This document shows positions 1-64,000 of a stretch of 64,000 bases of DNA, in pieces. Origin of the DNA: Agrocybe praecox. Its lineage: Eukaryota; Basidiomycota; Agaricomycetes; Agaricales; Agrocybaceae. Each line of letters starts with the position of its first letter. Within the stretch, counting starts at the first letter, position 1. A program made the position numbers and the translations under genes. The notes beneath the pieces were generated by a model. It did not search any database, was not told the origin of the DNA, and worked only from the letters and a program-made list of their open reading frames with translations. The stretch lies in contig OZ024841.1 of NCBI GenBank assembly GCA_964017145.1, positions 2,480,001 to 2,544,000 on the forward strand, read 5' to 3'.

Positions 1-229
1 GATGTCGAGGCATCGACTTACAAGCGATTAAAACCATTTTGATCGTTTAGTTTATCACCGCTTCTCAAGATAAAAGCTTGACTCAAAATGAGTCTTCCAA
101 TTTCCAAGAGTCCCCGTCTTTCGGCTGAACTGCAACACAACCTTGACCTATGCTCGTTTCTGTGAAGAATGCCGCAAGTTTGGCATTTTTCTGCCTAACT
201 CTGCGTCAGTTTTTTGTTACATTATATAA

Positions 230-1342
230 AGTTTAAGCTCACTGTCCGAGGCCACAGCTATATATGTTCTGTGGCGATTGCTGCTGTCCTTCTTTGTGCC
301 TCAGCAGCGACAGAAACCTTGGAAGCGAGTTGCGGGTGACGCAGCCTTTCGCTGGTTCGTATTCACACAGGACATTGCCTTCATGCAAACAATTATCGGC
401 CCCTCTCTTCGAACCTATAAGAAGTGGTGCAAGCAGAGTGCTATCAGGCCAGAAGTAGAAGACATCGGGCATGGAGCGCAGATATTTTGGGTTGGCGAGA
501 AGAATTGCACAAAGGTTATCCTATACCTTCACGGAGGTGGATTCTCGTTGCCTCTGGCCGATTACAGTCTTTCATTTTGGAGATTTATCCTGCAGACGAT
601 GCAAGAGACCGAAGGAGTGAAAGCTCGACTGGCAATATTAAACTATGGTAAGTTTTGGAACTCTGATAATGATTCCTATTTTTGACCTTTCAAAGGTCTT
701 ATCCCAGATACGAACTATCCAACGCAACTTATCCAAGCTGTAGACGCTGTCAATTATCTCCTATCGCAAGGAATAAAGCCAGAGGACATGCAACTCACAG
801 GAGATTCGGCCGGTGCGAACTTGGTCAATCAACTTTTCCTTCACATGCTGCATCATGTGGAGGGCGTTCCCGTGGTGAAAGCTGGAACAAGATTTTGCGG
901 GGCCTATTTGATGTCTCCATGGGTCTTTCTGCTCCCTCGATCGGGAGTGAAATCGTATACTGAGAACTGTCGACACGACCTTATTCCATTTACCAGAAAG
1001 TTTGAAAATTTCGGCAACGCAGTTGTCTCCGGCCTCCCGAACAGAACAGCGGATATCAAATATGTCGATGCTGCCAATGTTCCGGAGGGATGGTACGACG
1101 GTGTCGATAAGGTGGTGGAGACGGTTCTAATCACTGCAGGAGGCGTAGAATGTCTTCGGGACGATATCGTCGAATTTGCGGGTGTTTTTTGCAAGGCACA
1201 CCCAGGAGCCAAATTGGTAGTAGACAAGTTTGGTGTTCACGACGATCCTTTCTACGATTTCTTAGTTGGAGAGAAGGTGCATGCAGAGTTGACGCCATTG
1301 ATAGCTCAGTGGTTGGCAGATAGGTTTACGTTAGAGAAGTAG
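230..1342 (+). CDS. alpha/beta-hydrolase fold-3 esterase-like protein, copy 1 (5' end unresolved)
   Basis: Likely serine esterase or lipase-like hydrolase; the substrate cannot be read from sequence. The first visible exon runs to 647, a 48-nt intron spans 648-695, and the last exon ends with TAG at 1340-1342. The protein carries the oxyanion motif HGGG, the nucleophile elbow GDSAG, the Asp region ECLRDD and the catalytic His in GVHDDP, in the order usual for the family. The phase-1 intron after the residues NYG sits at the same place as in the paralogue at 5485-6739 (EYG). The frame is open and family-like back to about 230, but it contains no ATG before residues clearly inside the domain. 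The ATG at 264 is out of frame. Either a short 5' exon is missed upstream, or this copy has lost its start. A TATA-like stretch at 222-229 lies awkwardly close. Confidence 0.8.
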
Positions 1343-2965
1343 GTTCAATGTACGAGATAAGATAAATCAAGCCAGGTGTGAGTAATCGAGGCCGCGGAGA
1401 TTCTTGTTCAAGGTGAAGCAGGAATATCCGTCAAAGATTGTAGTAGAAACCAACCTTCAGAAAACAAGTTGGGTTGTAGAATCCTTGACCATCGACCACG
1501 AAATGTTTCCAGTAAATATGAACCTACAACTCGTCGTTGTTGTCCACCCGCTCGGAACTCCTAATTGGCCAACTGGACCAAGTGACGAATGCACTCCCGT
1601 TGTGCATTCTTGTTCGTTACGTCCGTTCGTTTGGAAACATTGTGATTTGGGTGGAAAGCTGACAACACGACTGTGAGTTTGATTTCGACATTATTTACGA
1701 CGACTTACATTTTCTAGACTCTATAAGCTAACAAAGTAGCGAGAATGCAAGGTTGACTGAGGTAGCCAACGCAACCGTGAGATTCATTTTCTTATTACAC
1801 TTGATGGCGACTCACCAATTCATAGGTTTCTCATTTCAGAGCTCGTGCTGCAGACGGACGATCATGTCACTCGAGTATGCAGCGATCTAGATATGGATGC
1901 GTAAGTTGAATGTTCGTGTCCTACGAAATTTTCAAATGCTCACCATCGTGTTGTATAATAGAGCACCAACTAGATACGAGCAAGTACGTGCATATCGCAA
2001 CTCTTGCCGTTTGACAGCTGTCCGTAAGACTTGACACAACCTAGAGTATATCAACAAAAATAAGTACCGAATGTCGTTTATAGAGTAGCAAGACATTTAC
2101 CTAGGTCGACTTTCGCATAGATGGGTTGCGAGCAAAGGTTCTTTAAAAATTGCCGCAAGACAAACGACAATAAGCGGTTTGAAGTCCACTGAATGTACGA
2201 AATAAGATAAGATCATAAGCGATATTTGGCTATATTTGGCTACGCATTTCCCATCTGTGCTGATCCAGGCTCAGCGCTCAGCAGCGTTTACTCTGTTGCT
2301 ATATATTTTCACCATTCAAGCTAGGGCTGAGCAGATACACATGATTTTATCCTTAGGCTATCTGTTCCGATTTATGGCCATTCATCTACTGTCGTGAACA
2401 AGGCGCAGTGTCTGAAATGGACCCCGTCACGACTTATTTTGGAAAGACCTTGCCTTTCAAACACAAACACATTTTCTCCCGCTACACAATCCTTCGGGAC
2501 CGAATCGCGTTGGAAATGGAGGGAGGGAAACGTCAACAGATTGGTGTGCGTTTGGAAGACGGGGCTTGTATTCAAAGAACTTTAGGCACTCGTTGGAAAA
2601 CCAAGATAAATCCATCCAGCATTTACGGGCACTACGAACATCGTAGTGAGTACAGCTGAGACTGGGTTCCTCTGTTCCTTCAATGGATTGTCCCGTTTTG
2701 TGTGGTGCTTTTCACCATCGATAAGTCTGGTATATGTCTGGAATGACTCATGGAACATAACGAAAGGTCTTAAAGCTTACAGCCTTAGCTGGTGATATCC
2801 ACCTCCTCTTTTACCCGTACTCCTGTCCTTCTGCCCCATCTCCAACGCAGAAAACCTCTGCACGTCTTGAGGAAATCCCAAAAGTTTCGTAACGCGTTAA
2901 AAAAAAAAACGAACCGCCGTTAGACGAGACGCGTTTATACGTCTTCCTCGCAGAATCGTTGTTCA
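1343..2965. other. intergenic, possible exon fragments only
   Basis: No gene can be assigned. Short open stretches followed by good donors and acceptors occur at 1404-1930 and 2408-2650, so a small degenerate multi-exon gene is possible. None of the peptides is recognised. A short phrase just after the stop of the first hydrolase (about 1344) recurs at about 2190, which hints at an old local duplication. Confidence 0.3.
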
Positions 2966-4491
2966 ATGGTGAGTATTCGTATTCTGGATATCCTTCGGTT
3001 CCTTACTCACCTTATTAAACTTCAGGCGTATTTTTGGCCTGACTTTGGTCTTGCAATGTCTGATTATACAAGAGCTCTGCTGCTCGGAGAGACAGGCTCT
3101 TTACACCTATATCTTGCGTGGCTTGGTTGATTTTCATAAGTATAACGGGCGCATGTCCTTTATCAACCGTATCGTGCATCCAATACTTGTTAACAATCCA
3201 TGCAGCACTGGATCGCATGCAGAAACGCAATGTTCCTTGCTTTCATCCTCCCAAATGACCAGTCGTATTGCTTAGAAGCAGGCTCTCCTTCTCGAGCGTC
3301 TATATGGTTCAGTCACACGAGTTTGTAGGAGAGCCGACTGTTTATACTTGTGCTTGTGCAGCCATACTTGCCGATGGATTCTTAGTGCGTACATGAGATC
3401 TAGTAACTGGTTTCTCATAATTATAACTCGTCTTTCTTCATTTCTAGATATACCGACTATTCATCGCATGGTCTAGTAATTGGCTGGTGATAGGAATCCC
3501 TGCTATAACTGTTGTTGGGATACTAGTTGGTAAGCCTGATCGTATACGTCTATTACTTGAGTCTAAATGTCATTTTGAATGTTCAGGAGATTTCGTCTTC
3601 GGCTCTTCAAAAGGATGGATTGCTTTTGCTTTTGCTCTTACTACCGCGTAAGTCTCTCCATGCTTGTCTAGTCAGATCAATCCGTATACCTTGTAATTTG
3701 AAGGTGCAATGCATACTCAACCTGTTTGTAACCTAAATTATTTTACTTTCTGTCACTGACACTGCACATCTGTTTTGCATAGCTTTCATTCCCTATCGAA
3801 TACACAAAAGCCAACAAAATGTTCAGGTCGAACGAGTTTATAAATCGACTTTTCCAAGAACGTTTGATACGCTGACGCTTTTGCAGAAAGTTTCTGAAGT
3901 GCTGGTTCAAAGCGCGGCATTAGATTGGTACGTAGTATTCCGTAAGGCTAGTTCTACGCGTGACAGAGGATCTGACCCTTTCTTTCTAGTCTGCTCTCAT
4001 GCATGTCGCTAATTTCCATGACCATCGACGGTAATGCCGCGTTCATTACGTAGCTATAGTTAGTACTTAAATTTTTTGTTTCTACGAGTACGAAAACTCA
4101 TGAGCTCTCTTCATTCCGGGTCGTACCAACGATCGTTAGTCTACATCCATCCATTGTTCTTCCTCGTCATCGACTCTAACGACTGATTCTACAGGGCATC
4201 ATGTTCTCTATGATAGCCAACCGGACACACGACCAAGTCTCCCAAGAGTACGACAGACTGCACAATAACCCTCGCCCGCGATCAGATTTCGGCGCTTCCA
4301 TTGGAACTTCGACAACGAACGGCGCTCGGACGAGATTCGAAGGAGAAGGCTACACACCGCAGCGCTCCATCTTGCGCGCTAGCACCATACGCACTTCGAG
4401 TGCGTCGCATGAGGGTCCTGGCATGATCCAAACGACTCCGAATGGGAACCCGATGAATCGCCCCTGTCGAATAAACCGGTCGAGTTTGTGA
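2966..4491 (+). CDS. seven-helix-like Agaricomycete membrane protein, possibly decayed
   Basis: Fragments read like the multi-copy seven-helix membrane proteins of Agaricomycetes (DUF6534-type). One exon ends in AILADGFL; a donor GTGCGT near 3386 and an acceptor near 3448 lead into IYRLFIAW. Further in-frame exons give hydrophobic helices (LVIGIPAITVVGILVG, then GWIAFAFALTTA). The final exon, from 4195, begins GIMFSMI, as the last helix of this family does, followed by a polar serine-rich tail to 4491. The possible start ATG at 2966 followed by an intron is weak. The N-terminal helices and the segment at about 4040-4190 cannot be joined in frame, so this may be a pseudogene. Function (receptor-like) is inferred from family only. 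Confidence 0.45.
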
Positions 4492-5484
4492 ATGACAAAA
4501 AGATTGTATAGTATGAGTAATTGGGTGTCTGGTCATCGGTATCGGGCTCACTAAAAAAATCAATGTTGGTCAAACGTCAACTTGCTATTTTTTGGGGGGA
4601 GTAGTATGTATAAATGGACCATCCCTATTGGGTTTTATGGTTGACAATGGACAACGAATTTTATTTAAATGACGCACTGCATTTACATTTACTTCGTGTA
4701 CAGACACATACTCTGTTTTTGATGTATATTACAAACCAAAAAAATTTAGACGCTGTTCTTATTTATTTATTACTGCATGTATAAATTTGAACGCGAAACA
4801 CTAGTTCCTGATTTGAATCTACGTGCTGTACACAACATGTTTAACATCCAACAAAAACGATGGAAAGGGAGATGTCTAGTCAACCAAATTTAATAGTAGC
4901 CGCAGGTATAATCAAACTTGAAGTCGATGTCGAAGCAGTGGCAAAGGAGATGAAGTTCTACGTTCGAGAAACGACACATCATTTCCTTGTAAAAATTACA
5001 ATCTGTTCATCATGATGCCTATGGTCTTCTCGACCTCGGGTAAAGGATTCCTGCATGAATAGTAATCAGCCCGACCCCGAGTCTACTACATAGCTGCTCT
5101 GATGTGTCCAGAATTATCACTGTGCCCATTCGTCGTTTCACTTAAAAACAACAAAAAGCAGGGAGAAAAAAGGGGTGCCTGACACTTACATTCTTTGACA
5201 TTCTAACAGTTTTAAACGAGTGAGATCTGAGTGAGAAGTGACGAGAGTATTTACGAAATAAATATGTAAATAAATATTGAAATTGCCAAGGACGTCAGGT
5301 AGGGTCGGGTAAAGCTCGATACTATAAATAGAAGGATACCTGATGCCATTTGTACGTAGTTGATGTCGGCATCATGAGCGGTGCAGCTGACATATGCATA
5401 TCATACTTTAGTACGAGAAGGGCGTCCATAAGGCGCACGAGTACTCGGTAGCCTACATACTCTCTTACTAGTACCATCATCATC
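4492..5484. other. intergenic with AT-rich 3' flank and upstream region of hydrolase 2
   Basis: No coding signal. The first half is AT-rich and follows the seven-helix-like gene. The second half is the upstream region of the second hydrolase and includes a TATA-like box at 5323-5330. Confidence 0.5.
5323..5330 (+). promoter_or_regulatory. TATA-like box of hydrolase copy 2
   Basis: The octamer TATAAATA lies about 155 nt before the ATG at 5485, a plausible core promoter distance if the leader is about 120 nt. The assignment rests on motif and position only. Confidence 0.4.
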
Positions 5485-6739
5485 ATGACTACCGCAAAAC
5501 GGACGTATGGGGAGATAACTGGGCTGGAGACCCTGGGGTTGTTCGGTTTGGTTTTGACAATGCGTTCGTATTTTCATGCCCGTGTTGAAAAATACCTGAA
5601 CATAAAACATCCTACACATAGCTCTCGTGCAGGCCTGGAGGATCATAAAGAAGCCGTTTAGCGCTACTGACAGTGGACGAACTTGGAGGAGAGTCAAGGC
5701 CGATGCAGGCTTCGGGTATGCCGTGTCGGTACTGAATGCATACCAGATTCAATTCGTGGACGGGTCGACGCAAAAGGTGTACGAAAAGTGGGCGGCGACG
5801 GCTGGTGTGAAGCCCGACGTTGAGAAGATCGACGAGGGAGCAAACCTGCTGTGGGCTACCCCCCGAAAGAGGAAACGTGTGTTGGTATACCTCCATGGTG
5901 TGTGTCTGTGTGCGGTACTTGGCATGATGAGACTGATTAATTGACAATTAGGTGGAGGATACGTGCTGCCTGCTCCTCCCTTTTCCATCGGATTTTGGAA
6001 GCACGTGACAGATACCCTGAATGAAACCGATGAAGACACGAGTATGGTCATTCTTGAGTACGGTAAGTAAAAAATCAATACAAGCGCCCATAGTTATATT
6101 TATGCATGCATTCCTATAGGACTCTTCCCAAAAGTAGAATTCCCAATTCCGCTCAAACAATTGATTGCTACTGTAAAGCATCTATTTTCCGCAGGATATA
6201 AACCAGAAGACATTCACCTGGTTGGCGATTCGGCAGGCGCAGCTCTCGGTCTGCAGTTCTTCGCTCATCAATTGCATCCCATTCCCGACGTACCAACGCT
6301 CACTCTTCCCTCACCCCTGGCTCGAGTCGTTCTCTTCTCCCCCTTCGTCACTATGGAAGTCACCTCTCCCTCATTCACCTCTAATGCATACAGCGACATA
6401 TTCGGGGTCGGGTTCTTCGTCCACCTGCGTGATCTAGTCAAGCCCACCATCCCAGAGGCCTACGTGCACTATGTCGAGCCAGTCAAAGCACCAAAGGACT
6501 GGCTCAAAGGAATCGACAAGCTCGCATCTGGCTTCTTTGTCACTTCTGGGGACAACGAAGTGCTTCGCGATGATATTAAAAAATTCTCCGACGATCTCAT
6601 TGCCGTTCATGGAAATGCTACTCTGACCAACATCCCGAATGGCACACATAATGAACCATACGGCACGCTAGTTGCCGGCGAACCAACTGTGGGCGAGTGG
6701 CCGACAAAAATAGCTGCCTGGATCGCTGCTGCGAAGTAA
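5485..6739 (+). CDS. alpha/beta-hydrolase fold-3 esterase-like protein, copy 2
   Basis: Complete four-exon model: 5485-5563, 5622-5897, 5952-6062 and 6120-6739, with introns of 58, 54 and 57 nt that all keep frame; 361 residues. HGGG (about residues 118-121) forms the oxyanion hole, GDSAG (about 191-195) carries the nucleophile Ser, an Asp follows in GDNEVLRDD and the His lies in NGTHNEPY. The N-terminus is hydrophobic (LGLFGLVLTM), which suggests a membrane anchor or signal. It is a paralogue of the gene at 230-1342 with the same motif order and one shared intron position. The extra intron inside the HGGG codons is not in copy 1. It is likely an esterase or lipase; the real substrate is unknown. 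Confidence 0.88.
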
Positions 6740-9700
6740 GTAAGTATGGAATTGCCATCGCAGTGGTTACACCTACCTATATATACCTCTCGATCTGCTT
6801 CGAAGGGACAGTGGTTTACGGATTTGATGTTTTGCTTGTGCATGATAATAATACCATAGTCCCTCTCTCTCTCTCTCCCTTCCATCCGATATTTCGCCTG
6901 GCTGTTATCTACTGTATATGCAAATAGCGACCAAGTTGATGATGGGCTCTGGTTCCCACATCATGTACTTCCAAATGACATGTCATGGAGTGTGAAGTCG
7001 AAGTCGAATCAGATGTCCAGGGAGTATATTCCACCTTCTACGACACTCCCCACTGCTACTAAGTACTAAACTTACACACCAATATTTGATCTTCGCGGTA
7101 TGGCATATATTCTGATTCTCGAAACCTATAGTTAATTATGCACTCGAGTGGAACACTCGAATTCTTCTCATACATCAGTGCCCTGGGTTTTCTCAGTGGC
7201 CTGTTCTATTCTCTATCCACTTCCGCAGCAATCCTTCTAGAAATAAAAATAAAAGACTTCCCATCTCTTTTCCAAATTCCAGTTAATAAAGAATTCATAC
7301 TCAGGCTTTTAATCTTTGAACGTCTTGATTCTTCTATTCGCCCACGCACACACACAATAATAAAGGCACTAATAGTCCTGCGGGAAAAGGAAAATGTGCA
7401 AACCAGCTGAATGGAAAGCGGCTTATCAATGTCCCAAAGAAGGTCGCAAGTACTTAATGCTTCAGTTTCTAAATTTACTTTGGGGAATGATGTATACCTC
7501 TTTTAAGTATATATCCGTTGAAATCTGCGTATGTCTTCTTTCAGATAGTACTACTCTGACCGGCTTGTTAACCGGCGTCAAAGTTGAAAGTCTTCGCTGA
7601 CCAAGGTCAGGTGCTGCCCTGCTCAGTGCTGAAGAACCAAGATAAGACCGTTCGCTCATACAATTACACTCGGGATATCTTGTGGATCTAATGAGACGAC
7701 TCGCCGAGTCTCTTGGTGCATAGCCTTTTTTTAACCTTGATCAAGGCTCGAATTCAAAGCTAATAAAGGCGAGTGGCACTACTGGCACTGATAAGTAAGT
7801 GAGGTACACTGGTTACTAAAAAAGGCACTACCGCCGACTTGCCGACGCGACCCTCGAACGCGTCGATCATGCCCAGCGACAGCCCGCCACACATGACAAA
7901 AAAATTAATAAGGGTTATAATTAGTAGTCCAAACATAACATTACGGTATGTGTTCTATAGGTCCCTTTGAGTACTCCACGATATATCTTTTCTGTCATTA
8001 CTCCGGGTAGATGGCTCTTTGTGAAAGAACAAAACCAAAACGCTTAGGACGAACAAAGACAAAAGTGATAAAGAAAAAGAAAAGAAAGATGGTGGAGTTT
8101 AGTAGCCGCTCCAACTGTACTACCCTATGTACATATCAAAGAGCTTAGAGGTACCGGCTGACAGATGGCAGTTCTACACCACATTGGTCCAAGGCGGGCG
8201 GTAGACATATATTTCTCTTTTCATACTGCGAGCCAGGTCACCATCTGTTATACTACAAAGAACCGGCGCCCATCCTTCGCTTAAGTATGTGGAAGATGTC
8301 CATCAAAGCAAAGCAAACCGCTAAGCGAAATCCGAGGCGAACCGCGACTCACTTCTGTTCGAACTCGAATTTCACCTCAGGGCCTTCTGCGGCGTCGAAG
8401 CAGAAGTAGAGAGAAATCAGAAAGAAACTTAGTCGGTGTATGTTATCAAAGAAACACATATGTAACAATGTCAGACGATCCTAGTTCCGCCCTTTTTACT
8501 GATAATGCTATGTAGCACCAAGCCGTCTCCCCTCCAGTGATCGTGCCGCGCGACGATAGTTGAAACGTTGAACAGTGGTAAAATATATCGTTCTTTACTA
8601 GTACTAGTAATTATAAGCCACTGGCCATTCTGTACTTTTCACTGACTCCTAGTAGAAATGGGGCAAATTCGGGACATGGGACATATCACCCTTCTCCATT
8701 GTTCTCCAAGAACTAGAAATCACAATTGAAATGGAAACAAAGAGTACAAAGGAGGAGGAATTTGAGTTGTCGTTGGAGGCCTGCAACGAGGCAAGAAGAC
8801 CATCATCATGGGATGGCCAGAGCAGATGCCAGAGACCAGTAGCCAGAGACGATCAGCTCGCTTAGCTGGTTTGCTGCGTCGCGTCTGGAGGCACTCTTGC
8901 CCAGGCTTTCCCCTTGAGGTAAATATACCCTACGCCCCGAGTCCATACTCGTACATACTTTGTAAACAATTATCCGTTTTTAGGTACTTTTTTTTTTCTT
9001 CGGTCAGATAAGATAACAAAGTTCGAGTGTTTGATGGATCTCATTTTTAGGAGCCTTGAAGGAGAACATAATTAAAATATTAAACCTGCGAGAAACTGTA
9101 TCGGCCGTCGTCGTCGTCGTCATCGAAGTGCTGAGTTGTATTACCGGCGACCGCATCCCCAGGATCGGGGAGCCAAGTCGGGTCCATCATCCAGCTGGGA
9201 AGTACAATCGGCCCTCGCCGAGGCTGCACGTCCACCGAGTCCCATCTCTCCCTCCTCCAGGTCTCTTCGAGTCCCCTGTATAGTCTACTTGTGGGGCACT
9301 GGGCACTGGGCACTGGTAACCGTATGTACTTGCATCTTATCTTAGCGACCATATCCAATTCCAATTCGACATCCCCACAGATTATACACACATACGACTC
9401 GGAACATGAAAATTCAAAGATCGGATGATGTGGTTCGTTCACAGGTTCACAGGTATTTACCGACGTGCCATACCGACCGTACATATGTACAATGTATCCA
9501 TTATATCCTGTAACGCATGAGAACGTATGCCACACGTATGCAATGCACACGGACTCGGAACCTGAAAGAAAAGGAAAGCAAACATTCTCATCGAATCGTT
9601 CGTTCCACGTTCGTGTCCCAGGACAATGGGGTGGGCTTGAGGATACATAATGATTCCATCACATCATCACATAGGGTCCCACATTTTCCGAGGTTTCTTC

Positions 9701-9860
9701 TTCCTCTACCAGTGATCAGTCTGACCACCCATCGGCCTCCGCAAGTGTTCGCACTCACGCCAGGTTCGCGGGTAGCCAGCGGTACATAGGACCGGCATAA
9801 CTTCCCGTGGCATCCTCGTGCTCATACCCGTTAATTATGCTATGTAGAATGTAAAATGTA
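6740..9860. other. long intergenic stretch without a recognisable gene
   Basis: I see no supported gene over about 3 kb. Weak open frames exist. The best is on the minus strand at 9080-9250 and ends in an acidic run followed by a short tail, but it has no convincing neighbouring exons. Confidence 0.4.
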
Positions 9861-11791
9861 TATCACCACGGGCCTGAAAAAAAAACTCGAAACAACGGAC
9901 CAGACAGGAGTAAGTACATACATAACATGTCTGATTAACTACAAAAGCAATATACATCGGCCCTGTGAGCCGAAGCCCAAGGTTAAACTCTCAGGCAACT
10001 TGCAAGCGCGTTATGTATGTATCCAGGCTCAAAATATCCATCAATCACTTCGAGTCGGAGAAAAGGATACAACGCAGTCAACCCAAACAGAATTAGAGAG
10101 TGAGGTGACAAATGGTATGATATGATGTGTGTCAGAAATAGACAAGCGATTAGAGAAAGAAGAGCTTAGGACGCGACAGGACAAGACAAGACTGACTGAC
10201 CGACAGACAACAGACAGAAAATAAAAATAGAATCGAATCGTCCCAACGCCTCATGATCACACAATCGCAATAAAAGAAGGGATCGACATTCAATTTCATT
10301 TGTATGTTTAAAAAAAAGATAAGATTACAATAAAAACCCTCGTTTGTCGGGGTGCGGGGAGGAGAGAGGCAAATCAATAAGTTGTCAATAAGGATAAAAT
10401 TCACTGGGTGGAACGGTGTGATTGTGACGATGGTTGGGATATACGTAAAATAAAATAACTATAACACGACTCTTGTGTAATGTACAGCAGACAAAGGAGT
10501 CAAGACAAAAGTGCACTTGGCGGTCGGCGGTCGAGGGACGAGAGAGAGGTATGCAATGTCGGTTAATAGATAGGTTGTGCGAGAGAAAAAATTGGGAAGA
10601 AGCAAGGTGTCAATTTTTGGATTCTTCTTCTTCGTATTTTTTGGGGGGCTTGGAATCGCGCAAGCCCTTCGCGATCGGATTCGAATTCGATGTGTACATG
10701 ATGGTGACGAGGACGAAAGAGAAGAGATATAAAGAAAACAGGGAACAGGGAAAGGTATATCTGTAGGGCTTTACTGTATGCGAACGGATGCATCGAGAGA
10801 GAGAGAGGAGAGAGCGAGGAAACGAGAAGAAAAGAAGAAAAAGCAGATAGATCTGGATAGGAAACCATGAGATAATTGACCAGCCAGTTGAATGTGATGC
10901 GGTCGTTAGTTGAGTGGTGAGTGAGGTGAGGTGTGCGTGTAAGTGTGAATGTTTGCGTGGCACGGAATAACGCCAGCAGGAAGTCTTGATTGCCCTCCAC
11001 GCGTTTCGGCGAAATTGTGATGATCTCGGAAGGAAGGAAATGTATACATGTGTGTTTCCTCGAGCAAGAATGATCGATGCAAAAAAGGAGAAGCCGCCGA
11101 TGAGGTGATGAATAATTCATCGACGCAGCACGATGCAAGAGACGAAAAATAGGAATGTAGGGGAATCGTATGTCGTTATCGTGAAAAAGGAACTGTTTTG
11201 CTGAACGGAAATGATGATGAGTGATGACAATGAAGAGCTGTTATGTGGGTGATGATGGAACAAATGCAAGATGACGATGATGATGAGCGGGAACACAAAA
11301 AAAAAAGTAGCAATGAAGCAACGAATTTAAACTTGGCGGGGAATTTGAAGCGCACGATGCGAAGAACAGTTGACGTTGACGATGATGAGATTGTAAAAGG
11401 AACTGAATCTAATAAAAAAAGACCCAAAACGAGGATGGAGTAGGACGTAGGACGTGGAAGAGGAAGAGGAATAAGAAAGCAACGACGAGCAACGTAAAAC
11501 GCAAGTGGCAAATGCAAGAGGATGACAGGGGTTAAAAAACGGGGGCGGAAAACAAGGATGGCGGAAAGGGTAAAAAAAAATTGTATGCGACAGACGGCGA
11601 AAAACTATGCTATATGAGGGTTGGTCCGTGAGGGAGAAGAGAACGTCCATCCAGGGAAAAAAAGCGAAAACGCATATGATAATGTGTTAAAACCGTGCAA
11701 TGCAAATAGGGAATAAACGTGGTCCTCAGCAGCGCAGCTGACGTGGGACAAATTCATAAAGAAAAACAAGAACCAACGATGACGACGACGA
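9861..11791. other. purine/pyrimidine-biased 3' flank of the GATA gene
   Basis: This stretch has strong strand bias (G/A-rich on plus, so C/T-rich in the sense of the GATA gene). Open frames on the minus strand are serine-, leucine- and phenylalanine-rich artefacts of this bias. It may hold a long 3' untranslated region; no gene is supported. Confidence 0.4.
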
Positions 11792-14700
11792 TTACTGGTA
11801 GTAGTCGACATACATGCCTTGCGACATAGCTATATCATGCGCCTTGCTCGCATCCTCAGGGAGGGCCATCGGCGGGTGCAAGTAAGCCGAGAACAAGCTC
11901 TCTTCGTCCTGGAGCGCCATCGGAGGATGAAGGTAATCCATCGGCGAGTCCTCATTGTCGACACTGCTGCTATTGCTGCTGTTCGTCCCGCTGCTCGACG
12001 TGCTCCCCGAGTTGGTGCTGTTCGGCTGGAAGATGGCAGGCTCGTCGCTGGACGTGCTCTGGGGCATCATGGGTGGGTGCCAGAACGTATTACCAGAGCC
12101 TCGGAGAGCCGGGCCGTTGTTGATCGTCCCATTGGCATTGTAAGCGCTGAACGGGAACTCCATCGAAGCGCGCTTCGAGTGGGAAGCAGAGGACGATGTC
12201 GAGCTGAAGCTGTCACCGCTATACGAACCGAACGAGACCGCAGACGAGGGTGGCTCGGACCCCGAGTCAGTGCTCAGCCTCCTGCGCTTATTTGAACGAG
12301 GGCTCATTCCAAGATCAACATCAGAAGATTCGGCAAATGGTAAAGCTTCGCTGTTCAAACTTCCGTAAAGCTGCATGAGATAGTCGGGGTGATATGGGCC
12401 GGGGAAAGACGACGAGAGTTGTTGGAAGGGGTTGTACATGGACGATGGAGCAGTGCTCGACTCGCTGCTGCTGCTGCTGGCGCCGCTGTTGTTGTTCCCC
12501 AGGGCACCCATAAGTTCAGAAGTCGAGTTCGAGCTGCGGAACTCGGGCTCTTCGTTGTACTCGTAGGTCATCTGCGTTGTCGAGTCAGGGGCAAGGGTAG
12601 GAGAAGCCTCGGGAACGGGGGAGGTACGACGGCTGACACCGGGACTAGCAGAGGGTGTGTTCAAGTCGTCTGGGCCAGAAGTTCCACGACGAGCAGCGTC
12701 ATGCCGCGATCTCTTACGAATAACATCGGACTTCATGGAGATGGGACGAGCAGAACCATGGAGCTTGTAGTATAACCCACATCTATAAAATTTTCCGAGG
12801 TAATGTCAGCACATGTTATAAGCAGAAATGAAAAAAAGAAGAATGGAAGCTATGTGATTTGTGAAAAAACATACGCATTGCAAACCGTTTTACCCTCATC
12901 ATCTTTCCTCCAGAGTGGAGTTGCAGTGGTGTGGCAATTGTAGCATTGGGCTGCTACTGATTGGCGGACTTGATCTTCAGTAAAGAGGGGAACCTTTTTG
13001 CGTGATGAACTTAACATACCCATGACGTCGACGGCCTCTTGACGAGGAGCCACCTGCGCCCTGCTCTCGCCGTGTGAGTTACGCATACTCTTCGGACGAG
13101 GTCTCTTGTGCTATGGAAATTATTTGATAAGAAAGTATTGACGCAAAAAATGATAAAGAAACATACCAGTTTGCAGTATAGCCCACAAGCATTGCAGTTA
13201 AGCTCGTCATTGAGTCCTCGCCTCCAAAGAGGAGTGTGGGTGGCCCCACAGTTCGAGCACTCGGCCTTGACGCCTCCAGGGGCAGAATTACCCAAAGTCG
13301 AGGTGTTTCCTCGCAATAGCGCAGGATTAAGACTCGTCGCTGTGGCACTGGGGCCTGACGAGCGAGTATTTACGGGTTGGGTGCGGAGAGTGAGGGTTGG
13401 GCGATTTGTAGGTGTGCTCGAACGCGTTCCGTAGATGGAATTGACACGAGAGGGCGCCACGGTTTCTGGGAGAATGTCCTTGACTGCCTGGGAAAGAGGA
13501 GGGATGTTTTTGAAGATGGATGCTTTCTTCGAGGTGCTGGGAGCAGGAGAAGGTTGTTCGATGTCCTCGTCTTCGCTCATAAGGTCATTTCCGACGTCTT
13601 CGTCAGTGACTACAGCGGAAGAAGCTGCAGAGGCGGAAGAAGAAGCGCCGGAATATGTGTGCGATTGCATATATGTGACAGGAAGAGATTCAGAAGCGGA
13701 AGAGGTGGTATTGAGAGAGGACATGTCAACATCCTGTTGCTGCACAGCAGAAGAGGAAGCGGCTGCGTTCTCGTAGTTTTCAGCAGATTGATCTTCTACA
13801 GGTGCAGAGTTGTCTGCGATGCCAGTGTTCCAGTCCGAGTGCGATGCATCGTTGGAACCGTCGTCACTGAAGAGAAGGTCGTCAAGGGCGAGTTCGATTG
13901 TTGGGCGCGAGATGGAGAACTGGTCGTTATTAGCTGCGGGGTTGAATCCTTCGCCATAGTTCATGCGGTTCGTGAGAGTAGGAGCGGCGTATAAGAGAGC
14001 TGAGGGACCAAAATCATTGTCGAAGAGACCTGGGAAATGTAGAGAAGCTTGGATGGGTTGAGTTGAATCGGTCGAGGCGGTGTCCTGGCCGTCTGTGGGC
14101 GCGGTGGTGGCTGCTTGCTCGACCTGTTGGGGGCGAGCAGCAGTACTGGTATGCCCCTTGCCACGCTTGTTGAATTCAGAAGAGGGTTTAGTGTCCGGTT
14201 TCTTCACAGGGGTGGATGAAAAGGCGGATGAAGCAGGCTGGTCAACGCTAAAGGTGAACTGCATACGTTTGATGGTGCCAGGCTGTGCGTTCTGGCTGGC
14301 TTCGCGACTGCGCTCTTTTTCGACTGCGCGCTGTCTGATCATGTCTGTGGAATGGTTGCGTTTAAAGTCAGGCGCTTCAAGCTCCTCGATACTTCTGTTG
14401 TGGGTCCATCAGGGTCAAGGGTTGTGATTGTGAGGGCGCTTAACACGACGTACCGTCCTTTCTCCTTGTCTAACTTATCACCCATACACTTGCTGAGTTT
14501 CTTGAACTCGCGCTTTGATCTAGCATTGTCAGTGTCGACCATAAGGTTCTGGAGATGCCATAGCCTCCAGCTCAAGTTCTCGAGTCTCTGTCCCTGTTCG
14601 AGATAGCTGGCGACCTTTGTGCAGACCTGGAGATCGCGTGGTTTAGGACAAGAGAGATAAGAAAAGAAAAGAAAAGAGTACAGACCTTCCATGTTTTGGT

Positions 14701-14861
14701 CAACGACTCTGTATCATTGAGGTTGCTGAACGCGACGAAAGACTTGTTTCCCTGGTTAGGGGAGAAAAAAAAAAGTAGAAAAAAAAACAAATGATGAGTT
14801 GAAAAGACAAAATATCGCAAGTGCGACCAACTTTGAACTTGAGATTGAGGATAGAGGGCAT
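11792..14861 (-). CDS. GATA transcription factor with DUF1752-like N-terminus and two zinc fingers
   Basis: Nuclear DNA-binding regulator. Six exons on the minus strand: 14861-14832, 14751-14686, 14626-14454, 14394-13167, 13110-12875 and 12782-11792; all junctions keep frame, giving 907 residues. Residues about 10-90 (LTKTWK, ENLSWRLWHLQN) match the DUF1752 block of fungal nitrogen-type GATA factors (AreA/Gaf1). Finger 1 ends near residue 499 and finger 2 near 577. Both are C-X2-C-X17-C-X2-C with TPLWR. Finger 2 is followed by RPISMKSDVIRKRSR, which resembles the basic tail after the AreA finger. Long Ser/Asn/acidic stretches between domains look like activation regions. Double fingers are usually linked with siderophore repressors (SREA/Urbs1), so the exact role, nitrogen or iron, is open. 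Confidence 0.9.
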
Positions 14862-16158
14862 TGAGAGAAGAAGAGGAAAAAAAGAGGGAATGAGTTGAAG
14901 AGACGGTGGTGATGGAGTTATAGTCTGATGCACGTTGCAGAATTATCTTTGTGTACTTTACATCTGACTCGTCCGACCCGACTACCGAACTCGCTGAACC
15001 AGTTCACAAATTTGCCCGTAGCCCTGATGGTCTATCACGCGACTCTCCCCTCGCTTAGATATCCCACCTAAGAAAAGAAATCAAGGTCTCCAGCCGGACC
15101 ACTATTCATTGTCTGCCTCGAGGTTAGTACATACGCTGATAGCGGGGCGAATATAATTCTCTTTGTACCTTTTGTCGTAACTGGCGCTTGCAAAACAAGT
15201 ACCCCACACTCATTCTCCTCCTCGCTTGGAAATCTCCGCACGAAGAAAGGGTCCTGTCTTGCCGAGTAATTTTCTCATGTTCGATACGCTAGAATTTTCT
15301 ATATAGTCCTCTCCTTATTTTAAAAACAGTTATTTCGAAGAACTAGATCTGTCATTACGTGAAAGATTCAGGACACTACATGTACAGCGAGTATTTGCCT
15401 ATGATATCATGCCCTTGATGCTTCTCTCACTCGATGCTGAGAAAAAAAAAACAGAGGCCATCTTCACCAACCACTAATTGGCATCGCAAGGCGACATTGG
15501 CACCCGGCATGGGGAAAACCCAGATTGATAGCTATCATGCATCTAGTTACCCAGCCCAATCTTCTCATCACAGAAAACGGACGTCGAATGTCATATCCGA
15601 CGAGAAAAAGAATCCCTGGATCCTTGATGGTGGTGTATGGCTCGTAATATCTAGCTGAACCGCAGTAAACAACTAAGGGCTGCCTGCACAGCCTGCCAGC
15701 CAGTGGTGCAGTAAACATAGCACTGATACATACCCATAGGCTTCTTATCTTCTGCATTCGCTCCCAACAACTCGGCATAACCAGAGAACGGATAAATGAA
15801 GAGAATGTATGTATATGTATTTCAAACACCAAGACCAATACAAGGATACCATGAATAGAGGAGGCTAATGATGATAATGCGCGCTTCGTCGCGTCCTTGA
15901 GTCATGACTTTTAATTTGCGAGGTATCAACGCACTCGCCTCGAGGCAAGGCACGTCGAATGGTTTTTGCCAAACAAAAGCAACACTCAAACGAACGTTCC
16001 TTCCAATTCCAAAAGCACAAGTCCAACTGCCACTCTCGAGCCCACTGAACGGTTGCAATAATATCTATTGTCAAACCAACAACAACATTTGATAAAGAAC
16101 TGAAACTGAACTGGACACAAACAACTCCCGAGTGATGAACTTGTCGCTTTTGGGCACT
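14862..16158. other. intergenic between GATA gene and membrane-protein gene
   Basis: It contains the promoter side of the GATA gene (CT-rich on the sense strand just before its ATG) and the 3' flank of the minus-strand membrane gene. No coding region is supported. Confidence 0.45.
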
Positions 16159-18183
16159 TTACAAGTTAGTGCTATTAGTAGCGCCATAGCACAAGTTACA
16201 CCTCCCTCGAAGGAGTGCTATTTTTACCGATTCGTTCGAAACCAAGGTCGGAATAGCGAGTGGCGAGGGTGATTCGCTAGCCAGTGGCAACGAGCCACCT
16301 AAGTAAAGGATCCAGAACACGATGAAATAAATAGAAGCAGCCGCTAAAACAAACGAATACTCTCCCATCCTATCCGAAGGAGAGCAAGAACAAGCGGTGC
16401 AGAGCGTAGCAAGCAAAGCAACGTAGAAAATCCATCCCATCAAAAACAGAAACACTCGAACGAACACGAACACACACACAAAAAAACCAAAAACCCGAGC
16501 AAAGGGAGGCTTCTTCCTTATTGAAATGATTGGGTCGCGAAATTTCATATCGATAACGAAATGTCCCACCCTGTCCTTCGTTTTGCTAATTGCCCTCCCA
16601 CAGAACTGCCATATACGCCCTTCCATGTCCATCGATAACATGACAGGGATATATTTGGAATTGGACATTATGGGCGGGTTCCAAGCCGAGCTCGAATCGT
16701 CTTTGCCTATAAGCCAGTTTTTTTCCTGACAAAGAATCCTATCCCATCATTAGGTGAGGGGTTGCTTTGCCCACTAGCTTTGCAATCCAAGTACAACCTG
16801 CGACCGAACCGAGCCAATGATGTCACAGGAACGAGAAACGCACGGGTCCGCGTTTGACTCAACCCTGATGAGCGCTGGTCTGTAATGGGATTGGGCGATG
16901 CAAGCTTACTTAGCAAATATTAAAAAATGATGAATACATACGGGTTGCAGTGCATTGCATTTCCAGATCCCAAAGGGAATTTTCGACGCATGAGCAAGAC
17001 CAGGGGGCCGGCCAGCTCGTCCAATAGCCACAAATGCAAGGAGGAAATCCCCGAGTGTTCCTAAATATAATAGCCAAGCCACGCAAGAAGGACATTGCGC
17101 GCCGCTATTTCCCGACATTAACATATAGTAGGCAAAACTGCAGATCCAGCGAAAAGGAAGTTTCATGGAGCTGCAAAGTATCTATCCTGATTGCGAGCTT
17201 GTAACGTGGTTGAAGCTGATTGCATGAAGTAAACATCACATTCATTATCATCATGGGTTTGGGTCCAGAATACGAATTGTGATAATGTGTGATTGGTTGA
17301 CACTAGCGTTGCAACGACGTCCAAGTAAAGCACGATAGCCTCAAGTATCACTCGGAAGAATGACAGCAACGAATTACGGCAGAGCATAGATACGACGACT
17401 CGGATACGTTACGACGGAACCATTGTCGGAATCGGAAGACGGAAACGAGGTGTAGTATGGCGAGTCCTCCACGCATCATTATAAGAAGATGCGTAGATAT
17501 GCCGGTGCAGTAGTCTTTTGCTATTAACAGCAAAGCATGGACATTGGGTGTTCGTGATCCCGAGTAAGCAAAGACCAACCGTGTTGAGGAGATAACACAC
17601 GTCGCTCCGAAGATCCATTTAGCGAGCTCCCTAATAGTGGGTAAAGAACATGTCTATGGGCAAAACTCGCTTAGACGTGGAAATCTTCTGCAACACAATG
17701 TAACCATTTCTTGCTTTTGTCGGGTGGGAAAGGTCTATGATAAGCCGGTTCAGTAGTTTTGTGTCCTGGAAGAAAGAAAGAAAGAAAAAACGTCAGAGTA
17801 ACCAACAACTGTTTGCAGTATTACCATATGCTCTACCAAGATAACGGATTGTCTTTGCCGGTACTTCCATCATAGATAGGAAGTTAGTGGTTCTTCTGAA
17901 CATAAGACATGCCCACGTAAAAAGTTTTTCGGAATCGGAATCGGAGTCGGGGTGTAGAATTTGAAGGGTCTCGGAGACCATTCCTCCCAAGACCTAGCGC
18001 AATCGTTAAAGTTTTAGAGTTGTATGACTCTGAGAAAAAGAGGACAGACCCTACTCGACGAAACGATGTCGCGAGAGGCGTGGCGGCCTCATGTTAGGTA
18101 TTTCCGAGAGCCTCAAGGCATATTGACATGTATACTCCTGCTGGATGACAACGTCTAGCATGGACAATGCTGGAGTACAATTT
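16159..18183 (-). CDS. multi-exon membrane protein of unknown function
   Basis: I do not recognise the family. Exons that join in frame on the minus strand are 18183-18060, 17993-17825, 17765-17706, 17630-17413, 17350 to about 17205, 17170-16942, 16904-16775 and 16706-16159. The peptide has several hydrophobic helices (for example CVISSTRLVF, LLIMMRGGLAILHLVSVF, LYLGTLGDFLLAFVA) and a C-terminal pair around YVALLATLCTA and IYFIVFWILYLGG. Three intron choices are non-ideal: donor GTCGAG at 18059, a 35-nt intron before 17170 and a 37-nt intron before 16904. The 5' end is not settled; open stretches at 18235-18546 and 18608-18850 may hold earlier exons. The dense set of in-frame junctions argues for a real gene, not noise. 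Confidence 0.6.
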
Positions 18184-20258
18184 CTGTGCAACGTGCCAAG
18201 GAGGAAAGAGCAGAAGAGAGGGAATGCAAGGCCCTCAGGTTTTTGAATAGTCGGATAGACGCGCTATCATATTGCGATCTGTTATCATATCGATGGATGA
18301 ATTACATGTCAGCATATGTTTATAGTAACTGTTCATTTGAAAAATTGACGGTCGGATTATTGTGGACACTTGAGATCCCACCAGTAGATTATCGTACTCA
18401 ATCACACGAATTAAGTCGAGGGATCGACGATCGAGAAGGTGTATTATTACGAGAACCTGGGGAAAACAACAATTAAAGCCTGCAAACGAAAAGAATATCA
18501 GCATCGGGTCCATATCCATGTTAGGAAATTTACTTACTTTGGACATTTTACTTTGTCTCTGTCTCTAAATCTCCACCAGTATACTGCGGAGGTTCTAGAG
18601 TTAGCTCTCAAAATCTAAACCGACTGCAACAGAGCATTTGGGTCTGTAAATAGCGCCGCACGCGTTGAACGTTCTTGAAAATTGAGATGACCCCGGTTAT
18701 AAAGTTCGAGGGCGTGATCGATACTAACGCATGAACACGAGCACAAAATGATAGCAGCTCAAATTGCTCAGTCCACGTCAAGTAAAAATCGAAAGGATCA
18801 TGATGATGGTGGTTCGGAGGAAAGGTGTTGTTCAAATTGTGACCATTTGACAAGGTAAGTCATGGTGCACGAGACGTGACACACAGTACAACGCCGTTAC
18901 GCGTGGCACTTACAGAGAGTGACGTCAGCGGGGGAAAGTAGCATTCGCGTCCATGCTTTATGCTAATGAAAGTTTTTGGACAAAGTAATCATATAAATTG
19001 CATTAATTGAAAACATTTCATAGTACTCATTTCTTACCTCACATTCGATTGCCGCAATATCCCCGCTTGTAATCCAAACCTCTGCTTTCCTTTTGCTTGC
19101 TCTAACTCGTTAGGTTTGGTTACCGGCTCAAAACTCGAGTCAGCGAGTCAGCGACATCTATTTACAAGTTCGACAAGGGTCCGCAGTGCAGACACCCTGA
19201 TCTGTCCACGAGAGACTATACCAATGCTGTACACATGTAATCAGGGCTCAAAACGCTGCACGCATAAACCGCTAGGAAAACAAGATGTCCCACATGAATT
19301 ATGCATGCAGACTATAGCTATTGGGGCTCGCTACCACCACATCATGTGGCTACGGTGTGCTTCGGAAAAGAAGTTCGATATGGCGACATCCTGAGGAAGC
19401 GCTCTGGACTGTCTATCATGCTCAAAGCAAGGATGCTGTGTAATACTACCACGCGAAGGAGAACAGAATTGTACATACGTACCGCCTGACTGACCCGTGT
19501 CTAGTGAATGGCTTTCATTTTCTTCGGCATTCTATCCCTTGGCTGCGCTGACATCGTAGCTTTCTATTAAATTAAATGTAATATCACTGTGTTACACTTG
19601 TATTGTAAATTGATGTATCATCTGGGGTCCGAAATCACTCTTCTAGACAGAGAAGCTCTCGGGGTTCATTTGAGTACACGGTTGCGCATCACATGGTAAA
19701 TGCATCGACATGTACTTTAATAAAAGACATACCCTGGGTAGGTACTTACGGTCGCGCGCTAGTTCGTATTGGAAATAGGAGTCTGCCCATCGTTAGTTTG
19801 AGGACGACGAAGAGATTATTAGCCATAGTCCAAGTAAATCCTACGACCCTCGGGTTGTGGTTTTCAGTCCTGTGTGAACTTCGCAGAAATAGGCTCGCCG
19901 ATTGAGGGATTCGCAGTCGCGATACGCCACAGCAATGCCGGCAGGATATCAGGAAAGATGCACGCACACATTCCCTCGATTTCTCTCGGGTTCGGTAGGC
20001 TGCCGATTACTTGCCGTTAGGTTGAAGATCTTTGAAAACATTCTCGAAGGAATGCTGCCAAGTATAAAAGTAGGAGGATACTGGATCAAAGTCGTCCCCA
20101 GGCAGGTTCCACTATACAATAAGTAAGTCAATTGGTTTTGTATTCCAGAGGATATACTTACTATACAACAGGTAGCATGGGATCAGAGCCCACAACAACG
20201 ACTACCGATACCGGGCGGCCCTCCCATATAGTGCACGTCCTGAACCAACTCAGTCGAC
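18184..20258. other. intergenic, perhaps with 5' exons of the membrane-protein gene
   Basis: The minus strand at 18610-18850 encodes a helix-like stretch (FELLSFCARVHALVSI) that could be an early exon of the neighbouring membrane gene. I could not splice it in. Nothing is recognised from 18860 to 20258. Confidence 0.35.
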
Positions 20259-20664
20259 ATGGGAATGGTCTGTGCTCCTAGAGCATCATATGGAAACATA
20301 CTGACAGGCTATCCACAAGGGCAATCAAAGCGACATCAAACAAGCTGAAGAGAACATCGCTTTCTTAACGAGAGAGGCCATCAACGTCGCGAACTCTGAC
20401 GCCGCATCGGAAAAGAAGAAATTTATGGATGATTTCAGAGCCAGGCTTGGGAAATTGAGCTTCCCTAACGGTGACGAGGGGACTGAGGAATCACCAGGTC
20501 CACAAATCGCTCGTGGATTCTTGACAGTAGTCACCACTCCTATTGCATTGGCTGGCATGGGCGTCTATGCTGCCGGCATGATTGTCGAAGGAGCGGCCAA
20601 CATTTTGAAGGGGACAGGGTCGCTTGGAAATAAGGCCTTTGTGGCACACCGCAAAAAGCCGTGA
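20259..20664 (+). CDS. small hypothetical protein with glycine-rich hydrophobic segment
   Basis: Not recognised. The open frame running into TGA at 20662-20664 is clearly coding-like back to about 20308. It starts polar and helical (DIKQAEENIAFLTREA) and ends with a hydrophobic Gly/Ala stretch (IALAGMGVYAAGMIVEG) that could enter a membrane. The preferred start is ATG at 20259 with a tiny first exon (Met-Gly-Met) and an intron 20268-20307. An acceptor at 20319 is an alternative, and the first exon is the weak part. It converges on the reductase-like gene at 20865-21759. Confidence 0.6.
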
Positions 20665-20864
20665 CGACTGAGCTGTTTTATGTCATTTTGTAGGATACAG
20701 CCATTCGTACCTAGTGTCCAAATTTGTACAATTACTTCTGCACGTGGGCGCTTAAGCTTTCGCGACGTTTGCGACCATAAATTTGACTTGTATACAATCA
20801 CCATGTACAATTACATATTTTTTCGTTTTGTTATTTTGCTACCATTCCTATGGTCCTTGTCGAT

Positions 20865-21759
20865 TCAACCAAGAAAGTCGGTTTCTCCCCTTTTAATTGC
20901 TGCGTCGAGTCCGTCTTTGATAGGTGTGTCACCCCCTACAATATCAATTGCAAGTCCCGCTGCATCTTCTCTGTCCACCAAGAGCGAAAGAGCGAGGGCT
21001 ACATCATCGCGCTGAAATACGATTTAATACATGTCTTTGCATTATTCACTCATGCATGTACTCACAGAAATAGTTTTTCCCAGATGGGTCCTACCAACCG
21101 ATGCGGTACCTACTCCCGCCCCGTTGGTCAGTCCTCCTGGGCGCAGAATTACCCATTTGAAAGCCGTTCGTTTGACAAGGTTCTTGTCAGCTTCGTATTT
21201 CCACTTCATATACACGGGGATAGCGTTTCTGACGCGATTGGACACCGCGATGTCCTCTTCGTTCTGATTATTGTTCACTACTGTATCAGCTAAACAATTC
21301 AACATGCTGCTAAAAGAACTCACGTAGTGGGCAGGTATCTTCTCTGGGTCGCGAACATCAATGGCCGAAACAAGGATGAGGAGGGGTTTAGTTCCTTCCA
21401 GAGCTTCTAGGGCGTCAAAGACCTTGATTGCTCCTTCATAGTCAACTTTCTTTGTCCTCTCTTCCCCGCCCTTTCCACCAGCTCCAGCCGAGAAGTACAC
21501 AACATCCTGGCCAGAGAACGCCTTGCTAAACGTTTCAACAGAATCATCTTCCAAAGAGAGAACCAGAGGATTGGCCGAGAGGTCTTTGATTTCCTGCTCC
21601 TGAGATGGATTTCTTATAATCGAGGTGACTTCGTTTACCGACGACAGTAATTTTGCGAGCCTCATGGACACCTTAGTGGGTTCCGTTAGCCCCTATCTTG
21701 TTGTGGTTCGATAGGCTCACATTTCCGTGTCCGCCGACAATGATAACCTTTTTAGCCAT
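20865..21759 (-). CDS. NAD(P)-binding Rossmann protein (NmrA/atypical SDR-like)
   Basis: Four exons on the minus strand, 21759-21721, 21671-21324, 21263-21066 and 21011-20865, join in frame to 243 residues. The N-terminus MAKKVIIVGGHGNV is a Gly-rich dinucleotide-binding turn. The middle has DVVYFSAGAGG and a strand ending LILVSAIDVRD. The C-terminal half has the WVILRPGGLTN segment found in NAD(P)-binding proteins of the PF13460 type. It is a cytosolic reductase, epimerase-like enzyme or redox sensor; the substrate is unknown. Its start codon lies only about 20 nt from the left border of the 4.45 kb tandem duplication, so its promoter may be shared with, or replaced by, the duplicated segment. 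Confidence 0.85.
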
Positions 21760-22020
21760 CTTCTCAGATGTGAAGAAATGAAAAGAACGATAGCTCCTCA
21801 AGCAATGGTAGGTACTGCTGAGAAAGCGCATCAATGACGACTTTCATGCCTGAAATGATAAGATGAGATTAGATATCATTCGGGATTATCAGCCGGCTCT
21901 AGCGAAGTCATATCTCCGCTTGGATTGCCGTCCCGGCCGACTCAGGGTTGCCCTATCCTCGGGTTGAGCAGCAAGCATTATGGTGCCACCGATGAATCAC
22001 TACGACCAACTGAATTGCCC

Positions 22021-24716
22021 ATGGCAGCCTTTAGGGCTCTGTTATGGGGCGGAAACGCGAATTCTCTTATAAAAACGCGCTTTCGATTGAACGCGTTTCG
22101 ATACAATGCCGTTCGAAGGCAAATTCACCAGCTTAAAGGTAGTCCCTTCTCCGCAAAGTTGACAAATTGAAATATAATTTCAATTTCACCACGTTCTAGG
22201 TTTTGCGATTCCACCATCCAACGAATTGAAAACTATGTACACGCAACTTGCAGAAATACCTGTCCCGACGGCGGCGCAATTCCTGACCAGCAATGGTAAT
22301 CACCATATAGTTCTCGACGTTCGTATTCTTCTAACGTGAATTGCGAGGTCAGATTCAATCATCGTCACCGAGGTCACCTACTCGGTGAGGGACCATGTAC
22401 GAAACGCGAAGAGGACCGTGACAAAATCGATTGTGGTAACCCCCAAAGGGGATGTTGTTGCGACTACTGCACTCCGAGATGTCGATATTGTTGGACAAGC
22501 ACTGTCGCCATCGGGGAAGAAGAGGGCCCTATTGCGCAATGTGAAGGGAGGAAGTTCGAGGGTTATCGAGATATGGAATAACGGCGCACTAGAGGCATCC
22601 ATGGACGTTACTGATCAGCATGGAGATTTCTACACAGACGGTACGCCATTCAAAGTCATCCAAGCTGTCTTAACTCAATACGATCATGCTAGAATATCTA
22701 TCGTCTGTTGCCTTCTCGAGTTCTGAATCTACTGTCCTATATGTGGCTGAAGGCAAGGCCCCAGAAACCAAAAATCCCTTCGAGAAATATCGCTTCAATC
22801 CGGACTTTGGTGAAGGCTTAGATGGCAAGCGAAGGCCAACGGTTTTCCTCTACAAATGGGACGATCTTTCGTCATCTACGTCTACGAAACAAGGGTCACT
22901 TGCTCGTCTCAGAACACCAGAAGGAATACGGTTCGGCCAAGCAATCTTTTCCCCTAATTCTGAAAACATCATCTATGCAACTGGCTACGAATTCACACAA
23001 GATGGCAGATTACTAGGAGTCAAAGGATGCTACAATAGACCTACAGGGATTTGGCAACTTCAGTTGGACTCACACGACTCTGAAGAGACACCAAAAGAAC
23101 TTGTCGATATCAACACCAAGGTGGAAAAGTTGACCCCTCCTCATCAGTGTTGTCGTTCTCCGCGTGTCGTGACGCGCGATGGAAAATCCAGTCTACTGTG
23201 GTTGGCATCTCGAAGTGGTGGAGCTCATATCGCCACCCATGAGCTGCATTCTCTAGATATTGCCTCAGATGTCCAACAGTCTCTTAAAGACCTCGCTTCA
23301 AAGCCTCACATCACCGTTGTCGACGTTCCTAACGTGAATGGCTTCCCTGGACTTTATCCTACATACAACATTCCAACAGATTTTCTTCTTGAATCTTCCA
23401 ACAGCATCCTGTTGCATTCTCAATGGGGATCGCGTACCGTTTTACTCAACATTTCTTTGGCTGGTGGCACCAACGATGTGAAGAACCTTACGCCTAAATC
23501 TACTGAAGACCTATATACCTGGACCATGCTTGCCACGGATTCCAAATCTCGATTTATCTGCAGCCGCAGCTCTCCTTCTGTGCCCTATGAAATAGTGCTC
23601 GGTCAACTGGCCCCTTCGGGCGAAATTTCATGGCGTGTTCTTGACAAACCTGCATTGCCAAAATTGAGTCAGTATCGCGTATACTGTTGCTCGAATGATC
23701 TAATTTTCTTTCGCAGTCACTTCTGCGTTATCTGACATTCGTACCAGCATAGTTCCTATCCCTGACCGGGGCCTTGTGGAGACTATCGTTATTCAAGGAA
23801 AGCCGAGGAAAGACGGAACAGTCCCGCCATGTATCACCTCGCCACATGGCGGTCCTCATGGAACTACTTCTACGACGTTCTCGGCTTCGACTACCGCCCT
23901 CGTTCTTGAAGGATGTAAGTTCGTATTCAACTTTTCTAATGCATATTTTGAATCTATTTTGCGCAGACACTCTGGCTTTCCATAACTACACAGGCTCTCC
24001 CGGATTCGGAGAAAAGTTCTTGCAGGGCCTGGTAGGGAAATGCGGCGAACTTGACGTCCAGGATTGTATGGCATCCACAAAGCATTTAATTTCACTTGAC
24101 ATTTCGAAAGAGAGACCAGGAATGCAGTTGGTCATGGGTGGAAGTCACGGTGGATTCCTGACAGGGCACTGTGCGTCTTTTCATATTCAGCCTTCCCCAA
24201 TCTTTTCAATTCTAAAATCGACTGTTTATAGTGATCGGACGATTCCCCACGTTCTTCTCCGGTGCCATCATGCGCAATCCTGTTACAAGTGCTGGAGAAC
24301 TCTCGAATGGGGACATACCCGATTGGTACTATGCAGAGTTTGGCCATCCATACCCTATCTCTTCATCTCAGACATCCTCTACGTCGGTTTCTTTGCCTAA
24401 GACACTGCTACATCCTCCTCTGATGACTGCGGGGACGTACGCAAGCCTACGCTTGGCTTCTCCCATCGATCACATCGACAACGTTTGCATCCCTGTCTTG
24501 CTGCTGATCGGTGCGGCGGATAGGAGGGTTGCGCCTACTCAAGGAATTGAGTATTATCATGCGTTGAAGGCGAGATATGCTTCGAGCAAGGATCCCAAGA
24601 AGAAGGTGGAGATGTTAATGTTTGAGGGTGAGAGTCACCCTCTGGATGGTGTGGAAGCCGCGAAAGCTGGTTTCGAAGTCACGAAGGAGTGGTTTGCGTC
24701 AGCGGTTTCTGCTTGA
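22021..24716 (+). CDS. acylaminoacyl-peptidase (prolyl oligopeptidase family S9), copy 1
   Basis: Serine peptidase that removes N-acylated amino acids from peptides. Seven exons (22021-22138, 22200-22295, 22353-22640, 22693-23667, 23717-23914, 23967-24170, 24232-24716) join in frame to 787 residues. The N-terminal two thirds are propeller-like. The C-terminal alpha/beta-hydrolase domain has SPHGGPHG, the nucleophile in GGSHGG, the Asp in GAADRRVAPTQG and the His in GESHPLDG. From ATG 22021 the protein begins with about 40 Arg- and Ala-rich residues before MYTQLAEIPVP, where homologues usually begin. The lead may be a targeting peptide, or translation may start at the inner Met. The paralogue at 26486-29210 has the same exon plan. 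Confidence 0.92.
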
Positions 24717-25239
24717 AGGACGAAGAATACTCCAAGTTCAAGAATATCTGGCAAGCTCGAGCATGCTTTCTCGTTATCAACTTAAACATGTATCGATGTT
24801 GGTTTATCGGTTCCTTGATCGTTATTTATGACGGAAGAGTTTACGCCAAGAAGGGTAAACATATATGGCGGAGCCTGGTTGATATCTTGGGATGTCGCCA
24901 AGTTAACCACTGTTGACGCCCATGTACTTAGGTTTCGGCCTATAAAAATTTCAACAGTTTTCTTTTCGTCAACTACATTTCATATCCGCAGAGTGTTCTT
25001 CCAGGCTTGGCCTTTCAAATCTTTTACAGGTTCTGTCGAGTGAAGGACGACCTTACCTATAACCTGATGCTTCACTCGAAACTACTTCCATCTGTTCTTG
25101 GCTAATGCGACTCCCGGTTGTCGCTCCTTGGACATGTACGAATATAAATAAGGCTGGTCTTTCTTTTCTGATCTGCGTTTAATACTCCCTTACTCTTCCC
25201 TAATAATGCGCTGTCAGCGTATTTGCAACCCCTCTGGAT
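24717..25239. other. 3' flank of peptidase copy 1
   Basis: Conserved in unit 2 (29211-29744). No separate gene. It includes the TATA-like box that once served the GH79 gene. Confidence 0.5.
25143..25150 (+). promoter_or_regulatory. TATA-like box before GH79 relic 1
   Basis: TATAAATA is retained at the same place in both duplication units (also 29633-29640), about 150 nt before the GH79 N-terminal codons. This suggests the relic descended from a gene with its own promoter. Confidence 0.4.
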
Positions 25240-26195
25240 TTAGATCATTTTACTTTCTTTACTTTCCATATTATTAATCATCCCCACGTCCACTGCAGCA
25301 TAAATTACGGTCTATGGACAAATCCCACCAGCCTAGACTATATCAGCGTCGGATCCTACTGCGACGACTTTGGCTGCTTACAATGATACCCTGTTTGTTC
25401 CTCCTCCGATAGGGATACAGGATTTATCGAGGGATTTCAGGATAGGTATTAGGCTCTATGCGCTGACTATGGAACAGCTAGGATCAACTTCACTTCTTCT
25501 TACCCTTCTTCTCCCGTTGCTCATATGCTTTGATATTTGACAGTTACCTTAATAACAATTGTTTTGCCCAGTTCGGTGTTGGCGCACCACAGGACCCACA
25601 AACTAATTTCCCGACATACCTTACGCATAATGCTCGTATCGAGTTGTGTATGTTGTACCTCAACTCTGCGGGGATTGCGCAAGGGGCCAATCAGCCGGGT
25701 TGGATTATGGAATGCAGATGGCGTGTAGCAATTTCCCTAATACACTGTTGCATGTTGGAGGACAGAATGTTTTTTATAATGTGCGTAATTCTTTTATTTT
25801 ATTTTGATGAAAGGGAAGAAATCGAGTTATCATTTTAGCCATTCACTGGTTAGTTTTTGTTTTTCTCTCCGATTTCGGGACCTTGAAGGCAGCTTACCAT
25901 CTCCGGACAGCGCCCCGGACGAATCAAACCAATTTTAATCGATCGACTGTCGGAGCCGTTTATTACTCTGCGCTCATCCTAGCGGAAGTATTCGGTGAGA
26001 CGAATACCTCGGGGATCGTCGATCTATTGGGGCAACGCTGGAGATATTTACACGCCGTCATATACGATCTACGAGGAGGACGTCTTGTCGAAAGTTGCGC
26101 TGTTCAATTTCGTAGACGACGACAGCAGTGCCGGTGATCTAGTTGTGGCTATCAGCGTCGATGGCGCGAGTGTTCCTTCGAGCGTGAAAGTCAAG
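25240..26195 (+). pseudogene. GH79 (beta-glucuronidase-like) relic 1
   Basis: The pieces resemble GH79 glycosidases of basidiomycetes. Near 25304 the frame reads ITVYGQIPPA, then an in-frame TAG, then TLAAYNDTLFVPPP, like the mature N-terminus. The catalytic middle is missing, and the text resumes near 25546 with NCFAQFGVGAPQDPQTNFPTYL from the C-terminal part. A further deletion of roughly 77 nt (compare unit 2) removed the block with FETNTASCGGFPG. The last piece, at 25995-26198, reads IYTPSYTIYEEDVLSKVALF and stops at VKVK, where the duplication border cuts the gene. A stop codon, deletions and frame breaks make this non-functional. Confidence 0.75.
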
Positions 26196-26485
26196 TGAGT
26201 AATACTATTTTGCGCATTGAACGCCTTCAAAGAAAAGAACGATGGCTCCTCAAGCAATGGTAGGTGCTGCTGAGAAAGCGCATCAATGACGACTTTCATG
26301 CTTGAAATGATAACATGAGATTAGATATCATTCGGCATAACTAGTTGGATGCGGCAAGATCATATCTCCGCTTGACTTGCCGGCGCGAGCCGATTCAGGG
26401 TTGCCCCATCCTTGGGTTAAGCGATGCAAGGAGCGCTTTGGTCACTGGTGTCACCAATGAATCACTACAACCGACTGAATAACCC

Positions 26486-29210
26486 ATGGCAGCCTTTAGG
26501 GCTCTGCCATGCGGCGGAAACGCGAATTTCCTCATAAAAATGCGCTTTCGATTGAACGTATCCCGATACGATGCCGTTCGAGGGCAAATTCACCAGCAAG
26601 GTTTGAGCAAGGTGATTCTTTCTCCGCAAAACTGAAATACATAAATAAGTACTTCAATCTCACCACATTCTAGATTTTGCGATTTCACCATCCCACGAAT
26701 TGAAAACTATGTACGAACAGCTTGCAGAGATACCTGTCCCGACAGCGGCTCAATTCTTGACCAGCAATGGTAATCACCATGTAGTTGTCGACGTTCGTAT
26801 TCTTCTGACGTGAATTTTGAGGCCAGATTCAATCATCGTCACCGAGGTCACCTACTCGGTGAGGGACCATGTACGAAACGCGAAGAGGACCATGACAAAA
26901 TCGATTGTGGTAACCCCCAAAGGGAATGTCGTTGCGACTACTGCACTCCAAGATGTCGATATTGTTGGACAAGCACTGTCGCCATCGGGAAAGAAGAAGG
27001 TCCTCTTGCGCAATGTGAAAGGAGGAAGCTCGAGGATTATCGAGATATGGAATAACGGGGCACTAGAGGCATCCATGGACGTGACTGATCAGCACGGAGA
27101 TTTCTACACAGATGGTATGCCATTCAAAGTCATCCGAGCTGTCTTAACTTAATACGATCATGATAGAATATCTATCATCTGTTGCCTTCTCGAGTTCTAA
27201 ATCTGAATTTACTGTCTTATATGTTGCCGAAGGAAAGGCCCCCGAAACCAAGAATCCCTCCGAGAAATATCGCTTCAATCCGGACTTTGGTGAAGGCTTA
27301 GATGGCAAGCGAAGGCCAACGGTTTTCCTCTACAAATGGAAAGCTCTTTCGCCAACTACGTCTACGAAACAAGGGTCACTTGCTCGTCTCATAACACCAG
27401 AAGGAATACGGTTCGGTCAAGCAATCTTTTCCCCTAATTCTGAAAACATCATCTATGCAACTGGCTACGAATTCACACAAGATGGCAGAATACTGGGGGT
27501 CAAGGAATGCTACAATCGGCCTACAGGGATCTGGCAACTTCGGTTGGAACCATACAGTTCTGAAGAGACACCAAAAGAACTTGTCGATGTCAGCATCAAT
27601 GTGTTAAAGTTGACCCCTCATCATCAGTGTTGTCGTTCTCCGCGTATCGTGACGCGCGATGGAAAAGCAAGGCTACTGTGGTTGGCATCTCGAAGTGGTG
27701 CAGCTCATATCGCCACCCATGAGCTGCATTCTCTGGATATTTCCTCAGAACAGTCCTTTGGAGACCTCGCATCAAACCTTCACATCACCACCGTCGACGC
27801 TCCTGACACGAACGGCTTCCCTGGACTTTATCCTACATACAACATTCCAAAAGATTTCCTTCTTGAATCTTCCAACAGCATCCTGTTGCATTCTCAATGG
27901 GGATCGCGTACCGTTTTACTCAACATTTCTTTGGCTGGTGTCCCCAACGATGTGAAGAACCTTACGCCTAAATCTACTGAAGACCTATATACCTGGACCA
28001 TGCTTGCCACGGATTCCAAATCTCGATTTATCTGCAGCCGTAGCTCTCCTTCTGTGCCCTATGAAATATTGCTCGGTCAACTGGACTCCTCGGGCAAAAT
28101 TTCATGGCATGTTATTGACAAACCTGCATTGCCAAAATTTAGTCAGTCTCGCGTATACTGTTACTTGAATGATGTTCTAATTTTTTTCCCCAGTCACTTC
28201 TGCGTTATCTACAATTGGTACCAGTATAGTGCCTATCCCTGACCGGGGCCTTATGGAGACCATCGTTATTCAAGGAAAGCCGAGGAAAGACGGAACAGTC
28301 CCGCCATGTATCACCTCACCACATGGCGGTCCTCATGGAACTACTTCTACGACGTTCTCGGCTTTGACTACTGCCCTCGTTCTTGAAGGATGTAAGTTCG
28401 TATTCAATTTTTTTAATGCATAATTTTGAGTTCATTTTGCGCAGATACTCTGGCTTTCCCTAACTACACAGGCTCTCCGGGTTTCGGAGAAACATTCTTG
28501 CAGGAGCTGGTAGGAAAATGCGGCAAACTTGACGTCCAGGATTGTATGGCATCCACAAAGCATTTAATTTCACTTGACATTTCGAAAGAGAGACCAGGAA
28601 TGCAGTTGGTCATGGGTGGAAGTCACGGTGGATTCGTGACGGGCCAGTGTACGTTTTTTTCATATTCAGCCTCCCCCAATCTTTTCAGTTCTAAAATCGA
28701 CTGTTTATAGTGATCGGACAATTCCCCACGTTCTTCTCCGGTGCCATCATGCTCAATCCTGTTACAAGTGCTGGAGAACTCTCGAATGGGGACATACCCG
28801 ATTGGTACTATGCAGAGTTTGGCCATCCATACCCTATCTCTTCATCTAAGGCATCCTCTACGTCTGTTTCTTCACCTAAGTCACCGACACCTCCTCTGAT
28901 GACTGCGGGGACGTACGCAAGCCTACGCTTGGCTTCTCCCATCGATCACATCGACAACGTTTGCATCCCTGTCTTGCTGCTGGTCGGTGCGGCGGATAGG
29001 AGGGTTGCGCCTACTCAAGGGATTAATTATTACCATGCGTTGAAGGCGAGATATGCTAAGAGCAATGATACCAAGAAGGATCCCAAGAAGAAGGTGGAGA
29101 TGTTAATGTTTGAGGGTGAGAGTCACCCTCTGGATGGTGTGGAAGCTGCGAAAGCTGGTTTCGAAGCTACGAAGGAGTGGTTCGCGGCAGCGGTTTCTGC
29201 AGCTACTTGA
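26486..29210 (+). CDS. acylaminoacyl-peptidase (prolyl oligopeptidase family S9), copy 2
   Basis: Same enzyme type and exon plan as copy 1: exons 26486-26600, 26674-26769, 26827-27114, 27167-28141, 28194-28391, 28445-28648 and 28711-29210, 791 residues, no frame break. The nucleophile (GGSHGG), Asp (GAADRRVAPTQG) and His (GESHPLDG) are all kept. The internal exons have exactly the same lengths as in copy 1 (96, 288, 975, 198, 204 nt), which indicates selection against indels in both copies. Differences are scattered substitutions plus a few extra residues near the C-terminus (a TKKDPKKK-type insertion). The N-terminal lead (MAAFRALPCGG) is again basic. Both copies are predicted active. Any division of labour, for example localisation, is unknown. 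Confidence 0.92.
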
Positions 29211-29632
29211 AGAAAGAAGAATACTCCAAGTTCAAGAATATCTGGCAATCTCGAGCATGCTGCCTTCTGGTTATCGACTTAAACATGTGTCTGTGTTGGT
29301 TCCTCGGTTCCTCGATCGTTATTTATGATGGAAGAGTTTATGCAAAGAAGGGTAAACATATATGGCGGAGCTTGGTTGACATCTTGGGATGTCGCCACGT
29401 TAACCACTGTTGACGCCCATGTAGTTAAGTTTCGGCCTATAAAAATTTCAACAGTTTTCTTTTCGTCGACTACATTTCATATCCGCAGAGTGTTTTTCCA
29501 TGCTTGGCCTTTCAAATCTTTTACAGGTTCTGTCGAGTGAAGGACGAACTTACATATAACCTGATGCCCTACTCGAAACTACTTCCACTTGTTCTTGGCT
29601 AATGCGACTCCCGGTTGTCGCTCCTTGGACAT

Positions 29633-29640
29633 TATAAATA
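29633..29640 (+). promoter_or_regulatory. TATA-like box before GH79 relic 2
   Basis: TATAAATA at the equivalent site to 25143-25150 in duplication unit 1. Confidence 0.4.
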
Positions 29641-29744
29641 AGGCTGGTCTTTCTTTTCCGATCTGCATCTAATACTCCCTTACTCTTCCCTAATAATGCG
29701 CTGTCAGCGTATTTGTAAACCCTCTGGATTTGGATCCCTTTACT

Positions 29745-30830
29745 TTCTTTTATTTTCTATATCATTAATCTTCCCGATTCCCGACGTCCGCTGGAGCACA
29801 AATTCCACTAGCCCAGACTATATCAGCGTCGGATCCTACCGTGACGACTGTGGCTACTTATAATGATACCCTGCTTGTTCCTCCTCCGATAGGGATACAG
29901 GATTCGTCGAGGGATTTCAGGATAGGCTCTATGCGCTGACTATGGAACAGTGAGGTTCAACTTCACTTCTTCTTACCCTTCTTCTCCCTTTGCTCATATG
30001 CTTTGATAGTTGACAGTTACCCCAACCACAATCGTTTTGCTCAGTTCGGTGTTGGCGCACCAGCCAGGGCCAGGACCCACAAACTAATTTCCCGACATAT
30101 CTCACACACAATGCTGGTATCGAGCTGTATAGGTTGTACCTCAACTCTGCGAGGATTGCGCAGGAGGCCAATAAACCGTTCATCATGTTCGAGACGAACA
30201 CGGCTTCGTGTGGTGGGTTCCCTGGAATCAGCGATAACTTTGGTGCTGCGCTCTGGGAGTTGGATTATGGGATGCAGAAGGGTATAGCAATTTCTCTAAT
30301 GCATTATTGCATGTCGGAGGGCAGAATGCTTTTTATAGTGTGCGTAAACTTTTTCTTTTCTCTTCTTTTCTCTTCTTTTCTTTTCTTTTCTTTTCTTTTC
30401 TTTTCTTTTCTTTTCTTTTCTTTTCTTTTCTTTTCTTTTCTTTTCTTTTGATGAATGGGATGAAATTGAGTTCTCATTTTAGCCATTCACTGGTTAGTTT
30501 TTCTCTTCGTTTTCAGGATCTTGAAAGCAGCTTACCATCTTCAGACAGCGACCCCTACGAATCAATTGATTTTCAATCGATGGATACAGGTCGGAGTACT
30601 CTGCGCTCCTCCCAGCGGAGACATTCGGTAAGACGAATACCTCGAGGATCGTCGATCTATGGGGCAACGCTATAATCATTTACACGTTGTCATATGCGAT
30701 CTACGAGGAGGACGTCTTGTCGAAGGTTGCGCAGTTCAATACGTAGGCGACGACAGCCGTGCCAGTGATCTAGTTGTGGCTATCAGCATCTCTGGCGAGG
30801 GTGTTCCTTCGGGCGTGAAAGTGAAGTGAA
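29745..30830 (+). pseudogene. GH79 (beta-glucuronidase-like) relic 2
   Basis: Copy of relic 1. It lacks the VYGQ stretch of the N-terminus but still carries, at 30176-30262, the diagnostic segment IMFETNTASCGGFPGISDNF followed by GAALWELDYGMQ. A frame break follows directly. The next recognisable piece (HVGGQNAFY) is in another frame and ends at a donor opening an intron filled by a TTTTC microsatellite. The final exon-like part carries several lesions and ends at VKVK near 30829. The catalytic core is deleted as in relic 1, so the main deletion predates the duplication. Confidence 0.75.
30346..30449 (+). repeat. TTTTC microsatellite inside the GH79 relic 2 intron
   Basis: About twenty copies of a TTTTC pentamer, with TTCTC variants at the left edge. 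Unit 1 has only a short T-rich tract at the equivalent position (25789-25806), so the expansion happened after the duplication. Confidence 0.9.
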
Positions 30831-30865
30831 GCAAGTAATAATACACTTTTATGCATTGAACGGTA

Positions 30866-32921
30866 TTTGACATCTTGAAAAGGTACCTAGGGCCGAGTGA
30901 CTGTGGGCCCGACAAGTAAGTCGAACAGATAGAGATTTGAAATAGGTTGACTTAAGATGTATCATAGATGTTTGGTAACAAGTTCGAGGTTGACCGACGT
31001 TTGAAAGGCGAACTAAATGTTACCACTATTCCGTGCGAGCCAGCAGTCTGCCAACGTTTGTCGAGGCCCACTGCGCGCACCTGGGTTCGCGTTGGTTTTC
31101 ATGGGCGACAGTGATGTAGCGGAGTTCTGTACTTGCGACTTCTAATGGGCACTCGGAAAAGGATAGACTGAGCATGGGAAGTACTGGTCCTGGGTCAGTT
31201 GTAGGTGCTGGAAACAGGACACGGGAGGTTGTTGGTGTGACAATGATTTTTGGTGTATTGATGTCTATGATATTATTTAGATAACTTGTTTGGTATGGAT
31301 ATAGAAATTTACTCTCATAAATAAAGATAAAGAAAGGAATAAACTTGTCAATTCGAGTCGTGAGTTTTCCTCAGCAGCACAGATGAATACGGAATTGATT
31401 AGTGCAAAGGTTCTGTAGAGACAACAGCAGAAACGAATTTGTGTATATTTGTTCATGAATACAAAGAAGAAAAACAAAAACAAGAGGTTTGCTCGGTTGG
31501 GACACACTACGTCATATGTTAAACTTTACTTACAAATCGGGAAGTACCTGATCCTTTTTTGGAAGTCACAAACGCGCGGAGAATAAAAAAGTACATGCTT
31601 GGAAAAAGGTATAAAAGGTGCCCCAGTTGTCTCATAGCTCGGCCGCCCTTTTTTCTTTCCTTCTCTCATTTAGGGGGATCTTCGCGTTTCCCGCTCTTGC
31701 CATCTTATTCTTATTCAATCTATAGCGCTGGCACTCACTTCACTTACACATGGATGTTTATAGGAGTTTCACGTCGGAAGACGTTGATTGGTATACAGTT
31801 CATCTTTTTCTATTCTCTTTCTCTTCAGTGTTTTCTTTATCCTATGTTTTTCTTTCAATCACACAAGACTTCTAAGTCCTAGTTGTAAACTGGGCTCGTG
31901 ACAAGCCGCAGAACGAGATATCGCGAAGCGATGGAGAATCTGGTGTATCGAGGCTCTGCACCGACACCTGATATAAAGAACAACTAGTCACAGATCTAGC
32001 TTTGAGCCGCTTCCAAGCTTCCAGAGGTCCATTCATATATCTCCTGCCCGGCCTCTTTACATCTTCTCTATCTATCTCTCAGATTTATTTTCCATTTCGT
32101 TTTTCTTTGTCTGTTTTGTCTGTATTCTCTCTCCGTATTCTCTCTCCTTTTGACCAAGCAAGAATCCTAAGTCCCAGTTTTGAACCGCCTAGTACCTACT
32201 GTGGTTTGACTAGGACATGGTCGAACAGAATGTGATTTATAGATTCCGGTCCATTGATACACCCCCCTCCGGATCCTCACTCAGTCATGCAAGAATGCTG
32301 GGTTGTGGCTTGAACAGCCTCGAGGTGGTTTGACTTTGTCTTGGTTGAATCGAGCATCATGCTTATTGGGTCAGATCAGCGGTTTTGGGCTGGTTCGAAC
32401 TCGAATGGAAAGTAGGCTTAGCAGTTCCGGCCAGAGAACCGACAACCACCGTCCCCATTGGTTGTGGATTTCTTATCCATTTTATATTTCTCCCCTCCAT
32501 GAACTTTGCTTTCTTTTCCCTTTCTTTTGAGTCCGGTATGATTGTCGCTCAACCCATCTCTTTCGCTGCTCTTATTTCCTATACGTAGCTTTCCTGCTGC
32601 ACATGAAAATTTCAATTTACAGTCTCGTCATCATCCTAGGTGTCCCGTGGTGTTCTTCTGACACTTTTGGATGCCGGTAACAAAGATGCATGTCAAAGAT
32701 GAAAGACGCGGCTGAAGGATTGGAAGATGGGAGATGCCGAGCCAATGAGAGCCCTTAAAAATATTCTCACGGTCTTTGAACGCGGGTTGAAACACAGAAA
32801 ATTAGCGTCCGTGCGTCGTAAAAAGAGGCGGAGAAAATTGGAAGCAAGGGGGGAAGGAGGGTCAAGGGGAGCGGAAAAACATGTTCGGATTAGGAATCTT
32901 CCACATCACCCACCACTCACC
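30866..32921. other. intergenic between the duplication and the HPC2-like gene
   Basis: About 2 kb with no supported gene. The second half is pyrimidine-rich, with several related phrases around 31870, 32165 and 32300 (AAGTCC-AGTT...), and probably includes the promoter of the HPC2-like gene. Confidence 0.45.
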
Positions 32922-35219
32922 ATGGACGTCGACCCTCCCCCTCCCCCCGACGACCCCACGACGACCATCATCCACTCTCCTTCCCCCGACGCCGTCAATA
33001 ATCCCTCCGCACCGAACTCGGTCGCAGCGACGAAGCACTCCTCACCATCATTGGCATCGGTGGCGGCAAAACCAAAGTCTGCCAAACCGTCAAAGCCGGC
33101 TCGCTCTCCATCGCCTACCCCGCCGCCACCCACCATACCCGTCAGGACCATCCGACTCGACATCAAGCTCGGCGGGCCGTCCAACTATGAGGTCGACATT
33201 CTGCGAGAGGCCAAGGATACCGGCCAGGCGCCCCCGACACCGCCACCTGTCGAGAAGAAACATGATGTATATTCGAGCGAGTCGGAGGACGACGATGACG
33301 ATGAGGAGGGAAGTGCGAGTAAGAGACGCGGCGGGTTGAAAAGAGGCATACATAAAGCGAAGAAGAAGCCTACGAAGGTTCGTTTTGTTCCCCGTCGTCG
33401 TCGTCATGCCCTTTGTCGCTCACTGACGCGAACGATGTGTGTATATGCAGACTTCGGAATACGACACTACTGATCCGTTCATCGACGACTCTGAGCTCGC
33501 TGTTGACCAGCGTATGTTCTTTGCGCAGACTAAACAACAGGGATTCTACGTCTCTAGTGGCGAAGTCGCTCTTCTCAAAGACAAGTCGTATGTGTCTTCT
33601 ATTTATTAAACTTTCAACCGCATATATTCATGTTTTTTATTTTTCTAGGACACCGAAAAAACCTAAATCGAAGAAAATATCATTCATTGCAGGTTTACAT
33701 CCTTCGCTTTCACTCGCAGCGACCCCTGCGCCTGCGCCGACGTCCATATCCACCCCAATACCCGCAGCGACCAACAATGCAGTCGCCTCCTCGTCCAAAT
33801 TACGAAATACATCTGTATCCGCTGCTGCGCCTCCGTCGTCCACCGTGGTAGAAGGCACCCGTGACGCGCCTATAGCCATTGACGACTCGGACAGCGTCAG
33901 CGGGCGGCACTCGTTCGAGAACATCCAACTCGATCCAGGCGTGGGCATCGCAGCGGACGTGCAGCACGTAGGGCAGAAGCGCAAACGGCAAGCGACGCAA
34001 GACCTGTCTGCGTCTTCCCAACCGCCTTCATCGTCCCAGCAGGTGAATGGTGCTGGTCCGCCTTCGTCTTCGTCAACTGGTGGTGGTGCGATGTCGGTGT
34101 CGGCAAAGCGCAAGAAGACGGCCCCGGACGAGAGTATGTTCCATCCGACGTTGCAGGCTGCGATAGCGGAGATGAAGGAGCTGATACAGAAAGAGAACTG
34201 GGAGAATAAGGGCAAGTTCCCGCCTTCGCTCAAGCCTCCCCTGGCTCGCCTTGCGGTGTTGGCTATTAGGCTGGACGAGTACGACGATGATTTCTTCTCG
34301 TTCATGCCGGTTTTGTTTCCGTATAATAAGTTTACGATGACGGTGAGTAGTCCAATTAATTTCCTCTGGTGGATTTGGTATACTAAGTTACTATTTGTAC
34401 TTGCGATTAGAAACTTATCAAACGCACGGTGTTCCCTGATCATCAGCAGTTGCTTGTGGATAGACAAGATCAGCTCCTCGCTCAACTTAAGGAGCTCGCG
34501 GATGAAGGGTTCGAGAGAGCGAAAGAGGAGTGGGAAAAGTCGGTCGTTGCTTGGGGTTCGCCGTGCTTTTTTTTTTTAAATAACTTTTCTTATCCTAACT
34601 TTTTCTTCTTTTTTCTGCAGATAAGAGACAAGAGAAATCACGGAACGAGCACCACGATGGGGATGGTGGTGCTTCCGGGAGTGGGGGTGGAACTGCACCG
34701 CCGACGAGGCACCCGACGGAGGAGATGGATGTGGACGGACAGCCTCCTGCTAAGGATAAAGACAAGGATGGGAAAGACGACGGGAAAGACGCAAATCATC
34801 ACCCGCCCGCGAGACGTTATCGGATGACGAACCAGATGAAGGCTATCGTGTGGGAGCTGGTGTTGTTGAGCAATGAGTGTTGTCGGTTGGAGAATGAGAA
34901 GAAGTGCGTTTTTTCTTTCTCTTTCTCTCTTTATCTTTGAGGAAGGTAACTGATCGTTGGTTGGTTAATGTAGTTCCCTAGAAGGCTCCTTAATCCAAGT
35001 AAGCGACCAGGGTCTGCGCAAGGTGCTCTATCAGAAAATCGTAGCTGCGTATCCGGAGGGATGGATGAGTTCTGGGCAAATTTCGAGAGATGGTGAGTGT
35101 CTGCGTGTGTGCGTTGAGTAGGAGAGACGCTGATGGATTTTGCTTGTTTGTTTTCTTTAGTGAGCGCTATGAAGAAGAGGTTGGAGAGGGAGCAGATGGA
35201 ACAGGATAATGAGGATTAG
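32922..35219 (+). CDS. HPC2: HPC2/ubinuclein-like subunit of the HIR histone chaperone
   Basis: Likely nuclear subunit of the HIR complex, which deposits H3-H4 independently of replication. Seven exons (32922-33377, 33451-33587, 33649-34342, 34411-34555, 34621-34903, 34974-35092, 35161-35219) join to 630 residues. The Hpc2-related domain is in exons 1-2: a conserved RTIRLDIKL strand, an acidic run, then EYDTTDPFIDDSEL and QGFYVSSGEVALL. A basic KKPKSKK patch follows, then low-complexity Ser/Pro/Ala linkers. A second conserved part (FHPTLQAAIAEMKELIQ through LARLAVLAIRLDEYDDDF) and a C-terminal segment near RYRMTNQMKAIVWEL resemble the ubinuclein middle region. The symbol is a family-level assignment. 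It is the last clearly conserved host gene before the repeat-rich half of the window. Confidence 0.88.
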
Positions 35220-35629
35220 AGCGAAAGCTCCTTGCATCGTCAACATGTTCTTTCATTTTTTTATGTTTGTTATTGTATCTTTATGTTTTCTCCTTTCCCT
35301 TTCTTCCCCCTCTTTCCTTTTTTTCCTCGTACGTTGACGCATTATGCTTTTTATGTTGATCTATCTCAACTCACTCTTTCCTTCCTTCCATCCAGGTCTC
35401 GTCTGTTTTTCCCTGTTTCTTTATTCTGATTCCTTACTTGTACTTTAAGGCCTTGTGTATTTACCTTAATGCTTAAATTATTGGTTTTTTTCTTTGCTAT
35501 TTATGTTAGGGTGTTTCACAGCTGTGTTTGTTAACCCCACATGCGTCACTTTCACCTCTGACGACGAGAGTTTGTATTGATGTTTGTAAAATGATTGTAC
35601 CATGCCATATGGAGAACAAAAATACTATA
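35220..35629. other. 3' flank of HPC2-like gene
   Basis: T-rich untranslated or intergenic sequence; no gene seen. Confidence 0.4.
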
Positions 35630-36160
35630 TTAGGCAAGTGTTTGTTTAAAATTCTGATACGTTGCACGCATTAGAATCATATTTACTCTACTTTTCCGGC
35701 ATAGTCTCTCCCACCCCGAAGGGGAGAAGGACTGGGTACTCTGACAGGTGCCGGGCCCGCCACAGAAGCAAGAAAATGAGATGGGGATACTCACCGAATA
35801 TAAAGAAGCACTCGAGATCAACTCGAGATGCAAGTTGCAACATAAAACCTGGAGCATGCTCACAGGCTTGAGTCAGAATTACATGACCTAAGGCTCAACA
35901 TCAGTGCGGAAAAAACCCAAAACATCGTCAAATACTCACTTTCAACGGCACAAAAATGGAACAAAAACATCTAGTTATAGTGTGATCAGTCGGACAGCAC
36001 CAACGGTGAGTGAATAATAACTTACCAACATGTTTGCCAGACAACCAAATATCAAGTTGAAATCTGTGACCTCCTGGAAATACATCTGATTGCACTTACC
36101 AAGGCGTCAACGAACGTTTCAACAGTGGGATGTCCAGAGATCAAATTGGCGTCAAGATGA

Positions 36161-36350
36161 CTTTTTTTGAAGTTGGACTGTTAGGCAAATAACTTTGGAC
36201 TGAGTGATCCAAATTATTTGAAATTTTACACCAAGGTAGACTAGGATGTTGGTAACAGATGAAAATTTGTTTCATTACATAATCTGGTTTCATTCCCACG
36301 ATATTAATATATTACTGGTACATATACATTTGAACGGTTTTGTCCCTACT
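36161..36350 (+). repeat. left inverted arm of the Tc1 element
   Basis: Near-identical reverse complement of 37533-37717. It ends on the inside with CATTTGAACGGTTTTGTCCC; the matching outer 20-mer is absent on this side. Confidence 0.85.
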
Positions 36351-36376
36351 CTATTATAATACAGTATTCTAAGTTT

Positions 36377-37393
36377 CTAGTACTTGGTATAACCCCCCTT
36401 GGCCTGTAATACAGCCTGAATCCTTCTAGGCATACTCTCTATAAGATTCTGACAAACAGAAGCTGGAATATCATTCCATTCTTTTTGTACCCTCTCCCAC
36501 AGCTCCCCAATTCCAGAAGGTTGCCTCTCATAGCCTCCAAGTTTAATTTTGATATGATGCCAAAGATGTTCAATTGGATTTAGGTCAGCTGATTGAGGGG
36601 GCCACTCCATGAGTTGTAATCCACTGCTTTGGAGCCATTTCTGGGCCTTTTTGCTCTTGTGTTTGGGGTCATTGTCCTGCTGAAAAAGGACATCCTCTGG
36701 TTTTTTGTTGTAATATTCCAGGCTCTGCATGAGTTCATCATCCAAAATGCTGACAAATAGATCAGCATCCATCCTCCTATTGATCTTGGTCCCATATCCT
36801 ACTCCTTCCCAAAACATACAGCCCCAGAACATCAAGTTTCCTCCTCCAAACTTGACTGTTCCCTGCACCAGCCTATCGGTCAACCCCTCTCCCTCCCTTT
36901 TCCACACCCACCTCTTCCCATCTGACCCCAAACGATTGATTTTGGTCTCATCTGTCCAGCAGACCCTCTTCCAGTCATCCACTGTCCAGTGTTTGTGTGC
37001 TTCTGCATAGTCCATCCTCATCCTCCTATGCCTTTTGGAGAGAAAAGGCCGTTTTTGCTTTGCCACAGCCTTCATACCAACTCCATGGAGTGCTTGGCGT
37101 ACTGTCTTTTCAGAGAAGGATGTGTTGGTCATGTTTTGTAATGTTTTGGTGGCATCAGTGGCACTGTCAGCCTTCTGAGAGGTGATAAGACAGATAGCAT
37201 AATGGGTATCGGTAGGAGAAAGCTTGCGTGGATGGCCACCAGCAGCTTTAGAAGTTGATGATCTATATTTGGAGTGGATATTGGATATAGAACCGACACT
37301 TATGCCAGTGGTGGTGGAGATTGAATGACCAGAAAGACCTTTGTCAAGGAGTTCAAGAACACGAGTGAGTTGAGCAGGAGTGAGTGATCGCAT
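36377..37393 (-). CDS. Tc1/mariner transposase
   Basis: Cut-and-paste DNA transposase of 338 residues in one uninterrupted exon. The N-terminal third is a pair of helix-turn-helix-like units (LTPAQLTRVLELLDKG, ISVGSISNIHSKY). The DDE core shows WTDETKIN (first Asp), LFQQDNDPKHKSK (second Asp) and PPQSADLNPIEHLW (Glu), a DD34E arrangement typical of Tc1. FWGCMFWEGVG lies between the catalytic residues as expected. No stop or frameshift is present, so the enzyme could still be made. The left arm has lost its tip, so the element itself may be immobile while its protein might act on other copies. Confidence 0.95.
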   Translation of the reverse strand: MRSLTPAQLTRVLELLDKGLSGHSISTTTGISVGSISNIHSKYRSSTSKAAGGHPRKLSPTDTHYAICLITSQKADSATDATKTLQNMTNTSFSEKTVRQALHGVGMKAVAKQKRPFLSKRHRRMRMDYAEAHKHWTVDDWKRVCWTDETKINRLGSDGKRWVWKREGEGLTDRLVQGTVKFGGGNLMFWGCMFWEGVGYGTKINRRMDADLFVSILDDELMQSLEYYNKKPEDVLFQQDNDPKHKSKKAQKWLQSSGLQLMEWPPQSADLNPIEHLWHHIKIKLGGYERQPSGIGELWERVQKEWNDIPASVCQNLIESMPRRIQAVLQAKGGYTKY

Positions 37394-37532
37394 GAGGGTC
37401 TGAGAGAGGTTTTGATGTGGGAGATGGTTGGAGGTTGGGCACAGAGTATATATACATATTCTAAGGCAGTCACATGATTTTATTTGTACTTATTTGCTTT
37501 GATTAAACAAAGTCATGTGCTCAATGTAGAGT

Positions 37533-37743
37533 AGGGACAAAACCGTTCAAATGTATATGTACCAGTAATATATTAATATCGTGGGAATGAAACCAGATTA
37601 TGTAATGAAACAAATTGTCATCTGTTACCAACATCCTAGTCTACCTTGGTGTAAAATCTCAAATAATTTGGATCACTCAGTCCAAAGTTATTTGCTTAAT
37701 AGTCCAACTTCAAAAAACATTTGAACGGTTTTGTCCCTCACTG
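37533..37743 (-). repeat. right inverted arm of the Tc1 element, complete tip
   Basis: Bounded inside by GGGACAAAACCGTTCAAATG and outside by the reverse complement of the same 20-mer, then CACTG-TA. The arm is therefore itself palindrome-ended, like a 210-nt MITE. Confidence 0.85.
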
Positions 37744-38170
37744 TATTCAGAAGAGAACCGAATGAAGAAATGAACAATACAAAACCAGATAGAAGCAATC
37801 TCACCGAGGCATTGGTCAGATGTCCGAAAATAGAATCAGAATTCGCTGCATGCCTGAGCACAAACTGAATTAGATCGACAGTACAAAACGTGAGCAGAAA
37901 CAACTTACCAATGTGTTTGCAGGACCTCCAAAAATCGAGTCAGAATTTGCGTCTGACACCAGGGCATCTAATTACAGATTGAGTGAGAACAGAAGTCATA
38001 AATTTGAAAGGAAAAGACTCACCAAAGCATTTGCAGGATGTCCAAAAATCAAATCAGAATTTACATGTACGTCCTACATCAGGCATGAAAACAATGGATA
38101 TACAACTGAACAGAAAAAAGCCTCACCAAGGTGTTCGCCAGAAGTCCAAAACTTGAATCAGGATTTGGCT

Positions 38171-41100
38171 CGTGTTATTCTGCTGTAAGGGGTATGCATC
38201 AGGAATGGACAAAGAAACAGAAACACAATACTCACATTATGAGAACAGATTTAAAACCCCTGAGTAGGTCTTACACATTTGCATCCATATTAAATGTACT
38301 AACAATACATGCGATTAGCTTCTATATAAAACATCAACTGTGCTTCAGGTACATTATTTTCAAACTATTATGCGCTCTTAGTCGTTAAAAAAACACTAAA
38401 TCACGTATTTATGACCAGCCGGACATTCAATGAGTAGGTAGGCCATGCTATATTAACTTGTCTACATCGAAACCAACCTGTTTGTAGCTAATTTCGAGAC
38501 ATGGACCATCACAACACGTCTCTAACACGTCAGATACATGTTCGATTCGACATAGAGTCACATTTTTGACATTGCTCAAGCAAAAGGTAACCTTGTGCCT
38601 TGTGTGCTTAACGTACTAAGTTTTTTGCCTAAATTGTTTCATCAGGTACACATTTTTGTGTTTCTTGATTCATTCACCAGTTCATTCACTTTCAATTCCA
38701 CGGATATCGTTTGACTCTGTTCTAGGCTGAACATCATACAATCGACTGACTAGGTATGTCAATTTTGTTCTGCCACAATGTAATCTGCTGATAATTGTAT
38801 TTCAATTCCATTGAGACCTTACCTTTCGAGTGACACATACACGCCACACCGAGGTTCATGGGTAAGCCAGTTGCATAGTTTACTTATATTTCATTCACTA
38901 ATTCACTAGATATCAGTGTCTAGGCTTTTCGGGTCATCAATGGACATTAATTATGACATAACTCAAGGTAACATATTCTTAATTACTTGACATATGATAT
39001 GGCAGTCTAATTTATCTATCCTAACTCGGCATTTTAGCCAAGGTTTGCCTATGCACATTCAAACTCACTCACACAGTAAGTTACCACTCTAAATTTGTAT
39101 TCTCCTTATAGTATCGAAGCCAGATACTAGCTCTGTCAGACAGAACATATCACAGTCAAGACATCCTAACGACGCTCACAAAAAATGTGGAACATCATGA
39201 TCCTCCTTTTGTTGGTGCCAACAAGTACGCATAAGGTATGGCTGAGATTTCTGCAATGTTATGAGGTCATACAGATAGATCAATATATTTCAACTTACGT
39301 ATGATATGCAGGTACGTAGTGTCTCTCAGGGCATCGAACTGAATCCCCATGACATATTTCTGTGTAGTCTGGTAAGTCATTTTCAGCTCAACTTGCCATA
39401 AATCTAATTCTTACACTTGTTATAGTCTCAAAATTGCAAACACAAGTCATAATATGTTACACAATATGCAACCAAACAGTGAATAGTGAATATTGTGTGC
39501 TTCACGGCATGATAAGTGGGTTTCAACCTCCTTTTCCTGTGCATTTTCAGCCTTACACACTAATTACATTGAATGCGAGCATCTGAGGTATAGAACACGA
39601 TGCTGGCATACGTCCTGGATGTGGTATTCATCTATTGGTTTGTTCCAGACCTTCTCCACTCACTGCATCATATCATGGCTTACAACCTCTTGTCAATTCC
39701 AATATAACGGCACTGTGACGATTACCAAGACTGTAAAACATCCCATTTTTGTCGTCATCAATGAGTATGTACTACATAACAAAAGCTAGGATATTCACGA
39801 CCTGTACTAGTGATAGTTACGTAGGTTAAATTAGCATCGCCAGCGGTGAGGAACATAGATGTTCGCTTCACAACCAAATGTGTAGATAGCACAGGCACTA
39901 CGTTACCTTGACATAGGAATGGCCATTTCCTTTCGTCTTAGCACGTAGAATTCAATTTTGCATTGAATTCAAAAGGGTAAGGACGTGCCTCTTATGAAAA
40001 ATGACCTGTAGATAAGATAAGAAATATAGATCTGGAATTGAATTCGATGATCAAATAGGTGCGCTGCATCTTGCTTTTTCTACAACTCTTCAAAACCCGG
40101 AATTCAAGACATATACAGGTATGTATTATGTATGTAGGATCTACCCCTGACATATACTACGAGCAAAAGATTACCCATACAAAACTTTCCTCCCCAATTT
40201 GTGGAACTCCCCAACCGACTTACAGTCACCTCAATGTCCCTTTCTACCCTTCAACAGGGCACTTAACTGACAGCTGTCATGCATGGGTACGTACATACAT
40301 ATCTATTTATAGAATATGTGTCAGTTTAAAGTCGATTCCGTGAAGAAATGGAAGCATGATATGTAAGAACGTACATACGAGCTGGAAGTGTTTGAATTAT
40401 GCGTTTTTTGCATGTTCAGGGCCAGTATGATGCAATGGATATAGTCTGCCCCCATCTGAGTAGTACTTCAGGGTAGTTGTAATGTGATAAATACCACCAC
40501 ACATGCTTTGGAGATTGTAAAATTAAAAGAGATATATTGAACACATGTTCATTCAGGGTTTTCTTCTGTCCTTTGATAGAAATAGAGGGTAGTTGTGTGC
40601 CTTGGATAGAGAATACCCTTACTTTGTAGTATATAGATAAGATAAGATAGTGTTTTGACATGGTTGAGATGAAGAATTTGGCAAATCTCTCACGAGTGCT
40701 TAAATAGACTATCTTGAATAGATACTCCAATCTGCATCAATTTATATGAAGAGCACTTTGTTTAAAAGCCGTACATATTTGCTACACTAATATAGGGGTA
40801 TACAAGAGTCACTGACCTACCAGCGAGTTGAATTCACTGCTGACTGAACCAACTTGCAACCACCTTCTCTTTGAACCCCATTACATCTAGCTTATTGCTA
40901 GCAAATGTGTTCTAATTCGATTAGCTTCAATAATGTATTTACATTGCCAAGGATCTATTTTTTACAACTTATTCAGTTATAGCACGAAATGGATGCTGTT
41001 TTCCTTGGAAGATATGCACGCACGATGTGAAAATGAGTCATTTGACATGTTTTGTTGGATTTAAGCATTTTTATTGTGTTTGGGCTGAGTGCTATTGGTA

Positions 41101-41406
41101 CAATTATGTTTTCTATACATGTAGTAGCATATCTCATATAAAATTTCTGCTTGGATCGTTCAATATGTCATCCAATGTGAGTGCTTGATCCCATCTTTGA
41201 TTTGAGTGCCATATTCTATAAGACTCCCAGTTTTCCATATTTCACAAATATCAAAGTTATTTAATATATAAGAACATGTCATGTAAGTACGGTTAAAATT
41301 TCAGGGACATTGGATGATATGCTGCTCTACAAACCCCAATACAATTCCATCGCCTTACCTGATCTCTTCCAGCCATGTCATTCATTTTTTTATATGAAAT
41401 AATGGT
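38171..41406. other. AT-rich repeat-derived region without a recognised gene
   Basis: About 3.2 kb of AT-rich DNA. Splice-like sites and phrases such as CATTCACTAATTCACT recur, but no open frame is coding-like. It is probably decayed transposon sequence. Confidence 0.4.
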
Positions 41407-42179
41407 AGTTGCCAAACATAGGGCATACATCCAGAATGGTACCTACCAGGGCTGGAAGTTGCCAGACCATCTGTTTCACTGCCTATATGCTTGACTGGTC
41501 ATGTGTTGTAACTGGTTGTTACTGATTGCATCAAAATACAAACACATAACTTTTTGCTTGCCTCTATTTATACATTCAGGGTCCATTGCCACAATTTTAT
41601 GGCCTCAAATACAAACAAATAATAAATAAGCCATGACCAGCCACTAACACACCCAAACAACAAACAACTCAGGACTTAAGTGGTGTCACATCCAAATATC
41701 TCAATAAGGCAAATGAACTTTGGACTTTGAGGATTTTGCGTAAAGGCCTATCAATGCATAATGATGGCAACTAAGACAAGACCAAATAAGATCAAATCTA
41801 TTTTTAGAATATATATATATATTTAGCCTGATTTTATTTTTAGAACACTTTACATATTTGGGTAGATCAAGCCTAAAATGGTATAGCACGCATTTTTTGA
41901 TGATTTTAAATTTTATATTTAGCATGCTATGAATATTTCAATCTTTTATTTTGATTTATATCTGGCTTTCCGCGGATATTTTGCGTTTTGTGGCTGAACC
42001 ATTGATGATTATGTAATAAAAAATATTTAGCATGATCCCTGAATTTTTCTCTACAATTTTGATTTTTGGTGGCTGTGCACCAAATCACATAACTATCACA
42101 TGATAATAGACGTCTACAAGCCAGTAGACTGGCAACTGGTAGTTTCCATTCTGGATGTATGCCTATTGTCTGGCAACTG
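41407..42179. mobile_element. MITE-like element with inverted ends
   Basis: The left end (AGTTGCCAAACATAGGGCATACATCC) matches the reverse complement of the right end (AGTTGCCAGACAATAGGCATACATCC), and the match runs about 60 nt with gaps. The inside is AT-rich with no transposase. It lies at the left border of repeat copy B. I see no clear target duplication. Confidence 0.55.
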
Positions 42180-42189
42180 CCCATACTTG

Positions 42190-43030
42190 AAGACATCAAC
42201 TGACTGATACAGGTGAAAATCTGATAGGTTGCATGCATTAGAATCGTATGTACTCTACTTTTCCGGCATAGTATCTCCCACCCCAAAGGGCAGAAGGACT
42301 GGGTACTGTGATGGGTGCCAGGCCTGCCACAGAAGGAAGAAAACGAGATGGGGATACTCACCAAATATAAAGAAGAAGCACTCAAAATGCAACATAAAAC
42401 TTGGAGCATGCTCACGGGCTTGGGTCAGAACATATTGCATGACCTAAGGCTCAACTTTATCAGCACGGAAAAAACCAAAACATCGTCAAATACTCACTTT
42501 CAAGTTTCAACTTTGGCACAAAAATGGAACAAAAACATTTAGTTATAGTGTGATAAGTCGGACAGCACCAACAGTGAGTAAATAATAACTTACCAACGTG
42601 TTTGCTGGACGTCCAAATATCAAGTTGAAAAGCAGATAGAAGCAATCTCACCGAGGCGTTTGACGGACGTCCGAAAATAGAATAAGAATTTGCTGCATAC
42701 CTGAGCACAAACCAAATTAGACTGACAGTACAAAATGTGAGCATAAACTTACCAATGTGTTTGCAGGACCTCCAAAAATCGAGTCAGAATTTGCGTCTGA
42801 CACCAGGGCATCTAATTACAGATTGAGTGAGAACAGAAGTCATAAATTTGAAAGGAAAAGACTCACCAAAGCATTTGCAGGATGTCCAAAAATCAAATCA
42901 GAATTTACATGTATGTCCTATATCAGGCATGAGAATGATGGATATACAACTGAACAGAAAAAAGCCTCACCAAGGTGTTTGCCAGAAGTCCAAAACTCTC
43001 AGGGTTTCCCTAACACTTCAGTGAACCAGT
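42190..43030 (-). repeat. dispersed repeat copy B with exon-like mini-repeats
   Basis: Same order of blocks as 35630-38170 but without the Tc1 element and with a shorter middle. The blocks at 42225-42540 and 42740-43005 match copy A closely. The three best mini-repeat cores lie at about 42655-42700, 42755-42800 and 42865-42915, each next to a minus-strand donor (CTCACC or CTTACC on plus). Confidence 0.65.
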
Positions 43031-43735
43031 GACATGACCTCTTAAGCCATTCAAATCCTGCTAGGAAATAAACCTAAGAGACCCTATGATAATGTTTTAT
43101 AGAAACATTTTTGTGCAAAACATTTCTTTCAAAACATTTCTGTTCTTTAAAAATGTTTTTGCATTTGAAAACATTTTACTATTAAAAACATTTCTGCACC
43201 TCTAAATTTAAACATCAAAAACATTTCTGCAGTTCTAAATTTAAACTTCAAAAAACATTTTTAGAAAAAATGACCATGTAACCATATCTAATCTGATGTG
43301 TGGCTATGCTATAATGTTTTATCTCACTGTGGCTATGTTGTCAGATATTTTATCTACATTGTGGCTATGCTCTTATATCTAGTCTAGTTGTGGCTATGCT
43401 AATAAATCTTATCTAGATAGTAATTATTTTATTATATCTTATTATATTTTATAAAATGTGTGGCTGTGGAATATGTCACATGATTAATTTCCTAAAAGGT
43501 TATATTGTCTGATTTCTTATGTTTTGGACACTTTTTTTTGCCTAAAAAGAGGTGGATATATGTTCCAGTGATTTATAATGAATTATAAGACCTTTAAAAA
43601 TGTATAAATACAAAAGGAAAGGATGCATGCATCTGGAAATGTTCAAAAATAATATGTGCTATTCATAAATGTGTCCAAAAAGCGAACCAAGTATGTGATT
43701 TACTACATTCTGGGCGCTTTTTTTACCAAATAAAC
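43031..43735. repeat. AT-rich short-period repeats before the giant element
   Basis: At 43090-43265 the phrase AAACATTTCTG recurs in both orientations. At 43300-43460 GTGGCTATGCT recurs about five times at 30-50 nt spacing. No gene. Confidence 0.5.
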
Positions 43736-44570
43736 CACTTCAGTGGACCCATTCAAGGTACCTCCTAGGCTACAGAATTTGACACTTTATTGCAGCCTAG
43801 AGGGGTCCAAGAAAAAGAACGAAAAGTTGGAAAATAAAAAAAGAAAATCATATGTTTTTTTTCTTGGCGTTTTGATAATGCCAAGCTTCTTTTGTGACTT
43901 GAAAAACTTTTGTCACCTTTGAAATTTGTAAAATATATAAGGGTTCCAGGGGTCTTTGTATTACATTTTAAATACAAAAAAAACATTATTTTCTGGGCAA
44001 TTTGTACCTACTTTATGGGTGATTCTGTATGTATTTGGACTTTGTTTTTGCTGTTTTTTGTATGCTACTGAGCTTCTATGAGCACTATTGGGGGCTATGT
44101 ATATAAATGTGTTTTGCATAATTTCAATGATGATATAAAACTTTTAAAATGTGCTTCCACCCTTTGTTCATTGCATTGGTATCTCCATGAAGCTTGGATC
44201 ATTGACTTGGGCAAGGAGGTATACTTGGGTATGAAGGTTGATGTAAGTGGGCTGGTTGATTTATTGACTTGGGCAAGAGTGTAGACTTGGGTGTGAAGGT
44301 TGGTATGGGTAGGTCAGTCAATTCATTGACTTGAGCAAGGGGATATACTTGGGTATGACAGTTGACATTGGCATGTTGGTTGATCTATTGACTTGAGCAA
44401 GGGGGTATACTTGGGTATTATGTGTAAGGTAGGTTGGTTCTTTGATTCATTGACTTGGCCAAGGGGGTATACTTGGGTGTTATGATTAAGATAAGTATAT
44501 TGATTGACTGATGAACTTAGCAAGTGACTGTGATAAAGTATACAATTCCAATGTTTTCTTCTTTCTTCTT

Positions 44571-44601
<31 letters not shown>

Positions 44602-45279
44602 TTTTTTTAATTTTCATTTTCTTTTATTCAATTTTCTTTCCCTTTCTCTTTCTAATCTATATACATTTTTATGATGCCTTTTTAGCTTTCTTTTCAATCT
44701 TTCTTTCTTTGCTTCATTTTTAATTGGTCTTAAAGCTTGTCCAACAATCTTAACAATGGCTACAAATAGCTTGAACATTTGATTCAATCACTGGTATTAT
44801 CTATTTAATACCTTTCGTTCAGAAAACTCACCAAATTTACAGTTAGTATTCACTTGATATTGAAAATAGTTGGTCAGTCTACATCAGAATGTTTAGGTCT
44901 GAGTTGCATTGCTTAGCTGGATAGACTGCATGTACCCTGTCTTGCAGTTGTTTCTTGTTTCTTGCTTCTTTTTTTCTTTCTTGTTTCTTGTTTCTTGCAT
45001 TTTCATTTTTTTTTTTTCATTTTTTTCATTCTTTTTCTTCTTCTTTATATCCTTTAAAATTTTATGCTTGATTTTCTTTTGCTTGATTTTTTCTTTCCTT
45101 TCGTAATCTACACCAGTTCTTATACTTCTTTCTCCAATATATTGCTATTTGGATTGTAACATCATGACATATTATTATGTCTCTTTTCATTTCTTTAAGC
45201 AATGGCAAAGCAGGTATGAACATTTGTTCTATTGTGTGGTATTATCTATTTAATACCTTCTGTTCAGAACACTCACCAA
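43736..45279 (+). repeat. left long inverted repeat
   Basis: Reverse complement of the right arm, starting at the shared tip and ending at the phrase CACTCACCAA. It contains a minisatellite and a short pyrimidine tract that are much longer in the right arm. Confidence 0.85.
44195..44500 (+). repeat. minisatellite in left arm, period about 60-66 nt
   Basis: Units contain TTGACTTGGGCAAGG, GTATACTTGGGTATGA and a GGTTG/GGTTGATT spacer. About five imperfect units. The reverse-complement partner in the right arm is at 60075-60393 and 62100-62320. Confidence 0.75.
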
Positions 45280-46327
45280 ATTTACTTGAACCACATTGTA
45301 TGTGCTTTAAAATGCTCAACAGTTCCTTGTTCACTTATGCATACATTTGGACCTCTCTTTTTGCCTGATTAGTACATGATGAGGCCTGGATTATGCAATG
45401 TATTTTTTGATTTTTGATTTTTGATTTTTGATTTGATTTGATTTGATTTGTTTTTTTTTGGTTTTTTGCCCAAGTTGTTCTTTTTTTTTTTGTCTTTTTC
45501 TTTTTCTTTTTCTTTGTGTTTTTGTTTCATTTAAATACAACAGGAGCACACATCAAAGTATTAAAAGTGAAGTAGGGGAATGAGAGAATGAATTAATACT
45601 TGTTTTTCGATGAAACATAATAATAAATATGGTTGTCCTCTGCTTTTATTAATCTGTGTGTGAAAAACACAGACTCAGGCTTCTCATACCCTGAATTTTG
45701 GAATACAAATATATGTATACACACAACTGGTATATATTAGGATGTATTTTTTATACATGTATTACCATTTACTGTCTTAAAGACTTGTAGAATTACCACT
45801 GCTTAGACATATTCTATATTTATTTGTATGATAATTGACTTAGGCAAGGAGTGATACATTTTGACACTCTGGCTTGATCAAATTTGAATGGCATCACACA
45901 TGAATGTAAAACAAAATAATGGTTGTGGTAATAATTTTAATATATTATGTATTTATGACAATGATAGCTACGTAGTCCGGATTGACTACCAAAACTCTTG
46001 TGCATCCAAGTATATGAAATCACAATCACATGGAAAAAATTAAGTAAATGTAAGATAAAAAATACTATGGAAATAAGAAATTAAGCTAAGCTATAAAATA
46101 GTTGTTGAAAGAGAGTGGTATGATGCAGAATGTCATATATGGTACATAAATGGCATAAATGATGCAAGGTAAAGTCCAAATGAATGTGTTCGTAAATATA
46201 TGCAAGGTAAAGTCCAAATAAATGTGGTCGTAATGTATGCAAGATGAAGTCCAAATGAGTGTGGTCATAAATATATGCAAATGATAACAAAAAAAGAACA
46301 AAAAGGAAATAAAACAAGACAAAACAC
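45280..46327. other. AT-rich spacer between left arm and cargo gene 1
   Basis: It holds T-rich tracts including a TTTTTGA/TTTGA run at 45400-45460. No gene. It ends at the stop codon of the minus-strand cargo gene. Confidence 0.45.
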
Positions 46328-49300
46328 CTACTTTGGAGATGTATTGGAAGGATAAAGAGAGCGTTTCGAAGGAGGAGAGTTTGGAATATTAAATGAAACA
46401 CTAGGGCATGAATGATTGGATGATTTGGCAGTGATTGGCAACATAGACATTGGGTTAAATCGAGAAGAGAAGGGAACAGGGGCACTGGGAGCTGATGCCT
46501 GACCAACTTTGACTCTTTTTGGTGGCCCAAACTTGAGCGGCTTGTTGGTGAAGTCAATATGCATGGAGGTAGAAGTTGATAACATAGATGTAGAAGTGCA
46601 TGATGTAGACCTAGATGCTGAAGTGCTGGGTGTAGATGCTGAACTGCTGGAAGTAGATGCAGAAGCAGTCCCGGCAGCAGCAGCAGGAGTGAAGGTGGAG
46701 GAAGATGCCACTGGAGGGGGAGGATAAGAAAGCCTGGGAAGACGGATCGGAATGAGTGTTGACTCAGCCCGAGACTTTGCGAGACCCTTCGTCATCCTGT
46801 TTAAGACATGCTGACCAATATCTCCTCGAAACAAGGAGTGTCGAGCAGTTGCAGGTCCAGCTGATGGAAGGAGTTGCTTCGTAATAGCCACATCTTCTCT
46901 ATTAGATAGAGAAGATTTTGTCATAGAAGGCATGTTAGATAGAGAAGATTTTGTGGAGATGGAAGATTGGGGAAGGGATTCAGAGGGGTTATCCGGATTT
47001 TCGTCAGAGTCAGAGTCTTCAAAATCTTTGTCTTCAGAGGTGGGAATAATGCCATCTGATATGCCATTGCAGAAGTCCTTGACAGTGACTAGGACATCCC
47101 CAGTTTCGGATATGAGCAATGGAATCTTGTAATATTCGTTGCTGTTTCGAATATGGGAGAGTTCTGCTAAAAAAGACATAAAAAAGCGAACACAAAAATA
47201 AAACAAAGAACACATACCAGTTGACCATCCCTCCAACTTTAAATCATCACCCGATGTAGCTATGCAAAGGGCCTTCCAACCTTGTGTGCCCAACTTCAAG
47301 TTCTTTTCGAACATGCCATTATGAGGAATGTGGTTCGACAGGAGGGAAGGCCATCCAATTATGCGAAATTTAAACTGGAAAGCTTCTGCAGTGAGATGCT
47401 TCCAGTGAATATTTGCGCGTTCGGAACGATTCGGAATGAACTTGGCTGTAAGAGGTACAACATAAGCAGAAGAAAAAGACTGAGAAAGAAAAAAAAACAT
47501 ACCAATTTCGACACCCAATCGGAACTTCGTGACACTACGAAAATCTCCTTCCCTCCAAGAAGCCTTGCGAATTCCCTTTGAAGGCGCAGAGGAAGACAGA
47601 GTTGCGGGCCTAGGTGCAGAGGAGGACGGAGCTGCAGGTTTAGGTGCGGATGAAGACGGAGTCTTGAGTATCCCCTCCAACTTTGACTGAGCAAGGTGAC
47701 CTCTGTATATTGTATAAGAAAAAGAAAAACATACAAGAACATAAAAATAACTTACCGAAGAACATCTCCGGCGCCTTCGACGATCTCCTTGATGTGCGGA
47801 ATGGTTTCGTCCACCAATTTTGCATTCGCCTCACTGCCGACGACCATGCCTGAGAGCAAACGAGAGGCCGGACAGTCCCCTATGTTGATGAGGAAGCCCA
47901 GGATGAGCTGATCAGGGTTGTAGACAGTTAAAGTAGAGAACTTTGAACAAAAAATAAGAAAAACGTAAACAAAAAGAGAGTGAAATACTTACCAGTTTAA
48001 CCATCTGCACTTTCGAGATGTTCATCCTTTGAGAGGCACTCTTCATGGCGCGCGGATCGTTTGCGAGCTTCTGCAAGTCCTTGAGGATGAAGGCCTTGAC
48101 CTTTGCTTTCAGCTCGGGGTCAAGAACCAGATAATCCTTGTATAGGACTCTGCAGCGCTTGCCGAAAACCTCGACTGGAACAAGCAAGGAAAACATGAGA
48201 CGACATTGAATAAAATAGAATAAAAAAACACTTACGAGCCTCCAAGGCATCCTTGTTGCCCCCAAGGACATCCACATCTACGTCAACTTCCATTGAAGGG
48301 TCAGGACCTTCGCTCTCCACATATTCCTCCAAATTCTCGAAGTCACTGCCTTCCCATTTCCGAAGGGCAACCCATTGCTGGAACAAATTCCAGAAATTTG
48401 TGTTGCGCTGGGGGTTGGAGATCACATTGGCGGTTTTCAATACCTCCTCCACCGTGGTCTTGTGCTCTTCAGCAAGGGCAGCAGCGTACGTGGAGATGAG
48501 CTCCCCGAGCTTGACAGCCGCAGCAACGAACCCCTTCGAGCTTCGGTGAACAGGCTCCGCCTTGTCTGGGTCCATTGAAATAGGGCGAGTAGGCCAAGCT
48601 GCCAGCGTGTGCGTTGAGGTTAGCACTGGCGATGCCTGGCGAGCGGCCAGCGCCTTCAGAGACTTGGATTTCTTGGGCGGGCCTATACACAATGCGGGCG
48701 CATCAGCACCAACAGGGCTGGCACCGGAAGTCGTTTGTCTACCGGTAGCAGTGGAAGTTGAGCATTTGCGAGCTCTAGGAGGACTTGACGGCACCAAATC
48801 GTCGTCCATAGAGTCGTCAGACTCTTCGGAAATCGACAATTCCCTCGCTTGTCGACGAAACATCCGAGTTGTCTTCTCTTTGAGGACACTCTCCCTGTAG
48901 TCGGAGCCCGAGAGATCACTTTCGAGCGGCATTCCCCCGATGTCGTCCATGGCGACGTCGCTAATGTTGTGGTCCTGAGGCGTATCTTCCATGGTGACGT
49001 CCTCAACGCCCTTGTCGCTGTCCTTCTCCTTGCACTTCCCATTCTTCACTTCCTCACGGCGTGCCTTGAATTCTTCGACATCGGAAACCGACCCCCAAGT
49101 TCCTTCATCGTTCTGGGTATCATCGGTGGCACCCATTCCCTCCTCAGACGAACCCCCCATCGAAACGTAGACCTTTTGAGGCCTTCGAGGCATCAAAACG
49201 CCGTCAAACTTTTGACGGCGTTGCTTCCAAGCAAGCATAGCCTGAGCGCGGGGGAGGCGCTTCGCATGGCATTCATCGAGAGGGATCTCGACGTAGGGGA

Positions 49301-50323
49301 TGTCAGGACGTCCCTCGGTATCCTCAAAGTCCGGAGTATCCAACTCCATGTATTCCCTCCTCTGCGCATCCTCCTCCTCCTCCCCCTCTGCCACATCCAT
49401 GTCCTCCTCTACCCTATCCACGTCCTTGCTCTGTTCCTCACTATCCAATGGCCCCTTCCCCTTCTTCGCAAGTTCGTGGGGTTCCCTTGCTTGCTTGAGC
49501 TTTCGAATTGCGTCGCAGAAACGACATTTCCTTTCTTCTTCTTCTTCGGCAACTTGTAGAGCATGTGCTTGCTCGTCGGCGAGTTGCTGAACCTTGTTGT
49601 TATTGAGTTCGGTTTCGATGCTGCCTGAAGCTGGGGTGCTGAACCGTCATGATAATTAGTGTAGATACATTAAAATGAGCTTGAATGAAACTTACGATTG
49701 GAGAGAATTTGCGCCGTTATCCACTGAAGCGCCAGACGATGGAGCTGGAGAAGCGGCACTGAATAAATAAATAAAAATGATTAAAAATTGGCAGAAAATC
49801 CAGTACTTACCGAGATTCGGTACATGCATGACGAGCCGAGCGCCTAGAGAAAGATATTAACTTCGAAAACTTATCCTACACATTACAATGTAGGAGGGGC
49901 AAAGAGCACGCGACAATATCAGCGTGCTCAGTTTGAGGTTTGCAACGATGTCAGCAAACCTCAGTATAAGCAACGATGTCAGCCCAGTGGAAGACCCCTC
50001 CAAATTGAATGTATAGGCGGGAAAGGGGGCAGGGTAATTACCTCCTGGGCGCCGTTACCGGGCTCACGCATTGGGGGGGGAGAGCCTAGAGACGTGGCAA
50101 TTAGCATGGAAGGGAGGGATATCGAAGGTGGGCTTACCTTTGCCACCTTTCTTCTCTGACCCGGTGTCTTCGCCTTGGTAGAGCAGGCTACATCCTGCTC
50201 GAAAGTCCTGTAAGCGCCGATGGAAAGGAGGGTAGGGAAGGAAGGGACGCGTACCTTCTCATTTCTGGACCGTTTGGCGGGAGGGGGAGTAGAGGCGTCG
50301 TCGGCCTGCCTCTTTCGCGACAT
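46328..50323 (-). CDS. large unknown cargo protein 1 (11 exons)
   Basis: Not recognised as a known family. From ATG at 50323 (MSRKRQADDASTPPPAKRSR, basic and nuclear-signal-like) eleven exons join in frame to about 1,100 residues, ending at TAG 46330-46328. One exon border is a 198-nt intron (50041-49844) that holds three of the hairpins below. A coiled-coil stretch (TELNNNKVQQLADEQAHAL) leads into a CxxC pair (RKCRFCDAIRKLKQ) and a long acidic region. The middle is globular (NFWNLFQQWVALRKW, then FGKRCRVLYKDYLVLDPELK). The C-terminal part is Ser/Thr/Ala low complexity. The composition is GC-richer than the KDZ gene and its arms. It is divergent from the gene at 53074-55299, with about 2.7 kb of patterned DNA between them. 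A nuclear role is a guess. Confidence 0.75.
49904..49986 (-). ncRNA. hairpin cluster I: three hairpins inside an intron of cargo gene 1
   Basis: The hairpins are at 49904-49929 (8-bp arms, GAGCACGC on plus), 49934-49963 (10-bp arms, TGAGGTTTGC) and 49967-49986 (5-bp arms with two G-U pairs). In the sense (minus) strand each core is T-GAY-ATN-GTY. In the first, C to T gives a U-G pair; in the other two the closing GTT still pairs with GAC by G-U. A fourth palindrome with a different core lies at 49874-49895. Confidence 0.7.
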
Positions 50324-50627
50324 GGTGGTTCAGGAAGAAGAATGGGATGGCAAGTCCCTGAGATGTATGCTGGCGGGATGTGATGGTGATGCTGTAAGCC
50401 TGTGAACTTATAGTCGGTTAGCGCGTATAAGCACATTTTTTGATTGAAACTCACCGGTTGTTTGCAATTTTGGTCGTAGGATCTGTTACAGGTATATGAT
50501 TGAACTAAATGTCAAATTTTTTGAAAGGGAAAACATCTTACTTACCGGATAACTCGCTATTTCCGCAGGTCGCACACGCCAAAGTTGTTGCAGAGGCTAG
50601 TGGAGATTTTTCCGTAGAGTGAAAACA

Positions 50628-50716
50628 ATCTGGTGACAATGTCAACCAGATGGATTAGCATAGCGACAATGTCAGCTATGCATAATGACAAAGGAGCGAC
50701 AATGTCAGCTCCCTTG
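50628..50716 (-). ncRNA. hairpin cluster II: three hairpins upstream of cargo gene 1
   Basis: The hairpins are at 50628-50651 (arms ATCTGGT/ACCAGAT), 50658-50681 (GCATAGC/GCTATGC) and 50689-50716 (9-bp arms with one G-U pair in the sense strand). All three have the core GACAATGTCA on plus, that is TGACATTGTC in the sense of the minus gene. Leader introns between here and the ATG (donors near 50546 and 50454) suggest the hairpins are transcribed. Confidence 0.75.
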
Positions 50717-50961
50717 TACATGTAGGAACGGGATAAAGAAGAGCAAGTCGTTAAAGTTCCCAATTAGCCGGAATTTCAAAGTCCGTTCTGAGCTTCGAAG
50801 TCTGTTCCGAGCGCCGAGCTATAATTGGAATCAGCGGAGTTCTATTGGGATCCAGATCCATATCTATAATTGGACCACCAATCTGTATCGCAATTTCAAT
50901 CTTTGCATCTTCTTTCTCAACCACCACTACCATCTTTCCTTTCTTCCTCTCCCTCCCATCC

Positions 50962-51047
50962 AAAGGCTGACAACGTCGCCTTTCTCAACAGCGAGCTGAC
51001 ACGGTCGCTCGCTGTTCTCGCGATGAGCTGACAACGTCGCTCATCGC
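50962..51047 (+). ncRNA. hairpin cluster III: three hairpins upstream of cargo gene 2
   Basis: The hairpins are at 50962-50983 (arms AAAGGC/GCCTTT), 50987-51016 (10-bp arms AACAGCGAGC) and 51020-51047 (9-bp arms GCGATGAGC). The cores TGACAACGTC, TGACACGGTC and TGACAACGTC all read forward, in the sense of the plus-strand gene. Confidence 0.75.
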
Positions 51048-51243
51048 CTAGTCATGGCTTGTCCGTTCCCCTCAACCTGACCGCCAACAACTGCCTCATA
51101 CCCCTTCACACAAACAACAAATACATTATCTGCATTTCCCTACAGCCGTCCATCATCTAATCTTCAACTCAAGTTCTGTTTCGCAGCCACCTAGGCCCAA
51201 CGCCTCTTTATCCATCTTTCCTTTCTTCCTCTTCCTCCCATCC

Positions 51244-51328
51244 AAAGGCTGACAACGTCGCCTTTCTCAACAGCGAGCTGACACGGTCGTTCGCTGTTCT
51301 CGCGATGAGCTGACAGCGTCGCTCATCG
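51244..51328 (+). ncRNA. hairpin cluster IV: second copy of the triplet
   Basis: The hairpins are at 51244-51265, 51269-51298 and 51302-51329. Relative to cluster III there is one arm change in the second hairpin (C to T opposite G) and one in the third (C to T opposite G); both leave G-U pairs. The loop of the third changes from AAC to AGC. Confidence 0.75.
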
Positions 51329-51471
51329 TCTGGTCATGGCTTGTCCGTTCCCCTCAACCTGACCGCCAACAACTGCCTCATACCCCTTCACACAAACAAC
51401 AAATACATTATCTACATTTCCCTACAGCTGTCCATCATCTAATCTCCAACTCAAGTTCTGTTTCGCAGTAA

Positions 51472-52460
51472 TCGCATGTGATTTCAACTCAAAGGTAAGT
51501 TTTGTATTTCCTCACAGCCGTCTACCATCTAATCTTCGACTCAAGTTCTGTTTCGCAACCACCGATAGCCCGCGCCTCTTTATCGCCTGCTCGAGAGTTT
51601 CTAACAAACTTTATGAACCTCTAATCAGACGCGATTTCAACTCAAAGGTAAGTTTTCGTATCTATTCACAACTGTCTACTATCTAATTTTCAACTTAAGT
51701 TCTATTTCAGCCGTCTACCATCTAATCTTCGACTCAAGTTCGGTTTTGCAACCACCCATACCCTGCACCTCTTTATCACCTGCTCGGGAATTTCTGACAA
51801 GCTATATGAACCTCTAATCGGACGCGATTTCAACTCAAAGGTAAGTTTTTCTGTTTCTTCACAGCCGTCTACCATCTAATCTTCGACTTAAGTTCCACAA
51901 ATGAATCGCGGTCTGATGCTGGAAATTCATCTTACATATCTGAAAGTGCCTCTGAAATATCCGACCTGTCGCAGCTCATGGAGTTTACTCTCCCGCTTGG
52001 CCAATCATTATGACCGGCAGAACAAGACGAAGCTTGGTTGGCTTTGAAACAAATGACACATTCTGCTGAAGACTTGTCTGGTCCCGACCCGTCTTCGGAC
52101 GAAGAAGAACGGGAAACAGGAGAGGATATGAATTTGGAGGACGCAATGGCACGTCTTCGTAGTGCACGGGATTCTCTAGCGCCTCTACAAATCGACGAGT
52201 TTTATGAAGAACAAGACGATACATTCTCTAGTTCAGAAAACAGCTTTAATGACAACGGTGACGATAACAGAACAATGAATCTGAGTCAAGTCCTCAGTCG
52301 AGCCGTCCATCGTCTAATTCGCAACCACCGAGACCCCGCGCCTCTTTATCGCCTGCTCGGGAATTTTTAACAAACTTTATGAACCTCTAATCGGACGCGA
52401 TTTCAACTCAAAGGTAAGTTTTTTTGTTTATCTACAGCCGTCTACCATCTAATCTATCAC
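51472..52460 (+). repeat. repeated exon-like units with donors and acceptors
   Basis: A block of about 110-130 nt, from CCGTCTACCATCTAATCTTCGACT to GCGATTTCAACTCAAAG, is repeated at 51518-51647, 51711-51840 and 52303-52413, with partial copies at 51472, 51865 and 52438. Each full block ends at a perfect donor (GTAAGTTTT) and starts after an acceptor (CACAG/TTTCAG/CTACAG). A non-repeated acidic coding-like stretch (51894-52300) sits between. The blocks could be mutually interchangeable leader exons of cargo gene 2, or remains of an exon-duplicated gene. Confidence 0.6.
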
Positions 52461-52837
52461 TACCTAGACCCACAACGCAGATGCCGTTCATCACTGCTGT
52501 CCTTTTTTGTTCCACCGGCCTCTTTTTATGAAATTTCAGCTTAGTACTTACCACTTCATTGTCTTGCCTTTCTATTATATCACTATAACCTCTTTCATAT
52601 TCCAAAATGTCCTGATTTCTTATCAGTTATCGATTGCCACGCATCTTGACTCGTTTAACCTTAAGCTTTACCCGAAATATATATAACACGCGCAAACCCA
52701 TCGACTTTCACATGTTGCCTTTCTTTCTGCCACCACCATAATTACCTGCTTTCCTCCATTCTTTGTTTGCTCCTTCTCTAAGACCACTGGTATGTAGTAC
52801 TTTCAAATCATGTTCTTATTGTGGGGCTCAGGGGCAT

Positions 52838-52925
52838 CGGGTTGACATTGTCACCCGTCTGAGAGTGGTTGACATTGTCACCGTTCTCAAAATCAAGAGC
52901 AGGGCTGACATTGTCGCCCTTCTTT
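52838..52925 (+). ncRNA. hairpin cluster V: three hairpins near the start of cargo gene 2
   Basis: The hairpins are at 52838-52857 (arms CGGGT/ACCCG), 52861-52888 (9-bp arms closed only if two G-U pairs are allowed) and 52895-52926 (inner arms AGGGC/GCCCT, extendable to 10 of 11 pairs). All share the forward core TGACATTGTC. They lie about 150-240 nt before the candidate ATG. Confidence 0.75.
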
Positions 52926-53073
52926 TCCCTTTGTTGTTCACGTGGGCTTGCACGCTTATCCTCTGTCCAGTTTCTTTTCTTCTATACCGTGACCTATTGG
53001 CGGGATTCTACTATGTCCAGTCCAGGTTCATGACACGTGTCCCATTCCATGCCATCTCTTACAAGTCCACTAG

Positions 53074-55299
53074 ATGTCTATGTTGATGTTTATGGGCTCA
53101 AACGAGGGATCATTTCAAGACAGGTCGTCCTTGAAACGAGACGCGACAACTCGCGACGTATGTTTTTGACTTTTTCTCTGCTTTTTTAATCTCATTTTTG
53201 GTCGCCGTTTTAGCAACTTTTGCAACAGACGCGATTTACTTTCTCGAGCTCAACTATAAACTGAAGATTTTGATACCTGGGCTGACCGCCCCACCAGTTA
53301 ACTACGACGTGAACGGGAATCCCTTTCCAACCAACTACTTCCTTACGTCGCCAAACATGCCCTGTTGTCCCGACCTTTGTACCTATTCCCCACATGTCCA
53401 GGCAAGACTCGACGGTGGATACCACACGGGCGACTTCACAAAATCTCCTCAATTCTACGACGAAGCTGCTCCACACATTCCTTTCGTTCGCTCACGGCCT
53501 TCCAACGACGACCTCGCAGACCATGAGCATCAATGTGCATGGTTTGTTCTTGACAGATCCCAGTTCATCAGGGAGAAAGGATGTGAAACCCAAGACCTCG
53601 GACGAATCAAACAGACCGTCACCTTCGACATAGCGGCAAGCAGGAAGACCCTGGCGGAGAAAGTAGAAAAGCTTGTCGCCAAAAAAAGGCGCCCGGCGGG
53701 CGATTATGCTCCTATGTTGGAATGTGCTACGTTAATGCACCACTGTATCCTCGCTTTGACTTGCGCACACATGTCTTATAACAGAACCGTTCTTACCTTG
53801 GCCTTCTTCCAGCGACTGTACCTCGAAACCTTGGCCTGGTACGACTATTTGAAAACGTTCTCGCTCATGGAACCACTCCTTTTGACACGCGAGCCCATCT
53901 CTCCCCAACGTGAACTCATGGGCGCAATCACGGCAGACAATGAAGTTGCGACAAGGTTATACACCATCGGGATTCCAGTTTGGCTCCTTCAACCACCTCA
54001 TCTTTTTTCAACGTCCTCTTTCATGTGTATGGAACCCGAAATAATGGAGCCAACCAACATGGAAATCGCGCCCATGCCAGGTTTCTCTTCCGTCGCTGCC
54101 CCTGTGGCAGACGCCAACCGCATTAGGATTTGTCAACGCGATCACCCCTACGCTACTCCACCAGAGACTCGACAGGTTCTGATTGACGCTCGTATGTATT
54201 TTATTCCGTTTTTTTTTTTTTGGAATGTTTATCAATTATATATTTTTTTGTAGCTAGTTTTCCTCCTACAGGCGCATCATCCTCTGGAGCTGGTGGTGGT
54301 GCTGTAATGTGGAATGCCACTTTCACCGTCAATCAGTCCGTGAATTTTGTGGTGCAGCCTCTTACCTTCAACGAAGGCAAATTCGCCGAGCCTGTCTGTC
54401 CTCATTACACCATGCTTGTGACAACACCCGCGTGGACCAATGCTCTGAAATCTGTTGTTCGCAACCCTCTACGCGTTTGGAACCATGCCGACCTCTTTCG
54501 TTTACGCGGGTATCAGTATATCGATCCGTATATGCTTACCGGGAATGATCTCACCAAGATCAAGAGTATTGCGTTGTGCTGGTTATCCATACATATGTCT
54601 TGGATCACCAGATCTCACGCGCGCACCCACAATATCCAAATTTCGTTTCCACAACCTCAAGATTGGAAAGACTATTTCTGGTATGTTGTTACACACGTGA
54701 TCGGCCTCGATGGCGGAATCCATGGCAACTCTCGCAGGGGCAAGAGTGTCCAGGACCTCAAGACATTATTCAATGTTACGTTGCCTTTGTCTCCTCAACC
54801 TGTCAGGGTAATCTGGATGAAGAAGTTAATTGTGTGCGCTGACGAACCGGACAAAGCGAGCAAGATTACCCCCAAGATCTTGCGCGAGATCCTGTGGGAT
54901 GCCTTCGAGAACAACTTTTGTCTCGAATTTCTTGTGCTGGACCGCTGCATTTTACCTCGGAGTGGATTGAAGGCAGAAGTTGCGCGCGCTTGTGATGGTG
55001 CTGTTGCCCAATGCTTCCCTGACCGTCAGCATATCATCACGGAAGTGCAACATGTTGATGAAGGGCTCTGTGCTGCTAACTGGATCGCTCGTGCTACCTA
55101 TGTAGAGTACTTCCGTCGCGTCGTTTCGGGATGGAGGGGTTCCGAATCTGTACGACTCATGAATATGAGACTTATAGAGGGTGAATACACTGAAGAACAG
55201 GTTGCAGCTGTTGAGAAGCTGGCCTTTTCAACGTATTGCCAGCATTTCTTCGAATGGTTTGGCCGTGCTCCTACTATTCCTCATCGCGTCCTGATTTGA
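53074..55299 (+). CDS. large unknown cargo protein 2
   Basis: Not assigned to a known domain. The coding part is secure from 53214: one exon to 54191, an intron 54192-54253, and a last exon to the TGA at 55297-55299, about 670 residues. Recognisable blocks include FLELNYKLKILIPGL, TREPISPQRELMGAIT followed by LYTIGIPVWLLQPP, and KIKSIALCWLSIHMSWI. The style is that of dispersed multi-copy Agaricomycete proteins of unknown role. The first exon is unsettled: ATG 53074 with the good donor at 53158 gives the wrong phase for the acceptor at 53214; other choices need a weak donor. It is transcribed away from cargo gene 1. Confidence 0.7.
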
Positions 55300-55708
55300 C
55301 ACCACCGCTCCTCTGCACAATCGTTTTTTCTCTTATTCGTAAGTTTTTTGTTTTTTTTATTCTGTCAACTTTTATTAAAGGTGTTTTGGGACTTCATTTC
55401 ATCTAGGTTTTCATTGTGCTTTGGTCCCGGTTGGAGGTCTTTTTTTTAAAAACATCATTACATACATATATCTTGCCCCGCTATTCGGGAATTCTAGCGG
55501 TATATTTAGAATTCCCTGTACTAAAAATATAATGTTCTTTTCTTGTCTCTGGTGCAAATATTCTGATTTATATTTAATGCTCTGTGAATTCTGAGTTATT
55601 ATTGATCATGACTATTTGTGTGAATAATTTTGAGTTATTTTTAATATGTATATAAAGGTAATCAAAGTTTGATATGTTTGTTTTCCTTCTTTCTTCCCTT
55701 CTTTCATC
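55300..55708. other. AT-rich spacer before the KDZ gene
   Basis: Base composition switches here from the GC-richer cargo genes to the AT-rich KDZ part. It contains TATATAAAGG at about 55650, a possible TATA box 50-60 nt before the KDZ ATG. Confidence 0.5.
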
Positions 55709-58700
55709 ATGCCTAAGGCATTCAGAAGAGCAGCCAACATTCAGCCTCCTGATACATCTGATCAAGGGCTAGTACCTGTAACTGCAATTAAGGAACGTCA
55801 ACCATATGGAACTAGAGGTCTTGCACATGGACCTAGAGGTCTCGTTTATGCACCATCTGGAGATTATTCCCAGCGTACTCATTCTAGTGCACCATCATCC
55901 CCGGTTGAATCAGTTGAAGAAGGCGGAGACATTGTCTTTGTTGGCAACAATACTGTTGATGAACCTTTGATAAACAATCAAACCATAAAAAAACAGAGAC
56001 AATGGCACAAGTGGAGTGAGGACATAATTCCGGCCTTGCTTAAACCTTACATGGATCTCTTGGCTGAAACCGATGGCCTTCGAAATATCAAGAATCTTGA
56101 AAACTCTTCTAACTGCAGAGGCTGTATTCTTGGTCGGCAGCTCGAAGTCTCTTGCATCTTTTTTGAAAGTAATTATAACTTATACTACTAGTTTTATACT
56201 TGGCTAATGGTTTAACAGGGATAGAAAAACTCCATCTTTGCACTTGTACTGATCCTGCTCTTCAGTTGCTTTCACTTGGATTGTTTCCATGTGCTCCACT
56301 TGAACCAACACTTGCAGTTGACTTAAATGTTCTTGATTTTGCTCGAGAGCTGTTTGTCAATGCTGCTCCTAATACAACTGCATGGTGTGAAACATTGGAA
56401 GGATTTTTGAGTGCTCGGAAGTTCAAACTCAAAACCCGAGTAAGTCTCTTAACAAAAAAAAACTGCATTTCTTGCTCATTCCTTATAGGACAGCTTATGC
56501 GGTCGCTTTGGCAATGCATTGCACTGGTATGCTGTGCTAACTGATAACAAAAACCTGATTATTCAGGATTATTTGGATAAAATTCAGGGTTCTATCTTAT
56601 CTATGGATGGCAATGATGAAGGTATGATTGAAAATTCAGTATCATATCATTTGTTAAAGAGTTTATAGAGGATATTGTCCATGAACCACAGCATTTACCA
56701 AGAGAAGAAACTTCTTCACCTGGTATGAATTTTTGAAATGAAAAGATCTTAAATTTTAAAAATAAATTTTAAAAAGATGAATCACACTTGGATCGACCAA
56801 GTGAATATTTGTGTGAACGCTGCCCTTTATGCTTTGGTAATTGGCATAAACCTGATGATCTGTAAGTAGAAAATTTTATTTACTTTATTTATCTCAAAGT
56901 AAAATACAGTGTGGATGCTATTGTGTGCATTGATGCTTGCTTCACTCAAAAGCAACGCAAATCACAAGGTAAAGCTTGGCAAGTGCCTCGTATGCATCCA
57001 GAAACAATTTTTATTTCAAAAGATGAACTTGATGCTATGGAAAATCATGTAGAAGAAATTCGGCCAAGTAAACCTCAGGATAAAACCAAAAAAAATAGAA
57101 AGTCCAGGTCTGCACCAGAGACCAATTTAAATAACCCTGACTATGAACCAAACATGAAGGTTCCAACAGCTATTCTGGATGAATGCAATGATTCATTTAC
57201 TGCTGCTGATGAGCGCCGTGTCAAAGCTTCCACTTTATTTTTTGCTGATACTGGCTTAATGGCTATATTATGCCGCCATGATCGTGTACTTTGGCTTGCA
57301 AATATGACATCAGCAGGAGAAAAGCAACACTATGCTCTATCTTTGCTTGATAAATTATTTCAACATATCCCAAAAAATATGAAAATTGGAGTTCTTTATG
57401 ATATTGGATGCCAATTACACAGAAGCTGTGCCAAGTATGAATTTTAGAAGATTTTCTTGATCGTATCACATTTGGAATATCTGTCTTTCATGCTTATGGC
57501 CATCAATGGCCTTGTCAAATCATCTACCACCCCCGAAAGTGTAAAGGGTTTGGTTTAACTGATGGTGAGGGCTGTGAACGCTTCTGGAGTGCAATCAAAC
57601 CATTAATTCCATCCTGTCGAGTCTCAGGCTATTATACACGCCTTTATACAATTGATACCAAAGTCAAACATCGAGATACAAAGAGTCTACTAGGACTTGG
57701 ATTATGGGTTAAAAAGAAGTGGATTAACATGGACCAAAAGAAAACAGAAGCATCTGAAGAGCTTGTTAAAATATATGAAAAGGGACATACAAAGGAGTAT
57801 ATACGAGAGCAATGGGATGCACAAGTCAAAGAACAAACAAAGCCATTGAAACGCCAAAACAAAAATTTAGCCAATAAAGAAATTGAAGAGATCATGGTGC
57901 TTACAAGCAATGTAAAGGATTATAAGCAGCAATTGAAAGAAGCTGAAAGAATGCTTGAAACAGGAACATATTCAGAAGGTTTTGATGCTAGCACAATAGG
58001 AGAAATCATAAGTGATCTTGATGCAAAGATCAAACGTCAGCAAAAAGCAATTATTACAAAGAGAACTAAACTTTCTATTGATGGTCGACTGAGGCTTGAT
58101 ACATTATTAGGAAGTGAATTCCTAAAAATCAGAATGAATGCCTTGGCATTAAAGCAGCGGATCAGAGACTGTCTTCGTCAACGCAAGTTTGAACTTGAAA
58201 GCATTGAAAGAGCTTATCGGAGCACTGTAAATCAAACAAAGCTTCAGAGTCATGCTGAAAAGCAGCTTAAACAGAAGGAACCAGGCATTCTTACACTTGC
58301 TCGGAATTATAACAAGCTATGTGGAGAATTAGAAGCATTGATAAAGGCAAAACGTGCACCACAAGGAGCAACATCACCTTTACGAATTGAAACTGAAGGC
58401 TTGTTTAAACTTGATGTTGATGATGATATTTGGCAGGATGTTGGCTTGACTGATGATGAAGATGGATCAATGGTTATACCTGACTGGCTTGGCAATGAAG
58501 ATGTTCGAAAGGGCATAAAGTTACTTCTTCAGCATGATCGATGTATTGAAGAGAAAAGACGCTTAAAGGCTGAAGTTATATCTATGCAACAGTGGATGCA
58601 AGAAGAGTGGTCTATTGCTGAAAAAGGCATAGAATGGGCAAAGGAGGATAGAGAACATGGTGTAGTTTATCAGTTGCAAGAAAGAAAGAACTATCTTTTG

Positions 58701-59003
58701 CGACTTTGCTTAGCATGGATACCAAATATCAGATATATTCCAGAAACCTTGGAAGACAATTGGGGTCCAGGCTATGATGAACTTCAAGCTGCATATGCAT
58801 ATGAATTTTCTGAAAGCTATATTGAAGATGAAGGAGAAGAAGTGAATGAAGAATTGCCAAGTGAAAATGATTATAGTAGTGATGAAGAAAATGATAATGA
58901 AAATGACATGAATGATGCAGAGTTGTTTGATACTATGGAAGCAGATGCACTTAGTGATCAGTTTGGAAACCCAGAATATGATTGGTATACATATGATAAC
59001 TGA
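55709..59003 (+). CDS. KDZ transposase with CxC cysteine cluster (one frameshift)
   Basis: Transposase of the Kyakuja-Dileera-Zisupton group. Exon 1 (55709-56168) and the next exons (from 56219 and 56489) carry the N-terminal Cys-rich CxC-type region (NCRGC, LCTCTDP, CERCPLCFGNWHK), probably zinc-binding. The catalytic part runs through CIDACFTQKQR, TGLMAILCRHDRVLW, GVLYDIGCQLHRSC, HAYGHQWPCQIIYHPRK and EGCERFWSAIKPLIP. A long charged coiled-coil tail and an acidic end follow. At 57441-57446 the frame is broken inside a T run: the text after it continues in the +1 frame, as if one T were missing. This may be a real lesion or an assembly error. The gene lies about 60 nt inside the right inverted arm. 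Confidence 0.88.
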
Positions 59004-59754
59004 TGTATATGTAAGATATGTAATATACAAGATTCTGTATTAGAATGGGTCCTATTTTGAAGAAAATTGGTGAGTGTTCTGAACAGAAGGTATTAAATAG
59101 ATAATACCACACAATAGAACAAATGTTCATACCTGCTTTGCCATTGCTTAAAGAAATGAAAAGAGACATAATAATATGTCATGATGTTACAATCCAAATA
59201 GCAATATATTGGAGAAAGAAGTATAAGAACTGGTGTAGATTACGAAAGGAAAGAAAAAATCAAGCAAAAGAAAATCAAGCATAAAATTTTAAAGGATATA
59301 AAGAAGAAGAAAAAGAATGAAAAGAATGAAAAAAAAAATGAAAATGCAAGAAACAAGAAACAAGAAAGAAAAAAAGAAGCAAGAAACAAGAAACAACTGC
59401 AAGACAGGGTACATGCAGTCTACCCAGCTAAGCAATGCAACTCAGACCTAAACATTCTGATGTAGACTGACCAACTATTTTCAATATCAAGTGAATACTA
59501 ACTGTAAATTTGGTGAGTTTTCTGAACGAAAGGTATTAAATAGATAATACCAGTGATTGAATCAAATGTTCAAGCTATTTGTAGCCATTGTTAAGATTGT
59601 TGGTCAAGCTTTAAAACCAATTAAAAATGAAGCAAAGAAAGAAAGATTGAAAAGAAAGCTAAAAAGGCATCATAAAAATGTATATAGATTAGAAAGAGAA
59701 AGGGAAAGAAAATTGAATAAAAGAAAATGAAGATAAAAATTAAAAAAGATATGA

Positions 59755-59978
59755 AGAAGAAAGAAGAAAGAAGAAAGAAGAAAGAAGAAAGAAGAAAGAA
59801 GAAAGAAGAAAGAAGAAAGAAGAAAGAAGAAAGAAGAAAGAAGAAAGAAGAAAGAAGAAAGAAGAAAGAAGAAAGAAGAAAGAAGAAAGAAGAAAGAAGA
59901 AAGAAGAAAGAAGAAAGAAGAAAGAAGAAAGAAGAAAGAAGAAAGAAGAAAGAAGAAAGAAGAAAGAAGAAAGAAGAA
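59755..59978 (+). repeat. GAAGAAA heptamer array
   Basis: About 31 copies of a 7-nt unit. The left arm has only about three (44559-44578, reverse complement), so the array grew after the arms formed. The Lys/Glu/Arg open frames over it are artefacts. Confidence 0.95.
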
Positions 59979-60074
59979 AAAAAAAATGAAAAAAAAAAAA
60001 AATGAAAAAAAAAAAATGAAAACATTGGAATTGTATACTTTATCACAGTCACTTGCTAAGTTCATCAGTCAATC

Positions 60075-60393
60075 AATATACTTATCTTAATCATAACACC
60101 CAAGTATACCCCCTTGGCCAAGTCAATGAATCAAAGAACCAACCTACCTTATACATAATACCCAAGTATACCCCCTTGCTCAAGTCAATAGATCAACCAA
60201 CATGCCAATGTCAACAGTCATACCCAAGTATATCCCCTTGCTCAAGTCAATGAATTGACTGACCTACCCACACCAACCTTCACACCCAAGTCTACACTCT
60301 TTCCCAAGTCAATCAATCAACCAGCCTACCTACACCAACCTTCATACCCAAGTCTACACTCTTGCCCAAGTCAATGAGTTAACATACCTACCT
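60075..60393 (-). repeat. minisatellite in right arm, part 1
   Basis: Units contain CCCAAGTATACCCCCTTG and CCAAGTCAATGAAT. This is the reverse-complement version of the left-arm array, cut by the insertion at 60398. Confidence 0.75.
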
Positions 60394-60397
60394 ACGT

Positions 60398-62095
60398 TGA
60401 TACGACCGGTGTTCGGCTGTGACTGAACTTTAACCAAGTATCTATCCTACTTAATTTTCGGCATAATAAACACGTTTATTATTAAGTCTACATAAGTACA
60501 GAGCGAGGATAGCTACATGTTTGGCTAGGGGAAACCATTCTACGAACCCTAGGACGAACCTTACGAATGCTAGAGTTAGTTATAGTAGTTCCGCGGAAAT
60601 GCGTGGAATGCTTTAACAGCGATGCAGCAGGATCGAAGGCTCCTAGGATAATATTCAACCATCAGGAATGTAAGCTAGAGCCTGCTGATAATAAGCTTAA
60701 CGGCGCTATAGCCACTTATTATTACGCAGTGCGCAATGCGTCCACATCTACCTAATATGGAAACGGAAAGTTCCCACCATATGAAAGTACATGTAAACTA
60801 CTGCCAACGTTCCTAGGAACGCTAACTCAAGGCGGTAGGACTGATCCTAGCATTAACAAAGTACATTACTGGTCCCTAGGAACATAGTGGGCACTATGCA
60901 AAACGACGAGACAAGCACTAGTAATGTCAATTAGGACTTGCCGACGTCTGCTCGAGTCAGATCACTGATAAACCTAAAAGGAGAAGTTCCTAGGAACGCT
61001 TACACATGGTCTTAAGACCCTCGGATATGCGCAGTTACCTTAAACGGCAGTTGTGGAGCCGAGGATTGTAGATCCATACGATACCACGGTACTCCGATGC
61101 TTCGGACCCTACGACGTCGATCAATGATCGTCGGCTAATGCGAATAAGCGCCCTCGGAGCGTCATGCTCGAGTCAGCGACTTGCCCAACCATATGAACCC
61201 TTCCGAGGGTATACAAAAACACGCATGGTACCTACTGGTTGCTTATGCATCGAGTGGAGCTACCTAGCGTTAACCAATAATATTATTTCCTGTATTTTCC
61301 GAGCATTTCCGATCCGCTCCAAGTATTCCTGTATTTTCCGAAACCTAGCAGTATATAAGCAGCCTGTAAATTACCGTAGCACCCCAGATAAACTAGAACC
61401 CAGTTGTCCACATTCGAGGAACACGCATTGAGTTGCAAACTCCTAGGATCGACCTTTGGTACCTAATAAATCTCCGCGAGAGTTGGTTTTATTGAACAGA
61501 CTACCTACCGTGTCATTTGAGCATCTTGGCGTTAGTTGAGCGACTTGAGTTAACTTGTAGAGTTCTCGAGGAACCTAAATAAATGTATTGGGATAAAGTT
61601 TCCTCTGTCTTAAGTGACATAAAGCTTAATACCTGCCTAAGTGGCAAGAATTGTCTAAGTGACGCCTAAGTGGCCCGTTCCTAGGGATAAGTTCCCTGCC
61701 TAAGTGGCAAATAGTCTAAGTGACGCCTAAGTGGCCCGTTTAGGATTGAGTCCCCTTTCTAAGTGATTAAAAGACTTTGGATTAAGTATCCAGCCTAAGT
61801 GGCGAACTACCTACACACTACATCTTGTGGAAACACATTAAATCTACATTTACACTTTCCGAGGAACTTCGCTTTGAGCGTAAGCTACTCAAACACTTGT
61901 GACCTTCGATCCTAGGAAACGTTCTGTTGCATTAGAGAGCGTATCTTTAGAGAGAAAACATAATTAATGACGCGTATCGCATATCCCTCCTACGAAAGAA
62001 CTAATCACATTGATTGGGTTTTGTTTCGGAGTATATACCAAGTACAAATCGTACATACACACTCAACCCCACAGCAAGCACCTTAACGTCAACCT
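60398..62095. mobile_element. 1.7 kb LTR-like insertion with ACGT target duplication
   Basis: It interrupts the minisatellite. ACGT occurs directly before (60394-60397) and after (62096-62099); removing the insert restores a normal repeat unit. The insert has no transposase or polymerase. It has a TATA-like TATATAAGC at 61352 and AATAAA-like signals after it. It also has eight copies of the palindrome CCTAGG (often TTCCTAGGAA) and a dozen CTAAGTG phrases at 61600-61800. It begins TGATACG, as LTRs do, but does not end in CA. It could be a solo LTR with a damaged end or a non-autonomous element. Confidence 0.55.
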
Positions 62096-62099
62096 TCAC

Positions 62100-62320
62100 A
62101 CCCAAGTCTACACTTTTTCCCAAGTCAATCAACCAACCAACATACCTACACCAACCTTCATACCCAAGTTTATCCCCTTGCTCAAGTCAATGAATTGACT
62201 GACCTACCCATACCAACCTTCACACCCAAGTCTACACTCTTGCCCAAGTCAATAAATCAACCAGCCCACTTACATCAACCTTCATACCCAAGTATACCTC
62301 CTTGCCCAAGTCAATGATCC
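62100..62320 (-). repeat. minisatellite in right arm, part 2
   Basis: Continuation of the array at 60075-60393 beyond the insertion; about four imperfect units. Confidence 0.75.
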
Positions 62321-62763
62321 AAGCTTCATGGGGATACCAATGCAATGAACAAAGGGTGGAAGCACATTTTAAAAGTTTTATATCATCATTGAAATTATGC
62401 AAAACACATTTATATACATAGCCCCCAATAGTGCTCATAGAAGCTCAGTAGCATACAAAAAACAGCAAAAACAAAGTCCAAATACATACAGAATCACCCA
62501 TAAAGTAGGTACAAATTGCCCAGAAAATAATGTTTTTTTTGTATTTAAAATGTAATACAAAGACCCCTGGAACCCTCATATATTTTACAAATTTCAAAGG
62601 TGACAAAAGTTTTTCAAGTCACAAAAGAAGCTCGGCATTATCAAAACGCCAAGAAAAAAAACATATGATTTTCTTTTTTTATTTTCCAACTTTTCGTTCT
62701 TTTTCTTGGACCCCTCTAGGCTGCAATAAAGTGTCAAATTCTGTAGCCTAGGAGGTACCTTGA

Positions 62764-64000
62764 ATGGGTCCACTGAAGTGTGCAAACCCAAATCCAGGTA
62801 AGTTTATATGGCTTATTTGGTATGTACATTGGTGTTTATGTGCGTTTAGATCTTTCATTGGGAAAGATCGTCATAGGATATATTATCCCAGCCATTGTTC
62901 GTTTGCGGGAGGCTTGGCCTATGACCATCAACACTCATCTTTGTGATGGTCTTCTCAAAACATGGAGCATCTCGAACGTCCTTGATTGTACTGATTTCAA
63001 AGAAAGTCAGAAATATTTTTCTTTATTCCATAAAAAGTTAGTCTCTTCAATCTATTTGCCCGTCATTTATCTTATATACATACTAGTTCTTTTGTTTTAG
63101 CCCAACGGAATGAAGACGCTTGGAGCTTATGTCAATTGGATGTATCCAAACCAGCCGTTTTTAATCTTTGCAAATCCTCTGGATTTACTTTGTCACCTAG
63201 TCAGTCTCCTCCTCCTTACGTTCAACATGAATCTCGCCCTCCTTCTCCTCTTCCTCTATCTATTTCTTCATTATTGGCAACTATGCCTGGGCCCTCTATT
63301 CCATTGTCTCCTCTTACATCCATATCCTCTGAGGATTCCTCAGATGACGAGGATGAAAAGGAGGAGGAAGATTCCTATACGTTCACTCTTTCTTTTTCTA
63401 CATCAACGTCAGGAAGACTTCATGTGATCGATACAAACTATGACCCAACCTTGGAGGAAAATAGAAGATTTCCTTTCCCAAAAAAGGACACTCCAGCCTC
63501 AATCGTGTTCACAGAAGCACAAAGACAACTAGCGGCCGAGGCATTTTATCCTAAAACCTTGAAGGATTTTGAAACAACGGTAAGCCTTAACCCTCATTTA
63601 TTTATTTATTCTTATATTCCACCAGATTGTAGCCCAACTTGAGGAAGGTAAAAAGCCCAAGAACGCATATATAGGATTGGATCCTGCTATTCTTTTGGAG
63701 TAACTTTTTCTTTCTTTCTCTCACTTTTGCTTGCATGCTTAATCACTGCTTTATAGCAAAGTTCTCCACATCAATGACAAGTTTGGTCATCAAGTCTTGC
63801 TACTTGAGCCTAGTATGCCTGACCATCTTCGAACCAATATTATGACTTTTCTACTTGTCATTTTTCCTGATATTCTCACCAACACCGACTCCCTTCAAGC
63901 GGGAATAAACTTTCTTTATATATGCCTTCACTTCACCATTTATAATCGGTATTCTACATGGGTAAGCTTAAATTTTTTTATTTCATTTACGCTTTCTTAT
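62764..64000 (+). CDS. unknown gene starting at the element border, runs off the window
   Basis: Not recognised. ATG 62764 opens exon 1 to 62797 with a perfect GTAAG donor; the next exon starts near 62849 (phase fits: Pro-Asp) and reads LSLGKIVIGYIIPAIVRL, then a polar stretch to about 63045. The following exon (about 63100-63580) is polar and acidic, with Ser/Pro runs and SSEDSSDDEDEKEEED. Further exon-like pieces occur at 63620-63700, 63758-63961 and beyond. The junction near 63048-63100 has two candidate acceptors. The first six codons lie inside the terminal inverted repeat of the giant element, so the gene either belongs to the mobile DNA family or captured its start from it. It is incomplete at 64000. 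Confidence 0.55.

Follow-up and report, generated by a model that had tools for sequence, protein, structure and literature searches.

What are short hairpins that share a common tip but no stem sequence doing inside a fungal DNA transposon, and do they act as RNA or as DNA? The question is raised by a window of 64,000 nucleotides from Agrocybe praecox (contig OZ024841.1, positions 2,480,001 to 2,544,000), which is the whole stretch analysed here. An initial annotation had listed fifteen hairpins in this window, in which stems of unrelated sequence enclose the core T-GAC-NNN-GTC. All fifteen are present within 1 nt of the positions proposed and are grouped as five triplets (Table 1). In 12 of them the core is exact and the stem has 5 bp or more; the other three (49904, 49934 and 49967, minus strand) contain one G-U pair in the core. 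As had been claimed, six hairpins are on the minus and nine on the plus strand, in each case the sense strand of the adjoining gene, and stem deviations within the window are G-U pairs plus one C-U mismatch. Forty first-order Markov shuffles of the window gave on average 0.075 exact hairpins and never more than 1, compared with the 12 observed. Triplets 3 and 4 are not independent of each other because 51244-51329 belongs to a segment that duplicates, in tandem and at 97% identity, the one with 50962-51047.

Table 1. Features of the element and its hairpins, in positions of the window. Leaders and introns are predicted.
Feature	Position	Strand	Remarks
Left terminal inverted repeat region of KDZ transposon	44199..45287	.	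includes tandem subterminal repeats
Companion gene	46331..50323	-	first ATG taken at 50323; homologues in other elements
Predicted companion-gene intron with triplet 1	49844..50041	-	198 nt; GT..AG read from sequence
Hairpin 1.3	49904..49929	-	core GAT-ATT-GTC (G-U)
Hairpin 1.2	49934..49963	-	core GAC-ATC-GTT (G-U)
Hairpin 1.1	49967..49986	-	core GAC-ATC-GTT; weakest; missed by model R1; present in MFE fold
Hairpin 2.3	50628..50651	-	companion leader
Hairpin 2.2	50658..50681	-	companion leader
Hairpin 2.1	50688..50717	-	companion leader
Hairpin 3.1	50962..50983	+	gene B leader
Hairpin 3.2	50987..51016	+	gene B leader
Hairpin 3.3	51020..51047	+	gene B leader
Hairpin 4.1	51244..51265	+	tandem copy of triplet 3
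Hairpin 4.2	51269..51298	+	triplet 4
Hairpin 4.3	51302..51329	+	triplet 4
Predicted intron with triplet 5, upstream of gene B coding ORF	52790..52970	+	181 nt; GTATGT..CAG read from sequence
Hairpin 5.1	52838..52857	+	gene B intron
Hairpin 5.2	52860..52889	+	gene B intron
Hairpin 5.3	52895..52926	+	gene B intron; carries C-U mismatch
Gene B	53135..55296	+	two overlapping ORFs, 53135-54250 and 54187-55296
CxC1 cysteine cluster (PF18802) of KDZ transposase	56179..56541	+	E 1.3e-7, 32.1 bits, cut-off 26.9
KDZ transposase (PF18758)	56866..58997	+	two ORFs here; E 3.4e-34 and 5.3e-26, above cut-off
Right terminal inverted repeat region	59060..60377	.	outer boundary approximate

The hairpins are situated in the middle of a DNA transposon of about 16 kb with long inverted ends that belongs to the KDZ (Kyakuja/Dileera/Zisupton) superfamily. 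Its left end and its inverted right end are 97% identical over 737 bp and 92% identical over a further block of 464 bp. The element thus possesses terminal inverted repeats, as do Zisupton and KDZ1-3, along with the PF18758 domain and a CxC-type cysteine cluster, both detected with Pfam. Both element ends fall in tandem repeats, where no target site duplication was resolved; that of Zisupton measures 8 bp. The hairpin zone is flanked on one side by a minus-strand gene, here termed companion gene, to which ORFs 48123-49646, 47915-48277 and 46331-47830 were assigned by homology, and on the other side by gene B and then, in the same or a separate gene, the KDZ/CxC1 transposase, both on the plus strand. 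Gene B is a single open ORF of 723 aa in an element on C276. In Pfam, neither gene B nor the companion gene matched a family above cut-off, and no RNA-binding domain was found in either; one companion-gene member has a weak match to CTU2 (E 0.0015) below the cut-off. A sequence search of the PDB gave no match for gene B and weak matches only for the companion gene (E 0.18-0.2), AlphaFold models of gene B and the companion were too poor for use (pLDDT 49 and 45), and viral contigs searched with gene B contained no relative. KDZ transposase, CxC1 cluster and terminal inverted repeats are likewise combined in KDZ1-3 of Cryptococcus (PMC12810828); Kyakuja families, by contrast, are described as having no terminal inverted repeats (PMC12730594, which treats fungal KDZ families).

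KDZ matches in this genome total 176, and nine element copies were read. All nine have triplets in the companion gene's apparent 5' leader and, for both genes, within an early intron, always on the sense strand. Gene B leader triplets occur in six copies and were not seen in the other three (C2:3716k, C8:2417k and C9:1177k), one of which is incompletely readable. The hairpins that passed the filter and were placed next to a gene number 87, and all are sense-oriented. The leaders and introns of both genes are predicted from sequence, with splice-like GT..AG surrounding the intronic triplets in the element copies. Hairpins adjoin eight of ten gene B copies; a weak gene B copy at C10:2307k (E 6e-5) is accompanied by one weak hairpin candidate only (E 1), and the stretch adjoining a gene B fragment at C276:15.8k has none. 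Many sites in older copies show only one or two recognisable hairpins, and tandem triplet copies recur in the clusters at C2:3716k, C8:2418k and C8:1704-1705k. At three further KDZ loci (C3:2314k, C5:2405k and C9:743k), the 5-5.5 kb examined per locus contained neither gene B nor hairpins of this kind, so that these loci neither support nor refute the pattern.

Three cores spaced as in the window occur 23 times in the genome, compared with a single occurrence of the reversed pattern; the 23 include a simple repeat on C211. Two sites of single patterns, L052 (C13) and L053 (C10), have no such hairpins, the best model match being one of E 0.07 in L053. The exact triplet pattern is blind to lineages with a bulged A or a two-base loop, and therefore more such elements may exist. 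Of 133 core matches, 96 passed a pairing filter; 28 of the 37 that were dropped are the antisense of a kept hairpin and nine are not. The 74 distinct KDZ-element hairpins among the 96 constitute alignment A1, and covariance model R1 was trained on 53 of its 64 non-window rows, 11 having been removed by hand as near-duplicates or, in a few cases, as poorly paired. Although trained outside the window, R1 recovers 14 of the 15 window hairpins (E 2.5e-8 to 0.03). Its remaining matches there have E values of at least 0.58, and the best one is the antisense of a hairpin.

The idea that selection acts on pairing and not on sequence is well supported by covariation. Among the 74 distinct hairpins, rows preselected by core and pairing filter, compensated two-sided changes amount to 290 cells against a shuffled mean of 108.8 and the covariation score is 0.641 against 0.174; neither value is reached in any of 500 shuffles, and slid versions of the alignment yield at most 87 cells and a score of 0.213. 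Taken alone, the measure 'pairs with a two-sided change' is matched by 14 of 500 shuffles. Compensatory stem change is also seen between homologous sites at C2:3716k and C9:1177k, for example from GG/CC to AA/TT. The assertion that deviations are exclusively G-U in the sense strand holds inside the window but gives way to a bias of only 1.7:1 in homologues, with 48 G-U to 28 A-C in 96 distinct hairpins of related elements (p = 0.03), 43 to 27 without the window hairpins (p = 0.07) and 27 to 18 for the inner six pairs only (p = 0.23). The positions, which lie in predicted leaders and introns and always in sense, fit the initial interpretation as RNA elements.

For the predicted companion intron of the window, the fold is a cloverleaf closed by a long stem (z -5.95, 0 of 200 shuffles; p = 0.003 for the stem itself). 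The fold of the predicted gene B intron as a whole is unremarkable (z -1.22; 26 of 200 shuffles fold at least as well). The closing-stem test comprised 31 sites, namely 27 of 34 triplet sites and four of C9:1177k; the C8:1703k element was outside the set, and seven incomplete sites, including the companion intron of C148, were removed by hand. A long closing stem is present at 7 of 7 companion-intron sites tested, with p <= 0.023 at six of them; closing stems are no better than shuffled at all five gene B introns and at 16 of 19 leaders.

The tips are of four types, distributed by lineage. An AUN loop with bulged U characterizes the lineage of the window (43 of 43 non-window hairpins) and UGU with bulged U a second one (31 of 32 hairpins). 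A bulged A is combined with UGY in 11 of 12 hairpins at C9:1177-1179k, and at C8:1703-1707k the loop has two bases (UU, with bulged U) in 17 of the 19 candidates. Exceptions to this one-tip rule are the six gene B leader hairpins of the window with loops AAC, ACG and AGC. In the other three lineages, gene B shares only 31-35% identity with that of the window, and the lineage-specific tips together with the diverged gene B suggest a trans-acting binder that may coevolve with the element. The KDZ host, the triplet as unit, the cloverleaf closing stem of companion introns and the lineage-specific loop and bulge all go beyond the initial annotation.

Several known systems bear comparison. The coat-protein operators of ssRNA phages (MS2, PP7, Qbeta) are short hairpins with a 5' bulged A a few pairs under a small loop, and translation is repressed when the protein is bound. 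The family studied here also has a 5' bulged base, U or A, three pairs below a loop of 2-3 nt, but resides in a eukaryotic DNA transposon and has three hairpins per site and several sites, whereas the phage operators have one hairpin per site and are not known from introns; moreover, where the phage operators have a bulged 5' purine, three lineages here have U and only one has A. Iron-responsive elements, in which a bulged C and a CAGUGN loop top a variable stem in 5' leaders and a trans-acting protein controls translation, resemble the KDZ-element hairpins in the bulge, the free stem sequence and the (here predicted) leader position, but the loops are mainly AUN, UGU, UGY and UU. The constitutive decay element, recognized by the animal protein Roquin in 3' UTRs, is a Y-R-N triloop hairpin with variable stem and no bulge; variable stem and triloop are shared, and UGU, the loop in one lineage, conforms to Y-R-Y, but our hairpins have a bulge (by construction of the set) and AUN and UU loops do not fit. 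Transposase is also controlled at the RNA level through the third intron of the P element and the antisense system of IS10, which are not known to have repeated bulged-hairpin operators. A Helitron 3' end, considered in view of a hairpin followed by CTAG or CTGG at triplets 3 and 4, was rejected as it is absent at triplets 1, 2 and 5. Rfam covariance models gave no matches at E <= 1 over 49000-54000, and a literature search, conducted mostly outside subscription journals and in part with narrow terms, returned no description of these hairpins. The words hairpin and stem-loop are absent from the main texts of two KDZ papers (PMC12810828; PMC12730594).

We put forward, at slightly better than even probability, that the hairpins are cis-acting RNA operators that serve joint post-transcriptional control in a KDZ DNA transposon family. 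Each element would consist of two divergent transcription units, the companion gene and gene B with the KDZ transposase downstream, both of which carry the three-hairpin module in predicted early introns, in the predicted companion 5' leader and, in most copies, in that of gene B as well. The tips would be bound, three per site, by a protein specific for both sequence and shape and most likely encoded by the element, each bound tip comprising the bulged base, the GAC/GUC clamp and the loop. As to the direction of effect, the putative binder would impede translation or scanning when bound to a leader and impede or license the predicted splicing when bound to an intron, and both units, hence transposition, would be dosed jointly. 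The wider proposal, to which we give somewhat less than an even chance, is that a eukaryotic DNA transposon carries a system of RNA operators not described before: an element protein would read the three-hairpin module in leaders and introns of both genes, and families in one genome would have diverged into distinct recognition codes (loop, loop size, bulge base) that insulate their regulation.

The triplets might instead function as cruciform or single-stranded DNA. For example, the transposase, or a companion protein that binds DNA, might recognize them as sites inside the element, at the divergent promoter region and a short way downstream of it. The host is a DNA transposon, the sites lie on either side of the divergent promoter region, the antisense strand forms just as good a fold in the two triplets tested, and A-C mismatches are tolerated (28 of 76). 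Because the G-U bias is modest, such a role retains some weight, but we regard it as unlikely: orientation is sense to two divergent genes throughout, intron placement and G-U excess favour RNA, the bulge breaks palindromic symmetry, and companion introns have closing stems. These same closing stems would draw the intron ends together, and the window's companion intron is long compared with 47-57 nt in four neighbours, as expected if the structures mainly joined distant splice sites of a long intron. This explanation, or binding of a host protein, appears somewhat less probable still, as it accounts neither for the leader copies that lack closing stems nor for the bulge, the invariant GAC/GTC clamp or the differing tips in coexisting element lineages.

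Among the functions considered initially, a protein-binding site is the best reading, whereas a precursor of small or silencing RNAs made from hairpin transcripts is very improbable. Fungal hairpin small RNAs are a studied topic (PMC9757828), but the stems of about 5-16 bp are short, the loops have 2-3 nt, and a miRNA-like precursor has a long stem with a conserved arm; free stems with fixed tips are the reverse of what a conserved small RNA needs. The least credible possibility is that of functionless triplets that multiplied through internal copying in the transposon or through tandem duplication: tandem copies do occur, but stems are unrelated between sites and compensated, and tips change in concert across the sites of one element.

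If the interpretation as RNA operators is correct, swappable tips in coexisting transposon families would amount to a naturally occurring collection of orthogonal RNA-protein pairs, and splicing and translation of a KDZ transposon would be under coordinated control. Self-limitation of large fungal DNA transposons would thereby become directly testable in reporter assays, with each lineage serving as a built-in specificity control.

The fifteen hairpins lie in a DNA transposon some 16 kb long, which encodes a KDZ transposase (PF18758) and a CxC1 cluster on its plus strand, with gene B upstream of the transposase and a divergent companion gene on the minus strand. A domain search found no recognised domain in the protein of either gene, and the predicted structures of both were too poor in quality for use. 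Each hairpin combines a variable stem with a tip made up of a bulged base, a GAC/GTC clamp and a small loop. Sequence reading and a scan bear out the initial annotation in that all fifteen are present, twelve with exact T-GAC-NNN-GTC cores and three with one G-U pair in the core, and they are grouped as five triplets. The twelve exact hairpins compare with a mean of 0.075 and a maximum of one in 40 Markov shuffles of the window.

Features of the transposon and its surroundings (window positions)
Feature	Position	Strand	Remarks
Left inverted end	44199-45287		matches right end at 97% (737 bp) and 92% (464 bp)
Right inverted end	59060-60377		matches left end at 97% (737 bp) and 92% (464 bp)
Gene B	53135-55296	+	upstream of KDZ transposase
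Companion gene	46331-50323	-	without recognised domain
Predicted companion intron	50041-49844 (198 nt)	-	GT..AG; sequence reading
Predicted gene B intron	52790-52970 (181 nt)	+	GT..AG; sequence reading
Triplet 1	49904-49986	-	scan; in predicted companion intron
Triplet 2	50628-50717	-	scan; apparent companion leader
Triplet 3	50962-51047	+	scan; apparent gene B leader
Triplet 4	51244-51329	+	scan; apparent gene B leader, inside 97% tandem copy of triplet 3 stretch
Triplet 5	52838-52926	+	scan; in predicted gene B intron
338-aa open frame	36377-37393	-	sequence reading

Elsewhere in the window, the 338-aa frame resembles a Tc1/mariner transposase, and two adjoining, clearly similar plus-strand frames (22686-23735 and 27160-28242) appear by eye to be tandem gene duplicates.

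The window covers positions 2480001-2544000 of contig C2 in a genome of 59.2 Mb and 347 contigs, which its gene style and the KDZ element suggest is that of a mushroom-type fungus. Across this genome there are at least 176 KDZ matches and only 11 to gene B, counted as 10 copies since that at C9:1536k (contig:position in kb) is in two pieces. Triplet-spaced cores were found 23 times, as against once for the reversed pattern, in the window and at C2:3716-3741k, C8:2417-2421k, C9:1538-1540k, C148:30k, C276:4-27k and C211, the last of these being a simple repeat. The loci retrieved contain related elements, in which minus and plus triplets lie on opposite sides. Hairpins adjoin eight of the ten gene B copies (window, C148, C276:24k, C9:1536k, C2:3715k, C8:2421k, C9:1176k, C8:1702k) and were not seen with the fragment at C276:15.8k or the weak copy at C10:2307k (E 6e-5); a further cluster at C276:4k, close to a contig end and without a visible gene B, brings the element copies with hairpins to nine. 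C276 (35.9 kb) is a nested assortment of rearranged copies, with fragments from several KDZ elements lying in either orientation. Of the two UGU-lineage elements at C8:2417-2421k and C2:3716k, one has about 2 kb that the other lacks, with a junction overlap of a few bases; this looks like a nested insertion.

Selection on pairing was assessed in an alignment of 74 distinct KDZ-element hairpins, drawn from the 96 that a pairing filter retained among 133 core matches; 28 of the 37 dropped were antisense to a kept hairpin. Covariation is evident: compensated cells number 290, where shuffles average 108.8, and the covariation score is 0.641, where shuffles average 0.174. None of 500 shuffles reached either value, and sliding the partners gave at most 87 cells and a score of 0.213. 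All ten variable pairs changed on both sides, yet 14 of 500 shuffles match that count; the three GAC/GTC pairs are invariant because the core was the basis of selection. Since the filter inflates observed covariation, a covariance model built from 53 non-window hairpins provides the cleaner test. Of the 15 hairpins in the window it recovers 14, with E values from 2.5e-8 to 0.03, and misses that at 49967; its next match there (E 0.58) is an antisense copy of a hairpin. Among 19 further sources, matches with E < 0.05 were limited to the stretches L048-L051, L056 and L058. Compensatory changes are also directly visible between homologous sites. The hairpins are a real structured module of the KDZ transposon family, and strong comparative evidence argues that it is functional.

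The triplets occupy what look like two settings, predicted from flanking sequence: an apparent 5' leader, often preceded by pyrimidine-rich sequence and not within any evident intron, and an early intron with GT..AG boundaries. The predicted companion intron holding triplet 1 has 198 nt, as against 47-57 nt for each of four neighbouring predicted introns of that gene. All four site types, counted even where fewer than three hairpins are recognisable, occur in six of the nine copies (window, C9:1537k, C148, C276:4k, C276:25-27k, C8:1703k); no gene B leader triplet was seen in C2:3716k, C8:2417k and C9:1177k, one of which is incompletely readable. Leader triplets often have additional tandem copies. 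At 51469-52470, in the interval that separates the leader triplets of gene B from its intron, units of about 190 nt are repeated; they carry a GGTAAGTTTT 5' splice-like site and could be a source of alternative leader exons. The flanks of the companion intron pair to form a long closing stem, so that the whole folds as a cloverleaf. The duplex energy is -24.6 to -38.6 kcal/mol at all seven sites tested, and comparison with shuffled flanks gives p ≤ 0.023 at six of them and 0.28 at the seventh, C8:2417k. Such a stem was seen at none of the five gene B introns tested (p 0.20-0.55) and at three of 19 leader sites, namely C2:3717126 (p 0.007), C8:2418278 (p 0.037) and C276:26561 (p 0.007); the remaining 16 leader sites have p > 0.05.

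Folding is strong for the three leader triplets tested in the window (z = -5.6, -5.6, -4.1) and the companion intron with triplet 1 (-5.95); the gene B intron with triplet 5 reaches no more than -1.22. Two antisense strands fold equally well (-6.1 and -5.4), so that fold energy alone cannot separate RNA from DNA. In the window, the sense-strand departures from Watson-Crick pairing are G-U with a single C-U mismatch, as first described; across 96 distinct hairpins of gene-B-type elements this weakens to an excess of G-U over A-C (48:28, p 0.03). The ratio is 43:27 (p 0.07) without the window and 27:18 (p 0.23) for the inner six pairs, and four of five single core departures are G-U. This modest excess favours the RNA level. 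As first proposed for the window, hairpins lie in the sense strand of the nearer gene, in 87 of 87 filtered cases on the six contigs first read and also in the C9:1177k and C8:1703k elements, which represents one inherited layout rather than many independent events. An RNA module is preferred, and one acting as DNA is less likely.

Tip changes are common to the sites within an element. All 43 filtered hairpins from C9:1537k, C148 and C276 have an AUN loop, and 31 of the 32 from C2:3716k and C8:2417k have UGU. At C9:1177-1179k, twelve hairpins have a bulged A replacing U, with UGU or UGC loops in eleven and UAU in one. The model-detected element at C8:1703-1707k has 19 sense candidates, 13 passing the pairing filter, with two-base loops in 17 (15 UU, one CU, one AU) and UUU in two. 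The exception is the gene B leader of the window, with loops AAC, ACG, AAC and AAC, ACG, AGC. Gene B of the window is only 31-35% identical to that of the UGU, bulged-A and two-base-loop lineages, which implies that the module is old. Four related loci, L048-L051 (C6:2701.5-2703.5k, C6:2775.4-2777.4k, C6:2867.5-2869.5k, C2:2895.2-2897.2k), have hairpins of this type that are confined to a single strand, with loops AUC, UAC, UGU or AGA; the 2 kb read of each has no similarity to gene B or companion, and they are possibly a fifth lineage or relics.

The hairpins have no Rfam match, the words hairpin and stem-loop are absent from the main texts of two KDZ papers (PMC12810828, PMC12730594), and no description was found in the literature searched, whose coverage excludes most subscription journals and the founding KDZ paper; so far as searched, the module is undescribed. 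A fixed tip, a free stem, three hairpins per site, a tip common to two genes and its change by lineage together resemble the binding sites of a coevolving protein. Such a putative, lineage-matched protein would read the tips at sites in both genes, and the placement in leader and intron suggests that translation and splicing might be controlled jointly. Phage coat operators and ribosomal-protein autoregulation are precedents for autorepression, and by analogy the simplest model would be autorepression that limits transposition.
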